From positions 62,001 through 126,000 of the forward strand of contig JAOSJU010000002.1 in NCBI GenBank assembly GCA_027493945.1: a DNA stretch of 64,000 nt, given 5' to 3'. The position numbers and the translations under genes were made by a program. This DNA comes from Burkholderiaceae bacterium (GTDB taxonomy: Bacteria; Pseudomonadota; Gammaproteobacteria; Burkholderiales; Burkholderiaceae_E). Positions 1-64,000 of this stretch are shown here, in pieces; positions within the stretch are counted from its first letter, which is position 1; each line of letters starts with the position of its first letter. The notes beneath the pieces were generated by a model. The model saw only the letters and a program-made list of their open reading frames with translations, had not been told where the DNA came from and did not search any database.

Positions 1-4351
<4,351 letters not shown>

Positions 4352-4355
<4 letters not shown>

Positions 4356-7300
4356 GCTGCCTCCGCCATCCGGGCGGCGGCCTCGAGGTCGACCGCGACG
4401 ATGCGCGAGACGCCGCGCTCCTGCATCGTCACGCCGACCAGTTGCTGCGCCAGCTCCATCGCGATCTTGTTGTGCGTGATGAACAGGAACTGGGTCTGGT
4501 CGGACATGCGCCGCACCATGTCGCAATACCGCTCGGTATTGGCGTCGTCCAGCGGCGCGTCCACCTCGTCGAGCAGGCAGAACGGCGCCGGGTTGAGCTG
4601 GAACAGAGCGAACACCAGCGCGATCGCGGTGAGCGCCTTCTCGCCGCCCGACAGCAGGTGGATCGAGGTGTTGCGCTTGCCCGGAGGCTGCGCCATCACC
4701 TGGATGCCGGCGTCGAGGATCTCGTCGCCGGTGAGGATCAGCTTTGCTTCGCCGCCGCCGAACAGCTGCGGGAACAGCTGCCCGAAGTGGCTGTTGACCG
4801 CGTCGTAGGTCTGCTGCAGCAGTTCGCGCGTCTCGCGGTCGATGCGCCGGATCGCGTCCTCGAGCGTGGAGATCGCCTCGTTCAGGTCGGCCGATTGCGC
4901 GTCGAGGAAGCCCTTGCGCTCGCCCGACTGGGCGAGTTCTTCGAGCGCGACCAGGTTGACCGGACCGAGCGCGGCGATCGCGTTGGACAGTCGCGTCACC
5001 TCGCCCTGCAGCCAGGACGGGCGCGGCGGATCGGCGAAGGCGGCGCGCAGCGCCGCAATGCCCTCTTCGCCGACCTGCGCCTCGGCGAGCTGCTGCGCGT
5101 ACTGCTCGGCGTTCATCCGCGCGGCCTGCTCCTTCAACTGCAGTTCGGTGAGTTGCTGGCGCAGCGGCTCCTGGGAACGCTCGGCGGCGAGCCGCTGCTC
5201 CTCGCGACTGCGCAGCGCCTGCGTCAGCTCGTCGAGCCGCTGGCGCGCCGCGCCGAGCGCCTGCTCGGCGCCCGTGCGGGCAGCCAGCGCGTCCTGCAGC
5301 GCCTGGCGCGCAGCCGCATCGGAGAGCTGCTCGAGCCTGCCGAGCACCGCGGCGCGCTCGGCCGACGCCTGTTCGGCCATCGCCTGGCCCTGCGCGAGCA
5401 GCGCGTCGAGCCGCTCGATGTCGGCCTCGATCGCGCGCACCGTGAACGCGGCTTCCTGCGCCTCGCGCTCCTGCTGGCGCAGCGCCTCGCGGCGTCCGGC
5501 CAGTTCGCGCTCGACCTGCTCGAGGGCGAGTTGCAGGTCTTCGGCGCGCTGCTGGCGCTCGCCCAGCTCGGCATCGAGCTGCTCGAAGCGCCCGGTCTCG
5601 CCGGCGATCGTGTCCTCGAACTCGGCGATCCGCGCCGCGAGCTCGTCGAGCTCGGCTTCGATGCGCTCGCGGCTCTCGGCGACCCGCGCCCGCTCCTGCT
5701 CGAGCCGCTGCGCGTCGAGCCGTAGTGCCGCCACCTCCTTGAGCTTGCGGTGGTGCTCGTCGCGCTGCGCCATCAGCGCGGCCAGCCGCTCCGAAGCACC
5801 CGCCTCGATGCGCGCCGCGCGGCTGCGCGCGTCGTCGACCAACAGCTGCTGCGCACGCTGCTCGCGAACCAGGTTGTCGAGCTCGTGGCGCCGCGCGAGC
5901 ACGCCCTCCTGCTCGGAGTCGGCCGCATACATCAGCACCGACTGGCGGCCCACCAGATGGCCTGCGGCAACCACGAACTGCCCGCCCGGCGGCAGGCTCG
6001 CGCGCCGCGCCATCGCGGCTTCGAGCGAATCGGCCGCGTAGTAGCCGGCGAGCCAGTCGGCGAGCAGCGACTGCACGCCGGCGTCGCCGACCTGCACCAC
6101 CCCCAGCAGCGGTCGCAGGCCCGCGGCCGCGCTCGCGGCGCCGCCGACCGGCGCGGCCGCGAAGAATCCGACCTTGGATGGCGGCGCGTCGGCCACCAGC
6201 CCGGCGACGTTCTCGAGCCGCCCCACTTCGAGCGCATTGACCCGTTCGCGCAGCACCGACTCGATCGCGTTCTCCCAGCCCTCGTCGATGCGCAGCTTCT
6301 GATAGAGCCTGGACAGGCGCCCCAGCCCGTGCCGCTCCAGCCACGGCTGCACCTTCGCCTGGCTCTCGACACGCTCCTGCAGTTGGCGCAGCGCGCCGAT
6401 GCGTGCATCGACCTGCGCGAGCTTCGCCTCGGCCTCGCGCAGCGCCTGCTGCGACGGCTGCCGCTGGGCCTCCAGGCCGGTCCAGTCGGCCTCGATCGTG
6501 GCCAGCCGCTCGGTGGCCAGCCGCTCGGCCTCCTCGGCGGCAGCCAGCGCTTCCTGCGCCTGCGCCAGCTCTTCGGGGCGAAACGCGTGAAGCTCGCCTG
6601 CCTGCGCCTGCAAGCGCTCGCGCCGGCGCGCCGCCAGGTCGAACCCCTCGGCCGCCTTGCGCTCGTGCAGCGCGCAGACCTCGATCGCCTGGCGCGTCTG
6701 CGCGACCTGCGCGCGCGCCTCGTCGACCCGCGCGCGCGCGGCGCGCGCGCTCCTCGATCGCCGGCACCTCGTCGACGTGCGCGGCAACGCCGGCGGCCAG
6801 TTCCTCGGCGAGCAGCCGCGAATCGGCCAGCCGCGCATCGGCGCCGCCGCGGTCGGCGCGTGCGTCGTCCTGCTGGGCCTGCGCGCGCTGCGCCTGTTGT
6901 TCGACGCCGTCGAGCCGCTCGCGCAGCTGCCCCTGCGTCTGCGCGACGATGCGGATGTCGGATTCGATCCGGCTCACGTCGGCGTTGCATTCGTAGTAGC
7001 GCGCCTGCGCCGCGTGCATCGCGTCGCCCGCCTCGTAGTGCGCGCCGCGCACCGATTCGATCTCGGCCTCGATCGCCCGCTGCTCGGCGTGGCGCGCCTC
7101 GAGCGCGACGGCCGCCTCGCCGGCGAGCCGTGCCAGTCGCCCCTCCTCGGCCTGCGCCTCGTCTCGGCGCAGCAGCCAGAGCATGTGCTGCTTGCGCTCG
7201 CGCTCGGCTTCGAGATCGCGGTAGCGCTGCGCCACCTCCGCCTGCCGCCCGAGCTTCTCGATCTGCGCCTCGAGCTCGCGCAGGATGTCCTCGACCCGCG

Positions 7301-7874
7301 TGAGGTTCTCGCGCGTGTCGGCGAGCCGGTTCTCGGTCTCGCGGCGCCGCTCCTTGTACTTCGAGACGCCTGCGGCTTCCTCGAGGAACACACGCAGCTC
7401 TTCGGGGCGCGCCTCGATGATGCGCGAGATCATCCCCTGGCCGATGATCGCGTAGGCGCGAGGCCCCAGCCCGGTGCCGAGGAACATGTCGTGCACGTCG
7501 CGACGCCGCACCGGCTGGTTGTTGATGAAGTAGCTCGACTGGCCGTCGCGCGTGAGCACGCGCTTGACCGAGATCTCGGCATACTGGCCCCAGCTGCCGC
7601 CGATGCGCCCGAGCGTGTTGTCGAACACCAGTTCGACCGACGCCCGCGCGGCGGGCTTGCGCTCGGACGAGCCGCTGAAGATGACGTCCTGCATCGACTC
7701 GCCGCGCAGCTCGGACGCCTTGGATTCGCCGAGCACCCAGCGCACCGCGTCGATGATGTTCGACTTGCCGCAGCCGTTGGGCCCCACCACGCCGACCAGC
7801 TGGCCGGGAACGTCGAACGCGGTGGGATCGACAAAGGACTTGAAGCCGGCGAGTTTGATCTGTTTCAGTCGCAC
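4352..7874 (-). CDS. smc: Chromosome segregation protein SMC (frameshift in sequence)
   Basis: Condensin ATPase that organises and segregates the chromosome. N-terminal head: [10 protein letters not shown] and Walker [10 protein letters not shown]; then coiled coil, hinge (around [20 protein letters not shown]), second coiled coil, and C-terminal head with signature [14 protein letters not shown] and Walker [13 protein letters not shown]. Total length about 1174 residues is normal. The start is a GTG ([14 protein letters not shown]) behind AGGAA. The frame changes inside an alternating GC tract near 6729-6751: the N-terminal part runs in one frame to VPAIEERAR and the rest continues as [11 protein letters not shown] in another. 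The long 1790-residue ORF in the track is an artefact of this shift joining the head to the zipA-like gene. Confidence 0.92.
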
Positions 7875-7937
7875 CGAGAATTCCTGCCGCAATCGCGGGC
7901 GTCGGCGCGGAGCGCACCCGGCCGCCCGGCAAAACGC

Positions 7938-7960
7938 AAAAGCCGCGCTGGGCGGCTTTT
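7938..7960. terminator. Hairpin AAAAGCCG / CGGCTTTT upstream of smc and queF
   Basis: The sequence AAAAGCCGCGCTGGGCGGCTTTT has a perfect 8-bp stem around a 7-nt loop, with A and T runs on the outside, the form of a bidirectional factor-independent terminator. It lies in the intergenic region between the divergent smc and queF genes, just ahead of a TATAAT box. It may insulate the two transcription units or act in a leader. No experimental support. Confidence 0.45.
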
Positions 7961-7969
7961 GACGCTCCG

Positions 7970-7975
7970 TATAAT
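7970..7975 (+). promoter_or_regulatory. -10 element for queF
   Basis: A perfect TATAAT occurs 73 nt before the queF ATG. No good -35 is present at the correct spacing; the nearby TTGACG is only 5 nt upstream and too close. This is the most likely promoter for queF. Confidence 0.5.
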
Positions 7976-8048
7976 AGCACCCGCCCTTCCCGCCTCCCGG
8001 GAGCGCAAGCGGGTCGGTTCCCGGGGCCGTTCGCCTTCGATTCCGATC

Positions 8049-8468
8049 ATGCCGCCAAGTCCCTCCCGAACGCTCGAGACCTTCGCCAACCCGGCGCCCG
8101 GGCGCGATTACCTGGTGCACATCGAGGTGCCCGAGTTCACCTGCCTGTGCCCGCTCACCGGCCAGCCCGACTTCGCCAATCTGGTGATCGACTACGTGCC
8201 CGATCGGCTCAACCTCGAGCTCAAGGCGCTCAAGCTCTACATGTGGAGCTTTCGCGACGAAGGCGCCTTCCACGAAGCGGCGACCAATCGTATTCTCGAC
8301 GACCTGGTGGCTGCGGTCGCGCCGCGGTACCTGCGCCTCACCGCCCGCTGGTTCGTGCGTGGGGGCATCTTCACCACGGTCGTGGCCGAGCACCGCAAAA
8401 GGGGCTGGAAGCCCGCTCAGCGGGTCGAACTGGGCGATTTCCCGACCGAAACGAGTACTCGGGGATAA
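8049..8468 (+). CDS. queF: NADPH-dependent 7-cyano-7-deazaguanine reductase QueF
   Basis: Reduces the nitrile preQ0 to preQ1 in queuosine tRNA modification. 139 residues, the short single-domain (YkvM-type) form. The catalytic cysteine lies in [17 protein letters not shown], and the QueF substrate motif is [21 protein letters not shown]. The track ORF starts much further upstream as an antisense shadow of smc; I chose the ATG giving [12 protein letters not shown], where homology begins. A TATAAT box and a hairpin precede the gene. Its stop codon lies inside an AT-rich repeat. Confidence 0.94.
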
Positions 8469-8492
8469 TATTAAACCACTTAAATAATATTA
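8466..8492. repeat. AT-rich doublet TAATATTA-N11-TAATATTA
   Basis: Two perfect copies of the palindrome TAATATTA, 19 nt start to start, lie between queF and dapC; the first includes the queF stop codon. This stands out in GC-rich surroundings and sits 16 nt ahead of the dapC start. It may be the dapC promoter, with AT-rich -10 material, or a protein-binding site. Confidence 0.5.
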
Positions 8493-8507
8493 GTTTACGA
8501 GAGCTTG

Positions 8508-9698
8508 TTGAACCCACTTCTGAACATTCTGCAGCCCTATCCGTTCGAGCGACTGCGCGCGCTGCTGGCCGGGGTCGCCGCGCCCGAGGCCTTCACGCCG
8601 CTGAACCTGTGGATCGGCGAGCCCCGGCATCCGACCCCGGCGCTGATCCGCGAGGCGCTCACCGCCCATCTGGAGGGGCTGTCGAGCTATCCGGCCACCG
8701 CGGGCACGCCGGCGCTGCGCGAGGCGATCGCCGGGTGGCTCCAGCGACGCTACCGGTTGCAGGCGATCGATGCCGCCACCGAGGTGTTGCCGGTCAACGG
8801 ATCGCGCGAAGCGCTGTTCGCCTTCGCCCAGGCGGTCGTCGACCCGGCAGCCGGGGCGCGGGTGGTCTGCCCCAATCCTTTCTATCAGATCTACGAGGGC
8901 GCGGCGCTGCTCGCCGGCGCCCATCCCTATTACGTCGAGCAGTCGCCGCAGACACGCTTTCGCTGCGACTGGGCATCGGTGCCCGAGGCGGTCTGGGCCG
9001 ACACCCGGCTGGTCTATGCCTGCTCGCCGGGCAACCCCACCGGCGCCGTGCTCTCGCTCGACGACTGGCAGCTGCTGTTCGAGCTGTCCGACCGGCACGG
9101 CTTCACGATCGCGGCCGACGAGTGCTATTCGGAGATCCACTTCGACGACGCGGCGCCGCCGCTCGGGGCGCTGCAGGCGGCGCAGGCGCTGGGCCGCACC
9201 GACTGGCGGCACCTGGTGGTCTTCTCCAGCCTCTCGAAGCGCTCCAATGCGCCGGGGCTGCGCTCGGGTTTCGTCGCCGGCGATGCGTCGATCCTGCAGC
9301 GCTTCCTGCTCTACCGCACCTACCATGGCAGCGCAATGAGCCTGCCGGTGCAGGCCGCCTCGATCGCCGCCTGGGGCGACGAGGCGCACGTGGCCGAAAA
9401 CCGGCTGATGTACCGCAGCAAGTTCGACGCGGTTACCCCGGTGCTGGCGCGGGTGCTCGAAACCGCCCGACCCGAGGCCGGCTTCTACCTCTGGGCGCGC
9501 GTGCCGGGCGGCGACGACCAGGCGTTCTGCCGCGACCTCCATGCCCAATATAATGTCCTGGTGCTTCCGGGCAGCTTCCTCGCCCGCGAGCAGGACGGGC
9601 GCAATCCCGGCAGCGGCTTCGTGCGCATCGCGCTGGTCGACACGCTGGCCGGCTGCGTCGAGGCGGCGACCCGCATCGAACGCTTCCTCTCCTGCTGA
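8508..9698 (+). CDS. dapC: Succinyldiaminopimelate transaminase DapC
   Basis: PLP-dependent aminotransferase forming N-succinyl-LL-diaminopimelate in the succinylase branch of lysine synthesis. The N-terminus [20 protein letters not shown] is characteristic of DapC; the PLP-binding lysine is in [27 protein letters not shown] and [11 protein letters not shown] are fold-type I motifs. 396 residues. The track starts at a TTG at 8505; I prefer the next TTG (8508), which gives the family-typical start NPLL with GAGAG just upstream. It is followed closely by dapD, and dapE lies further along the same strand, so these probably form a lysine/DAP unit. Confidence 0.92.
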
Positions 9699-9713
9699 AA
9701 CGAACCATCCGCC

Positions 9714-10534
9714 ATGACGCCGCTGCAGCAGACCATCGACCAGGCCTGGGAACGGCGCGACGAGTTGTCTCCGGCGAGCGCGCCGGCCGAAATTCGCGAC
9801 GCGGTGTACGCCGTGCTGGCGAGACTCGACGAGGGCAGCCTGCGCGTGGCCGAAAAGCGCGACGGCGCCTGGCAGGTGAACCAGTGGGTGAAGAAGGCGG
9901 TGCTGCTGTCCTTCCGGCTCGACGAGAACCTGCCCACGCAGTCGGGGCCGATGCGCTTCTACGACCGGGTGCCGACCAAGTTCGAAGACTGGCGCCCGGC
10001 CGACTTCCGGGCGGCCGGCATCCGGGTGGTTCCGCCAGCCGTCGCGCGTCGCGGCGCCTTCGTCGGAAAGAACGTCATCCTGATGCCGTCGTACGTGAAC
10101 ATCGGCGCGTACGTCGGCGAAGGCACGATGGTCGACACCTGGGCCACGGTCGGCTCGTGCGCGCAGATCGGCCGCAACGTTCACCTGTCGGGGGGGTGGG
10201 CATCGGCGGCGTGCTCGAGCCGCTGCAGGCCGGCCCGACGATCATCGAGGACAACTGCTTCATCGGCGCGCGATCGGAGGTCGTCGAGGGCGTCGTCGTC
10301 GAGGAGAACTCGGTGCTGTCGATGGGCGTCTACCTCGGCCAGAGCACGAAGATCTACGATCGCGAGTCGGGCAGGATCCTGTACGGGCGAGTGCCCGCGG
10401 GATCGGTGGTGGTGCCGGGCTCGCTGCCTTCGGCCGATGGCAAGGTGAACCTGTATTGCGCGGTGATCGTCAAGCGTGTCGATGCGCAGACGCGGGCGAA
10501 AACCGGCATCAACGAGTTGCTGCGCGGCGATTGA
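9714..10534 (+). CDS. dapD: Tetrahydrodipicolinate N-succinyltransferase DapD (frameshift)
   Basis: Transfers succinyl from succinyl-CoA to tetrahydrodipicolinate, the step before DapC. The N-terminal half ([20 protein letters not shown] to [12 protein letters not shown]) and C-terminal half ([20 protein letters not shown] to NELLRGD) lie in two frames, joined across a run of seven G near 10189-10196; one additional G restores a single ORF of 273 residues, the normal length. Left-handed beta-helix hexapeptide repeats ([17 protein letters not shown]) are clear. It starts 15 nt after dapC. The break is most likely a sequencing error in the homopolymer. Confidence 0.92.
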
Positions 10535-10595
10535 GTCCGCCTCCGCCCTGCGCGGACGGGCTGGTCGCGCAGCGCGAGGACATCGGGAGACCCGG

Positions 10596-11802
10596 ATGAT
10601 GATGGAGCGCCTGCTGCAGCTGATGTCGGAGAAGAAGGCGTCCGACCTGTTTCTTGCCCCCGGCTCGCCGGTGCAGCTCAAGCTCAACGGCGCGATGGTG
10701 CCGGTGAACCAGCAGCGGCTCGCCGCCGAGAACGTGGTGGCCCTGGTGCGCGAGATCGTCGACGAGCGCCACTGGGAGATCTTCGAGAAGAACAACGAGC
10801 TGAACCTCGGCTATGGCGTGCGCAACGTCGGCAGCTTCCGCGTCAACGTGTTCCGCCAGCGCGGCTCGACGGCCTGCGTGATCCGCTTCATCCCGCACGA
10901 GATCCCGAAGCTTCCCACGCTGCACCTGCCGCCGATCCTCGGCGACCTGGTGATGGACAAGCGCGGGCTGCTGCTGGTGGTGGGCGCCACCGGATCCGGC
11001 AAGTCGACCACGCTCGCTTCGATGATCGACCACCGCAACGAGCAGAAGGCCGGGCACATCCTCACGCTGGAAGACCCGATCGAATTCACCTTCCGGAACA
11101 AGCGCTCGATCGTCAACCAGCGGCAGATCGGTACCGACACCCACTCGCTCGAGATCGCGCTGAAGAACGCAATGCGCCAGGCGCCCGACTGCATCCTGAT
11201 CGGCGAGATCCGCGACACCCACACGATGTCCAACGCGATTGCCTATGCGCAGTCGGGGCACCTGGTGCTGGCCACGCTGCACGCGAACAACGCCAACCAT
11301 GCGCTGAACCGCATCGTCAGCTTCTATCCGCCGGACAACCGGCCGGTGCTGCTCGCCGACCTCGCGGCCACGCTCAAGGCAGTGGTCTCGCAACGCCTGG
11401 TGCGCTCCTTTGACGGCAGCCGCCTGCCGGCGGTGGAGGTTCTGCTCAATACCCGCCACATCGCCGAACTGATCGAGCAGGGACGCCTCACCGAGATCAA
11501 GGACGCGATGAGCCAGAGCCCGGCCGCAGGCTCGCGCACTTTCGACCATGCGCTGGCCGAACTGGTGCGGGCGCGCCGCATCGCCAGGGAAGACGCGATG
11601 GCGCACGCCGACTCGCCGACCAACCTGCTCTGGATGCTCGAGAACGAAGCCGAGGACGGCGACGCCCCCTCCCGCCGGCACGGCCCAACCCGGCAACCTG
11701 GTGAGTCCGGCGATGGCCTCGGCGGCGCTCGGCCAGCCGGGCAAGCCCGGCGACGACGATGCCCGGGGACCGTCGTTCTCCGAATTCATGCTCAACATCT
11801 GA
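10596..11802 (+). CDS. pilU: PilT/PilU-family type IV pilus retraction ATPase (frameshift near 3' end)
   Basis: Hexameric secretion ATPase that helps retract type IV pili for twitching. Motifs: Walker A GATGSGKST, Asp box and Walker B region DCILIGEIRDTHTM, His box GHLVLATLHANNANHALNRI. The Asp/Glu-rich C-terminus and NLLWMLENEA match PilU rather than PilT. The ORF frame runs on into the next gene, but shifting one base in GCCCCCTCCC near 11665 gives a tail ending GPSFSEFMLNI and a stop one base before the next gene, giving about 401 residues; I take that as the true end. GGGAGA precedes a triple ATG start. No other pilus gene is in the window. Confidence 0.85.
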
Positions 11803-11803
11803 G

Positions 11804-12187
11804 ATGGACGAGGTGGTCGTCTACGGCATCGAGACCTGCGACCAGGTTCGCAAGGCGCGTGCCTGGCTGCGCGCCCGCCACATCGCCTTCCGCTTTCACG
11901 ACTTCCGCAAGGACGGGCTCGATGCGCAGCGCCTGTCGACCTGGCTCGGCCGCGTGCCCTGGGATTCGCTGCTGAACCGCCGCGGCCGGGCCTGGCGCAA
12001 GCTCGACCCGCAACGCCGCGCGACGATCACCGACCAGACGAGCGCAGCCGAACTGATGCTGGCCGACCCGACCCTGATCAAGCGTCCGGTGCTGCAGGCG
12101 GGCGATCGCCTGCTCGTCGGCTTCTCCGAGCCGCTGTACGCCGGCGTGTTCGGCACCACGGCCGACGCCGGCCCCGCGGCGCAATGA
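11804..12187 (+). CDS. Spx/MgsR/ArsC-like family protein (YffB type)
   Basis: Small thioredoxin-fold protein of the arsenate reductase-like family, 127 residues. The N-terminal [18 protein letters not shown] has the single conserved cysteine; [10 protein letters not shown] is the family motif near the C-terminus, with the cis-proline loop RPVL. The physiological role of YffB-type members is not well established; they are not proven arsenate reductases. It starts one base after the inferred pilU stop and overlaps the dapE start by 4 nt, the standard pairing of this family with dapE. Confidence 0.88.
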
Positions 12188-13320
12188 GCCGCGTGCGCGC
12201 GCTGGCCGAAGCGCTGATCCGGCGGCGATCGGTCACCCCCGACGACCACGGCTGCCAGGCGCTCGTCGCCGAGCGGCTCGGCGCGCTCGGCTTCGCCTGC
12301 GAGACGATCGAGAGCAAGGGAGTGACCAACCTGTGGGCGGTGCGCGATGGCGTCGCCGCCGGGCCCACGCTGGCATTCGCCGGGCACACCGACGTGGTGC
12401 CCCCCGGCCCGCTCGACCAGTGGACCAGCGATCCGTTCGTGCCCACGGTGCGCGACGGTCGCCTGTACGGGCGCGGCGCGGCCGACATGAAGAGCTCGGT
12501 CGCCGCGTTCGTGGTTGCCATCGAGGAATTCCTCGAGGCCGGTGGCGGCCATGCCGGGCGCATCGCGCTGCTGCTCACCTCCGACGAGGAAGGCCCGGCC
12601 ACCGACGGCACGGTGCGCGTGGTCGATGCGCTCGCGGCGCGCGGCGAGCGCATCGATTTCTGCGTCGTCGGCGAGCCCACCTCGGTCGCGCGCCTCGGCG
12701 ACACGGTGAAGAACGGTCGCCGCGGCTCGCTGTCGGGCCGGCTCGCGGTCATCGGCGTGCAGGGCCATGTCGCGTACCCGCATCTCGCGCGCAACCCGAT
12801 CCACCAGCTCGCGCCGGCGCTCGCCGAGCTGGCCGCGTCCGAATGGGATCGCGGCAACGAGCATTTCCCGCCCACCACCTGGCAGGTGTCGAACATCCAG
12901 GCCGGTACGGGGGCGGCCAACGTGATCCCGGGCCGCGTCACGCTCGACTTCAACTTCCGCTTCTCCAGCGCCAGCACGGTCGAGAGCCTGAAACAGCGGG
13001 TGGCCGCGGTGCTCGACGCGCACGGACTCGACTACACGCTCGACTGGTCGCTGTCGGCACTGCCGTTTCTCACCGCGCGCGGCGCGCTGTGCGACGCGCT
13101 GTCCGGGGCGATCCTGGCGGAGACCGGCGTCGCCGCCGAGCTGTCGACCACCGGCGGCACCTCGGACGGCCGCTTCATCGCCCGCATCTGCCCGCAGGTG
13201 GTCGAGTTCGGCCCGATCAACGCGAGCATCCACCGGGTCGACGAGCACGTGGGGCTGGACGAGCTCGAGCCGCTGAAGAACGTCTACCGGCGTACGATCG
13301 CCGCACTGCTGCGCGCATGA
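12184..13320 (+). CDS. dapE: Succinyl-diaminopimelate desuccinylase DapE
   Basis: Zinc metallohydrolase releasing LL-diaminopimelate and succinate, completing the succinylase branch used for lysine and peptidoglycan. 378 residues, normal. Metal-binding motifs of the M20 family are visible: [39 protein letters not shown] (catalytic Glu) and VVGEPTS; the C-terminal [13 protein letters not shown] and [12 protein letters not shown] complete the active site. ATGA overlaps join it to the Spx-like gene before it and to prmB after it, so the three are probably translated as one unit. Confidence 0.96.
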
Positions 13321-14374
13321 GCCGGGCCTTCGAACGTCGCCCGGCCGACGCCGATGCCGCGGCGCGCGAGCTGCGCACGCTGCGCGACCTGCTGCGCTGG
13401 GCGGTCTCGCGCTTCGAGGCCACCGGAATCGCCTATGGCCACGGCACCGGCAACGCCCGCGACGAGGCGGCAGCGCTGCTGCTGTGGGCACTGCACCTGC
13501 CTCCCGATGGGCTCGATCCCTGGCTCGATGCCCGGCTGCCGCGCGCCGAACGACGCGCCGCAGCCGAGCTCGTCGAGCACCGCATCGCGTCGCGCGCGCC
13601 TGCGGCCTACCTCACCGGCGAGGCCTGGCTGCGCGGGATGCGCTTCGCTTGCGATGCGCGCGCGCTGGTGCCGCGCTCGCTGATCGCCGAAGCGCTCGAC
13701 GAGGCGCTGCCGCAGTGGCTCGAGCTGCATCCGCGGGCGCCTTCGTGGCCGGCGTCGATCCTCGACCTGTGCACCGGCGGCGGCAGTCTCGCGATCCTCG
13801 CCGCCGACCGCTTCCCCGACGCGCAGGTGGTCGGCGCCGACCTCTCGGCCGACGCGCTGGCGCTGGCCGCGATCAACCGCGAAAGCCATGCACTGCAGCA
13901 ACGCGTCGAGCTGCTCCAGGGAGACCTGTTCGCGCCGCTGCGCGGCCGCCGCTTCGACCTCGTCGTGTGCAACCCGCCCTACGTGAACGAAGCGTCGATG
14001 CAGGCGCTGCCGCCGGAATTCCGCGCCGAGCCGCGGGCCGCGCTGGCCGGCGGGCGCGACGGCATGGATCTGGTTCGGCGGATCGTCGCCGACGCGCCGG
14101 CCCATCTGGCCGACCAGGGCGTGCTGCTGCTCGAGATCGGCCACGAGGCGGCGCATTTCGAAGCGGCGTTTCCCCAGCTCGAATTCCATTACCTGCCGGT
14201 GACCGCCGGCGAGCGGATGCTGGTGCTGGTGGAGGCCGCGCAACTGAGCGCAGCGGCGGCGCGATCGGGCGCCGCGATAGCGCGGCGGGCCCGCCGGCCG
14301 GCCGGCGCCGCACGCAAGCGGCGCCCGCCCGCGCCGCGCCGCGCCGCCGCGCGCCCGCCGTCCGGCCGACGTCC

Positions 14375-14378
<4 letters not shown>
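13317..14378 (+). CDS. prmB: Ribosomal protein uL3 glutamine N5-methyltransferase PrmB
   Basis: SAM-dependent methyltransferase that modifies a glutamine in ribosomal protein uL3. 353 residues. Motif I is [14 protein letters not shown] and the catalytic NPPY is in [14 protein letters not shown]. The core ends at about residue 305; it is followed by an unusually basic low-complexity tail ([20 protein letters not shown]) of about 45 residues, not part of the usual domain. The start overlaps dapE and the stop overlaps the GTG of the ABC-F gene. PrmC is the alternative, but the adjacent dapE and N-terminal helix region favour PrmB. Confidence 0.88.
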
Positions 14379-16357
<1,979 letters not shown>

Positions 16358-16364
16358 CGGGGGC

Positions 16365-17014
16365 CTACTTCGTCCGCATCTTCGCCAGCAGCTCGGTGTG
16401 GGCCTTGCGCCCGGCGTTCACCTGCTGCACCGCCGGGCGCTCGCCCGGGCGCTTCACGTAATCGCGTACCGGCAGCGCGGCCAGCGGATCCTCGCCCCAG
16501 ATCGCCTTGCCGGCCATCGAGATCACCGGCAGGTGCACGACTGCCGCGCAGTCGGCCATCGTGAAGCGGTCTCCGGCGAGAAACGGCGCGAACTTCGCGA
16601 GCCGCGCGAAGGCGGGCACGCCGCGCTCCAGGTCGCGACGCGTCGCGTCGATGGTGCCCTGCGAGACGGTGCCGCCGAAGAACGCCTGCGCGTAGACGCG
16701 GCGCGCGACCAGCTCCAGATGCAGTTCGATGAACGCGACCAGTTCTCGCACCTTCGCCCGCTCGAACGGGTCGGCGGGCAGCAGCGGCACCTGCGGAGAC
16801 GCGTCCTCCGGTATTCGAGGATCACCTGCGACTCGCACAGCGTGCCCTGCGGCGTGCGCAGGAACGGCACCTTGCCGAGCGGACTGGCCTCGAGCGTGGG
16901 TTCGTCCTTGCTCGCCCAGTTCAGCTCCTCGGTGAACTCGATGCCTTTCTCCAGCATCGCGAGCTTGACCTTGTTGTAGTAGTTGCTGACGGCGAAGCCG
17001 GCCAGTACCAGCAT
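16365..17014 (-). CDS. Glutathione S-transferase family protein (frameshift)
   Basis: Thioredoxin-fold N-terminal domain (MLVLAGFAVSNYYNKVKLAM, then PLGKVPFLRT with the cis-Pro) and an all-helical C-terminal domain (ending KAHTELLAKMRTK). The two parts lie in different frames; one missing base near 16812, where CTCGAATACCGGAGGAC would read EYLED if a base were present, restores about 216 residues, normal for a GST. Faces the 3-hydroxyacyl-CoA dehydrogenase gene divergently and converges with the ABC-F gene. Substrate unknown. Confidence 0.85.
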
Positions 17015-17062
17015 GGCGAGTCCCCTCGTGGTTCGATGCGCCAGTGTATCGCGGCGCTCCAG

Positions 17063-17068
17063 TAGAAT
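17063..17068 (+). promoter_or_regulatory. -10 element close to the acyl-CoA dehydrogenase start
   Basis: TAGAAT ends 6 nt before the ATG of the 3-hydroxyacyl-CoA dehydrogenase. If used, transcription would start at or next to the start codon and the mRNA would be leaderless. No convincing -35 is visible. Confidence 0.4.
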
Positions 17069-17074
17069 CCCCGC

Positions 17075-18613
17075 ATGAGCACATCACCCTTCCAGCGGAT
17101 CGGCGTCGTCGGCAGCGGCGCCATGGGCCGGGGCATCGCCCAGCTGTTCGTCCAGAGCGGCATCGCGGTGCGCCTGCACGACAACAACGCGGCGGCCGTC
17201 GGCTCGGCGATCGCCGGCCTCGCCGAGGTGTTCGCCCGGCAGGTCGAAAAGGGCCGCATGAGCGCCGAGGCCGCGGCGGCCGCGCGCGCGCGGCTCGAAC
17301 CGGCCGACGCACTGTCCGCGCTGGCCGACTGCGACCTGGTCGTCGAGGCGATCGTCGAGCGGCTCGACACCAAGCGCGAGCTGTTCGTGCAGCTCGAGGC
17401 AATCGTCGCCGACGACGCGGTGCTCGCCACCAACACCTCCTCGCTGTCGGTCACCGCGATCGCCGCGGCCTGCCGCCGGCCGCAGCGCGTCGCGGGCCTG
17501 CACTTCTTCAATCCCGTGCCGCTGATGAAGGTGGTCGAGGTCGTCGACGGCATGCGCACCGATCCGTCCGTGGTCGAGCGCCTGGCCGCGCTCACCCGAC
17601 TCACCGGGCACCTGGCAGTGGTCGCGCAGGACACGCCCGGCTTCATCGTCAACCACGCGGGGCGCGGCTTCGGCACCGAGGCGCTGAAGGCACTCGGCGA
17701 GGGCGTCGCCGACATCGCGACGATCGACCGGATCCTGCGCGAGCAGGTCGGCTTCGACGGACAGGGCTTCAAGCTCGGCCCGTTCGAATTGTTCGACCTC
17801 ACCGGCCTCGACGTCTCGCAGCCGGTGATGGAATCGATCTACCGCCAGTTCTACGACGAGCCGCGCTTTCGCCCGTCGGTGATCGCCGCGCAGCGCCTGG
17901 CCGCCGGCCTCACCGGTCGCAAGGCGGGCGAAGGCTTCTATCGGTACCCCGACGGGCGCCAGCAGGCCTCGCCCGAAGCGCCGCCGCCGACGGTCGCGGT
18001 CAGGCCACCGGTCTGGGTCGCGCCCGGGCCGCGCGCTGCGATGCTGCGCGAAGCGGTGGCTGCCCTGCAGGGCGTGGTGCACGACACCGGGCAGCCGGGC
18101 GAGCACGCGCTGGTGCTCGTCGCCCCGCTCGGGCTCGACGCCAGCGCGGCCGCCGCTGCGGCCGGCCTGCCGGCCGCGCGCACCGTCGCGGTCGACACGC
18201 TGTTCCCGATCGCCCCGGGTCGCTGCAAGCGTCGCGTGCTGATGCCCACGCCCGCCACGCGCCCGGAGTATCGCGACGCCGCGCACGCGCTGTTCGCCAC
18301 CGACGGCACGCCGGTTTCGATGCTGCGCGACAGTCCCGGCTTCGTCGCGCAACGCGTGCTCGCGATGATCGTCTCGATCGGCACCGAGATCGCGCAGCAG
18401 CGCATCGCCTCGGCGGCCGACATCGACACCGCGGTGCGCACCGGCCTGGGCTATCCGCTCGGGCCGCTCGCGATGGGCGACGCGCTGGGCGCGGCGACCG
18501 TGCTCGAGATCCTCGGGAACCTGCACCGGCTCACCGGCGACCCGCGTTACCGCCCCGGCGGCTGGCTGCGCCGGCGTGCGCAACTGGGCCTGTCGCTGCT
18601 GCACGAGGATTGA
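17075..18613 (+). CDS. 3-hydroxyacyl-CoA dehydrogenase (PaaH-like, two C-terminal domains)
   Basis: NAD-dependent oxidation of 3-hydroxyacyl-CoA to 3-ketoacyl-CoA in beta-oxidation-type pathways. 512 residues. Rossmann motif IGVVGSGAMGRGIAQLF; family signature GLHFFNPVPLMKVVEVVDG with the catalytic His; first C-terminal dehydrogenase domain (DTPGFIVNHAGRGF) and a second one (DSPGFVAQRVLAMIVSIGTE), the arrangement of the PaaH group. Five bases before the enoyl-CoA hydratase, so the two are an operon. Phenylacetate-specific use cannot be claimed from this context. Confidence 0.92.
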   Translation: MSTSPFQRIGVVGSGAMGRGIAQLFVQSGIAVRLHDNNAAAVGSAIAGLAEVFARQVEKGRMSAEAAAAARARLEPADALSALADCDLVVEAIVERLDTKRELFVQLEAIVADDAVLATNTSSLSVTAIAAACRRPQRVAGLHFFNPVPLMKVVEVVDGMRTDPSVVERLAALTRLTGHLAVVAQDTPGFIVNHAGRGFGTEALKALGEGVADIATIDRILREQVGFDGQGFKLGPFELFDLTGLDVSQPVMESIYRQFYDEPRFRPSVIAAQRLAAGLTGRKAGEGFYRYPDGRQQASPEAPPPTVAVRPPVWVAPGPRAAMLREAVAALQGVVHDTGQPGEHALVLVAPLGLDASAAAAAAGLPAARTVAVDTLFPIAPGRCKRRVLMPTPATRPEYRDAAHALFATDGTPVSMLRDSPGFVAQRVLAMIVSIGTEIAQQRIASAADIDTAVRTGLGYPLGPLAMGDALGAATVLEILGNLHRLTGDPRYRPGGWLRRRAQLGLSLLHED

Positions 18614-18617
18614 ACCC

Positions 18618-19415
18618 ATGGCGGCGCGCCTGCTGTCCGAGCGCCGCGGCGAAGTGCTGCTGCTGCGCATCTCGAATCCGCAGGCGCGCAATGCGCTGCA
18701 CCCCGACGTCTACCGCGAAGGCGCCCAGGCGCTGCGCGCAGCCAGCGAAGACCACGGCGTGCGCGCGATCGTCCTCGCCGGCGAAGGCGAACACTTCTGC
18801 GCCGGCGGCAACCTGCATCGCCTGCGCGAGAACCGCGCGGCCGACCCGTCGGTGCAGGCCGCCTCGATCGACCTGCTCGCCGAGTGGATCGCGTCGATCC
18901 GCGATTGCCCGAAGCCCGTCGTCGCGGCCGTCGAGGGCGCCGCCGCCGGAGCGGGCTTCTCGCTGGTGCTCGCCTGCGACCTCGTGTTCGCGGCCGAGGA
19001 CGCGCGCTTCGTCATGTCGTACGTGAAGGTCGGGCTCACCTGCGACGGCGGGGCCAGCCACTTCCTCGTGACCCGCCTGCCCTACCCGCTCGCCTACGAA
19101 CTGCTGGCCGGAGGCCAGCCGATCGGCGCGCCGCGCTTGCACGCGCTGGGCCCGGTGAACGCGCTGGCGCCGCGCGGCGAAGCGCTGGCGGCGGCGCTGG
19201 CGCGCGCGTCCGAACTCGCCGACGGCCCGGGGTTCGCGCTGGGCCGCATCAAGTCGCTGCTGGCGGCGCACGAGCGTGAGGCGCTGGCGCACCAGCTGGT
19301 GCGCGAGCGCGACAACTTCGTCGCGGCGCTGTTTCACGACGACGGCGGCGAAGGCATCGAGGCCTTCCTCGCCCGGCGCCCGCCGCGCTTCGAACGCGAC
19401 GCGGGCGGCCGCTGA
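18618..19415 (+). CDS. Enoyl-CoA hydratase/isomerase family protein
   Basis: Crotonase-fold enzyme, 265 residues. Oxyanion-hole segments AGEGEHFCAGGNLHRL and AAAGAGFSLVLACDLVFA are clear. Where hydratases carry a second catalytic Glu, this protein has KVGLTCDGGASHFL with Asp, more like isomerase members (PaaG-type), so hydratase versus isomerase is open. The track ORF starts upstream; I use the ATG giving MAARLLSERRGEVLLL, 4 nt after the dehydrogenase stop. The last 389 nt including 8 nt past the stop correspond to a shortened copy at 37611-37870, on the other side of the island. Confidence 0.9.
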   Translation: MAARLLSERRGEVLLLRISNPQARNALHPDVYREGAQALRAASEDHGVRAIVLAGEGEHFCAGGNLHRLRENRAADPSVQAASIDLLAEWIASIRDCPKPVVAAVEGAAAGAGFSLVLACDLVFAAEDARFVMSYVKVGLTCDGGASHFLVTRLPYPLAYELLAGGQPIGAPRLHALGPVNALAPRGEALAAALARASELADGPGFALGRIKSLLAAHEREALAHQLVRERDNFVAALFHDDGGEGIEAFLARRPPRFERDAGGR

Positions 19416-19423
19416 ATGCACTG
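19035..19423 (+). repeat. Left copy of island-flanking duplication (enoyl-CoA hydratase 3' end)
   Basis: This segment has a partner at 37611-37870 in the same orientation. The last 120 nt (19304-19423) are identical to 37751-37870. The upstream part matches with about 10 differences in roughly 136 nt, and the right copy lacks 129 nt (43 codons) present here. Beyond 19423 the two sequences diverge completely, marking the left edge of the inserted DNA. Confidence 0.9.
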
Positions 19424-19623
19424 CGGTTGGCATATGTGCTCTGGCCCTGACCCACGCAGCAGTCAGCTTTCCTGCGGAAGGCAACTGGCTGCTTCCTTAT
19501 AACGAATCCCGAACACACCGGGTTGTCTGCTAACCTTTCCCTTTGTGAGAGACGGCCGCCGCCTTCGCAATCGGTGTCTGGTCGATAACGATCGAGGTTT
19601 ACTGGTCTATTCGGGAAGGCGCG
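19424..19623. other. Left island junction, non-coding
   Basis: About 200 nt without a supported gene between the duplication end and the methyltransferase. It holds an imperfect inverted repeat at 19459-19492 (GCAGTCAGCTTTCC with GGAAGGCAACTGGCTGC) that could be a terminator for the hydratase gene or an end structure of the element. No clear -35/-10 pair was found for the methyltransferase. Short track ORFs here have no recognisable content. Confidence 0.5.
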
Positions 19624-20682
19624 ATGAACAAGGAACGTTCACGGCAATTCATGCAGAAGGTGGTCGGCGACGTCGGCACCGCAATGGCCGCGGCGCTGGT
19701 CTTCGTGGGCGACCACACGGGGTTGTTCGAGGCGATGGCGGGCGCCGGCCCCTTGGGCGCTGCCGATCTGGTCCGGCGAACTGGAATTCACTCACGATAC
19801 GTTGAGGAGTGGCTCTCGGCCATGGTCTGCGCGGGATACATCGCGCACGACTCTGCTCGCAACCAGTTCGAGTTGCCCGACGAGCACGCTATGTTCCTGA
19901 CCAATCGCTCCTCCGAGTATTACCTCGGCGGGATGTTCGCTGGCGTGCTCGGCGCGGTGACAATCGCGCCGCGATTGGTCGCAGCATTCGAGCGAGGCGA
20001 AGGTATCTCGTTCACCGAGTTCGGCGAGAATCTGCCGCTCGCGTTCGAAAGGATGAACCGCGCGGTCTACGAGAACCGACTCGTCCAGTCCTGGCTGCCG
20101 ACAATGCCCGAGGTCGTTCGGCGGCTTCATGCTGGTGGCCGCGCAATCGACGTCGGCTGTGGTACCGGCGTGGTTCCGGTGATCCTTGCGAAGGCGTTCC
20201 CGATGGCGCATATCGAAGGAATTGATCTCGATGCGCTATCGATCGAAATCGCCCGCCGTCACGCGCACGAAGGAGGTGTCGCCCAGCGCGTTCGATTCAT
20301 CCATGCGTCTGCCGACCTTTTGGCCAGGCAGGGCACTTACGATCTGATCACCACATTCGATGTCGTCCACGATCTGCCCGACCCCCGAGGAGTGCTGGCG
20401 CTGATCCGCAGCGCGCTGAACGAAGGTGGCAGCTACCTGATGGTGGAACCAAAGATGGACGATCGCCTCGAGCGCAATCGCGAGAATCCGTTCGGCCGGA
20501 TGCTCTACTCGATAAGCTGTCTGCACTGCATTCCGCAGTCGCTCGCACAGGGCGGGCCAGGATTAGGCGCGTGCTGGGGACCATCGCAGGCGCGCCGCCT
20601 CGCCGCGGACGTCGGATTCAGTTACTTCGATGCACTCCCGATACACAGCCCCGCGCTAGCGTTCTACGAACTTCGTGCATGA
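19624..20682 (+). CDS. Class I SAM-dependent methyltransferase with N-terminal winged-helix region
   Basis: 352 residues. The N-terminal ~100 residues (LFEAMAGAGPLGAADLVRRT, then SRYVEEWLSAMVCAGYI) look like the dimerisation/winged-helix part of small-molecule O- or C-methyltransferases. The SAM motif is RAIDVGCGTGVVPVILA, followed by IEGIDLDALSIEIARRHA and FDVVHDLPDPRGVLALI. It resembles Rv2258c-like transcription-associated methyltransferases in layout; substrate unknown. It is the first gene of the island, alone on the plus strand, convergent with the TetR gene. Base composition is lower in GC than the genes to its left. Confidence 0.82.
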   Translation: MNKERSRQFMQKVVGDVGTAMAAALVFVGDHTGLFEAMAGAGPLGAADLVRRTGIHSRYVEEWLSAMVCAGYIAHDSARNQFELPDEHAMFLTNRSSEYYLGGMFAGVLGAVTIAPRLVAAFERGEGISFTEFGENLPLAFERMNRAVYENRLVQSWLPTMPEVVRRLHAGGRAIDVGCGTGVVPVILAKAFPMAHIEGIDLDALSIEIARRHAHEGGVAQRVRFIHASADLLARQGTYDLITTFDVVHDLPDPRGVLALIRSALNEGGSYLMVEPKMDDRLERNRENPFGRMLYSISCLHCIPQSLAQGGPGLGACWGPSQARRLAADVGFSYFDALPIHSPALAFYELRA

Positions 20683-20702
20683 ACTGGCGCGGCAGTTGCA
20701 CC

Positions 20703-20772
20703 CGCGAGAAGGACAAACGGGAGGAACGCTGGCTGAAGCGCAGTCGCGCGGGATGTCGAGCGCAAAGCCTTC
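20703..20772 (+). pseudogene. Decayed fragment of an ABC-F gene 3' end
   Basis: These bases match 16268-16339, the C-terminal coding end of the ABC-F gene: 37 of the first 41 positions agree, and the match then weakens with a 2-nt gap until GCCTTC. Translated, REKDKREERWLKRS here corresponds to REKDELEERWLERS there. It has no start, domain or stop of its own and lies between the convergent methyltransferase and TetR genes. I read it as debris from an ABC-F homologue left by recombination. Confidence 0.7.
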
Positions 20773-20797
20773 TCCGGCAATGTGGGGCGCCCCAAAT

Positions 20798-21442
20798 TCA
20801 TCGGCCCTGCGAGATTGATGCCGCCGCTCGAGGTTTCGGTTCGAGCCCGCCCCGGACAAAGTTCATGTAAATCTCCACGATCCTGTCGGGGATCTCACCA
20901 TTCCTGTCGCACAGAGCCAGGTACTGCTGCCCGTAGTAGTGTTTCGCCGCAATCAAGAAGAGCGCAACGCCATCGAGTTCGACGCCCTTTATTGCCCGAA
21001 TCTCACCATTCTTGCTTGCCTTGAGCAGCGATTTTCGATACCCGTTTATGATCTCCCTTTTGATGCCCTCGTAAGCGTCTGGAAGGAACGCCTCAGCCTC
21101 GTTCTGGAGACGGATGAAGGAGGGATTGCTTCGAATAAACCGGAAATATTGCCGGAACGAGCGCTCCTCGCGGACGAAGAAAGGCGCCTTCACCATCACC
21201 GCCGCGGTGACCTGTCGCCTCAGTTCGTGACTTTGGGCCGTGATGATCGCCTGGAGTAAGGCCTCCCGTGATTCGAAATAAGTGTAGAAGGACCCCGTGG
21301 CCACTTGGGCCTTGTTCGCAATGATCGCGACACTCGCACCCGCAAAGCCGCGGTCCGAGATGGCTTCCGCTGCTGCACGCAGCAGGCGGCTGATGGTGAG
21401 ACTGGCCTTCTCTTCCCGTGTGAGTTTGATATTTTTTGTCAC
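20798..21442 (-). CDS. TetR/AcrR-family transcriptional regulator
   Basis: 214 residues. The N-terminal helix-turn-helix is typical: ISRLLRAAAEAISDRGFAGA, then ANKAQVATGSFYTYFESREA. The C-terminal ligand-binding domain is helical and ends with a variable tail. Likely represses one or both island operons in the absence of an inducer such as a substrate or CoA ester; this is inference from position at the end of the left operon, 50 nt after the SDR stop. Candidate operators are the repeats at 25947-26012. SDR and TetR genes are probably cotranscribed, giving autoregulation. Confidence 0.9.
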   Translation of the reverse strand: MTKNIKLTREEKASLTISRLLRAAAEAISDRGFAGASVAIIANKAQVATGSFYTYFESREALLQAIITAQSHELRRQVTAAVMVKAPFFVREERSFRQYFRFIRSNPSFIRLQNEAEAFLPDAYEGIKREIINGYRKSLLKASKNGEIRAIKGVELDGVALFLIAAKHYYGQQYLALCDRNGEIPDRIVEIYMNFVRGGLEPKPRAAASISQGR

Positions 21443-21492
21443 ATTGCTGAACCGCGTGTTGGGCCCGTATCGACCCGGGTGCTAATCTGCCC

Positions 21493-22269
21493 TCAGACAG
21501 CCGTCATACCACCGTCGACCGCCGGGATCTGCCCCGTGATGTGCTTGCCGGCATTCGAGCAGAACAGCACCGCGGCGCCCTTCAGGTCCTCGTCATCACC
21601 GAGACGCTTCAATGGCGTGGCTGCCTTGACCCCTCCCTCGAACGCCGCCAGCGTGGCGCGGGCCATCCTTGACGGGAAGAAGCCCGGAGCGAGCGCATTC
21701 ACGGTGATGCCGTACTCGCCCCATTCGCCGGCGAGCGCACGCGTAAAGTTCACCAATCCGCCCTTGGTCGTATTGTAGGCAATCGTATTGTAGGTACCGA
21801 CCGGATTGCCACGCAGGCCGGCAACCGACGCAACGATCAGGATCCGGCCATACTTACGCGGAATCATCGATTTCCTGCCGATCTCCTGCGTCAGCAGGAA
21901 AACGCCGGTCAGGTTCAGGTCAACCAGCTTCTGCCACGCTTCGAGCGGATACTCGGCCGCCGGGGCGCCCCATGCCGCCCCGGCGTTATTCACCAGGACG
22001 TCGCAATGCCCCAGCTTCGCCAGCGCCGCATCGACGAATGCGTGCACCGCTTCGGGCTTGCCCAGGTCGGCCGAAATTGCGTGTGCCTTCACCCCCATGT
22101 TCGCGAGGTGTGCGACGGCGGCGTCGAGTTCGTTCTGCTTGCGCGCGGTGAGCACCACCTCGGCACCCATCTCGCCGAGTGCCTCGGCGATCTGCAGCCC
22201 GAGCCCGCGTGAGCCGCCAGTAACAATCGCCTTGCGGCCGCTAAGATCGAGGGAATGCTTCAACGGCAC
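21493..22269 (-). CDS. Short-chain dehydrogenase/reductase (SDR), classical type
   Basis: 258 residues, NAD(P)-dependent oxidoreductase of the FabG/gluconate-5-dehydrogenase type. Cofactor motif VTGGSRGLGLQIAEAL (TGxxxGxG), NNAG motif LVNNAGAAWGAP, catalytic Ser in ILIVASVAGL and Tyr-x3-Lys in YNTTKGGLVNFTRAL; C-terminal ITGQIPAVDGGM. The catalytic set is complete. In the left island operon after the 161-residue protein, with a 202-nt gap that holds no recognised gene. Probably oxidises or reduces a hydroxyl/keto group of the pathway intermediate. Confidence 0.9.
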   Translation of the reverse strand: MPLKHSLDLSGRKAIVTGGSRGLGLQIAEALGEMGAEVVLTARKQNELDAAVAHLANMGVKAHAISADLGKPEAVHAFVDAALAKLGHCDVLVNNAGAAWGAPAAEYPLEAWQKLVDLNLTGVFLLTQEIGRKSMIPRKYGRILIVASVAGLRGNPVGTYNTIAYNTTKGGLVNFTRALAGEWGEYGITVNALAPGFFPSRMARATLAAFEGGVKAATPLKRLGDDEDLKGAAVLFCSNAGKHITGQIPAVDGGMTAV

Positions 22270-22471
22270 GATATTCTCCAGTAGGTGTGGAACGGAATGA
22301 TGCTGCGCGCCACGGCTGCGGCATGCCTGACGCCGTGGTCATGTTCCGGTACGCGATGGCTCGTGCCGCGGCAAGCAGACGTGAGAGTTCCCGCAACGCA
22401 ATGACACCGCCCCGCCGTGTTCGACAGCGGAACGGAACCCCGTGCAGAGGCAATTCAAAGATGGTCGGCGG

Positions 22472-22957
22472 TCAGCCCTTCGCGCTCTCGGAGGGAGATC
22501 CGGCCGGTTCGTCGCCCTTCTTGCGCGGCTCACGCTTGGCGAGATACGCTTTCATCACGACCTGCCCCCAGCCGCCAGCCCGGACGCCACAGTCGCCGCA
22601 GGTAAAGTGGTTGTAGACCATCTCCGTGTCGTGCTGCCCCGCAACGAAGCGATCCTGTGCCATGCTCGCCAACTGTGGAATCGGGAGCATCGCATGCGCG
22701 CACCAGTTCCGCGTGCTGCGCTCGAAGTCCAGTAGCGAGAGTGCCTTGAAGAAGAGCTTGTCGCCGGGCTTCAGGCGGGCGCTGCAGCCATGCGAATGCG
22801 TAACCTCGACGACGAGATCGTTCTCGAGGACCTCCTTCGAGAACATCTTCTTCGCCGCCGCGGCGCGCTTCGGATCGTTCCTGAAGATCTCCAGTTCCTC
22901 GTCGGTGTACTGCAACGTCTTCTGGAACGCCTTCCAGTCGAAATCGTCCTGAGCCAT
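22472..22957 (-). CDS. Cys/His-containing protein of unknown function (TIGR04076-like)
   Basis: 161 residues, not securely assigned. Core: LVVEVTHSHGCSARLKPGDK, a central region with CAHAMLPIPQLASMAQDRFV and a C-terminal HFTCGDCGVRAGGWGQV. The pattern of a cysteine, GDK, a Cys-Ala hydrophobic helix and a small Cys pair recalls the uncharacterised TIGR04076 family. The Cys residues could bind metal. Starts 3 nt after the CCG protein stop, so it is tightly coupled to that redox gene; it may be an accessory electron-transfer or maturation factor. That role is inferred only from position. Confidence 0.6.
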   Translation of the reverse strand: MAQDDFDWKAFQKTLQYTDEELEIFRNDPKRAAAAKKMFSKEVLENDLVVEVTHSHGCSARLKPGDKLFFKALSLLDFERSTRNWCAHAMLPIPQLASMAQDRFVAGQHDTEMVYNHFTCGDCGVRAGGWGQVVMKAYLAKREPRKKGDEPAGSPSESAKG

Positions 22958-22960
22958 GAG

Positions 22961-24187
22961 TCATCTCCTTTGGTGGTGGAATGGTCGGTCAGTGCCTGCG
23001 TCGATCCGGGCACCCTCGGTATCCAGAGCCATCGCCTCGAGCAGCAGCCCTGCCACGTCCCGGATGGCAATCTGCTCTGAAAGAGCCTCCGATCGCGATG
23101 CGTCCTCCAGCATGTTGTTGCAATTCGGGCACGCGACCGCCAGGATCCTCGCTCCTGTCGCCTGCGCCTCGCGAACGCGGCTGCGACCCGGGCTGCGTGG
23201 CCCCAGCCCAACAAGACCCGTGAAGAAGTTTCCGCCGCCGCCGCCGCAGCACATGCCATGCTCGCCCGACCGCTCCATCTCGACTCGCTTCACACCCGGG
23301 ATCGCGTCGAGAACCTCACGCGGCGAATCGAACTCTCCGTTGTGACGGCCGAGGAAGCAGGGGTCGTGATAGGTCAGTTGGGACGGCATTGCCTTCTTCG
23401 GAACGAGCTTTCCATCACGCAACAGCTGCGTCAGCAACTGGGTGTAGTGAAGAACTTCGAACTGAGCCCCGAACCGCCGGTAGGTGACCTTCATCGCGTT
23501 GAATGCGTGTGGGCACAGCGTGACGATCCGGGTCACGCCGAGGGAGCGGAATTGCTCGATGTTCTGCCCCGCCAGATATTCGAACAGTTCCCACTCGCCG
23601 ACCTTTTCCACCTCGTTGCCGTCACAGTGTTCGTCTTCCGCCAGGATTCCGAACGACACGCCTGCGGCCTGCAATAGCCTGGCAACATTGCGCGCCAGCC
23701 TGATGCCCCGTTCGTCGTAGGATCCGACGTCTCCGACGTAGTAGAGGTAGTCGTGATGTGCGTACTTCTCGATACCCATGCCCCCCGCCCAGCGACCGCG
23801 CTCCTCCTGGGGAAGTCGATACGGATTTCCGTAGACACTGACGCTCTTGAGGAAGTCCCTGAGCTCTGGCGGCAAGGCGCCTGCCTGAAACCCATCCTGT
23901 TTGAGCGCCTCGATGACCCGCAAGGGCTCGACGCCGACCGTGGGATTGCACTGCACGTCGCAGGCGCCGCAGCTTGTGCAGCTCAAGACCGTTCGCATCG
24001 CGTCAGCAGTGAGCACCGCACGGTCCGCCAACGCCGCCCCGGCCAGCGACACGCGCCCGATCGCGTAGTGCGAATCGAAGCCGAACTGCATCCCCGATGG
24101 GCAGATTGGCTCGCTCGTCTTCCAATCGAGTCGACAGGCTCCGCACTTCAGGCAACTGGCAACATTGCTGCTTACTTCGCTCAACAT
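22961..24187 (-). CDS. (Fe-S)-binding CCG-domain oxidoreductase subunit, copy 1
   Basis: 408 residues. N-terminal ferredoxin-like clusters: CLKCGACRLDWKTSEPICPS and CTSCGACDVQCNP. Two CCG-type domains follow: the first around VGDVGSYDERG with CPHAFN, the second with YHDPCFLGRHNGEFDSPREV and HGMCCGGGGGNFF, as in HdrB/HdrD, GlcF and LctE-type subunits. Passes electrons from the adjacent FAD dehydrogenase to a quinone or other acceptor. Lies 54 nt after the FAD gene and is clearly homologous to the protein at 28549-29799 (YVGDVGSYDERG and YHDPC shared). Confidence 0.88.
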   Translation of the reverse strand: MLSEVSSNVASCLKCGACRLDWKTSEPICPSGMQFGFDSHYAIGRVSLAGAALADRAVLTADAMRTVLSCTSCGACDVQCNPTVGVEPLRVIEALKQDGFQAGALPPELRDFLKSVSVYGNPYRLPQEERGRWAGGMGIEKYAHHDYLYYVGDVGSYDERGIRLARNVARLLQAAGVSFGILAEDEHCDGNEVEKVGEWELFEYLAGQNIEQFRSLGVTRIVTLCPHAFNAMKVTYRRFGAQFEVLHYTQLLTQLLRDGKLVPKKAMPSQLTYHDPCFLGRHNGEFDSPREVLDAIPGVKRVEMERSGEHGMCCGGGGGNFFTGLVGLGPRSPGRSRVREAQATGARILAVACPNCNNMLEDASRSEALSEQIAIRDVAGLLLEAMALDTEGARIDAGTDRPFHHQRR

Positions 24188-24241
24188 GGGATCTTTCTCC
24201 GGCTTGCTACGCGATTCGACCTGGTTGCCGCGGGATGACTT

Positions 24242-25723
24242 CTACTCCAGAGAGTAGGCCCCCCCTTGCAGAATGCCGGAGGGATCGACTACGTGCTTGA
24301 GCGCGCTGAGGATCTCGGCATAGGCCGGATTTATCCGCTTGAGCAAGCTCCGGTTGGGAATGGTATGCACGGCACCGAACTCCGAAGTCGCACGGCTGTA
24401 TGCTTCGCGGATACAGTTGCCGGCCCGGTCGACGCTGCTCTGATCCTGCCGATTGAACAGGAACTCCTGCTCGACATAGACCGTGGAGCAGCGATCGTAG
24501 GGGATGACGATGACCTCGGGGTCCAGCGGGCTGCCATCCACCGGGTCGAGCAATTCGTACTTCTTCGCGAGGTCCGCGCCCAAACGCCGGATTCCGGCAG
24601 CATGCCTGGGCGGAACGCAGGCGATGAGGGGCATGAAGCCGGTGTACGGTGTGAACATGCGCAGGACCTTCTGGCTTCCGCCCTCGGACAACTCACGAGC
24701 AATCGACGTCAATTCGGCGCCCAGCACGAGCTCCCTCCCTCCTTCGCTCGTGAGAACATCGTTGACTAACTCCCGATTAAGTTCGAACTGGCGTGACATG
24801 CCGCCGAGCCCGGTCGACATCAGAAAGGCTGGCAACTGCGCCTCGACGCGCCCTCTCTCGACGGGATCGAGAATCGCCTTCGGACTCAGGAAAACATGCT
24901 TCCAGGTGCTCGCGCTGAAGAAGAATGCATATCGTGTGATGTCAAGCCTCTCGAGATGCTTGAGGGCACCCATCGCCTGATCGAAGTCGTCGAATCCGTA
25001 GAGAGCCACATCCTCATGCTGCATCCTGGGCCGAAGCATCGTGACCATTTTGGTAACGACGCCGAAGTTCCCCAGGCTGCCTCTGAACAGGCCGGTCAGG
25101 TCCGGCCCATAGGCATACCGGAAGTAGCGGTTCAAGTCGCCGCGCTCCCCTGCCCATGAGCCGGTGCGCAGCAGCTCCCCATTGGGCATAACCACCTCGA
25201 GCGTCGCCGCGCGATCGGCCATGCGCTTGCTCGAGTAAGCGGTGACGTTCGTCAGCAGGAAGTTCCCGACCGGGCCGCCCCGGTAGGGGCCGAGGATCGG
25301 CATCGCGTCCAGCCCCACGCGATTGGCCTCCTTGCGCAGCTTGCCCCAGCTCACCCCGGGCTCGACGGTCGCCGTCATGGTGTCCTCGTCGATCTCCCAG
25401 ATCCGCGTCATCCGTTTCAGGTCCAGAACGATTCCGCCCCGGTACGGAATCGCCGACGCCGCGATGTTGACCCCGGAACTGCGCGGATACACGGGGATGC
25501 CACATGAGTTTGCCAGCCTCATCAGCGCCTGAACCTGGTCGGTCTCCTCGGGCATGACCACGCATTCTGGTAGCGGCACTTCGCGGCGCATCAGGAGCGA
25601 GTACGAGTCGCTCATGTAGGTCAGCAGATCTTCCGGGCGCCGCGAGGCGTTCGCGACCCCGACGATACCCTGCACCTTGGCAAACGCATCGCCATCCAAT
25701 CGAGGCACTTCTTCGTGAGTCAT
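24242..25723 (-). CDS. FAD-linked (PCMH/VAO-type) oxidase/dehydrogenase, copy 1
   Basis: FAD-binding domain near the N-terminus: MPEETDQVQALMRLANSCGI, YPRSSGVNIA, then TATVEPGVSWGKLRKEANRV and PVGNFLLTNVTAYSSKRM; the C-terminal part resembles glycolate/lactate or 4-cresol dehydrogenase subunits and ends LKHVVDPSGILQGG. The track ORF starts at a GTG at 25867; I chose the ATG giving MTHEEVPRL because AAGGA lies just upstream and homology begins soon after; length is then 493 residues. First gene of the left operon, with the Fe-S gene after it. Substrate is probably a hydroxy acid or hydroxylated aromatic/alicyclic side chain; not determinable. Confidence 0.85.
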   Translation of the reverse strand: MTHEEVPRLDGDAFAKVQGIVGVANASRRPEDLLTYMSDSYSLLMRREVPLPECVVMPEETDQVQALMRLANSCGIPVYPRSSGVNIAASAIPYRGGIVLDLKRMTRIWEIDEDTMTATVEPGVSWGKLRKEANRVGLDAMPILGPYRGGPVGNFLLTNVTAYSSKRMADRAATLEVVMPNGELLRTGSWAGERGDLNRYFRYAYGPDLTGLFRGSLGNFGVVTKMVTMLRPRMQHEDVALYGFDDFDQAMGALKHLERLDITRYAFFFSASTWKHVFLSPKAILDPVERGRVEAQLPAFLMSTGLGGMSRQFELNRELVNDVLTSEGGRELVLGAELTSIARELSEGGSQKVLRMFTPYTGFMPLIACVPPRHAAGIRRLGADLAKKYELLDPVDGSPLDPEVIVIPYDRCSTVYVEQEFLFNRQDQSSVDRAGNCIREAYSRATSEFGAVHTIPNRSLLKRINPAYAEILSALKHVVDPSGILQGGAYSLE

Positions 25724-25891
25724 CACGGGGTCCTTGAGAAAGTCTGCATCTTCCGGCCCGGCACTTCGCGGTCGGCCCCGGCGTTTCTCCATCCCATCGC
25801 TGCCGCCTCGAACGGCGGGCGAGCCCGTTCGCGACTTCCCCCGGGCAGATCCTGGCTCGATCGACACATGTCACGCCTGCTCGGGGCAACA

Positions 25892-25921
25892 ACTATATGG
25901 CCGGCCGAATCATGCTGTCAA
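25892..25921 (-). promoter_or_regulatory. Sigma70-type promoter of left island operon
   Basis: On the minus strand TTGACA (bases 25921-25916) is followed after 18 nt by TATAGT (25897-25892), close to consensus. It would initiate near 25885 and read the FAD, Fe-S, 161-residue, SDR and TetR genes, leaving a leader of about 160 nt before the chosen FAD start. Confidence 0.7.
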
Positions 25922-25946
25922 TAAACCCGAATATGCATTCAATTTT

Positions 25947-26012
25947 TGTATCATGTGTCATCGTGAACGATTCCTGCTTCAATGTCATCCTGCAAAGATG
26001 ACGGTTGATACA
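25947..26012. promoter_or_regulatory. Candidate operator array between the divergent island promoters
   Basis: TGTATCA-TGT-GTCATC at 25947-25962 reappears inverted as GATGAC-GGT-TGATACA at 25997-26012, 13 of 16 positions matching, the mismatches falling only in the three central bases. A further GTCATC half-site is at 25984-25989, forming a second inverted repeat with GATGAC 25997-26002. The array lies midway between the two divergent promoters. It fits an operator for the island TetR regulator, though another regulator is possible. Confidence 0.65.
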
Positions 26013-26051
26013 TCCTACTTCTTCTCTCTGCAAAATCCAGATTCTCAGGCA

Positions 26052-26079
26052 TTGACATCTTGAAGACGAGTCTTATAGA
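26052..26079 (+). promoter_or_regulatory. Sigma70-type promoter of right island operon
   Basis: TTGACA at 26052-26057, 16-nt spacer, TATAGA at 26074-26079. Transcription would start near 26086, leaving about 105 nt of leader before the DUF169 gene. Together with the minus promoter it accounts for the 467-nt gap between genes, which contains no other feature I could support. Confidence 0.7.
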
Positions 26080-26190
26080 CTTTCCGAAACCTGATTCGTT
26101 CTTCGGCTTTTGCCCGGTACGCAATTTCAGGATTTCCCGACGCTGCGAACGAGGCTTGCCCGAATACGCGGCATTCCCGAGGAGGTGGAG

Positions 26191-26958
26191 ATGGACGGCC
26201 AGGACTGGAAGACGATCGTCGCCGAGCTCGACCAGCTACTGAAGCTGAGGTCGGTGCCGTTCGGGATGAAGCTGTTCGAGCGTCGAGATGAGATGGAGGC
26301 GATCCCGAAGATCCGTCGCCCGAAGGCGGTATACACGCTGGACCAGCTTGTTGCGCAGACGGCGCGTCTGGGTTGGACGGTGGGCGTCACCTCGGACGAT
26401 CTCGTTGGCCCCCAGTGCCGGGCGGTGGTCGGCTTGGGCAATGCCAAGGACCCCGAGTGGAAATCGGGCCAGCACATGACTGGCGTCTGGTACGCCACGC
26501 AGGCCGATGCTTCGGCCCACCAGCAGGCAATGCACTGTGTACCGGATGGACGGTACGCGGCTCTGGCAACCTCCCCAATCGCCTCTGGCCGCATTCCCGA
26601 GCCCGACATCGTCCTCTTCTACGCGACACCCGGTGCGATGATGTACTTCATCAACGGCCTTCAGTGGTCGGGCTATCGCCGCTTCGACTGGAGCGTCGTA
26701 GGCGAGTCCGCCTGTGCGGACTCCTGGGGCCGAGCCCTGGTGACCAGGCAACCGAGTCTGTCGATTCCGTGTTTCGCCGAACGTCGATATGGCGGTGTGA
26801 CCGACGAGGAAATGCTCATGGCGCTTCCACCCGAATTTCTGGAGGCGGCAATCAATGGCATGAGGGCGCTCTCCCGGAACGGGCTGCGCTATCCGTTCCC
26901 GGCGTACGGAATCCAGATGGACGTTCGTGCGGGAATGAGCGCGAGCTATTCGAGCTGA
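26191..26958 (+). CDS. DUF169 family protein
   Basis: 255 residues from the ATG giving MDGQDWKTIVAELDQLLKLR, which is preceded by GAGGTGGAG; the track ORF starts earlier with unrelated sequence. Features of the family: KLRSVPFGMKLFERRDEM, the C-terminal SIPCFAERRYGGVTDEEMLM and mid-region PEPDIVLFYATPGAMMYFIN. Conserved Cys and aromatic residues suggest ligand or cofactor binding, but no DUF169 activity is established to my knowledge. First gene of the right operon, upstream of a FAD dehydrogenase and its Fe-S partner. No signal peptide or membrane segment. Confidence 0.82.
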   Translation: MDGQDWKTIVAELDQLLKLRSVPFGMKLFERRDEMEAIPKIRRPKAVYTLDQLVAQTARLGWTVGVTSDDLVGPQCRAVVGLGNAKDPEWKSGQHMTGVWYATQADASAHQQAMHCVPDGRYAALATSPIASGRIPEPDIVLFYATPGAMMYFINGLQWSGYRRFDWSVVGESACADSWGRALVTRQPSLSIPCFAERRYGGVTDEEMLMALPPEFLEAAINGMRALSRNGLRYPFPAYGIQMDVRAGMSASYSS

Positions 26959-27085
26959 CCTGCATCCGAGGCGCCACGATCAGGACGGACGCCCCATTCG
27001 GCGAACGACGTCATCGCGGACGGCGTATGGCATTGCAGACGGGCGCGACTCGAGCATGCAGCCAGACTCCCCAGCACGGAGGGGA

Positions 27086-28545
27086 ATGTATGAATTCAGT
27101 TGGCATATGAGCAACGTGGGCGAATCGCATCCACTGCTCGGACCCCTCAGCGAGATCGTGGGAGTGCACCACGTAGCCGATGAGGATTTCGTACGCAGAT
27201 CGTACACGCGCGGGCCGTTCCAGGTACTCGGCGGCGGCAGCCGGGGTAGAGTCCCCGGCATTGTCGTCAGGCCGGCAGACAGCGATCAGGTCGCGCGGAT
27301 CATGCGCCTGGCGAACGAGTCGCTCACCCCGGTCGTGCCCAAAGGCGGAGGCGGCAGCGCTGCGGCCTTCCCGCCGCATCACGTCGGCCACGACGGAAAC
27401 ATCCTGCTCGACACCACCCGGCTCAATCGTATCGACATCGACCGCGAGGCGATGACGGTCACAGCGCAGTCAGGGGCCATCCTCTCAAACGTGCAGGCCG
27501 AAGCCCGGAAGCGCGGGTTGCATTTCTTCGCGGTGGACGTCCCGGTTCACATGGACACGATCGGGGGCGTCTGCAGTGGCTTTCTCGGGGGCGGCGAGCC
27601 GTCGGACGTCGCCACCGCCGGGCCGATGAACGCGTACTTGCTGGGTCTCACGGTGGTGTTGCCCACCGGCCTGGTGGTCCGGACCGGCGGGGGCCGGGCA
27701 CCAACGTGCGGCAGCCGAAGACACTGCACCGCGAGGCGGGCAGTCCCGACATGACCGGAATGTTCGTGGGCGATGGAGGGGCCTTTGGCATCAAGACCGA
27801 GGCGGCCTACTCGCTGCATCCGGCGCCTACCGCTTACTTTCAGGCCGCCTACGAGATCGGCTCCTCGGAACGGATGTGGGCGGCGTATACGCGGCTGGTC
27901 GAAACTGCGCCGTTTCCCTATACACGACTCCTGGCGTTTCGCGAGCCAGCCGGTACATGGCATTTCTTCGTTGTGATCAGGGGACATAGCGACGAGGAAG
28001 TCGCACTGAAGCGCTCGATCGCCGACGGCATCGTCGCCGAACACGGCGGGGGCGTCGCCAAAGATGGCGCGAACATCACCCGGATCGCGAAAATGTTCTC
28101 TGCACGGCGGCTGGGCCAGCAAGTGCTTCAGAGCGGCTCGGCGATGACCTATTTCGGTGAAGCGCTGATCCCACGGCCGAGCACCCTGGCATATCTGGCG
28201 ACACTCAACAAGCTGATCGACATCGAACTCGAGGAACTTCCCATCGTGAAGCGGGTCGAGTTTACGGTCCCCTTTCTCCGGTCCACGACGATCACGGGCG
28301 TGCTGCTCTACTTCGGCAACGGGACAACGCGCGACACGGTCAGCGAAGTCCTCTACAAGAAGACCTTCCACCAGTTGCACCGCATCATGTCACAGGAATT
28401 CGGTGGATTCACCGAGGCGTGCCAGGGTGAGCCGGCGGCGCTGAACGCCTCGATGTGGTCTCCCGAGTACAGGGAGTTCATGAAGAACATCAAGATGGCG
28501 CTGGATCCGAACGATATTCTGATGCCGTCGCTCTGGAAGATCTGA
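27086..28545 (+). CDS. FAD-linked oxidase/dehydrogenase, copy 2 (frameshift)
   Basis: Two overlapping ORFs form one protein of about 486 residues. N-terminal FAD domain: VVRPADSDQVARIMRLANES, TPVVPKGGGGSAAAFPP, TVTAQSGAILSNVQAEARKR and HMDTIGGVCSGFLGGG; C-terminal domain follows in the second ORF and ends MALDPNDILMPSLWKI. The frames join near 27690 in GGCGGGGGCC; one additional G would give TGGGPGTNVRQP. Start MYEFSWHMSN has a strong GGAGGGGA upstream. Distant homologue of the left-arm FAD protein. 3 nt before the second Fe-S gene, so they likely form a complex. Confidence 0.85.
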
Positions 28546-28548
28546 TTC

Positions 28549-29799
28549 ATGCTGATCAATCTTCTTGCGCTTCGCGAAAACGTCTACAAATGCGTCGGGT
28601 GTGGAGTCTGTCGCGGCATCTGGGAACGCGACGAAGAGGCGATGTGCCCGATTTTCGCCACCCGGATCGGGTTCGAGAGCGGCATGCCACGCGGCATGGT
28701 CACCGTGGCCCAGGATCTTCTGGAGGGTCACGTCAACCTCTCGCGTGCGATGGCCAATGCGTTCTACCGCTGCACGGATTGCGGGGCATGCGCAACGAAC
28801 TGCAATGCACTTTCGCGAACCGGCGAGCATATTATCGACGTACCGCGGGTTGCACGTGCGCTCCGTGCCGATCTGGTCGAGAGTTCGCTGGCGCCCCCTG
28901 CAGCCCGCGATGTCTTCAAGGCGCTCATCGCCACCGGTAACGCGTTCGGGCAGCCACCGGAACGGCGCGGCGACTGGGCTCGAAAATCGGGAGTCGAGCA
29001 GTTCGGACCTGGGCATGAGTTCCTGCTGTATGTCGGCGACGTCGGATCGTACGACGAAAGAGGTCAGGCGATGGCGCGCTCGGTCGCGCGACTGCTGCGC
29101 GCCGCAGGCATCTCCTTCGGCATCCTCGGCGAGCGCGAAGTCAGCGACGGCAACGACGTGAAGGCAATGGGTGAACTGGCATTGTTCGAGCATCTGGCCA
29201 AGACCAATATCGACGCCTTTCTCGACGCCGGCGTGCGCAAGATAATCTGCCTGGATCCTCACAGCTACAACTGCTTCACCAACGACTATCCTTCGCTTGG
29301 CGGAAAGTTCGATGTCTGGCACTACACGCAGCTCACGAAGGATCTCGCCCTCAGGGTCGGCCGGCGCGATTCGGTCGATCCTGCGCGGGATGCGACAGGC
29401 GTAGCCCCACGCTCGCAAACCTCGCGGGTCGCCTATCACGACCCGTGCTACCTCGGCCGGAAGAACGGCGAGTTCGAGGCGCCGAGGCGAAGCCTGTCGG
29501 CTGCAGGCGCGGACCTGGTCGAGATGCCGAGAAGTCGCCGGAATTCGTTCTGTTGCGGCGGAGGATCTGGAAACTTCTACACCGACTTGCTCGGCGGCGG
29601 CGTGAACAGTGCAGCCCGCGTCAGGGTTCGCGAGGCCGCCGCAACAGGCGCGGAGATCATTGCTGTGGCCTGCCCGATGTGCTCGAAGATGCTCGACGAT
29701 GCCGTCAAGAGCGAAAACCTCGACGGGCGCCTGAAGGTGACGGATATCGCACAGTTCATCCTGGCTGAATCGGAACATGAGCCGCGTCATGCCCATTGA
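28549..29799 (+). CDS. (Fe-S)-binding CCG-domain oxidoreductase subunit, copy 2
   Basis: 416 residues. N-terminal clusters CVGCGVCRGIWERDEEAMCP and CTDCGACATNC; CCG domains with LLYVGDVGSYDERG and YHDPCYLGRKNGEFEAPRRS, then SFCCGGGSGNFY and VACPMCSKMLDDA. Homologous along its length to the left-arm protein but well diverged, so the duplication is old or the two were acquired separately. Likely electron acceptor for the FAD dehydrogenase just upstream. Followed after 63 nt by livH. Confidence 0.88.
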   Translation: MLINLLALRENVYKCVGCGVCRGIWERDEEAMCPIFATRIGFESGMPRGMVTVAQDLLEGHVNLSRAMANAFYRCTDCGACATNCNALSRTGEHIIDVPRVARALRADLVESSLAPPAARDVFKALIATGNAFGQPPERRGDWARKSGVEQFGPGHEFLLYVGDVGSYDERGQAMARSVARLLRAAGISFGILGEREVSDGNDVKAMGELALFEHLAKTNIDAFLDAGVRKIICLDPHSYNCFTNDYPSLGGKFDVWHYTQLTKDLALRVGRRDSVDPARDATGVAPRSQTSRVAYHDPCYLGRKNGEFEAPRRSLSAAGADLVEMPRSRRNSFCCGGGSGNFYTDLLGGGVNSAARVRVREAAATGAEIIAVACPMCSKMLDDAVKSENLDGRLKVTDIAQFILAESEHEPRHAH

Positions 29800-29862
29800 G
29801 CCGGGGTTCGATACTGGTTATCGCGACAACGGCGTCCAGCCCCTCACCAGTTGTGCCCGGTC

Positions 29863-30741
29863 ATGACGAAGATTGTCGACATCGCAATCAACGGCCTCGT
29901 TTTTGGCGGCGTGTACGCGATTCTCAGCGTCGGATTCGCATTGATCTTCGGCGTGACGCGGATTCTCAACATGGCGCATACGGCGCTATACATGCTCGCG
30001 GCCTTCCTGATCCTCGCCGGAATTTCCGCCTTCCAGTTACCGCTCCTGCTGTCCATCATCGGAGCGATCATCGTCACCACCGCGTTCGGCATGCTCGTCT
30101 TCAAGCTCCTGTACGACAGAGTGAAGGAACACCAGAACGCGGTGATGATCATCTCGGTTGCCGTGGCCCTCATTCTCCAGGAAGTGCTGCTCCTGACGGT
30201 CGGCGGCCACTATCGAGGAATTCCGCCCTTCAGCAAGGGATTCGTCACCCTGTTCGGCTCCGGGGTGACACACCAGCATCTGATCGCGATCCTGATGTGC
30301 GGGGTGGTGCTGCTGAGCCTCTGGCTGCTGCTGACGCGCACATCGTTGGGGCAAGCCATTCGTGCCGTCGCCCAGGACCGGGAAGTGGCGACGCTGATGG
30401 GCATCGACATCAGCAGGATCCTGCTCGTCGTTATGGGGATCTCGACGGCTCTCGCAGCGCTGGCCGCCGCGGTGGTCGCCCCGATCCAGGTTCTCAGCCC
30501 CTTGATGTGGGTTCAGCCACTCACCATTGTGCTCGCGGCGGTGGTCATCGGTGGGCTCGGAAGTATCGGCGGAAGTGTCATCGGCGCCTTCGTCCTGGGT
30601 TACACCGAGGCGATCGTGGTGAATCTGTTGCCAAGCGGCGGCTACCTGGCCGCACCGGCCGCCATGCTGATTCTGATCGTCGTACTGCTCATCCGGCCCG
30701 AAGGGTTGCGTGGTGTCGTGTTCGAAGAGGAGCGCATTTGA
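29863..30741 (+). CDS. Branched-chain-type ABC transporter permease LivH
   Basis: 292 residues, about eight hydrophobic segments, inner membrane. Family motifs: INGLVFGGVYAILSVGFALI at the N-terminus and RAVAQDREVATLMGIDISRI in the cytoplasmic coupling loop, with VIGGLGSIGGSVIGAFVLGY near the end. Start is the ATG giving MTKIVDIAING; a TTG 12 nt upstream is the track start. The stop overlaps the livM ATG by one base (TGATG). Given the neighbouring CoA ligase and oxidoreductases, the imported compound is more likely an organic or aromatic acid than an amino acid. Confidence 0.9.
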   Translation: MTKIVDIAINGLVFGGVYAILSVGFALIFGVTRILNMAHTALYMLAAFLILAGISAFQLPLLLSIIGAIIVTTAFGMLVFKLLYDRVKEHQNAVMIISVAVALILQEVLLLTVGGHYRGIPPFSKGFVTLFGSGVTHQHLIAILMCGVVLLSLWLLLTRTSLGQAIRAVAQDREVATLMGIDISRILLVVMGISTALAALAAAVVAPIQVLSPLMWVQPLTIVLAAVVIGGLGSIGGSVIGAFVLGYTEAIVVNLLPSGGYLAAPAAMLILIVVLLIRPEGLRGVVFEEERI

Positions 30742-31837
30742 TGAAGGGTAACCTGGCGCTCCTCGTCTCCTGGATCCGCGGCGAGGTCATCGACATACCA
30801 GGCCGCGTCATCGCGGTACTGTTCCTTGGGGTACTCCTGCTCGTGCCGTTCGTGGCGCCGAATCCGTACTACCTCCGGATCATCGCACTCGCGGCGATCT
30901 TCGCGATCTACGCCGCCAGTTGGGACGTGCTCTCCGGCGTGACGGGCCAACTCAACCTGGGCCACGGGTTGTTCTTCGGCGTGGCCGCCTACTTGGCCGC
31001 GCTCATGAACCTTCATGCCGACATCGGGCCCTGGCTCGGCATTCCGCTCGGCGCACTCGGTGCGATGGTCATCGGGGTCACTGTCGGATTGCCGGCGCTC
31101 AGGTTGCGCGGCATCTACCGGCGCTCGTGACGCTGGCTTTCCCTGTCATCGCAAGCGCGCTCGTGTTCGTGTTCCCGAACTTCACCGGCGGCGAGGTCGG
31201 ATTGTCCGGTGTCCGCTCGCTGGCCGAATCCCGGGTGACCGCATACTATGTCGTGATTGCAGTGTTCGTCGCTTCGGTTCTCGTCATGTGGAAGCTCGCC
31301 GACCCGAAGAGCAAGATCATCCGGATCGGCGTCATCCTGCACGCGATACGTCAGGATGAAATCACCGCCCGGGCATCCGGGATCAACAGCGTCCGGTACA
31401 AACTCCTCGCGTTCGCTGTCAGTGGTTTCTTCGCCGGAATCGCCGGCGGACTGTACGTGCACTTCATCCGGGTTGCGGGCCCCGGCATGTTCGATCTCTT
31501 CTTTTCGTTCCAGGTCGTGCTCTGGAGCATCTTCGGCGGAATCGGGACGATCTATGGCGCCGTCGCCGGTGTCTTCATCCTGTATCCGACGATCGAATTC
31601 CTGAGTCTGGCGGAGCAGGCGGAACCCTACAAGATCATTGCATTCGGCAGTGTGCTGATTCTGACCCTGCTGTTCATGCCGGAGGGCCTCGCTGTCTGGG
31701 TCATCGACAGAATCGAAACGAAGTGCCTGCGCTGCAAGGTCGTCAACTTCTCGGCCCGCAAGCACTGCAGGGCGTGCGGGGCCCCTCTGGTTCGTGAACT
31801 GGACCCGGCCGATGCCGATCCCGCCAGGCCTGCGTGA
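30741..31837 (+). CDS. Branched-chain-type ABC transporter permease LivM with C-terminal zinc ribbon (frameshift)
   Basis: Permease partner of LivH. N-terminal half from MKGNLALLVSWIRGEVIDIP to LPALRLRGIY; C-terminal half from LVTLAFPVIASALVFVFPNF. One missing base near 31122 (ATCTACCGGCGCTC, expected Ile-Tyr-Leu-Ala-Leu) joins them into about 365 residues. Coupling loop: HAIRQDEITARASGINSVRY. After the last membrane segment there is an added cytoplasmic tail CLRCKVVNFSARKHCRACGA, a CxxC-x12-CxxC zinc-ribbon pattern not usual in LivM. Stop is 57 nt before the CoA ligase. Confidence 0.87.
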
Positions 31838-31894
31838 CCAAGGGCAATGCAGGTGAGCGCACGAACAGGAACTTGCGAGCAATTAGGAGACGGT

Positions 31895-33602
31895 ATGGGA
31901 GACAACACGAACGATCCAGACATTGCTAGCGAGCGTTCGCGCGCCTCGGTCGTCGAGGGGCTGGGGATTTCCTTTCCCGTTACGACGATCGGCGATCTCT
32001 TCGACACCGTGGCGGGAAAGTGGGCGAATCGAACCGCGATCGTCTTCTATGGTCGCAAGTTCTCGTTCCGGGAGTTACGCGAGAAAGTCGACAAGTTGGC
32101 TGGCGCCCTCATGGGACTGGGCGTTCGCAAAGGCGACAGAATCGCAATGATGTTGCTGAACTCGCCCGAATACGCGATCACGTTCTTTGCGGCAGCGAAG
32201 ATCGGTGCGGTGGTGACACCGATCAGCCCGGTGTACGTTTCCTCGGAGGTCAAGCACCAACTCGAGGACAGTGGTGCCGGGGTTGTCGTATGCATGGACA
32301 TGCTCTACGAGACGATCGAGAAGTCGGGGGTTTTGGTCGACGAGGTGATCCTCGTCGATGTCACCGAATCCCTGCCGCTCACACGCAAGCTCTTCGGCAA
32401 GAGCATCCTGCGGAACGTCTACACGGACAAGGCGAAAAATCAGTCCGGCCACCACAACAACCGACGCATTCACCGGATCGGTGAACTCATCTCGAGGTCG
32501 GATGCCACGCCGCCACGGGTCGACATCGATCCTGAACGTGACCTCATCGCCTTGCCGTACACAGGCGGAACGACCGGCGCTCCCAAGGGTGTCCAGATCA
32601 CGCATCACAACGTCGTGGCGAACCTTCTTCAGTTGAATGCGTCGCTGCCGTGTCTCGAGGAGGGCAAGGAAACCAGCGTCTCGTACATGCCCTTCTACCA
32701 TGCCGCGGGGCAGAGCCTGAGCCTGATCCTGTGCACGCTGAACGGCTACACACAGGTTGTTCTCACCACCCCTGACCTGGACGAAATCGTGCAAGCGATC
32801 ATCCGATACGGTGCCACGTTCTTCGTCGGCGCGCCGGCAATCTACGAATCCCTGAAGGACTTCGAGAAATCGGGACGGATCGACTGGCGACGTCTCAAGG
32901 TCCTCATCTGCGGCGCCGATGCGCTTCACGAGCACACGGCCAACGAATGGAAGACTCGCTGGGGCGTGACCCTGACCGAGGGATACGGGATGACCGAAAC
33001 GACCGGCGGCACGCACATGAATCCACTTGGGGCGCAGCGTGTCGGCTCCGTCGGGAAGCCGATGGCGGGCGTGTCGGCCGTCCTTCTGGATCCAGACGTC
33101 GATGCATACGCGGCACCCGGCGAGAAAGGCGAGATCGGGGTACGGGGGCCCGCAGGTCGGACTCGGGTACTGGAAGCGTCCGGAAGCCACCCGGGAATGC
33201 CAGGCGGTGATCGAGGGCATCACCTGGTGGCGAACAGGCGATATCGCCCGGGTCGACGACGACGGATACTTCTACTTCTACGAGAGAAAGCGCGACCTGA
33301 TCAAGTACAAGGGCCTGCGGGTGTTTGCGCGCGAGGTCGAAGAGGTATTGATGGCGCACCCGATGATCAAGAGTGTCGGGGTGGTCGGCGTGCCTGACCA
33401 GAAGGTCGGCGAGAACGTCAAGGCGGTGATCGTCCTCGAGACCGACGCGCACGGACTCCTGACCGAGGGGCAGATCCTCGAGTTCTGCGAGGACAAGCTG
33501 GCTCACTACAAAATTCCGAGGATCATCGAGTTCGTCGGGGAAATCCCCAGAACGGACATCGGCAAGGTCTCTCGTCGAGAGATCCGTGAGGAGACCCAGT
33601 GA
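31895..33602 (+). CDS. AMP-dependent acyl-CoA synthetase/ligase (frameshift)
   Basis: Activates a carboxylic acid to its CoA thioester with ATP. About 568 residues. Motifs: ALPYTGGTTGAPKGVQITHH (P-loop), GYGMTETTGGTHMNPLG (A5), then after the frame change WWRTGDIARVDDDGYFYFYE (A7) and VGEIPRTDIGKVSRREIREE (A10 with the catalytic Lys). The frames join near 33150 at CGGGGGCCCGCAGG; removing one C gives VRGPQVGLGYW. Start MGDNTNDPD has TAGGAGA upstream. It sits inside the transporter operon and its stop overlaps livG by one base, so import and CoA activation are coupled genetically. Confidence 0.9.
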
Positions 33603-34378
33603 TGCACGAACCCCTCTTGGTCGTCCGGAACTTGACCAAGGCATACGGCGGGATCCTTCCGGCCAACAACCTGAACTTCGAGATCCATCACGACGAGATC
33701 GTCGGGATCATCGGGCCGAACGGCGCCGGGAAGTCGACGCTGATGCGGCTCATTGCCGGTGTCCTCAGGCCGACCTCCGGACAGATCCTCTTCAAAGGCA
33801 CCGACATTACGGGGCAGGAGATCTCCAAGACGGTCAACATGGGGCTCGCCTCCACGTTCCAGATCGTGCGACCGTTCCGGCACCTTCCGGTGATCGCCAA
33901 CGTCATGGTCGGATGCCTGTCACCTCGATCGAAGCGGAAGGGCGAATGGGTGAAGACGGTCGAGCAGCGCGCGGCCAATGCCCTCGAATTCTGCGGCATC
34001 GCCGATCTTGCGAAGGAATCAGCCTCGGTGCTGTCGCACGGCGACCTCAAGCGACTCGAGCTCGCACGGGCGATCGCGACCGAACCCGATCTGCTTCTGC
34101 TCGACGAACCCCTGGGCGGCCTGAATCCGACCGAAGCAAGACTGGTCGCGCGCTCGCTCAAGCGACTTCACAAGGGAGGCCGGTTCGGTCGTCTCCATAG
34201 CGAAGGACCGGCGATGATGATCGTCGAGCACAAGCTTTCCGAACTGATGTCGATCGTCGACAGGGTGATCGTCATCAACCTCGGCAAGATCATCGCGATC
34301 GGGTCGCCGGAAGAGATCGTCAAGAACGATGCCGTAATCGAAGCCTATCTCGGAAGGGACAACAGCCTTGCAGCTTAA
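33602..34378 (+). CDS. Branched-chain-type ABC transporter ATP-binding protein LivG
   Basis: 258 residues. Walker A GPNGAGKST, Q-loop STFQIVRPF, signature VLSHGDLKRLELARAI (LSHGD in place of LSGGQ, as LivG proteins vary here), Walker B LLLLDEPLGG and H-loop MMIVEHKLSELM. The ATG overlaps the ligase stop (TGATG); a GTG one codon upstream is the track start. Energises import with LivF on the cytoplasmic side of LivHM. Confidence 0.9.
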   Translation: MHEPLLVVRNLTKAYGGILPANNLNFEIHHDEIVGIIGPNGAGKSTLMRLIAGVLRPTSGQILFKGTDITGQEISKTVNMGLASTFQIVRPFRHLPVIANVMVGCLSPRSKRKGEWVKTVEQRAANALEFCGIADLAKESASVLSHGDLKRLELARAIATEPDLLLLDEPLGGLNPTEARLVARSLKRLHKGGRFGRLHSEGPAMMIVEHKLSELMSIVDRVIVINLGKIIAIGSPEEIVKNDAVIEAYLGRDNSLAA

Positions 34379-35117
34379 AGTTCAGGGCCTGTCGGTTCGT
34401 TACGACCAGGCGACGGTCCTCAACAACGCCGCGCTCGAGGTCGGCAAGGGCGAGGTCGTCGGCATTATCGGTCCGAACGGTGCCGGGAAGACAACCCTGC
34501 TCCGGGCGATCGTCGGTCTGGTTGGCTGGGAGCGTGAGTCGCTCAAGGGAACTGTCGGCGGGAAAATCACTCTGCGCGGGAGCGTGCTCCTGAATGGGGA
34601 GGAGATCTCGCATCTACCTCCGAACGAGATCGTGCGTCGCGGGCTCGTGCTCTGCCCCGAGCGCGGGCGTCCCTTCAGGGAGATGACCGTCCGGGAGAAC
34701 CTCGAGGTCGGGGCCTACCTGGCTAGGAGCAAGGCGGTGGTCGAGGAGCGGCTCGCGCGCGTCTTCGAGCTCTTTCCGATCCTCGAGGAACGCCAGAACC
34801 AGATCTCCGGGATCCTCTCAGGTGGCGAACGGACGATGCTGGCAATCAGCAGATCATTGATGTCGGATGTGCAGCTGCTCGTGATCGACGAGCCGTCGGT
34901 AGGGCTTGCGCCGCTCGTCAAGGATCTTCTTTGCGAGCGGATCAAGGATATCCATCGAATGGGGATCACGGTCCCGGTCACCGAGCAGGACATCGGTTTT
35001 GCGTTCAAGCTGATCCAGCGAAGCTACGTGCTTTCGCAGGGCCAGATGATCGCGTCGGGTACTCCGGAAGCGTTACTGTCCGACGACATGATTCGGAAGA
35101 CGTATCTGGGGTTGTAA
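34368..35117 (+). CDS. Branched-chain-type ABC transporter ATP-binding protein LivF
   Basis: 249 residues. Walker A GPNGAGKTT, Q-loop CPERGRPFREMTVRENL, signature ILSGGERTMLAISRSL, Walker B LLVIDEPSVGLAP, and TEQDIG in the H-loop position, where LivF proteins usually carry Gln. TTG start, overlapping the livG end by 11 nt, which suggests coupled translation. Residues 60-75 carry a short insertion relative to typical LivF, around WERESLKGTVGGK. Confidence 0.9.
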   Translation: MQLKVQGLSVRYDQATVLNNAALEVGKGEVVGIIGPNGAGKTTLLRAIVGLVGWERESLKGTVGGKITLRGSVLLNGEEISHLPPNEIVRRGLVLCPERGRPFREMTVRENLEVGAYLARSKAVVEERLARVFELFPILEERQNQISGILSGGERTMLAISRSLMSDVQLLVIDEPSVGLAPLVKDLLCERIKDIHRMGITVPVTEQDIGFAFKLIQRSYVLSQGQMIASGTPEALLSDDMIRKTYLGL

Positions 35118-35149
35118 GTCAGTCAACGACACAGAGAGGAGACTCCGGT

Positions 35150-36460
35150 ATGAGCTGGAAGATCAGTCGACGCCGTCTGATGGGATACGCGGCCGCAACG
35201 GCAGCTGGCATCGGTGGGGCACATGGCCCGGCACGCGCGGCCGGCAAGCCCATCAGGATCGGGATCGTGGGGCCCATGAAATACGTGCAGGGCGAGCACT
35301 CCTGGTACGGCGCGGAGATCGCCGCCGAAGAGATCAATGCGGGCGGCGGCATCAACGTCAATGGCACGAAGCACCCGATCGAGCTCGTTCGGGTGGATAC
35401 GAACGAGATCCTCAGCACCGTGGACGCGACGTCGGCGGTCGAGCGTGCCATCACGATCTCCAAGGTGAACTTCCTCGTCGGGGGGGCAAGTTCCTCGGCA
35501 ATCATGGCGATGCAGGAGGTCGCCATGGACTACAAGACCATCTTTCTGCTCGGAGGATCCGGCTCTCATCCCGAGATCACCGCGCGAGTGGGCCGGAACT
35601 ACGCACGATACAAGTATTTCTTCCGCCCATCGCCGATATCGGCCACTTATATCGTCGACATGGTCGTGGAGAGCGCGTTGGAGCTCGGCCGCATCATCAG
35701 GCGGGACCTCGGCATCGCGCGGCCGAAAGTGGCCTTGCTTTTCGAAGAGGCGAAATGGCTCGATTCCCAGATCCCCGCCTACCAGAAGATATTCCCCGAA
35801 AAGGGGATGGATGTGGTCGGTCTCTGGAGAATGTCGATCAAGGACCTTGACGTGTCCGCCCAGCTCGGTGCGATCCGCGCTGCAGGCGCGCAGATCCTGA
35901 TCCCGATGACGTCCGGACCCGTGGCGATTCCGGTCTACAGGCAGATCGGCGAGCTCCAGATCCCGGTCGCCGTAACAGGCGTCAACGTCGAGGCGGAGGG
36001 CGCGAAATTCTGGGAAGCAACCGGAGGATCGGCAGCGTACCTCGGCGTGACCCTGACATCGTCGTCGGCGCCGTTCTCGAAGCGCACCGTACCTTTCGTC
36101 GAAAAATTCAGGAAGAAGCACGGCGTAAATCCGATCCTGACCGCCGCGGGCAGCTACAACGCGATCCTGCCGCTTGCCGAAGCCATCGAGCGTGCAAAGA
36201 CGATCGAGGCGGACGCCGTCGTGCCGGAACTCGAGAAGACGGACTTCGACGGCACCTCAGGCCGACTCGTGTTTGACAAGAACCACGACGTGCGATACGG
36301 GTCGGGCTACTCTGGCGCATCGGCAGGACAATGGTTGCCGCCGAACGGCGAGTCGGTCATATGGTGGGCGACGAAACGATCGGACGGTAGCGCTGTGCCG
36401 GGCTTGGTCGAATACAAGTTGCCGCCTTGGATGGTCACCCATTGGAAGAAGGCCGGCTAG
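35150..36460 (+). CDS. Periplasmic ligand-binding protein of Liv-type ABC transporter
   Basis: 436 residues; MSWKISRRRLMGYAAATAAG is a twin-arginine-type signal, cleaved probably after GPARAA. Mature protein is a type I periplasmic binding fold: IRIGIVGPMKYVQGEHSWYG, AAEEINAGGGINVNGTKHPI, LVGGASSSAIMAMQEVAMDY. Captures the substrate for LivHMGF. AGAGAGGAGA precedes the start. The ligand is unknown; Tat export and overall divergence from LivJ/LivK fit a non-amino-acid ligand, by analogy with aromatic-acid-binding homologues. Confidence 0.88.
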   Translation: MSWKISRRRLMGYAAATAAGIGGAHGPARAAGKPIRIGIVGPMKYVQGEHSWYGAEIAAEEINAGGGINVNGTKHPIELVRVDTNEILSTVDATSAVERAITISKVNFLVGGASSSAIMAMQEVAMDYKTIFLLGGSGSHPEITARVGRNYARYKYFFRPSPISATYIVDMVVESALELGRIIRRDLGIARPKVALLFEEAKWLDSQIPAYQKIFPEKGMDVVGLWRMSIKDLDVSAQLGAIRAAGAQILIPMTSGPVAIPVYRQIGELQIPVAVTGVNVEAEGAKFWEATGGSAAYLGVTLTSSSAPFSKRTVPFVEKFRKKHGVNPILTAAGSYNAILPLAEAIERAKTIEADAVVPELEKTDFDGTSGRLVFDKNHDVRYGSGYSGASAGQWLPPNGESVIWWATKRSDGSAVPGLVEYKLPPWMVTHWKKAG

Positions 36461-36466
36461 CCGTGC

Positions 36467-36496
36467 TCGATCACGGAGCGTGAACCCCGTGATCGA
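36467..36496 (+). terminator. Stem-loop after the transporter operon
   Basis: TCGATCACGG and CCGTGATCGA form a perfect 10-bp stem with a 10-nt loop, starting 7 nt after the binding-protein stop. There is no T run, so it is either a Rho-assisted terminator or an RNA-stabilising 3' end. The following SDR gene may have its own promoter in the next 110 nt; no convincing one was found. Confidence 0.55.
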
Positions 36497-36610
36497 ACAT
36501 CCGGAGGACGATGTGGCGTAGTGCACGACACCTGTATTCCATTAGAAGAATATGCACCTGCGCATGGCTCGGTGCTTGATCTCGACAATTGAGGCTCATC
36601 CGGAGAGGAA

Positions 36611-37495
36611 ATGAAATATCGGTCCGTATTTCGGCCAGGTCTGTTCGAGAACAACGTTTTTGTCGTGACAGGCGGCGGAAGCGGCATCGGACGCTGCATC
36701 GCACACGAACTCGCTTCGCTTGGGGCTCGAATCGCACTTATTGGCAGAACCCGGGAGAAGCTCGAGCGCGTGCGCGAGGAACTCGGCGCCGACGACCGCC
36801 TTGTCATGACGCACGCCTGCGACCTGCGCAACGAGGAGGCCGTCGTCGCCGCTGTCTCGGCCGTGCTCCGATGGGCAGGAAGGATCAATGGCCCGGTGAA
36901 CAACGCGGGCGGGCAGTTTCCTTCTGAGCTGAAGAACCTCAGTCTGAACGGCTGGAACGCGGTGATCGCCAACAACATGACCGCAACGTTTCTCATGTCG
37001 CGGGAAGGATACCGACAGTGGATGTGTGAGCACGGCGGTTCAATCGTGAACATCGGAGCGGACTGGGAACTCGGGATGCCAGGGATGGGCCACAACGGAG
37101 CGGCTCGCGCTGGGCAATGCAACTTCACGATGACGGCCTCGGTCGAATGGGCACATGCCGGGGTCCGTGTGAACCATGTCGTTCCCGGCTTCATCGCGTC
37201 GTCGGGCCTCGACACGTACCCCGAGCACGCACATGAAGTGCTACGAAATGTCCGAAGTCACGTACCTTTGAAGCGGCACGGAAACGAATCCGAGGTATCG
37301 GCTGCAGTTGCTTTCTTGCTGTCCGAGGCTGCCAGCTACATTACCGGCGCCAGCATCCGCATCGATGGCGGGCTTCACAACAACAGCCGCTCCTCCTTCT
37401 ACGAGGTACCGGATCATTCGCGATCGATCCCGTATTCCGGCTTCCCTTTGTATCGTCCCCCAAGCGTGCTCGCATCGGATCATTCGGCTGGATGA
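36611..37495 (+). CDS. SDR-family oxidoreductase, enoyl-CoA reductase-like, atypical active site
   Basis: 294 residues. Cofactor motif FVVTGGGSGIGRCIAHELAS and NNAG motif PVNNAGGQFPSELKNLSL. The usual Tyr-x3-Lys is replaced: GMGHNGAARAGQCNFTMTAS has His and Arg at those places, as in peroxisomal trans-2-enoyl-CoA reductase (PECR) and dienoyl-CoA reductase relatives. C-terminal ITGASIRIDGGLHNNSRS then a 30-residue extension. Starts ATG with GGAGAGGAA immediately upstream. Reduction of an enoyl-CoA pathway intermediate is plausible. Last intact gene of the island. Confidence 0.85.
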   Translation: MKYRSVFRPGLFENNVFVVTGGGSGIGRCIAHELASLGARIALIGRTREKLERVREELGADDRLVMTHACDLRNEEAVVAAVSAVLRWAGRINGPVNNAGGQFPSELKNLSLNGWNAVIANNMTATFLMSREGYRQWMCEHGGSIVNIGADWELGMPGMGHNGAARAGQCNFTMTASVEWAHAGVRVNHVVPGFIASSGLDTYPEHAHEVLRNVRSHVPLKRHGNESEVSAAVAFLLSEAASYITGASIRIDGGLHNNSRSSFYEVPDHSRSIPYSGFPLYRPPSVLASDHSAG

Positions 37496-37610
37496 TGGCC
37501 ATGCCGGGATGGGTAATGGAGCGACATCTCCAGGCACAATGAAGTACTGAAACGCAGCGAATTGGGTGCGCCGCTCAACAAAGGGCACAATGAATCGTCT
37601 TGAACGGGGC

Positions 37611-37862
37611 CTCACCGGCGACGGCGGCGCCAGCCACTTCCTCGCGACCCGCCTGCCCTACCCGCTCGCCTACGAATTGCTGGCCAGCGGCCAGCCGATC
37701 GGCGCGCCGCGCCTGCACGCGCTGGGGCTGGTGAACGCACTGGCGGCACACGAGCGCGACAACTTCGTCGCGGCGCTGTTTCACGACGACGGCGGCGAAG
37801 GCATCGAGGCCTTCCTCGCCCGGCGCCCGCCGCGCTTCGAACGCGACGCGGGCGGCCGCTGA
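37611..37862 (+). pseudogene. Truncated enoyl-CoA hydratase remnant (right copy of island-flanking duplication)
   Basis: In-frame remnant of the hydratase at 18618-19415: GDGGASHFLATRLPYPLAYE onward, ending ERDAGGR at the same stop. It lacks the N-terminal two thirds and 43 codons within the remaining part. Its final 120 nt (37751-37870, 8 past the stop) are identical to 19304-19423; the upstream part differs at about one base in 14. Track ORF 37566-37862 includes unrelated upstream codons. The duplicate end marks the right edge of the island. Confidence 0.9.
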
Positions 37863-37890
37863 ATGCACTGTCCCCTTGCACGGAGGATCC

Positions 37891-38994
37891 GTGGCTGATG
37901 ATCCGTCCACCGCCGGTGCCGCCGACAACGACGCCGCCCACAGCGGCACCGTCGCGGTTCCCGAGCGTCATCGCGTCGACGCCGATGCGCTGTCGGCCTG
38001 GCTGCGCGAACACCTGCCCGGCTTCGCCGGACCCCTGACGATCGAACTGCTCGAGGGCGGGCAGTCGAACCCCACCTACCGGCTGTCCACGCCAGGCGCG
38101 GCGTACGTGATGCGCGCCAAGCCCGGGCCCGTCGCGAAGCTGCTGCCCTCCGCACACGCGATCGAGCGCGAATACCGGGTGCTCGCGGCGCTCGCCGGAA
38201 CCGGCATTCCGGTGGCGCGCGTGCACGCGCTGTGCGAAGACGAATCGGTGATCGGGCGCGCCTTCTACATCATGGAGTACGTCGAAGGCCGCGTGCTCTG
38301 GGAGCAGTCGCTTCCGGGCGTGTCGAACTCCGAGCGCAGCGCGATCTACGACGAAATGAACCGGGTGATCGCCGCGCTGCACACGGTCGACTACGCGGCG
38401 ATCGGCCTGCGCGACTTCGGCAAGCCGGGCAACTACTTCACGCGCCAGATCGGCCGCTGGAGCCGGCAGTACCAAGCCTCGGAGACCGAGCCGATCGACG
38501 CGATGAACCGGCTGATCGAATGGCTGCCGCAGCACGTGCCGCCGGGCGACGAGACCTCGATCGTGCACGGCGACTTCCGGCTCGACAACCTGATCTTCGA
38601 TCGCCGCGAGCCGCGCATCCGCGCGATCCTCGACTGGGAGCTGTCGACGCTGGGGCACCCGCTCGCCGATTTCTCGTACCACTGCATGGCCTGGCACATC
38701 GCGCCGGGGCAGTTCCGCGGCATCGCCGGGCTCGACCACGCGGCGCTCGGCATCCCGGCCGAGCGCGACTACGTGCAGGCGTATTGCCGGCGCACCGGGC
38801 GCGACCCGGCAGCCACGCTCGCGCACTGGGATTTCTACCTCGCCTACAACATGTTCCGGCTCGCGGCGATCCTGCAGGGAATCATGAAGCGCGCGGTCGA
38901 CGGCACGGCCGCGAGCGCGCAGGCGATCGACGCGGGACGGCGTGCGCGCCCGCTCGCCGAAATGGGTTGGGACATCGCGCAGCGCGTGCGCTGA
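37891..38994 (+). CDS. APH-family phosphotransferase (ACAD10/11 kinase-like)
   Basis: Aminoglycoside-phosphotransferase fold, 367 residues. Kinase loop [15 protein letters not shown] (HGD for HxD catalytic) and [20 protein letters not shown] for the metal-binding Asp. N-terminal [17 protein letters not shown] is the nucleotide region. In ACAD10/11 this type of domain phosphorylates 4-hydroxyacyl-CoA before elimination; pairing with the acyl-CoA dehydrogenase just downstream supports that role by analogy. GTG start with GGAGG 4 nt upstream. Before the island arrived this gene would have lain about 30 nt behind the enoyl-CoA hydratase. Confidence 0.88.
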
Positions 38995-39008
38995 CACAGG
39001 AGAACGCC

Positions 39009-40268
<1,260 letters not shown>

Positions 40269-40305
40269 TCGTGGCACCTGAGCGTAGCACCTGAGGACGG
40301 CCGTC

Positions 40306-40998
40306 ATGATCGACCTCTACACCTGGCCGACGCCCAACGGGCACAAGGTCCACATCATGCTCGAGGAGTGCGGCCTGCCGTACGCCGTGCATGCGGTGGA
40401 CATCCGCGCCGGCGAGCAGTTCTCGCCCCGGTTCCTGGAGATCAGCCCGAACAACAGGATCCCGGCGATCGTCGACAGCGACGGCCCCGACGGCCGACCG
40501 ATCTCGCTGTTCGAGTCCGGCGCGATCCTCGTCTACCTCGCCGGCAAGACCGGCAGGTTCCTGCCGCGCAGCACGCGCGGCAAGTACGAGGTCTTGCAGT
40601 GGCTGATGTTCCAGATGGGCGGAATCGGCCCGATGCTCGGCCAGGCGCACCACTTCCGCATCTATGCGCCCGAGCCGATCGCCTATGCGATCGACCGCTA
40701 CACCAACGAGGCCGCGCGGCTGTATCGCGTCCTCGACCGGCGGCTCGAAGCCACCGGCGCGTATCTCGGCGGACGCCAGTATTCCATCGCCGACATCTCG
40801 ACCTGGCCCTGGATACGCTCGCACGCCAACCAGGGCATCGACCCGGCCGACTATCCCGGCGTGAAGCGCTGGTACGAGGCGATCGGCAAGCGGGCCGCGG
40901 TGGTGCGTGCGCTCACGGTGCTGGCCGACCGGCGCAAGCCGCTGGATGACAAGGGCCGCGAGAACCTGTTCGGGGCCACCCAGTACGCGCGGCGCTGA
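40306..40998 (+). CDS. Glutathione S-transferase family protein (YfcG/Ure2p-like)
   Basis: 230 residues. N-terminal thioredoxin-fold: LYTWPTPNGHKVHIMLEECG with Thr/Asn at the glutathione site, ISPNNRIPAIVD with the cis-Pro and SLFESGAILVYLAGK; C-terminal helices include YSIADISTWPWIRS. This is the nu-class (YfcG) signature, which acts as a disulfide-bond reductase in E. coli. 37 nt after the acyl-CoA dehydrogenase, same strand. Confidence 0.9.
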   Translation: MIDLYTWPTPNGHKVHIMLEECGLPYAVHAVDIRAGEQFSPRFLEISPNNRIPAIVDSDGPDGRPISLFESGAILVYLAGKTGRFLPRSTRGKYEVLQWLMFQMGGIGPMLGQAHHFRIYAPEPIAYAIDRYTNEAARLYRVLDRRLEATGAYLGGRQYSIADISTWPWIRSHANQGIDPADYPGVKRWYEAIGKRAAVVRALTVLADRRKPLDDKGRENLFGATQYARR

Positions 40999-41022
40999 AG
41001 CGCCGCAGCCTGTGAACAGGCG

Positions 41023-41547
41023 CTACTGCAGCGTTTCCTTCGCGGCGGCGGGCAGCGGGAACGAGAACACGTCGATGCCCTCGTCCTCGAGCTCGGCGCG
41101 CTGCTCGCGGGTCGCCACGCCGCGGATGCCGCGCTCGGGTGCCTCGTTGTAGTGGATGCGCCTCGCCTCGTCGGCAAAACGCTCGCCGACGTCTTCGGTG
41201 TTCTCGGCCAGGTGCCGGGCCATCTTCATCCACAGCGCCTGCAGCTGCTGCGGCGTGGGCATCGCCGCGGCGACCTCCCCGCCCTTCTGGCCCTTCTCGT
41301 CCTTCCGGTCCTTCTGGTCCTTCCGGCCCTTCTCTTCCATGTCGCGCGCGGACTGCGCCTGCGGCCGCGGTTCGGGCGCCGAGGACAGGTTCAGGCGCGG
41401 CGCGCTCGGCATCCGGCGCACCGCCCGGCTCGTACAGACCGGGCATTCGACGAAGCCGCGCCCGAGCTGCTCGTCGAACGCTTGCGTCGACCCGAACCAG
41501 CCCTCGAAACGGTGGTCGTGCTCGCAGGCGAGATCGAAGACTTTCAT
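41023..41547 (-). CDS. DUF1178 family protein
   Basis: 174 residues. N-terminal MKVFDLACEHDHRFEGWFGS with FVECPVCTSRAVRRMPSAP, a rubredoxin-like pair of Cys sites that may bind metal; C-terminal conserved core HYNEAPERGIRGVATREQ. Between them is a low-complexity charged stretch (GRKDQKDRKDEKGQKG) encoded by imperfect 9-nt repeats at about 41281-41335. Function unknown. Convergent with the GST gene and divergent from mnmH. Confidence 0.9.
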   Translation of the reverse strand: MKVFDLACEHDHRFEGWFGSTQAFDEQLGRGFVECPVCTSRAVRRMPSAPRLNLSSAPEPRPQAQSARDMEEKGRKDQKDRKDEKGQKGGEVAAAMPTPQQLQALWMKMARHLAENTEDVGERFADEARRIHYNEAPERGIRGVATREQRAELEDEGIDVFSFPLPAAAKETLQ

Positions 41548-41601
41548 CGTGGGGTTCCCTTGTGGCTATTGTACGTGGCGGACGGGCCCATCGGGCGCTG
41601 C

Positions 41602-41607
41602 TAGAAT
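41602..41607 (+). promoter_or_regulatory. -10 element of mnmH
   Basis: TAGAAT 50 nt upstream of the mnmH ATG, in the divergent region shared with the DUF1178 gene. A clear -35 is not seen. Confidence 0.35.
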
Positions 41608-41657
41608 CGCCCGCACCTGCCGCCATCGGCCGGTGCCCGCCCCGGTGCGTTGCCTCG

Positions 41658-42722
41658 ATGAAAGACCCGCTGCTGCTCCCGATCGACGAGGCCGTCGCCC
41701 GGCTCGACGACTTCGACGCCATCGTCGACGCGCGCAGCCCTTCCGAATTCGCCGAAGACCATCTGCCCGGCGCGCTCAACGCGCCGGTGCTCGACGACGC
41801 GCAACGCGCGCAGGTCGGAACGATCCACAAGCAGCATTCGGCCTTCGAGGCGCGGCGCACCGGCGCGGCGATCGTCGCACGCAACGTCGGTTCGCTGATC
41901 GAGCAGCTGTTCGCCGATCGACCGCACGACTGGCGCCCGCTGGTGTACTGCTGGCGCGGCGGCAACCGCTCCGGCGCGCTGGCCACCGTCTTTGCACGCA
42001 TCGGCTGGCGCACCGCGGTGATCGACGGCGGCTATCGCGCGTTCCGGCGCCGCGTGCTCGACGACCTCGGGCACTGGCCGGCCGAGCTTCGCGTGCGCGT
42101 GCTGGCCGGGCGCACCGGCACCGGCAAGAGCCTGGTGCTGCAGCGACTGGCCGCGGCAGGCGCGCAGGTGCTCGATCTCGAGGCGATCGCCCGTCACCGC
42201 GGCTCGGTGCTCGGCCCCATGCCCGGCGCGCCGCAGCCGTCGCAGAAGGGCTTCGAGACCGGCCTGTGGGACGCGATCCGACGCCTCGATCGCACGCGCC
42301 CGGTGTTCGTCGAATCCGAGAGCCGTCGCGTCGGCCGCTGCCACGTGCCCGACGCGTTGATCGCGGCGATGCGCTCGGCGCCCTGCATCCGCCTGGACGC
42401 CGGCATGCCGGTGCGCGCCGCGCTGCTGCTGCGCGAATACCGTCACTTCGTCGACGACCCGGCGCTGCTGTTCGAGCGCCTCGAGCGGCTCACATCGCTA
42501 CACGGGCGCCGCCAGATCGAGGTCTGGAAGGCGATGGCCGATGCCTGCCGCTGGGAGGCCTTCGTCGAGTCGATGCTCGCGCAACACTACGACCCGGCCT
42601 ACGACCGTTCGATGAAGCGCAATTACCTGCGGATCGACGAAGCGCAGTCGGTGGAACTGGCCGGCGCCGACGAGCCTGCGCTGGACGAGGCGGCGCGGCG
42701 CGTGCTGGCGATCGGCCGTTAG
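41658..42722 (+). CDS. mnmH: tRNA 2-selenouridine synthase MnmH (SelU)
   Basis: Replaces the 2-thio group of wobble uridine in certain tRNAs by selenium, through a geranylated intermediate. 354 residues. Rhodanese domain with the catalytic Cys in LVYCWRGGNRSGAL, preceded by IVDARSPSEFAEDHLPGA; C-terminal P-loop domain with LAGRTGTGKSLVLQRL. Both domains and key residues are present. It implies a selenophosphate synthetase elsewhere in the genome. Monocistronic. Confidence 0.94.
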   Translation: MKDPLLLPIDEAVARLDDFDAIVDARSPSEFAEDHLPGALNAPVLDDAQRAQVGTIHKQHSAFEARRTGAAIVARNVGSLIEQLFADRPHDWRPLVYCWRGGNRSGALATVFARIGWRTAVIDGGYRAFRRRVLDDLGHWPAELRVRVLAGRTGTGKSLVLQRLAAAGAQVLDLEAIARHRGSVLGPMPGAPQPSQKGFETGLWDAIRRLDRTRPVFVESESRRVGRCHVPDALIAAMRSAPCIRLDAGMPVRAALLLREYRHFVDDPALLFERLERLTSLHGRRQIEVWKAMADACRWEAFVESMLAQHYDPAYDRSMKRNYLRIDEAQSVELAGADEPALDEAARRVLAIGR

Positions 42723-42785
42723 GGTCGACACCACGAACGGCGCCGCGCCGTCCGCAGTGTGGACAGGCGCTCGCCCCGAAAGCGG

Positions 42786-44702
42786 TCAGCGGTTTTCCGA
42801 GCCCGCCAGACGCTCGGGATGGCGAACGATCTTCGAGCGCGCCTTCACCGATTCGAGATAGTCGCCCAGCGCCTGCTGTGCATACACCTGCTGCAACTGC
42901 TGCCGATAGGTGTCGCGCCGCTGGGCCACGCGCGTTGGGTCGGGCAGGTTCACTTTCACGAGCTGGTAGATCGCATAGCCCCGCTCGCCGAGATCGGCGC
43001 CGACGAACGCGGGCAAGGGATCGGAGGCCGCGCCGAACACCGCGTCGATCGCGGCGGCCGGCGTCGCGTCGCTCGGCGCGCGCGTGACCGTGCGCGGCGC
43101 CGACAGGCCGGTGGGCGCTTCGCCGGTACGCAGCGCCTTCAGCCGCGCTTCGCCGGCCTGCACCGCGAGCTTGTGCGCCTCCTCGTGCACCACCAGCTGG
43201 CGCACCTGCGCCTTGACCGTCTCGAACGGCTTGCGCCGCGCCGGGTGGTGCTCGACGATGCGCGCCGAGACCAGCGTGTTGCCGCCCACGTCGACCGCTT
43301 CCGTATTGCGCTTGCCGGCGATCGAGTCGGCGCTGAACAGCGTGGCGAGCAGGCGCGGGTTGTTCAGCGCGTGCTCGCGAGGCAGCGCCGAGGTGCCGGA
43401 GCGTCCCACCCCGTCGGCGCTCTGCACCTGCAAGCCGAAGCGCTGCGCGGCCGGCGCCAGCGAGTCGGCCTGCTCGTAGACCAGGTTGCTGAAGGTCTCG
43501 GCCGCCTCGGCGAAGCGCGATGCGGCCTTCTGCGCGCGGATCTCGGCCTCGATCGATGCGCGCACCGATTCGAAGTCGCGCTGCGCGGCAGGCTTGATCG
43601 CGGTGAGCCTGATGACGTGGAAGCCGAACTCCGACTCCACCACGCCGCTGGTCTCGCCCTCCTTCAGCGCGAACGCGGCGTCGGCGAACGGCTTGACCAT
43701 CGTGTCGCGGGTGAAGAAACCGAGATCGCCGCCCGAAGGCGCCGAGCCCGGGTCCTGCGAATCGGCCTTGGCCAGCGCCGCGAAATCGGCGCCCGCCTTC
43801 AGTTTCGCGAGCAACTCCTCGGCCCGGGCGCGCGCCGCGTTCTTCTGCGCCTCGCTCGCGCCCGGCTCGACCCCGATCAGGATGTGGCTCGCACGGCGCT
43901 CTTCCGGCGTGCCGTAGCGCGCCTTGTTCTGCTCGTAGTAGGCGCGCGCATCCTGCTCCGACACCTCGATCTGCCTGGCCACCGCGTCGCCCGAGAGCAC
44001 CAGGTATTCGACGCGCGCGTTCTCGGGCACCTCGAAGGCCTGCGCGTTGCGCTCGTAGTACGCGAGCAGCTGTTCGTCGTTCGGATTCACCTTCGCGGCG
44101 TAGTCGTCGGTGGGAAACAGCAGCGCGCGCACCTCGCGCGTCTGCTCGCCCAGGGCGATCATCCGATCGACCAGCGAGGCCGGCACGAAAGCCGTCTGCG
44201 AGATGGCCTCGGGCAGCGTCTGCAGCGCCAGGTCGCCGCGCATTTCGCTCTCGAACATCTGCTCGCTCTTGCCCTGCGAGCGCAGCAGCTGGCGGTAGCG
44301 CTCGATGTCGAACTTGCCGTCGCTGCCGACGAGGCCGGGAATCGCGGCGATCGCGCGACGCAGCTGCTCGTCGGGCACCGCGATGCGCTGGTCGATCGCC
44401 TCGGCGAGCAGCACGCGCTGCGCAATCAGCCCGTCGAGGATCTGCGCGCGCGCGGCGTCGTTGTCGAGCATCGACGAATCGAAGCGCTCGCCCAGCATCT
44501 GGCGCAGCTGCTCGATCTGGCGGCGATGAGCCTGCTCGTATTCCTGCCGGCTGATCTTGCTCGCGCCGACGGTGGCCACCGTGCCGTCGTCGGAGAAGAA
44601 CTGGTCGTAGCCCTGGATGCCGAAGAATGCGAATGCCGGAAAGATCAGCACGAGCAGCAGGAACTGCATCAGCCGTTGGTGTTTCCTGACCGTATCGAAC
44701 AT
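42786..44702 (-). CDS. ppiD: Periplasmic chaperone/peptidyl-prolyl isomerase PpiD
   Basis: About 638 residues, inner-membrane anchored. N-terminal MFDTVRKHQRLMQFLLLVLI is the short cytoplasmic part and membrane segment, followed by a SurA-like chaperone region, a parvulin domain (RASHILIGVEPGAS to GFFTRDTMVKPFADAAFALK and GFHVIRLTAI) and a second chaperone-like C-terminal domain. Helps outer-membrane protein folding near the Sec translocon. I prefer the ATG at 44702 over the GTG at 44708 in the track. Lies downstream of the tRNA-Val/tRNA-Asp unit, after its terminator. Confidence 0.92.
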   Translation of the reverse strand: MFDTVRKHQRLMQFLLLVLIFPAFAFFGIQGYDQFFSDDGTVATVGASKISRQEYEQAHRRQIEQLRQMLGERFDSSMLDNDAARAQILDGLIAQRVLLAEAIDQRIAVPDEQLRRAIAAIPGLVGSDGKFDIERYRQLLRSQGKSEQMFESEMRGDLALQTLPEAISQTAFVPASLVDRMIALGEQTREVRALLFPTDDYAAKVNPNDEQLLAYYERNAQAFEVPENARVEYLVLSGDAVARQIEVSEQDARAYYEQNKARYGTPEERRASHILIGVEPGASEAQKNAARARAEELLAKLKAGADFAALAKADSQDPGSAPSGGDLGFFTRDTMVKPFADAAFALKEGETSGVVESEFGFHVIRLTAIKPAAQRDFESVRASIEAEIRAQKAASRFAEAAETFSNLVYEQADSLAPAAQRFGLQVQSADGVGRSGTSALPREHALNNPRLLATLFSADSIAGKRNTEAVDVGGNTLVSARIVEHHPARRKPFETVKAQVRQLVVHEEAHKLAVQAGEARLKALRTGEAPTGLSAPRTVTRAPSDATPAAAIDAVFGAASDPLPAFVGADLGERGYAIYQLVKVNLPDPTRVAQRRDTYRQQLQQVYAQQALGDYLESVKARSKIVRHPERLAGSENR

Positions 44703-44730
44703 GCGCACCTGCCAGATGAAGGCCGGATGG

Positions 44731-44760
44731 AAAAAAAAGGGCGAACTCTCGTTCGCCCTT
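44731..44760 (-). terminator. Factor-independent terminator of the tRNA-Val/tRNA-Asp transcript
   Basis: On the minus strand AAGGGCGAAC-GAGA-GTTCGCCCTT forms a perfect 10-bp stem with a 4-nt loop, directly followed by a run of eight T (A's at 44731-44738 on the plus strand). It lies just past tRNA-Asp and before ppiD. Confidence 0.92.
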
Positions 44761-44767
44761 CGGGTCT

Positions 44768-44844
44768 TGGCGGAGTGGACGGGACTCGAACCCGCGACCC
44801 CCGGCGTGACAGGCCGGTATTCTAACCGACTGAACTACCACTCC
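44768..44844 (-). tRNA. tRNA-Asp (GTC)
   Basis: Minus-strand sequence begins GGAGTGGTAGTTCAGTCGGT, has the anticodon loop CCTGTCACG (GTC) and T-arm GGGTTCGAGTCCC, and ends with an encoded CCA. The cloverleaf closes fully (acceptor GGAGTGG/CCACTCC) and closely matches E. coli tRNA-Asp. 77 nt including CCA. Confidence 0.97.
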
Positions 44845-44922
44845 TGATTCTTCGCTCTTGCTCCTTCGCTCGCCTTCGCCGCGTTGCCCGGCCCGCGTTG
44901 CTGGCCCGCGTTGCCTGGCGAT

Positions 44923-44998
44923 TGGTGGGTGCTGAGAGGTTCGAACTCCCGACCTACGCCTTGTAAGGGCGCCGCTCTACCGGCTGAGCTAGGCACCC
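44923..44998 (-). tRNA. tRNA-Val (TAC)
   Basis: Minus-strand sequence begins GGGTGCCTAGCTCAGCCGGT, anticodon loop CCTTACAAG (TAC), T-arm GGAGTTCGAACCTC, encoded CCA. Acceptor GGGTGC pairs with GCACCC. 76 nt including CCA. Cotranscribed with tRNA-Asp downstream. Confidence 0.96.
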
Positions 44999-45087
44999 CC
45001 GATCGGGGCACCGTTCGCGGGCCGGTTTCGTCCCGGTGTTTCCCGGGCTTGCCTTCCCGCATCGATCGATGCGCAGCGAAGTCGATG

Positions 45088-45117
45088 ATTATATACGAGC
45101 GGGAGCGCGTCGATCAA
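45088..45117 (-). promoter_or_regulatory. Promoter of the tRNA-Val/tRNA-Asp unit
   Basis: On the minus strand TTGATC (45117-45112), 18-nt spacer, TATAAT (45093-45088). It gives a start near 45081 and about 83 nt of 5' leader before tRNA-Val. Confidence 0.7.
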
Positions 45118-45140
45118 CCGGCCGCGCCCGCGGCGCGCCT

Positions 45141-45160
45141 GGAGGCCTGTCGTCAGGCCC
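45141..45160 (-). terminator. Stem-loop after hup
   Basis: GGCCTG-TCGT-CAGGCC lies 1-16 nt past the hup stop. Short perfect stem without a T run, so termination efficiency is doubtful. Confidence 0.35.
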
Positions 45161-45433
45161 TCAGTTGATCGCGTCTTTCAGCGCCTTGCCCGGACGGAAC
45201 TTCGGTACCTTCGCCGCCTTGATGCGGATCGTCGCACCGGTGCGCGGGTTGCGCCCGCTGCGCGCCGCGCGCTTGCCCACCGCGAAGGTTCCGAACCCGA
45301 CCAGCGTCACGGTACCGCCCTTGCGCAGCGTCGTGCGTACTGCGCCGACCAGCGCCTCGAGCGCGCGACCCGCGGCGGCCTTCGAGATGTCGGCCTGCTT
45401 CGCGATATGGTCGATCAGTTCGGTCTTGTTCAC
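45161..45433 (-). CDS. hupB: DNA-binding protein HU
   Basis: Small histone-like nucleoid protein, 90 residues. [20 protein letters not shown] at the start, DNA-binding arm [20 protein letters not shown], end [14 protein letters not shown] start with GAGGGG 6 nt upstream; the track ORF begins at a later-discarded upstream codon. A TTGACA-17-TTTAAT promoter lies upstream. Position after lon is the standard proteobacterial arrangement. Confidence 0.95.
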
Positions 45434-45538
45434 GGAATGCCCCCTCACTGCGGAATCATGTTGGACGAGCACGCGTAGCACGGCGCGCTTCGGATGTTGC
45501 TGCTTCTGGCGGCCGCTGGCGCGGCAAGGCGGAGCCGT

Positions 45539-45567
45539 ATTAAATCGCCGGGCCCCGCCACTGTCAA
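45539..45567 (-). promoter_or_regulatory. Promoter of hupB
   Basis: On the minus strand TTGACA (45567-45562), 17-nt spacer, TTTAAT (45544-45539). Near-consensus sigma70 promoter in the lon-hup gap, about 105 nt before the hup start. Confidence 0.75.
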
Positions 45568-45625
45568 GCCGAGCAGCGGCGATGAAAAGGTCCGATTTCC
45601 CTCTGTACCAGCGCCGTATTCCTTC

Positions 45626-48049
<2,424 letters not shown>

Positions 48050-48065
48050 GTGGACCTCCCGGCCG

Positions 48066-48093
48066 ATGTGGCGCTTCCAGCGGGGATTTCAAG
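48066..48093 (-). promoter_or_regulatory. Heat-shock (sigma32-like) promoter of lon
   Basis: On the minus strand CTTGAAA (48093-48087), a 14-nt spacer, then GCCACAT (48072-48066), close to the sigma32 consensus CTTGAAA-N13/14-CCCATNT. It lies 17 nt upstream of the lon ATG. Confidence 0.65.
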
Positions 48094-48273
48094 TTCTGCC
48101 GGTCGAGGATACGACGATTCGGGCTGCACGCCCGCACGACGCCCCCGCGACGTGGGGCCAATCCGCAACGGTCGCAGCGGCGGGCACCGGCTTACGCCGC
48201 TGCCAGCGACCCGCGCAGCGTCGGCGATCGTCGCCGAACGGGGGCCGATCGGGTATCGATCGGCCGCGAAACG

Positions 48274-49539
<1,266 letters not shown>

Positions 49540-49629
49540 GTTCGCTCCGGCCTGCCGGACGGCCGGCTGCGCCGCGGCCGCCGATGCCCGCCAGGGTGCC
49601 CGCTGAAGTGCCCGACGGCGTGCCGCCGA

Positions 49630-50217
49630 TCAGGCACCTTCGCCCCGACTCGACAAAACCCTGTCGATCAGTCCGTAGCTTACCGCATCTTCGGACGACA
49701 TGAAGTTGTCGCGATCGGTGTCGGTCGCGATGCGCTCGATCGGCTGCCCGGTCTTGTCGGCGAGGATGCGGTTGAGCCGCTCGCGCGTGTAGAGGATCTC
49801 GCGCGCGTGGATCTCGATGTCGGAGGCCTGGCCCTGTGCGCCGCCCGAGGGCTGGTGGATCATGATGCGCGCGTTGGGCAGGGCGAAGCGCTTGCCCTTC
49901 GTGCCTGCGGCGAGCAGGAACGCGCCCATGCTCGCGGCGATGCCCAGGCACAGCGTGCTGACCGCCGGCTTGATGAACTGCATCGTGTCGTAGATCGCGA
50001 GCCCCGCCGACACCGACCCGCCGGGCGAGTTGATGTAGAACGAGATGTCCTTGTCCGGGTTCTCGGACTCGAGGAACAGCAATTGCGCCACGATCAGGTT
50101 CGCCGACTGGTCCATGACCGGGCCGACGAGGAAGATCACGTGCTCGCGCAGCAGCCGCGAATAAATGTCGTAGGCGCGCTCGCCGCGCCCGCTCTGCTCG
50201 ATGACGATCGGGACCAT
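49630..50217 (-). CDS. clpP: ATP-dependent Clp protease proteolytic subunit ClpP
   Basis: 195 residues. Catalytic Ser in [15 protein letters not shown], His in [13 protein letters not shown] and Asp in DTDRDNFMS. Annotated from ATG 50217 ([20 protein letters not shown], with AGGGG upstream), which is close to the mature N-terminus of the family. An upstream ATG at 50291 ([15 protein letters not shown]) would join in frame as [14 protein letters not shown] if one base were missing near 50250; that would give about 220 residues with a usual propeptide. The real start is therefore uncertain. Between tig and clpX. Confidence 0.93.
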
Positions 50218-50320
50218 GCCCAGCCCCTGCGTTTCCTGGCGCTGCGCCGGTGGGCGTTGACAAGGTCTTCCACCACGCTGTTGAAGGTCATGTCTGGCTC
50301 CGTCGATTCGGGATCGGGGG

Positions 50321-51628
50321 CTATTGGCCGGCCGACATCAGTTCGTCGAAGGCGAGCTCGCGGTCGGTGATGCGCGCCTTCGAAAGCGCCCAGTCGACCA
50401 CGTTCTGTTCGACGACGATCGCCTCGACCTCGGCCAGCCGGTCGCGGTCGCTGAAGTAGTAGCGCACCACCTCGGCGGGATTCTCGTAGGCCTGCGCGAA
50501 CTCCTCGATCTGCTTGCGGATCTGGTCGGGCCTGGCCTGCAGACCGTGCGCGCGCACGATCTCGGCCACGATCAGGCCCAGGCGCACGCGCCGCTCGGCC
50601 TGATCGCGGAAGGTGTCGGGCGGAATCGGCGGCATGTTCTTCGGGTCGATGCCGCGCTGCCTGAGGTCTTCGATCGCGCGCTCGCCCAGTGCATTGCCCT
50701 CGGCCTCGATCAGCGCGTTGGGCAGCTCGAAGCTCGCGAGCCCGGCGATCGCCTCCATCGTGGCGCCCTTGTTGCGTGCGCGCACCCGCTGCGCGACTTC
50801 GCGCTCGAGGTTGGCGCGGATGTCGGCGCGCATCCGCGCGAGGTCGCCGTCGGGCACGCCGAGCTGGCGGGCGAATGCCTCGTCGACCTCCGGCAACTGC
50901 GGCGCCTCGACCTGCTTCACCGTGACCTCGAACTGCGCGGTCTTGCCGGCGAGCTCGACCGAGCCGTATTCGGTCGGGAAAGCGACCGGGAAGGTTTTCG
51001 TCTCGCCGCTGCCCGCGCCGCGCACGCCCGTCTCGAAGTCGGGGAGCATGCGCCCTTCGCTCAGCACGAACGGAAAATCGGTGGCCGATCCGCCCGGGAA
51101 GGCGACCCCGTCGATCGTGCCGGTGAAGTCGATCGTGACGCGGTCGCCATCCTGCGCCGCGCGATCGGCTGCCGCCCAGTTCACGCGCTGCTTGCGCAGG
51201 ATCGCGATCGTCCTGTCGACGTCGGCCTCGCCCACCGGGCACGACACCCGCTCGAGTTCGAGCGCGGCGGGATCGCCCAACGCGATCTCGGGGTAGACCT
51301 CGAAGGTCGCGGTGAAGCCGAGTTCGTGCTCGGCGACGCCCTCGCGCGATTCGATCCGCGGCTGGCCGGCCACGCGCAGCTTGTGCTCGTCGACCGCCTC
51401 GCTGAACGCCCTGGAGACCGCATCGCCCAGCACCTCGGCATGCACTTGCGGACCGTAGGACCGCTCGATCATCTTCATCGGCACCTTGCCGGGCCGGAAG
51501 CCGGGCATCTTGACGTTGCGCGACAGCTTGCGCAGGCGCTCGACGACCTGCCGGTTGATCTCGGCCACCGGCACGGCCATGGCCAGCTTGCGCTCGAGCG
51601 CGCCGGTCGTTTCAAGTTGGGTTGCCAT
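50321..51628 (-). CDS. tig: Trigger factor
   Basis: Ribosome-associated chaperone, 435 residues. Ribosome-binding signature [15 protein letters not shown], central FKBP-type isomerase domain ([30 protein letters not shown]-like [17 protein letters not shown]) and helical C-terminal chaperone domain. First protein gene after tRNA-Leu on the minus strand. Start [14 protein letters not shown] is family-typical. Confidence 0.96.
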
Positions 51629-51685
51629 CTCGGGTCATCCAGGATCTCGAATATGGGGGCGATCCGCCAGGATCGCAGTGTGCCG

Positions 51686-51770
51686 TGGTGCGGCCGAAAG
51701 GACTCGAACCTTCACGCCTCGCGGCGCCAGGACCTAAACCTGGTGCGTCTACCAATTCCGCCACGGCCGC
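51686..51770 (-). tRNA. tRNA-Leu (TAG)
   Basis: Minus-strand sequence starts GCGGCCGTGGCGGAATTGGT, anticodon stem-loop CCAGGTTTAGGTCCTGG (TAG), long variable arm GCGCCGCGAGGCGT, T-arm AGGTTCGAGTCCT and encoded CCA. Acceptor GCGGCCG pairs with CGGCCGC. 85 nt. Confidence 0.96.
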
Positions 51771-51780
51771 GAAACCGGTG

Positions 51781-51786
51781 ATTCTA
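51781..51786 (-). promoter_or_regulatory. -10 element of tRNA-Leu
   Basis: TAGAAT on the minus strand 11 nt ahead of the tRNA 5' end. Only a weak -35 candidate (GTGACC, spacing 15) is present. tig may share this transcript. Confidence 0.45.
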
Positions 51787-51830
51787 AACGATGCAGCACG
51801 GGGTCACGGCGCCACGCATCCGGCCGGGCC

Positions 51831-51836
51831 TACAAT
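51831..51836 (+). promoter_or_regulatory. -10 element of hpnC operon
   Basis: TACAAT ends 7 nt before the hpnC ATG, implying a nearly leaderless mRNA if used. Confidence 0.4.
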
Positions 51837-51843
51837 CGCGGCC

Positions 51844-52678
51844 ATGCCACCCGCCGTGCTGACCTCGGTCGACCACTACGAGAACTTCCCCGTCGGGTCG
51901 CTGCTCGTGCCGGCGCGGCTGCGCCCGGCGGTCGCCGCGATCTACCGGTTCGCACGCCACGCCGACGACCTCGCCGACGAGGGCGACGCCTCGCCGGCGC
52001 AGCGGCTGGCGGCGCTCGATGCGCTCGATCGCGCACTGCGCGGCGAAGCCGACGATCCGCCGGTGCTCGCGCAGTTGCGCCCGCACCTGCAGGCCCACGC
52101 GCTGCCGGTAGAGCCGCTGCGCGCACTGCTGTCGGCATTCGCGCAGGACGTCGGCACGGTGCGCCATCCGGGCTGGGGCAGCGTCACCGACTATTGCAGC
52201 CGCTCGGCCAACCCGGTCGGCGAGCTGATGCTGCGGCTGTTCGGCACCTGGAACGCGTTCACGCGGATTTCCTCCGACGAGATCTGCACCGCGCTGCAGG
52301 TGCTCAACTTCCTGCAGGATCTCGCCCCGGACTGGCGCCGCGACCGCCTCTACCTGCCCCCTGGACGAGTTGCACGACGCCGGCCTGTCCGAGGCCGATG
52401 TCGCGCGCTCGGTGGACGCCGGGCACGCCAGCCATGCGCTCGCGCACTTCCTTGCCGGGCAGCTGCAGCGCGCGCGCGCACTGCTCGAGTCGGGCGCGGT
52501 ACTGTCGCAGCGCGTGCCGTGGCGCCTGTCGCTCGAGCTGCGCGCGATCGTCGCCGGCGGCCTGCGCGTGGCCGATCGCCTGCGCGCCGCGGGCCACGAT
52601 CCGATCGCTCACCGTCCGTCGCTCGGATGGCGCGACGCGCCGGCACTGGCGCGGCTCTGGTGGCAAGCGCCGAAATGA
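51844..52678 (+). CDS. hpnC: Squalene synthase HpnC (frameshift)
   Basis: With HpnD and HpnE converts farnesyl diphosphate to squalene via presqualene diphosphate and hydroxysqualene; HpnC forms hydroxysqualene. About 277 residues, squalene/phytoene-synthase fold. Asp motifs FARHADDLADEGD and LNFLQDLAPDWRRDRLYLP. The frame shifts near 52363: CTGCCCCCTGGACGAG carries one C more than needed for YLPLDELHDAGLSEADV, which continues in ORF 52370-52678. Stop overlaps the hpnD ATG. Confidence 0.9.
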
Positions 52679-53524
52679 CGCCCGACGAATACTGCGCCGA
52701 GAAGGCCGCGAGCAGCGGCTCGAGTTTCTACTACAGCTTCCTGTTCCTGCCCCCCGAGCGCAGGCGGGCGATCACCGCGCTGTACGCGTTCTGCCGCGAG
52801 GTCGACGACACGGTCGACGAAGCCGGCGACCCGCAGGTGGCGCGCGCGCGCCTCGACTGGTGGCGCGGCGAGGTCGACCGGTTGTTCGCCGGCGACCCCC
52901 AGCATCCGGTCGCACTGGCGCTGGCGCCGCACCTGCAGTCGTGCTCGATCACGCGACACGCGCTGGCGACGATCATCGACGGGATGCAGATGGACCTCGA
53001 GCAGGACCGCTATCCCGACTTCGAGGGGCTGCGGCTGTACTGCCACCGCGTCGCCGGCGTGGTGGGCGTGCTCGCCGCCGGGATCTTCGGCGCACGCAAC
53101 CCTGCCACGCTCGAATACGCGGAGCGGCTCGGACTGGCGTTCCAGCTCACCAACATCATCCGCGACGTCGGCGAGGACGCGCGCAAGGGCCGCGTCTACC
53201 TGCCGATCGAGGACCTGCAGCGTTTCGGCGTTGCGGTGCACGAGATTCTCGCGTCGCGGCCGAGCGAGCGCTTCGTCGAACTGATGCGCTTCCGAGGCGG
53301 CGCGCGCGCGCGAGCACTACCGGCAGGCGTTCGCGCTGCTCGAGCCATCGGAGCGGCGCGCGCAGCGCCCCGGCCTGATGATGGCGGCGATCTACGCGCG
53401 GCTGCTCGACGAGATCGAACGCGACGGATTCAGGGTGCTCACGCACCGCACCTCGCTCACCCCGGTGCGCAAGTTCTGGCTTGCGTGGAAGACCTGGGTG
53501 ACGGGCCGCATGCCGCGCATATGA
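52675..53524 (+). CDS. hpnD: Presqualene diphosphate synthase HpnD (frameshift)
   Basis: Condenses two farnesyl diphosphates to presqualene diphosphate. About 282 residues. FYYSFLFLPPERRRAITALY, Asp-rich motifs CREVDDTVDEAGD and NIIRDVGEDARKGRVYLP. The frame breaks near 53300 within GGCGGCGCGCGCGCGCGAG; the second part reads REHYRQAFALLEPSERR and ends VTGRMPRI. ATGA overlaps with hpnC and hpnE. Confidence 0.9.
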
Positions 53525-54889
53525 GGACGCCGTCCGCGCCGCCCGCGGTGGCGGTGGTGGGTGCCGGCTGGGCCGGCCTGTCGGCGGCGCTGGCGCTGGC
53601 CGAGGCGGGGCTGAGAGTGACGCTGTTCGAGTCGGCGCCCCAGGCCGGCGGGCGCGCGCGCAGCGTCACGCTGGCCACGCCGCTCGGCCCGATCGCCATC
53701 GACAACGGCCAGCACCTGATCGTCGGCGCGTACCGCGAAACGCTCGATCTGCTCGACAGGCTCGGCGCCGGCCCGCTTTTGCAGCGGCACCGGCTGCACC
53801 TGGTGTCGGCGCGCGGACTGTCGCTGCGCGCCGCGCCGCTGCCGGCACCGCTGCACCTGGCCTGGGGCCTGTTGCGCGGCGGCGGGCTCGCGTGGGGCGA
53901 GCGCGCGGCGATGCTGCGAATGATGCGCGCGCTGCGGCGCACGCGCTGGGAAGTCCCCGCCGACGAGACCGTGGCGGCGCTGCTGGCGCGCCTGCGCCAG
54001 CCGGCGCCCCCTGGTCGCGAAACTGTGGGCACCGCTGTGCGTCGGCGCGCTGAACACGCTGCCCACCCAGGCCTGTGCGCGCAGCTTCGCCGCGGTGCTG
54101 CGCGACACGCTGGGCGCGTCGAGCGGCGCCTGCGACTTCGTCGCGCCCGACGCGCCGCTGGGCGCGCTGCTGCCCGATCCGGGGCTCGCGCGGCTGCGCG
54201 CGCTCGGCGCGACGATCCGGCTGCGCAGCACGGTGCGCGAACTGCGGCCGTCGTCGTCGGGATGGCGGGTCGACGCGGACGAGAGCCCGTTCGCTGCGCT
54301 GTTGCTGGCGCTGCCGCCATGGTCGGCCGCAGCGCCGCTGGGCCGTCTCGGCCTGGACCTCGCCGCGCTGCAGGCGTTCGTGCCCGAGCCGATCGCCACC
54401 GCCTGGGCGCTGTGGCCGTCCGGCGAGGCTCCGCCGCTCGCGCGCTGGCTGATGCTCGACGAGGATCCGGCGCGCGGGCGCTACGGCCAGTGGGTGTTCG
54501 ACCGCGGCGACATCGGCGCGGCGCGCGTGGCCGGCGTCGTGGTGAGCGCGGCGAGCCGGATCGAAGACGTCTCCGCGCAAGCCCTCGCCGAAGGCGTCGC
54601 GGCGCAGCTGCGCGACGCGTTCGGTGGCCCGGCGCCATCGGCGATCCGCGTCGTCACCGAGCGCCGCGCGACCTTCCGCTGCACGCCCGGCCTGCCCCGC
54701 CCGGCCTGCGACCACTATGCCCGCGAAGCGCCCGGACTGTGGCTCGCCGGCGACTGGACCTGGCCGGACTATCCGGCCACGATCGAAGCCGCAGTGCGCA
54801 GCGGCCGGCAAGCCGCTGCCGGCATCATTGCCAGCCTGGGCATGGCGCCGCAGCCGGGGGCTGTTCGCACGACGAACGAGCGCGCGTAA
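53521..54889 (+). CDS. hpnE: Hydroxysqualene dehydroxylase HpnE (frameshift)
   Basis: FAD-dependent amine-oxidase-fold enzyme reducing hydroxysqualene to squalene. About 455 residues. N-terminal dinucleotide motif AVVGAGWAGLSAALALAEAG and C-terminal FAD motif GLWLAGDWTWPDYPATIEAA. Frame break near 54011: GCGCCCCCTGGTCGC has one C more than needed for PAPLVAKLWAPLCVGAL; the second part continues in ORF 54095-54889. Converges with radA 19 nt beyond. The squalene-hopene cyclase is not in the window. Confidence 0.9.
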
Positions 54890-54908
54890 GCGGGCTCGGC
54901 GCGGATCC

Positions 54909-56268
54909 TCAGCGCCAGGCGGCGTCCAGCGCCTGGTCGATGCGCTTCGAGCCCGATCGCCTCGAGCCCCTCGAAGGCGCGCTTCGGCGCGTTGGCGCGC
55001 GGGATCAGCACCCGCGAGAAGCCGAGCTTGGCCGCCTCGCGCAGCCTCTCCTGGCCGCGCGGCGCGGGACGGATCTCGCCGGCCAGCCCGACCTCGCCGA
55101 AGACCGCGAAGCCGCGCGGCAGCGCGCGGTTCTTCAGCGACGAGACGATCGCGAGCAGCACCGCCAGGTCGGCCGCCGGCTCGCCGATGCGCACCCCGCC
55201 CACCGCGTTGACGAAGACATCCTGGTCGTAGCAGGCGATGCCCGCGTGCCGGTGCAGCACCGCCAGCAACATCGCCAGCCGGTTCTGTTCCAGCCCGACC
55301 GACAGGCGTCGCGGGTTGGGCACGTGCGCGGTGTCGACCAGCGCCTGGATCTCCACCAGCAGCGGGCGGGTGCCCTCCTGCGTGACCAGCACGCAGGAGC
55401 CCGGCACCTGCTCGGCGTGCTGCGACAGGAACAGCGCCGACGGGTTGGCCACCCCGCGCAGGCCGCGATCGGTCATCGCGAACACGCCGAGCTCGTTGAC
55501 CGCGCCGAAGCGGTTCTTGAACGCGCGCACGAGCCGGTACGACGAGTGCGTGTCGCCCTCGAAATAGAGCACCGTGTCGACCATGTGCTCGAGCACCCGC
55601 GGGCCCGCGAGCGTGCCCTCCTTCGTCACGTGGCCGATCATCACCATCGCCACGCCGAGCTGCTTGGACAGGCGGGTGAGCTGCGCGGCGCATTCGCGCA
55701 CCTGCGCGACCGAGCCCGGCGCCGACTGCAACTGCGACGAATACAGCGTCTGGATCGAGTCGACCACCACGACCGCCGGCCGGCGCTGCTGCACGGCGGT
55801 GCAGATGCGCTCGAGCTCGATCTCGGGCAGCAGCGGCAGGCGCGCGTCGCCCGCGCCCAGCCGCTGCGCGCGCAGCGCGACCTGCGAGGCCGACTCCTCG
55901 CCGGTGACGTAGAGCACCTCGAGCGAGGCCGACAGGTGGGCCAGCGCCTGCAGCAGCAGCGTGGACTTGCCGATGCCCGGGTCGCCGCCGATCAGCACCA
56001 CCGAGCCCTCGACCAGCCCGCCGCCGAGCACGCGGTCGAATTCGTCGATGCCGGTGCCGACCCGCCCGGCCTGCTGCGCCGGCACCGCGTCGAGCATCAC
56101 CACCTCCTGGGTGGGCGCGAGCGACTGGTAACGGTGGCCCTCGGCGCTGGCGGCCACCGCGGTCTCGCCGAGCGTGTTCCAGGCGCCGCAGTGCGGACAC
56201 TGCCCCTGCCACTTCGGCGTAGCGCCTCCGCATTCGCCGCAGACGTACTGCGTCTTCGCCCTTGCCAT
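54909..56268 (-). CDS. radA: DNA repair protein RadA (frameshift near 3' end)
   Basis: RecA-like branch-migration ATPase. About 452 residues. N-terminal zinc finger YVCGECGGATPKWQGQCPHC, Walker A GGDPGIGKSTLLLQAL, KNRFG motif AFKNRFGAVNELG and C-terminal Lon-like domain ([17 protein letters not shown]). The expected C-terminus IGLKRIDQALDAAWR requires removing one base near 54943 (GGGCTCGAAGCGCATCGAC); without it the frame overruns past the real stop. Starts 14 nt after the alr stop on the minus strand, so alr-radA form an operon. Confidence 0.92.
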
Positions 56269-56282
56269 CGTCGGCGCCGCGA

Positions 56283-57356
56283 TCAGCCGACTTCGACGCG
56301 CAGCGGCACCCGCTGCGCGAGCGCGCACATCAACTCGTAGCCGATCGTGCCGCTCGCCCGCGCAACCGCGTCGATCGGGACGATCTCGCCCCACAGCTCG
56401 ACCGCCGAGCCGGGGCGCGCGCCCGGCACCGGCCCGAGATCGACCATCAGCATGTCCATCGCGACGCGCCCGACCGTGGCGGTGCGCACGCCGTCGACGG
56501 CCACCGGCGTGCCGCTGGGGGCGTGACGCGGATAGCCATCGGCGTACCCGCAGGCGACCACGCCGATGCGCATCGGCTGCGACGCGCGGAAGGTGGAGCC
56601 GTAGCCGACCGCGTCGCCGGCAACCAGCTCCTGCACGGCGATCAGTCGCGATTCGAACCGCATCGTCGGGCGCAGGCCGAGCGCGCGCGCATCGCCCTCG
56701 CCGAACGGCGTGGCGCCATAGAGCATCACGCCGGGGCGGATCGCGTCGCCGTGCGCGCCGGGCACCTGCAGCGTCGCCGCCGAATTCGCCAGCGAGCGCG
56801 GCGCGGACAGGCCCTCGGCTGCCGCCTCGAAGCGGCGCAACGCGTCGTCGGCGCCGCCGTCGAGGTCGGCATTGGCGAAATGTGTCATCAGCGTCAGCCG
56901 GCTCACCCAGGTCAGTCGGGAGAGCCGGGCGAAGGCCTCGCGAAACGCGTCGTGGCCGAAGCCGAGGCGGTTCATGCCGCTGTTGAACTTCAGGAGCACC
57001 TCGATCGGCGCGGGCTCGGCCAGCGTCTCCAGCCAGTCGACCTGACGGGCCTCGTGCACCACCAGCGACAGCCCCTCGCGCGCCGCCTGGGAAACGTCGA
57101 CGGGATCGAAGGCGCCTTCGAGCATCAGCACCGGGCCGCTCCAGCCCTCGCGGCGCAACTGCGCGGCACCGTCGAACTCGACCAGCGCGAGCCCGTCGGC
57201 CGCGGCGAAGCCGCGCGCCGCGTTGGCCAGCCCGTGGCCGTAGCCGTTGGCCTTGACCACCGCCCAGAGGAATCTGCCCGGTGCCCGCTCGCGCGCGAGG
57301 GCCAGGTTGTGGCGCATCGCAGGAATCGAGACCGTAGCGCGGATCGGACGGGGCAT
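56283..57356 (-). CDS. alr: Alanine racemase
   Basis: PLP enzyme interconverting L- and D-alanine for peptidoglycan. 357 residues. PLP lysine in WAVVKANGYGHGLANAAR, catalytic Tyr in DAVGYGSTFRAS and beta-barrel domain ending RVPLRVEVG. Start MPRPIRATVSIPAM chosen over the longer track start at 57383. Divergent from lplT with 184 nt between. Confidence 0.95.
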   Translation of the reverse strand: MPRPIRATVSIPAMRHNLALARERAPGRFLWAVVKANGYGHGLANAARGFAAADGLALVEFDGAAQLRREGWSGPVLMLEGAFDPVDVSQAAREGLSLVVHEARQVDWLETLAEPAPIEVLLKFNSGMNRLGFGHDAFREAFARLSRLTWVSRLTLMTHFANADLDGGADDALRRFEAAAEGLSAPRSLANSAATLQVPGAHGDAIRPGVMLYGATPFGEGDARALGLRPTMRFESRLIAVQELVAGDAVGYGSTFRASQPMRIGVVACGYADGYPRHAPSGTPVAVDGVRTATVGRVAMDMLMVDLGPVPGARPGSAVELWGEIVPIDAVARASGTIGYELMCALAQRVPLRVEVG

Positions 57357-57540
57357 CGGGGACAGGCAGGCGGGATGCGTCAACTATACACACGGTCGGG
57401 GCGGATGATCGTGGTATAAACCGACCCGCGCTCAGCATCGGGACCATCGGTCGCACGGCACGGCGCGCCGGCAGACCGGCCAAGCCGCCCGTGAGAGCGG
57501 AAAGCCGGCGCTCGAACGGAGACACGAGAGCCCTTTCCGG
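57357..57540. other. Divergent intergenic region alr/lplT
   Basis: About 180 nt. TATAGT on the minus strand and TATAAA on the plus strand occur near 57385-57420, possible -10 elements for the two genes, without convincing -35 partners. Nothing else supported. Confidence 0.4.
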
Positions 57541-58803
57541 ATGAAACGCGGCTTCTACACGATCATGGCGGCGCAGTTTTTTTCGTCGCTCGCCGATAAC
57601 GCGCTGCTGATCGCCGCGATCGCGCTACTCATCGAGATGCACGCGCCGGAATGGATGAAGCCGCTGCTCAAGCTGTTCTTCACCGTCTCCTACGTGATGC
57701 TCGCCCCGTTCGTGGGCGCGCTGGCCGACTCGATGCCCAAGGGCCGGGTGATGTTCGCGACCAACCTGGTGAAGATCGTCGGCTGCGCGCTCATGTTCTT
57801 CACGATTCATCCGCTGCTCGCTTATGGGGTCGTCGGCTTCGGCGCGGCGGCGTACTCGCCCGCCAAGTACGGGATCCTCACCGAGCTGCTGCCGCCCGAG
57901 AAGCTGGTCGCCGCGAACGGCTGGATCGAGGGCACCACGGTCAGCTCGATCATCCTGGGCACGGTGCTGGGCGGAGCGCTGATCAGCCCGACGATCGCCG
58001 GGACGCTGCTGGCCTTCGACCTGCCGCTGGTCGACACCGGCATCGACACGCCGGCCGAATCGGCGATCGTGGTGATCGCGGTGTTCTACGCGATCGCCGC
58101 GGCGTTCAACCTCGGCATTCCCGACACCGGCGCGCGTTATCCGCAGCAGGCACGCAATCCGTTCACGCTGATGCGCGAGTTCCTCGGCTGCTGCCGCGTG
58201 CTGTGGAAAGACAAGCTCGGCCAGATCTCGCTGGCAGTGACCACGCTGTTCTGGGGAGCCGGAGCGACGCTGCAGTTCATCGTGCTCGACTGGGCGCGCC
58301 ACGCGCTCGGCCTGCCGCTCAGTCGTGCCGCGATCCTGCAGGGCGTGGTCGCGCTGGGCATCGCAATCGGCGCGGTGTTCGCCGCGCGCGTGGTGCGGCT
58401 GCGCGATTCGCTGCGCGTGCTGCCGGTGGGCGTGGCGATGGGCCTGGTCGTGCCGGCGATGACGCTGGTGTCTTCCGAATGGGTGGCGTTTCCGCTGCTG
58501 GTGCTGGTCGGCGCGATGGCCGGGTTCTTCGTCGTGCCGATGAACGCGCTGCTGCAGCACCGCGGACACGTGCTGATGAGCGCCGGGCATTCGATCGCGG
58601 TGCAGAACTTCAACGAGAACCTGAACATCCTGCTGATGCTCGGACTGTACTCGCTGCTGCTGCGCATGGAGCTCGGCGTGAACCCGGTGATCGTGGTCTT
58701 CGGCGCGTTCGTCGCGCTGACGATGCTCGCGGTGATGCGGCTGCACGCGGCCAACCAGCGCCTCTTCGACTCGGTCGCGCTGATCGGCCAGAGCAAGCAT
58801 TAG
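57541..58803 (+). CDS. lplT: Lysophospholipid transporter LplT (MFS)
   Basis: Major-facilitator protein that flips lysophospholipids into the cytoplasm for reacylation. 420 residues with about 12 hydrophobic segments, first MKRGFYTIMAAQFFSSLADN; PFVGALADSMPKGRVMF is the MFS loop motif; RGHVLMSAGHSIAVQNFNEN is conserved in LplT. No acyltransferase partner (Aas) is adjacent. Divergent to alr, a common betaproteobacterial pairing. Confidence 0.93.
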   Translation: MKRGFYTIMAAQFFSSLADNALLIAAIALLIEMHAPEWMKPLLKLFFTVSYVMLAPFVGALADSMPKGRVMFATNLVKIVGCALMFFTIHPLLAYGVVGFGAAAYSPAKYGILTELLPPEKLVAANGWIEGTTVSSIILGTVLGGALISPTIAGTLLAFDLPLVDTGIDTPAESAIVVIAVFYAIAAAFNLGIPDTGARYPQQARNPFTLMREFLGCCRVLWKDKLGQISLAVTTLFWGAGATLQFIVLDWARHALGLPLSRAAILQGVVALGIAIGAVFAARVVRLRDSLRVLPVGVAMGLVVPAMTLVSSEWVAFPLLVLVGAMAGFFVVPMNALLQHRGHVLMSAGHSIAVQNFNENLNILLMLGLYSLLLRMELGVNPVIVVFGAFVALTMLAVMRLHAANQRLFDSVALIGQSKH

Positions 58804-59486
58804 GGCCTGCCCTGCCCTTCGTCGCGCGCCCGGCGCGCCAGGCACAGGTCGGCCCAGGCGCGCGCCTTGTCGGGCGGGCTGCGCAGCAGGTAGGCCGGAT
58901 GGTAGGTGACCACCATCGGGATCGTCCGCTCGCCGATCCGGTAGCGGTGCACGCGCCCGCGAAGGCTGGCGAGCGAGGCTTCGGTGCGCAACAGCGCCTG
59001 AGCGGCGATGCGCCCGACGACCACGATCACCCGCGGCGACACCAGCTCGATCTGGCGCTGGAGGTACGGCTCGCAATGCGCAATCTCGTCGGGCGACGGA
59101 TCGCGGTTGTTCGGCGGCCGGCACTTGAGCACGTTGGCGATGAACACGTCGCGCTCGCGGGACAGGCCGAGCGCGGCCAGCATCTGGTCGAGCAGGCGCC
59201 CGGCGTTGCCCACGAACGGCTCGCCGCGGCGATCTTCCTCGGCGCCAGGCGCCTCGCCGATCACCATCCAGCTGGCGTGCTCGTCGCCGACCCCGAACAC
59301 CGCCTGGGTGCGTGTGTCGCATAGCGCGCAGGCGCGGCACGAAGCCACCGCGGCGCGCAGCGGCGGCCAGTCCATCGCTTCCACCGCGGGCGTCTGCACC
59401 GCGATCGGGTCCCCCGCCCGCTGGCGCAGACGCCAGACGGGCCCGAGCCCGAGCGCTTCCCAGGCGCGTCGCTGCGACTCATTCAT
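58800..59486 (-). CDS. Uracil-DNA glycosylase, family 4 (Fe-S type)
   Basis: Removes uracil from DNA. 228 residues. Four Cys for a [4Fe-4S] cluster: CRACALC near residue 50, then NVLKCRPPNNRDP and AHCEPYLQ. Active-site motifs GEAPGAEEDRRGEPFVGNAG and VVTYHPAYLLRSP. Overlaps the rimI stop by 8 nt and converges with lplT, with a 4-nt overlap of the two 3' ends. Confidence 0.93.
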   Translation of the reverse strand: MNESQRRAWEALGLGPVWRLRQRAGDPIAVQTPAVEAMDWPPLRAAVASCRACALCDTRTQAVFGVGDEHASWMVIGEAPGAEEDRRGEPFVGNAGRLLDQMLAALGLSRERDVFIANVLKCRPPNNRDPSPDEIAHCEPYLQRQIELVSPRVIVVVGRIAAQALLRTEASLASLRGRVHRYRIGERTIPMVVTYHPAYLLRSPPDKARAWADLCLARRARDEGQGRP

Positions 59487-60003
59487 CGTCGAGCCGCCTG
59501 AACATCACCCACGCGTCCTCGCGGGCGCCGTGGGGCGCCGGGTAGTAGCGCTTGCGCACGCCGATCTGCGCGAAGCCGGCGTTGCGGTACAGCGCGATCG
59601 CCGCCTGGTTCGACGGCCTGACTTCGAGCATCATGCCGCGCGCGCCGCGGCGCCAGGCATCGCGCATCAGCCAGTCGAGCATTGCCCGGCCGATGCCACG
59701 GCCGTGCATCGCGCCGGCCACGCTGAGATTGAGCAGGTGCACCTCGTCGGGAATCCACATCACGACGGCGTAGCCCAGCAGTTCCCGCCCGGCCCCTTCG
59801 GCCGCTGCGAAGACCCATGCGTCGTAGCCCGCCGTCAACGAGTCGGCGAAGTTCCCGCGGGTCCAGGGAAACGGATAGATCGCGGATTCGATCTGCATGA
59901 CCGCATCGAGATCGTCAGCGCGCATGCCGCGCACCCGCAGCACCGGGCGCGGCGCCGTCCGCGCATCGGGCGAGGTCTGCGGAAGCTTCGGCAGCGCGCT
60001 CAC
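59479..60003 (-). CDS. rimI: Ribosomal-protein-alanine N-acetyltransferase RimI
   Basis: GNAT-fold acetyltransferase that acetylates the N-terminus of ribosomal protein bS18. 174 residues. CoA-binding motif GAMHGRGIGRAMLDWLMRDA, central LRVRGMRADDLDAVMQIESA and ALYRNAGFAQIGVRKRYY. GTG start at 60003; an internal ATG (MRADDL) is possible. It follows tsaB by 6 nt, the usual tsaB-rimI pair. Confidence 0.93.
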   Translation of the reverse strand: MSALPKLPQTSPDARTAPRPVLRVRGMRADDLDAVMQIESAIYPFPWTRGNFADSLTAGYDAWVFAAAEGAGRELLGYAVVMWIPDEVHLLNLSVAGAMHGRGIGRAMLDWLMRDAWRRGARGMMLEVRPSNQAAIALYRNAGFAQIGVRKRYYPAPHGAREDAWVMFRRLDDE

Positions 60004-60009
60004 GGCTTC

Positions 60010-60822
60010 TCAGGCGCGTTGCGCGCGCCGCAGCCGCAGCGCGCGCTGTTCGTCGCGATCGAGAGCGACCTTGTCGCGCACGTAGCGCGGCGCGGCCGCC
60101 GATGCGTCGATCGCCAGCCCCGCGCGCCAGTCGCGCAGCGCAATCTCGGCCAGCGCGTCCGCGCGCACGTACGCCTGCTCGCTCGCAGGCGCGAGCGGCG
60201 CGCGCACGAGCCCGTGATGCGCACTCCATTCGTCGAGCAGACCGAGCGCGCGCCAGGCGTTGCCGCCGGGAAGAACCTGCGCCGGCAGCGGCGCCGCCTC
60301 TTCCGGTCGACGGCCGGCGCCCGGCCAGCATGCGGCGAGCGCAGGCAGGAACCCGGCGCGCGCGACCACGCGCGGCTCGATCAGCGCCTCGCCCCACTGC
60401 GCGTGCCCGTCGAGCCGCAGCCGGTACATCGCGACGTAGAGCTCGTCCATGCGCGCATCGGTCGCCACCAGCACATCGCCCGCGATGCGTCCGCTGGCGC
60501 GCAGCCGCTGCCAGGCGAGCGCGGACAGTGCGTCGACCGGGAGCACAGGGCGGCGCAGCGCGAAGCCCAGCCCCTGCGCCACCGAGCAGCCGATGCGCAG
60601 GCCGGTGAACGAGCCCGGGCCCGCGTCGAAGGCGATCGCATCGATTTCGTCGAGCGCAACGCCGGCACCGCCGCACACTTCGCGAACCATCGCCAGGATG
60701 CGCCCGGACTGCTCGGCGCCGAGCCGTTCCGACAGGCACTCGCTCTCGTCGACGCCGGTGTCGTGACGGTGCAGCGCCACCGAACACCAGTCGCCGGAAG
60801 TCGCGAGCGCGAGCAGGCGCAC
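60010..60822 (-). CDS. tsaB: tRNA threonylcarbamoyladenosine biosynthesis protein TsaB
   Basis: Scaffold subunit of the TsaBDE complex for t6A37 in tRNA. 270 residues from the GTG giving VRLLALATSGDWCSVALHRH; the track ATG at 60942 adds a basic, non-conserved stretch, so I used the later start, which is not certain. ASKHA-fold motifs AFDAGPGSFTGLRIGCSVAQ and VDALSALAWQRL. Confidence 0.92.
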   Translation of the reverse strand: MRLLALATSGDWCSVALHRHDTGVDESECLSERLGAEQSGRILAMVREVCGGAGVALDEIDAIAFDAGPGSFTGLRIGCSVAQGLGFALRRPVLPVDALSALAWQRLRASGRIAGDVLVATDARMDELYVAMYRLRLDGHAQWGEALIEPRVVARAGFLPALAACWPGAGRRPEEAAPLPAQVLPGGNAWRALGLLDEWSAHHGLVRAPLAPASEQAYVRADALAEIALRDWRAGLAIDASAAAPRYVRDKVALDRDEQRALRLRRAQRA

Positions 60823-60963
60823 GCGCGCCTCGGGCGCGCCGTCGGCGACGGGGCGTCTCGGGGGCGAAGCAGGATGCGATGGGGCCACGCGACGAATTCT
60901 ACGGGTCTGCCGGCGCGCTCGCCGCCGCGCCCTGGACACCATCGTCGCCCGCCCATGCGCGGT

Positions 60964-61329
60964 CTAGTCGCGCCGACGCCCCCGCCCGCGACGATCGTCG
61001 GGCCTGGCCTCGCGCAGTTGCTGGCGCAACTGCTCGCGCTCGCTCGGCGACATCCGCTGAGGGCGACGGCCGGGATCGCGTTCGTATCGGCCCTGCTCCG
61101 GCTGCTGCTGCTGGCGCAATTCGCGCCGCATCCGCTCGCGCTCGTCCGGGCTCATTCGCCCGGCGAAGAACGGCTGCGCCACTGCCGCGCCGGCGCCCAG
61201 CGCGAGCACGGCCGCCAGCAGCGTCTTGCCCAGGCGCCGGCGCACCGCCGACCGTGCGTTCGCAGGCAGCCGGCTTCGCGCCGCGCCCGAAGCGTGCGGA
61301 TCGACGAGCATGGGAACTTGCGTGGGCAT
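60964..61329 (-). CDS. Small secreted Arg/Gln-rich protein, unknown
   Basis: 121 residues. Signal peptide LGKTLLAAVLALGAGAAVAQ with likely cleavage after AVA. The mature part carries two copies of a motif: MSPDERERMRRELRQQQ and MSPSEREQLRQQLREA, separated by a charged stretch, and ends in Arg repeats. Small periplasmic proteins with repeated helical motifs beside envelope-stress regulators (CpxP/Spy type) are known; similarity here is only in organisation. Divergent from ompR, with GTAAC repeats between. Confidence 0.7.
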   Translation of the reverse strand: MPTQVPMLVDPHASGAARSRLPANARSAVRRRLGKTLLAAVLALGAGAAVAQPFFAGRMSPDERERMRRELRQQQQPEQGRYERDPGRRPQRMSPSEREQLRQQLREARPDDRRGRGRRRD

Positions 61330-61375
61330 GAGGGCATTCTAGACAGCGCGGGCATCGCGCGCAGCCCTGTCGGCG

Positions 61376-61399
61376 GTAAACGGTGTAACAGCGGGTAAC
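61376..61399. promoter_or_regulatory. Tandem GTAA(A/C) repeats, candidate OmpR-family binding site
   Basis: GTAAA at 61376, GTAAC at 61385 and GTAAC at 61395 are spaced 9 and 10 nt start to start, the tandem arrangement of OmpR/CpxR half-sites. It lies between the small secreted protein gene and ompR, so it may control either or both. Confidence 0.6.
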
Positions 61400-61470
61400 G
61401 AGTCGCAGCCGGGGCCGCAGCGGATGTTGCAGCCGTGGCGTGCCGGGCGCGCCACGCGCTGCCCCGCGGC

Positions 61471-61476
61471 TATCAT
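61471..61476 (+). promoter_or_regulatory. -10 element of ompR
   Basis: TATCAT 7 nt before the ompR ATG; a short-leader or leaderless promoter if used. No convincing -35. Confidence 0.35.
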
Positions 61477-61483
61477 TGCTGCC

Positions 61484-62203
61484 ATGAGCCAAGCCGCCCG
61501 CAAGCTACTGGTCGTCGACGACGACCCGAAACTGCGCGAACTGCTGCGCCGTTACCTGAGCGAGAACCAGTTCGAGGTCAGCCTCGCCCAGGACGCGCCG
61601 TCGATGAACCGCCTGCTGCTGCGCGAGCACTTCGACCTGATCGTGCTCGACCTGATGCTGCCCGGCGAAGACGGCCTGTCGATCGTGCGCCGGCTGCGCG
61701 GCGCCAACGACCGCACGCCGATCGTCATGCTCACCGCGCGCGGCGACGACGTGGACCGCATCATCGGCCTGGAAGTTGGCGCCGACGACTACCTGCCCAA
61801 GCCGTTCAATCCGCGCGAGCTGCTCGCGCGCATCCATGCGGTGCTGCGCCGCCAGCCGCCTGCCGAGCTTCCGGGCGCGCCGTCGGCCGAGCCGATCGAG
61901 GTGAGCTTCGGCCCGTTCCGGCTCGACCTGGCTACGCGCGCGTTCTCGCGCGACGGCCAGCCGGTGCCGCTCACCACCGGCGAATTCTCGGTGCTGAAAG
62001 TGCTGGTGCAGCATGCGCGCACCCCGCTGTCGCGCGAGAAGCTGATGACGCTGGCGCGCGGCCGCGAATACGGCGCCTACGACCGCAGCCTCGACGTTCA
62101 GGTTTCGCGCCTGCGCAAGCTGATCGAGGACGATCCCCAGCAACCCCGCTACATCCAGACCGTCTGGGGCGTCGGCTACGTGTTCGTCCCGGACGGCGCA
62201 TGA
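61484..62203 (+). CDS. ompR: Response regulator OmpR
   Basis: Winged-helix response regulator, 239 residues, close to E. coli OmpR: LLVVDDDPKLRELLRRYL, phospho-acceptor Asp in LIVLDLMLPGEDGLS, GADDYLPKPFNPRELLARI, C-terminal wHTH with LMTLARGREYGAYDRSLDVQ and RYIQTVWGVGYVFVPDGA. Start is the ATG giving MSQAARK. ATGA overlap with envZ shows an operon. Regulates envelope genes in response to osmotic or envelope signals. Confidence 0.95.
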   Translation: MSQAARKLLVVDDDPKLRELLRRYLSENQFEVSLAQDAPSMNRLLLREHFDLIVLDLMLPGEDGLSIVRRLRGANDRTPIVMLTARGDDVDRIIGLEVGADDYLPKPFNPRELLARIHAVLRRQPPAELPGAPSAEPIEVSFGPFRLDLATRAFSRDGQPVPLTTGEFSVLKVLVQHARTPLSREKLMTLARGREYGAYDRSLDVQVSRLRKLIEDDPQQPRYIQTVWGVGYVFVPDGA

Positions 62204-63600
62204 GGTCGCAGGCCGCCGACACGGCGGGCGCGCGCGCCCCGGCGCAGCGCATCAGCCTGTTCTGGCGCACCTTCCTGCTGCTCGCGTTGCTGATCGGCGT
62301 CAGCCTCGGAGCGACGCTGGGAATCGCCGGCCTGCTCGACCGCACGCCGCCCGAGCAGCGCCTGGCCTGGGAGGTCGCATCGGTGGTGAACCTGACGCGT
62401 TCGGCGCTGGTGAGCGCCGAGCCCGATCGCCGGCTCGGCCTGCTCGACCAGCTCGCGCACGAAGAGGAAGTTCGGGTCCTGCCGAAGGAGCCCGAGGACC
62501 GCATCGACGACGCCGCCACCGGTCCGCGGCTGCGCGCGCTCGAGCCGCGGCTGCGCCAACTGCTGGGCGCGGGCACGCGCGTGGCCGGCCGCGTGAACGG
62601 CGTGGACGCAGTGTGGATCAGCTTCGAGATCGACGGCGACGACTACTGGCTGATCCTGCCGCGCGCCCGGGTCGAGCGCCAGTTCGGACCGGGGCTCGGC
62701 CTGCTCGGCGTGATCGCCGCGGGCCTGTCGCTGCTCGGAGCGCTGCTCATCTCGCGGCTGGTCAACCGGCCGCTCGCCGACCTGAGCCGCGCGATCGCCC
62801 GACTGAGCCGCGGCCAGGCGCCGCCGCCGTTGGCCGAGCAGGGCCCGACCGAAATCGCCGCGCTCAACCGCCGCTTCAACCGGCTGGCGCGCGACCTGGC
62901 CCGGCTCGACGCCGATCGTTCGCTCGCGCTGGCGGGCATCTCGCACGACATTCGCAGCCCGCTCGCGCGGCTGCGAATGGAGATCGAGCTGGCACCGCTC
63001 GAGGCCGGGCAGCGCGAATCGATGGCCGAGGACATCGAGCGCATCGACCGCATCGTCGGGCAGTTCGTGCAGTACGCGCGGATCGCCGAGCCGCCACGCA
63101 CCGAACGGGTCGACGTCGCAGCGCTGCTCTCGGGCCCGGAGCACGGTTACCGCGCTGCGGTCGAAGCGGGCGAACTGGCACTGGAGATCGACGCGGGCGA
63201 CGCCCTGAACTGGATCGGCGACCCGACCGACCTGCACCGGGCGCTCGCCAACCTGATCGACAACTCGATGCGCTACGGACGCACCGCCGCCGGCAAGCCT
63301 GCGCACGTGCAGCTGCGCGCGCGGCGCTCGGCCGACGGCCTGTCGATCGAGGTGCGCGACCACGGCCCCGGCGTGCCCCCGGCCGACCTCGACCGGCTGC
63401 TCGAACCGTTCGCGCGGATGGACAGCGCGCGCGGCGAAAGCGGCGGCTCCGGGCTCGGGCTGGCGATCGTCGAGCGCCTGGCGCGCCGCTACGGCGGCGG
63501 TTTGCGCCTGCTCAACCTTCCCGCCGGAGGCCTGTCCGCAAGCTTGACCCTGCCCGACTACCGGGGCATGGTTGAGGCCGGGCGCGAATCCGTCCGATAG
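62200..63600 (+). CDS. envZ: Sensor histidine kinase EnvZ-like
   Basis: 466 residues. Membrane segments at about residues 25-50 (FLLLALLIGVSLGATLGIAG) and 165-185 (GLGLLGVIAAGLSLLGALLI) bracket a periplasmic domain; HAMP linker; phospho-acceptor His in LALAGISHDIRSPLARLRME; ATP-binding N box LANLIDNSMRYG, G1 DHGPGVP, G2 GESGGSGLGLAIV. Partner of the OmpR before it. Confidence 0.94.
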   Translation: MRSQAADTAGARAPAQRISLFWRTFLLLALLIGVSLGATLGIAGLLDRTPPEQRLAWEVASVVNLTRSALVSAEPDRRLGLLDQLAHEEEVRVLPKEPEDRIDDAATGPRLRALEPRLRQLLGAGTRVAGRVNGVDAVWISFEIDGDDYWLILPRARVERQFGPGLGLLGVIAAGLSLLGALLISRLVNRPLADLSRAIARLSRGQAPPPLAEQGPTEIAALNRRFNRLARDLARLDADRSLALAGISHDIRSPLARLRMEIELAPLEAGQRESMAEDIERIDRIVGQFVQYARIAEPPRTERVDVAALLSGPEHGYRAAVEAGELALEIDAGDALNWIGDPTDLHRALANLIDNSMRYGRTAAGKPAHVQLRARRSADGLSIEVRDHGPGVPPADLDRLLEPFARMDSARGESGGSGLGLAIVERLARRYGGGLRLLNLPAGGLSASLTLPDYRGMVEAGRESVR

Positions 63601-63735
63601 CCCAAGACAATCAATTGCATTTGAATCTCCAATTGGAGTTTCCAATCGAACGTTGATACATTCGATCGGGCCGGCCGCCGCGTCGCGCGCGGCCGAGAGC
63701 ATCCTCCCCCCACCCTTTCGAAAAAGGAGACTTCC
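63601..63735 (+). promoter_or_regulatory. Promoter region of rubrerythrin gene with 12-bp palindrome
   Basis: CTCCAATTGGAG (63627-63638) is a perfect palindrome overlapping a possible -35 TTGGAG (63633-63638); TACATT about 18 nt further is a candidate -10. This AT-rich stretch sits between envZ and rubrerythrin. A redox-responsive repressor or activator may bind here; none identified. AAAGGAGA precedes the CDS. Confidence 0.5.
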
Positions 63736-64000
63736 ATGCCCAGCCTGAAAGGCACGAAGACCCACCAGAACCTGAAGGACGCGTTCGCCGGCGAGAGCCG
63801 GGCGAACCGCCGCTACCTGTACTTCGCAAACAAGGCCGACGTCGAAGGCCAGCCGGAAGTGGCTGCGCTGTTCCGCTCGACCGCCGAGGGCGAGACCGGC
63901 CACGCGCACGGCCACCTCGACTATCTGGCCGAAGTGGGCGACCCGGCCACCGACCTGCCGATCGGCTCCTCGCAGGCCAACCTGAAGTCGGCCGTCGCCG
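63736..64000 (+). CDS. Rubrerythrin, 5' part (continues beyond window)
   Basis: Non-haem diiron peroxide-reducing protein. MPSLKGTKTHQNLKDAFAGE then SRANRRYLYFANKADVEGQP and AEGETGHAHGHLDYL show the ferritin-like diiron helices with their Glu and His ligands. Only 88 residues lie in the window; the rest and any rubredoxin domain are beyond the end. Confidence 0.93.
   Translation, partial: MPSLKGTKTHQNLKDAFAGESRANRRYLYFANKADVEGQPEVAALFRSTAEGETGHAHGHLDYLAEVGDPATDLPIGSSQANLKSAVA

Follow-up and report, generated by a model that had tools for sequence, protein, structure and literature searches.

What governs two operons that run in opposite directions out of one short stretch of DNA, and could the means of governing them have arrived with the genes themselves? 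The locus that raises these questions is the interval 25892-26079 of a 64-kb window (the whole stretch of DNA that we analysed), and the evidence supports reading it as a control region that serves two divergent operons, one in each direction. Here, we take in turn its promoters, the genes on either side, the repeats that lie between the promoters and the protein that might act on them.

The promoter pair

A sequence-only reading of this DNA had claimed two near-consensus promoters, and a letter-by-letter check found their boxes to be exact. On the minus strand, P- (25892-25921, TTGACA-18-TATAGT, 11/12) reads into the left operon, with TTGACA at 25921-25916, an 18-bp spacer and TATAGT at 25897-25892; on the plus strand, P+ (26052-26079, TTGACA-16-TATAGA, 10/12) reads into the right operon, with TTGACA at 26052-26057, a 16-bp spacer and TATAGA at 26074-26079 (an alternative -10 box, TAGACT, set behind an 18-bp spacer, likewise scores 10/12). 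Transcription would start at about 25885 and 26086, if the start sites are placed 7 nt past each -10 box.

Sequences as good as these are scarce. The pattern TTGACA-N16-18-TATANT occurs once in the 64-kb window against an expectation of 0.00 and five times in the 4.28-Mb genome, P- among them, and not one of 3000 dinucleotide shuffles of the region produced a promoter pair of equal quality. Both promoters are, in other words, true outliers beyond chance, strong and of the sigma-70 type, and they share a region (25892-26081) that at 41% GC is AT-rich against the roughly 62% of the DNA around it. A promoter whose -35 box matches the consensus is as a rule controlled by repression and does not depend on an activator. 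No operator-like motif common to the cores of P- and P+ was found.

The acquired island and its operons

The surrounding DNA is an island of 18.2 kb (19424-37607) whose GC content, 61-63%, falls below the 70-73% or so of its host. It sits between an enoyl-CoA hydratase gene and a phosphotransferase (APH) gene, which adjoin each other in most of the other genomes of the genus that have both (in one of them, for example, 22 bp apart). The 3' end of the hydratase gene recurs in shortened form at the right border (37608-37870), where 120 bp match the left copy exactly; this duplicate suggests that the island went in by homologous recombination or along with the end of a gene that it carried. We saw no integrase on the island. 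We also considered that the contig might be a plasmid and rejected the idea, as its tRNA genes and the synteny of its host genes with those of relatives point to a chromosome.

Five genes make up the left operon, all on the minus strand: an FAD-binding oxidase of the FAD_binding_4 family (24242-25723, its likely start being the ATG at 25723 behind AAGGA, within a longer reading frame that reaches 25867), an Fe-S protein with Fer4 and CCG domains (22961-24187), a 161-residue protein without a family match (22472-22957), a short-chain dehydrogenase (21493-22269) and, last, a FadR-like regulator of the TetR family (20798-21442), recognized by domain and by fold. The 161-residue protein contains cysteine, has no match in Pfam or NCBIfam and has no relative among plasmids. 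On the plus strand, the right operon opens with a DUF169 protein (26191-26958, its ATG at 26191 behind AGGAGG), continues with a second FAD-binding oxidase (27056-28545, split by a frameshift near 27.7 kb) and a second Fe-S/CCG protein (28549-29799) and ends in a long tail (29851-37495) of LivH- and LivM-like permeases, an AMP-binding ligase, two ATPases, a substrate-binding protein and a short-chain dehydrogenase.

The two FAD/Fe-S pairs are divergent paralogues, 44% identical in the Fe-S proteins and 33% and 24% identical in two parts of the FAD proteins. The two operons are catabolic, with these paired oxidase and Fe-S proteins, the acyl-CoA ligase, the Liv-type transporter and the dehydrogenases. 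The apparent frameshifts, at 27700 and, in the AMP-binding ligase, near 33.1 kb (33100-33200), may be sequencing errors or decay. The substrate-binding protein (35200-36460) is 45% identical to a substrate-binding protein of Thermus thermophilus plasmids, the nearest among the plasmid proteins found; between its gene and that of the last dehydrogenase, at 36461-36500, an inverted repeat (GATCACGG/CCGTGATC) without a run of T could possibly form a hairpin for RNA processing or attenuation.

Where else might such a cluster be found? We looked for relatives of the left FAD protein (517 residues) in 74 genomes of the family, 300 of the order, 369 of the class and 398 of the phylum (for class and phylum, with a joined FAD1+FeS2 query and two candidates scored per genome), as well as in a scan of GTDB contigs and a plasmid collection. 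Nothing beyond GlcD-like similarity of a generic kind came up, and no homologous cluster was found in any of these collections. Orthologues of the DUF169 protein, 64-76% identical, do occur in 22 genomes of the order, in gene contexts unlike this one, and upstream of them neither the 16-bp repeat described below nor the promoters appeared beyond chance. The GC content drops, the flanking genes are neighbours in relatives and no counterpart of the left FAD gene was found in the 74 family and 300 order genomes, so both operons must have been acquired horizontally as one unit, together with the control region that they share.

The repeats between the promoters

Exactly between P- and P+ lies an inverted pair of 16-mers, each a candidate regulator site: TGTATCAtgtGTCATC on the plus strand (25947-25962) and, at 25997-26012, its partner GATGACggtTGATACA, which on the minus strand reads TGTATCAaccGTCATC. 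They match at 13 of 16 bases, and the three mismatches are contiguous and central. The letters are thus as the earlier reading gave them; whether chance alone would supply them depends on what one counts. Scored generically, as the best ungapped inverted repeat of the region, and set against shuffles, the pair is not significant (p = 0.11-0.27 at a mismatch cost of 1 to 1.5), and at a mismatch cost of 2 the best inverted repeat of the region is instead a commonplace one with 7-bp arms. If the score asks instead for two perfect blocks, each of 5 bp or more, with a spacer no longer than 4 between them, a statistic that we picked after the repeat had been seen, the same pair is rare (p = 0.0015-0.0075, about 0.004). 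Its significance varies, therefore, with the statistic, and the claim that it is the operator is not supported; as a candidate site it is suggestive only, with the prospects of its being functional and of its being fortuitous about even.

The position of the arms raises a second difficulty. The left arm stands 25 bp upstream of the -35 box of P- and the right arm 39 bp upstream of that of P+; counted from the inferred starts, they occupy about -62 to -77 and -74 to -89. Both are off the promoter cores, so a repressor bound there would not block polymerase. This is outside the usual place of a repressor, which tells against the proposal that one regulator silences both arms through the pair, and the arrangement suits an activator or a bystander better.

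Two further elements share the region. The third GTCATC (25984-25989) that had been noted as an extra half-site is present, as a check of the letters confirmed, and adds nothing by itself, because 47% of shuffles contain some 6-mer in three copies. With the right arm, it forms GTCATC-N7-GATGAC (25984-26002), which has perfect 6-bp arms and is the most TetR-like palindrome between the promoters, although for its length it is not significant alone. Over the spacer and -10 box of P+ lie overlapping small palindromes, AAGAC-GA-GTCTT and AGTCT-TAT-AGACT (26063-26081), which by their position are an unproven alternative candidate for a repressor site; 5-bp arms are common in such DNA, and these too are not significant alone. 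No counterpart was found at P-.

Could the pair, then, be a chance similarity in an AT-rich stretch, with the promoters real and regulation seated elsewhere (for example, in the palindromes that lie across the -10 box of P+) or absent in the new host? We give this somewhat less than an even chance. The generic statistic favours it, as does the ordinariness of the triple GTCATC, and half of the 190-bp windows over the 64 kb contain an inverted repeat that scores as high, though most of those windows are GC-richer. A DNA hairpin or cruciform was rejected with a z of only -1.4, a value that also agrees with chance. Against it stand the contiguous central mismatches, a form that few shuffles reproduce, and the placing of the pair exactly between the two promoters. 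As for RNA, the left leader is less stable than its shuffles, and no known RNA elements other than tRNAs were found.

A second possibility is that the 16-mers are true sites of an activator that works on P- and P+ alike from upstream, the left arm serving P- and the right arm P+. The centres of the arms, about -70 (P-) and -82 (P+), are typical of upstream activators, the arms are inverted as the promoters are divergent and the block-spacer-block form is uncommon in shuffles. We nonetheless think this rather unlikely: no gene of the AraC, LysR, GntR or CRP type was found on the island, consensus -35 boxes in both promoters would be unusual under activator dependence, and the distances rest on inferred start sites. 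A host regulator would need other copies of its site, and the search of the 4.28-Mb genome that had been proposed for the 16-mer returned no further copy at up to one mismatch and, at up to two mismatches, eight matches against seven for a reversed control pattern. We accordingly rejected a regulon of the 16-mer. That it is private to this locus is what one would expect of a dedicated rather than a global regulator. More improbable again is that a FadR-like TetR protein uses the two asymmetric 16-bp sites, paired in inverted orientation upstream of the -35 boxes, to control the divergent promoters from that distance, perhaps by activation and not by blocking polymerase. And that the pair is a remnant of an inverted duplication that also produced the two FAD/Fe-S pairs is hardly credible, since, paralogues though these are, their identities make them far too old for 16 bp of non-coding similarity to have survived unless selected, the DUF169 gene is on one side only and one arm stands 14 bp farther from its -35 box than the other.

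The candidate regulator and its described relatives

Which protein, then, might act here? We found no dedicated transcription factor on the island other than the TetR protein, which makes it the obvious candidate. No second regulator or shared operator was found in the other gaps of the island, whose known genes leave no space for another regulator; a winged-helix domain, of the Rv2258c type, does occur in the methyltransferase at 19624, but enzymes of that group usually have one. The TetR protein carries an N-terminal TetR_N helix-turn-helix (PF00440, 46.6 bits against a cut-off of 24), and its predicted model, of moderate confidence (mean pLDDT 75.8), is an all-helical TetR fold of nine helices whose top fold matches are all TetR proteins, with 6en8 and 6el2 ranked first. 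By sequence its nearest relative is SaFadR of Sulfolobus acidocaldarius (6el2, E = 2e-14). The suggestion that this protein is the obvious candidate is supported, in that it is alone on the island and that its nearest relative of known function represses a catabolic cluster; it is the most likely regulator of both promoters.

The account that we favour, at somewhat better than even, is that of an acquired, shared, divergent sigma-70 control region of two catabolic operons under their own FadR-like TetR repressor. Both operons and the control region would have arrived together on the 18-kb island; the TetR protein would keep both strong promoters off and, its gene being last in the left operon, would control its own synthesis through P-; and an acyl-CoA or another compound of the pathway would release the protein and turn both promoters on. 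The presence of an AMP-binding ligase in the right operon would be in keeping with an acyl-CoA as the inducer. The sequence shows the two promoters, the divergent layout and the island, on which no other dedicated regulator was found; we infer the repression, its ligand and its place of binding, for which the inverted pair (25947-26012) and the palindrome that spans the P+ -10 box are candidates, neither of them established. If the TetR link holds, then the island brings its own switch; this would explain how a catabolic unit of 18 kb could function as soon as it entered a new host, and the inducer would point to the island's substrate.

How does this compare with what has been described? Control regions of this type are familiar, and catabolic genes are ordinarily arranged in this way. 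SaFadR is an acyl-CoA-responsive repressor of a 30-kb lipid catabolic cluster that binds an intergenic region of divergent genes at a motif that is a 16-bp dyad, and its residues Y47, G48, Y51 and Y53 have been probed by mutation (PMC6449355). It is the nearest solved relative of the island protein in both sequence and fold, and it is through this similarity that the latter may be a FadR-type repressor released by acyl-CoA. The two are, however, only about 23% identical over the fold, and each SaFadR motif is a dyad, whereas each 16-mer here is asymmetric. In the alignment, the island protein retains the positions G48, F50, Y51 and Y53 of the recognition-helix region and has T, S and T in place of the DNA-contacting Y47, L49 and F52, so that the SaFadR binding sequence is not transferable.

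The closest described analogue is EdcR of the edc cluster of Caenibius tardaugens, whose operators are palindromes that lie over the -10 box of each of its divergent promoters, with conservation in a second species (PMC8700777). The likeness is one of plan: a TetR-family gene in the cluster (EdcR being a repressor), two divergent catabolic operons, a single intergenic region that holds their promoters and, in the edc cluster, a near-consensus promoter on one arm. The differences lie in the placing of the parts. The edcR gene is divergent and has its own promoter, whereas the TetR gene here ends an operon; and the EdcR operators sit on the -10 boxes, whereas the repeats here lie upstream of the -35 boxes and, of palindromes that overlap a promoter core, there are only the small ones at the -10 box of P+.
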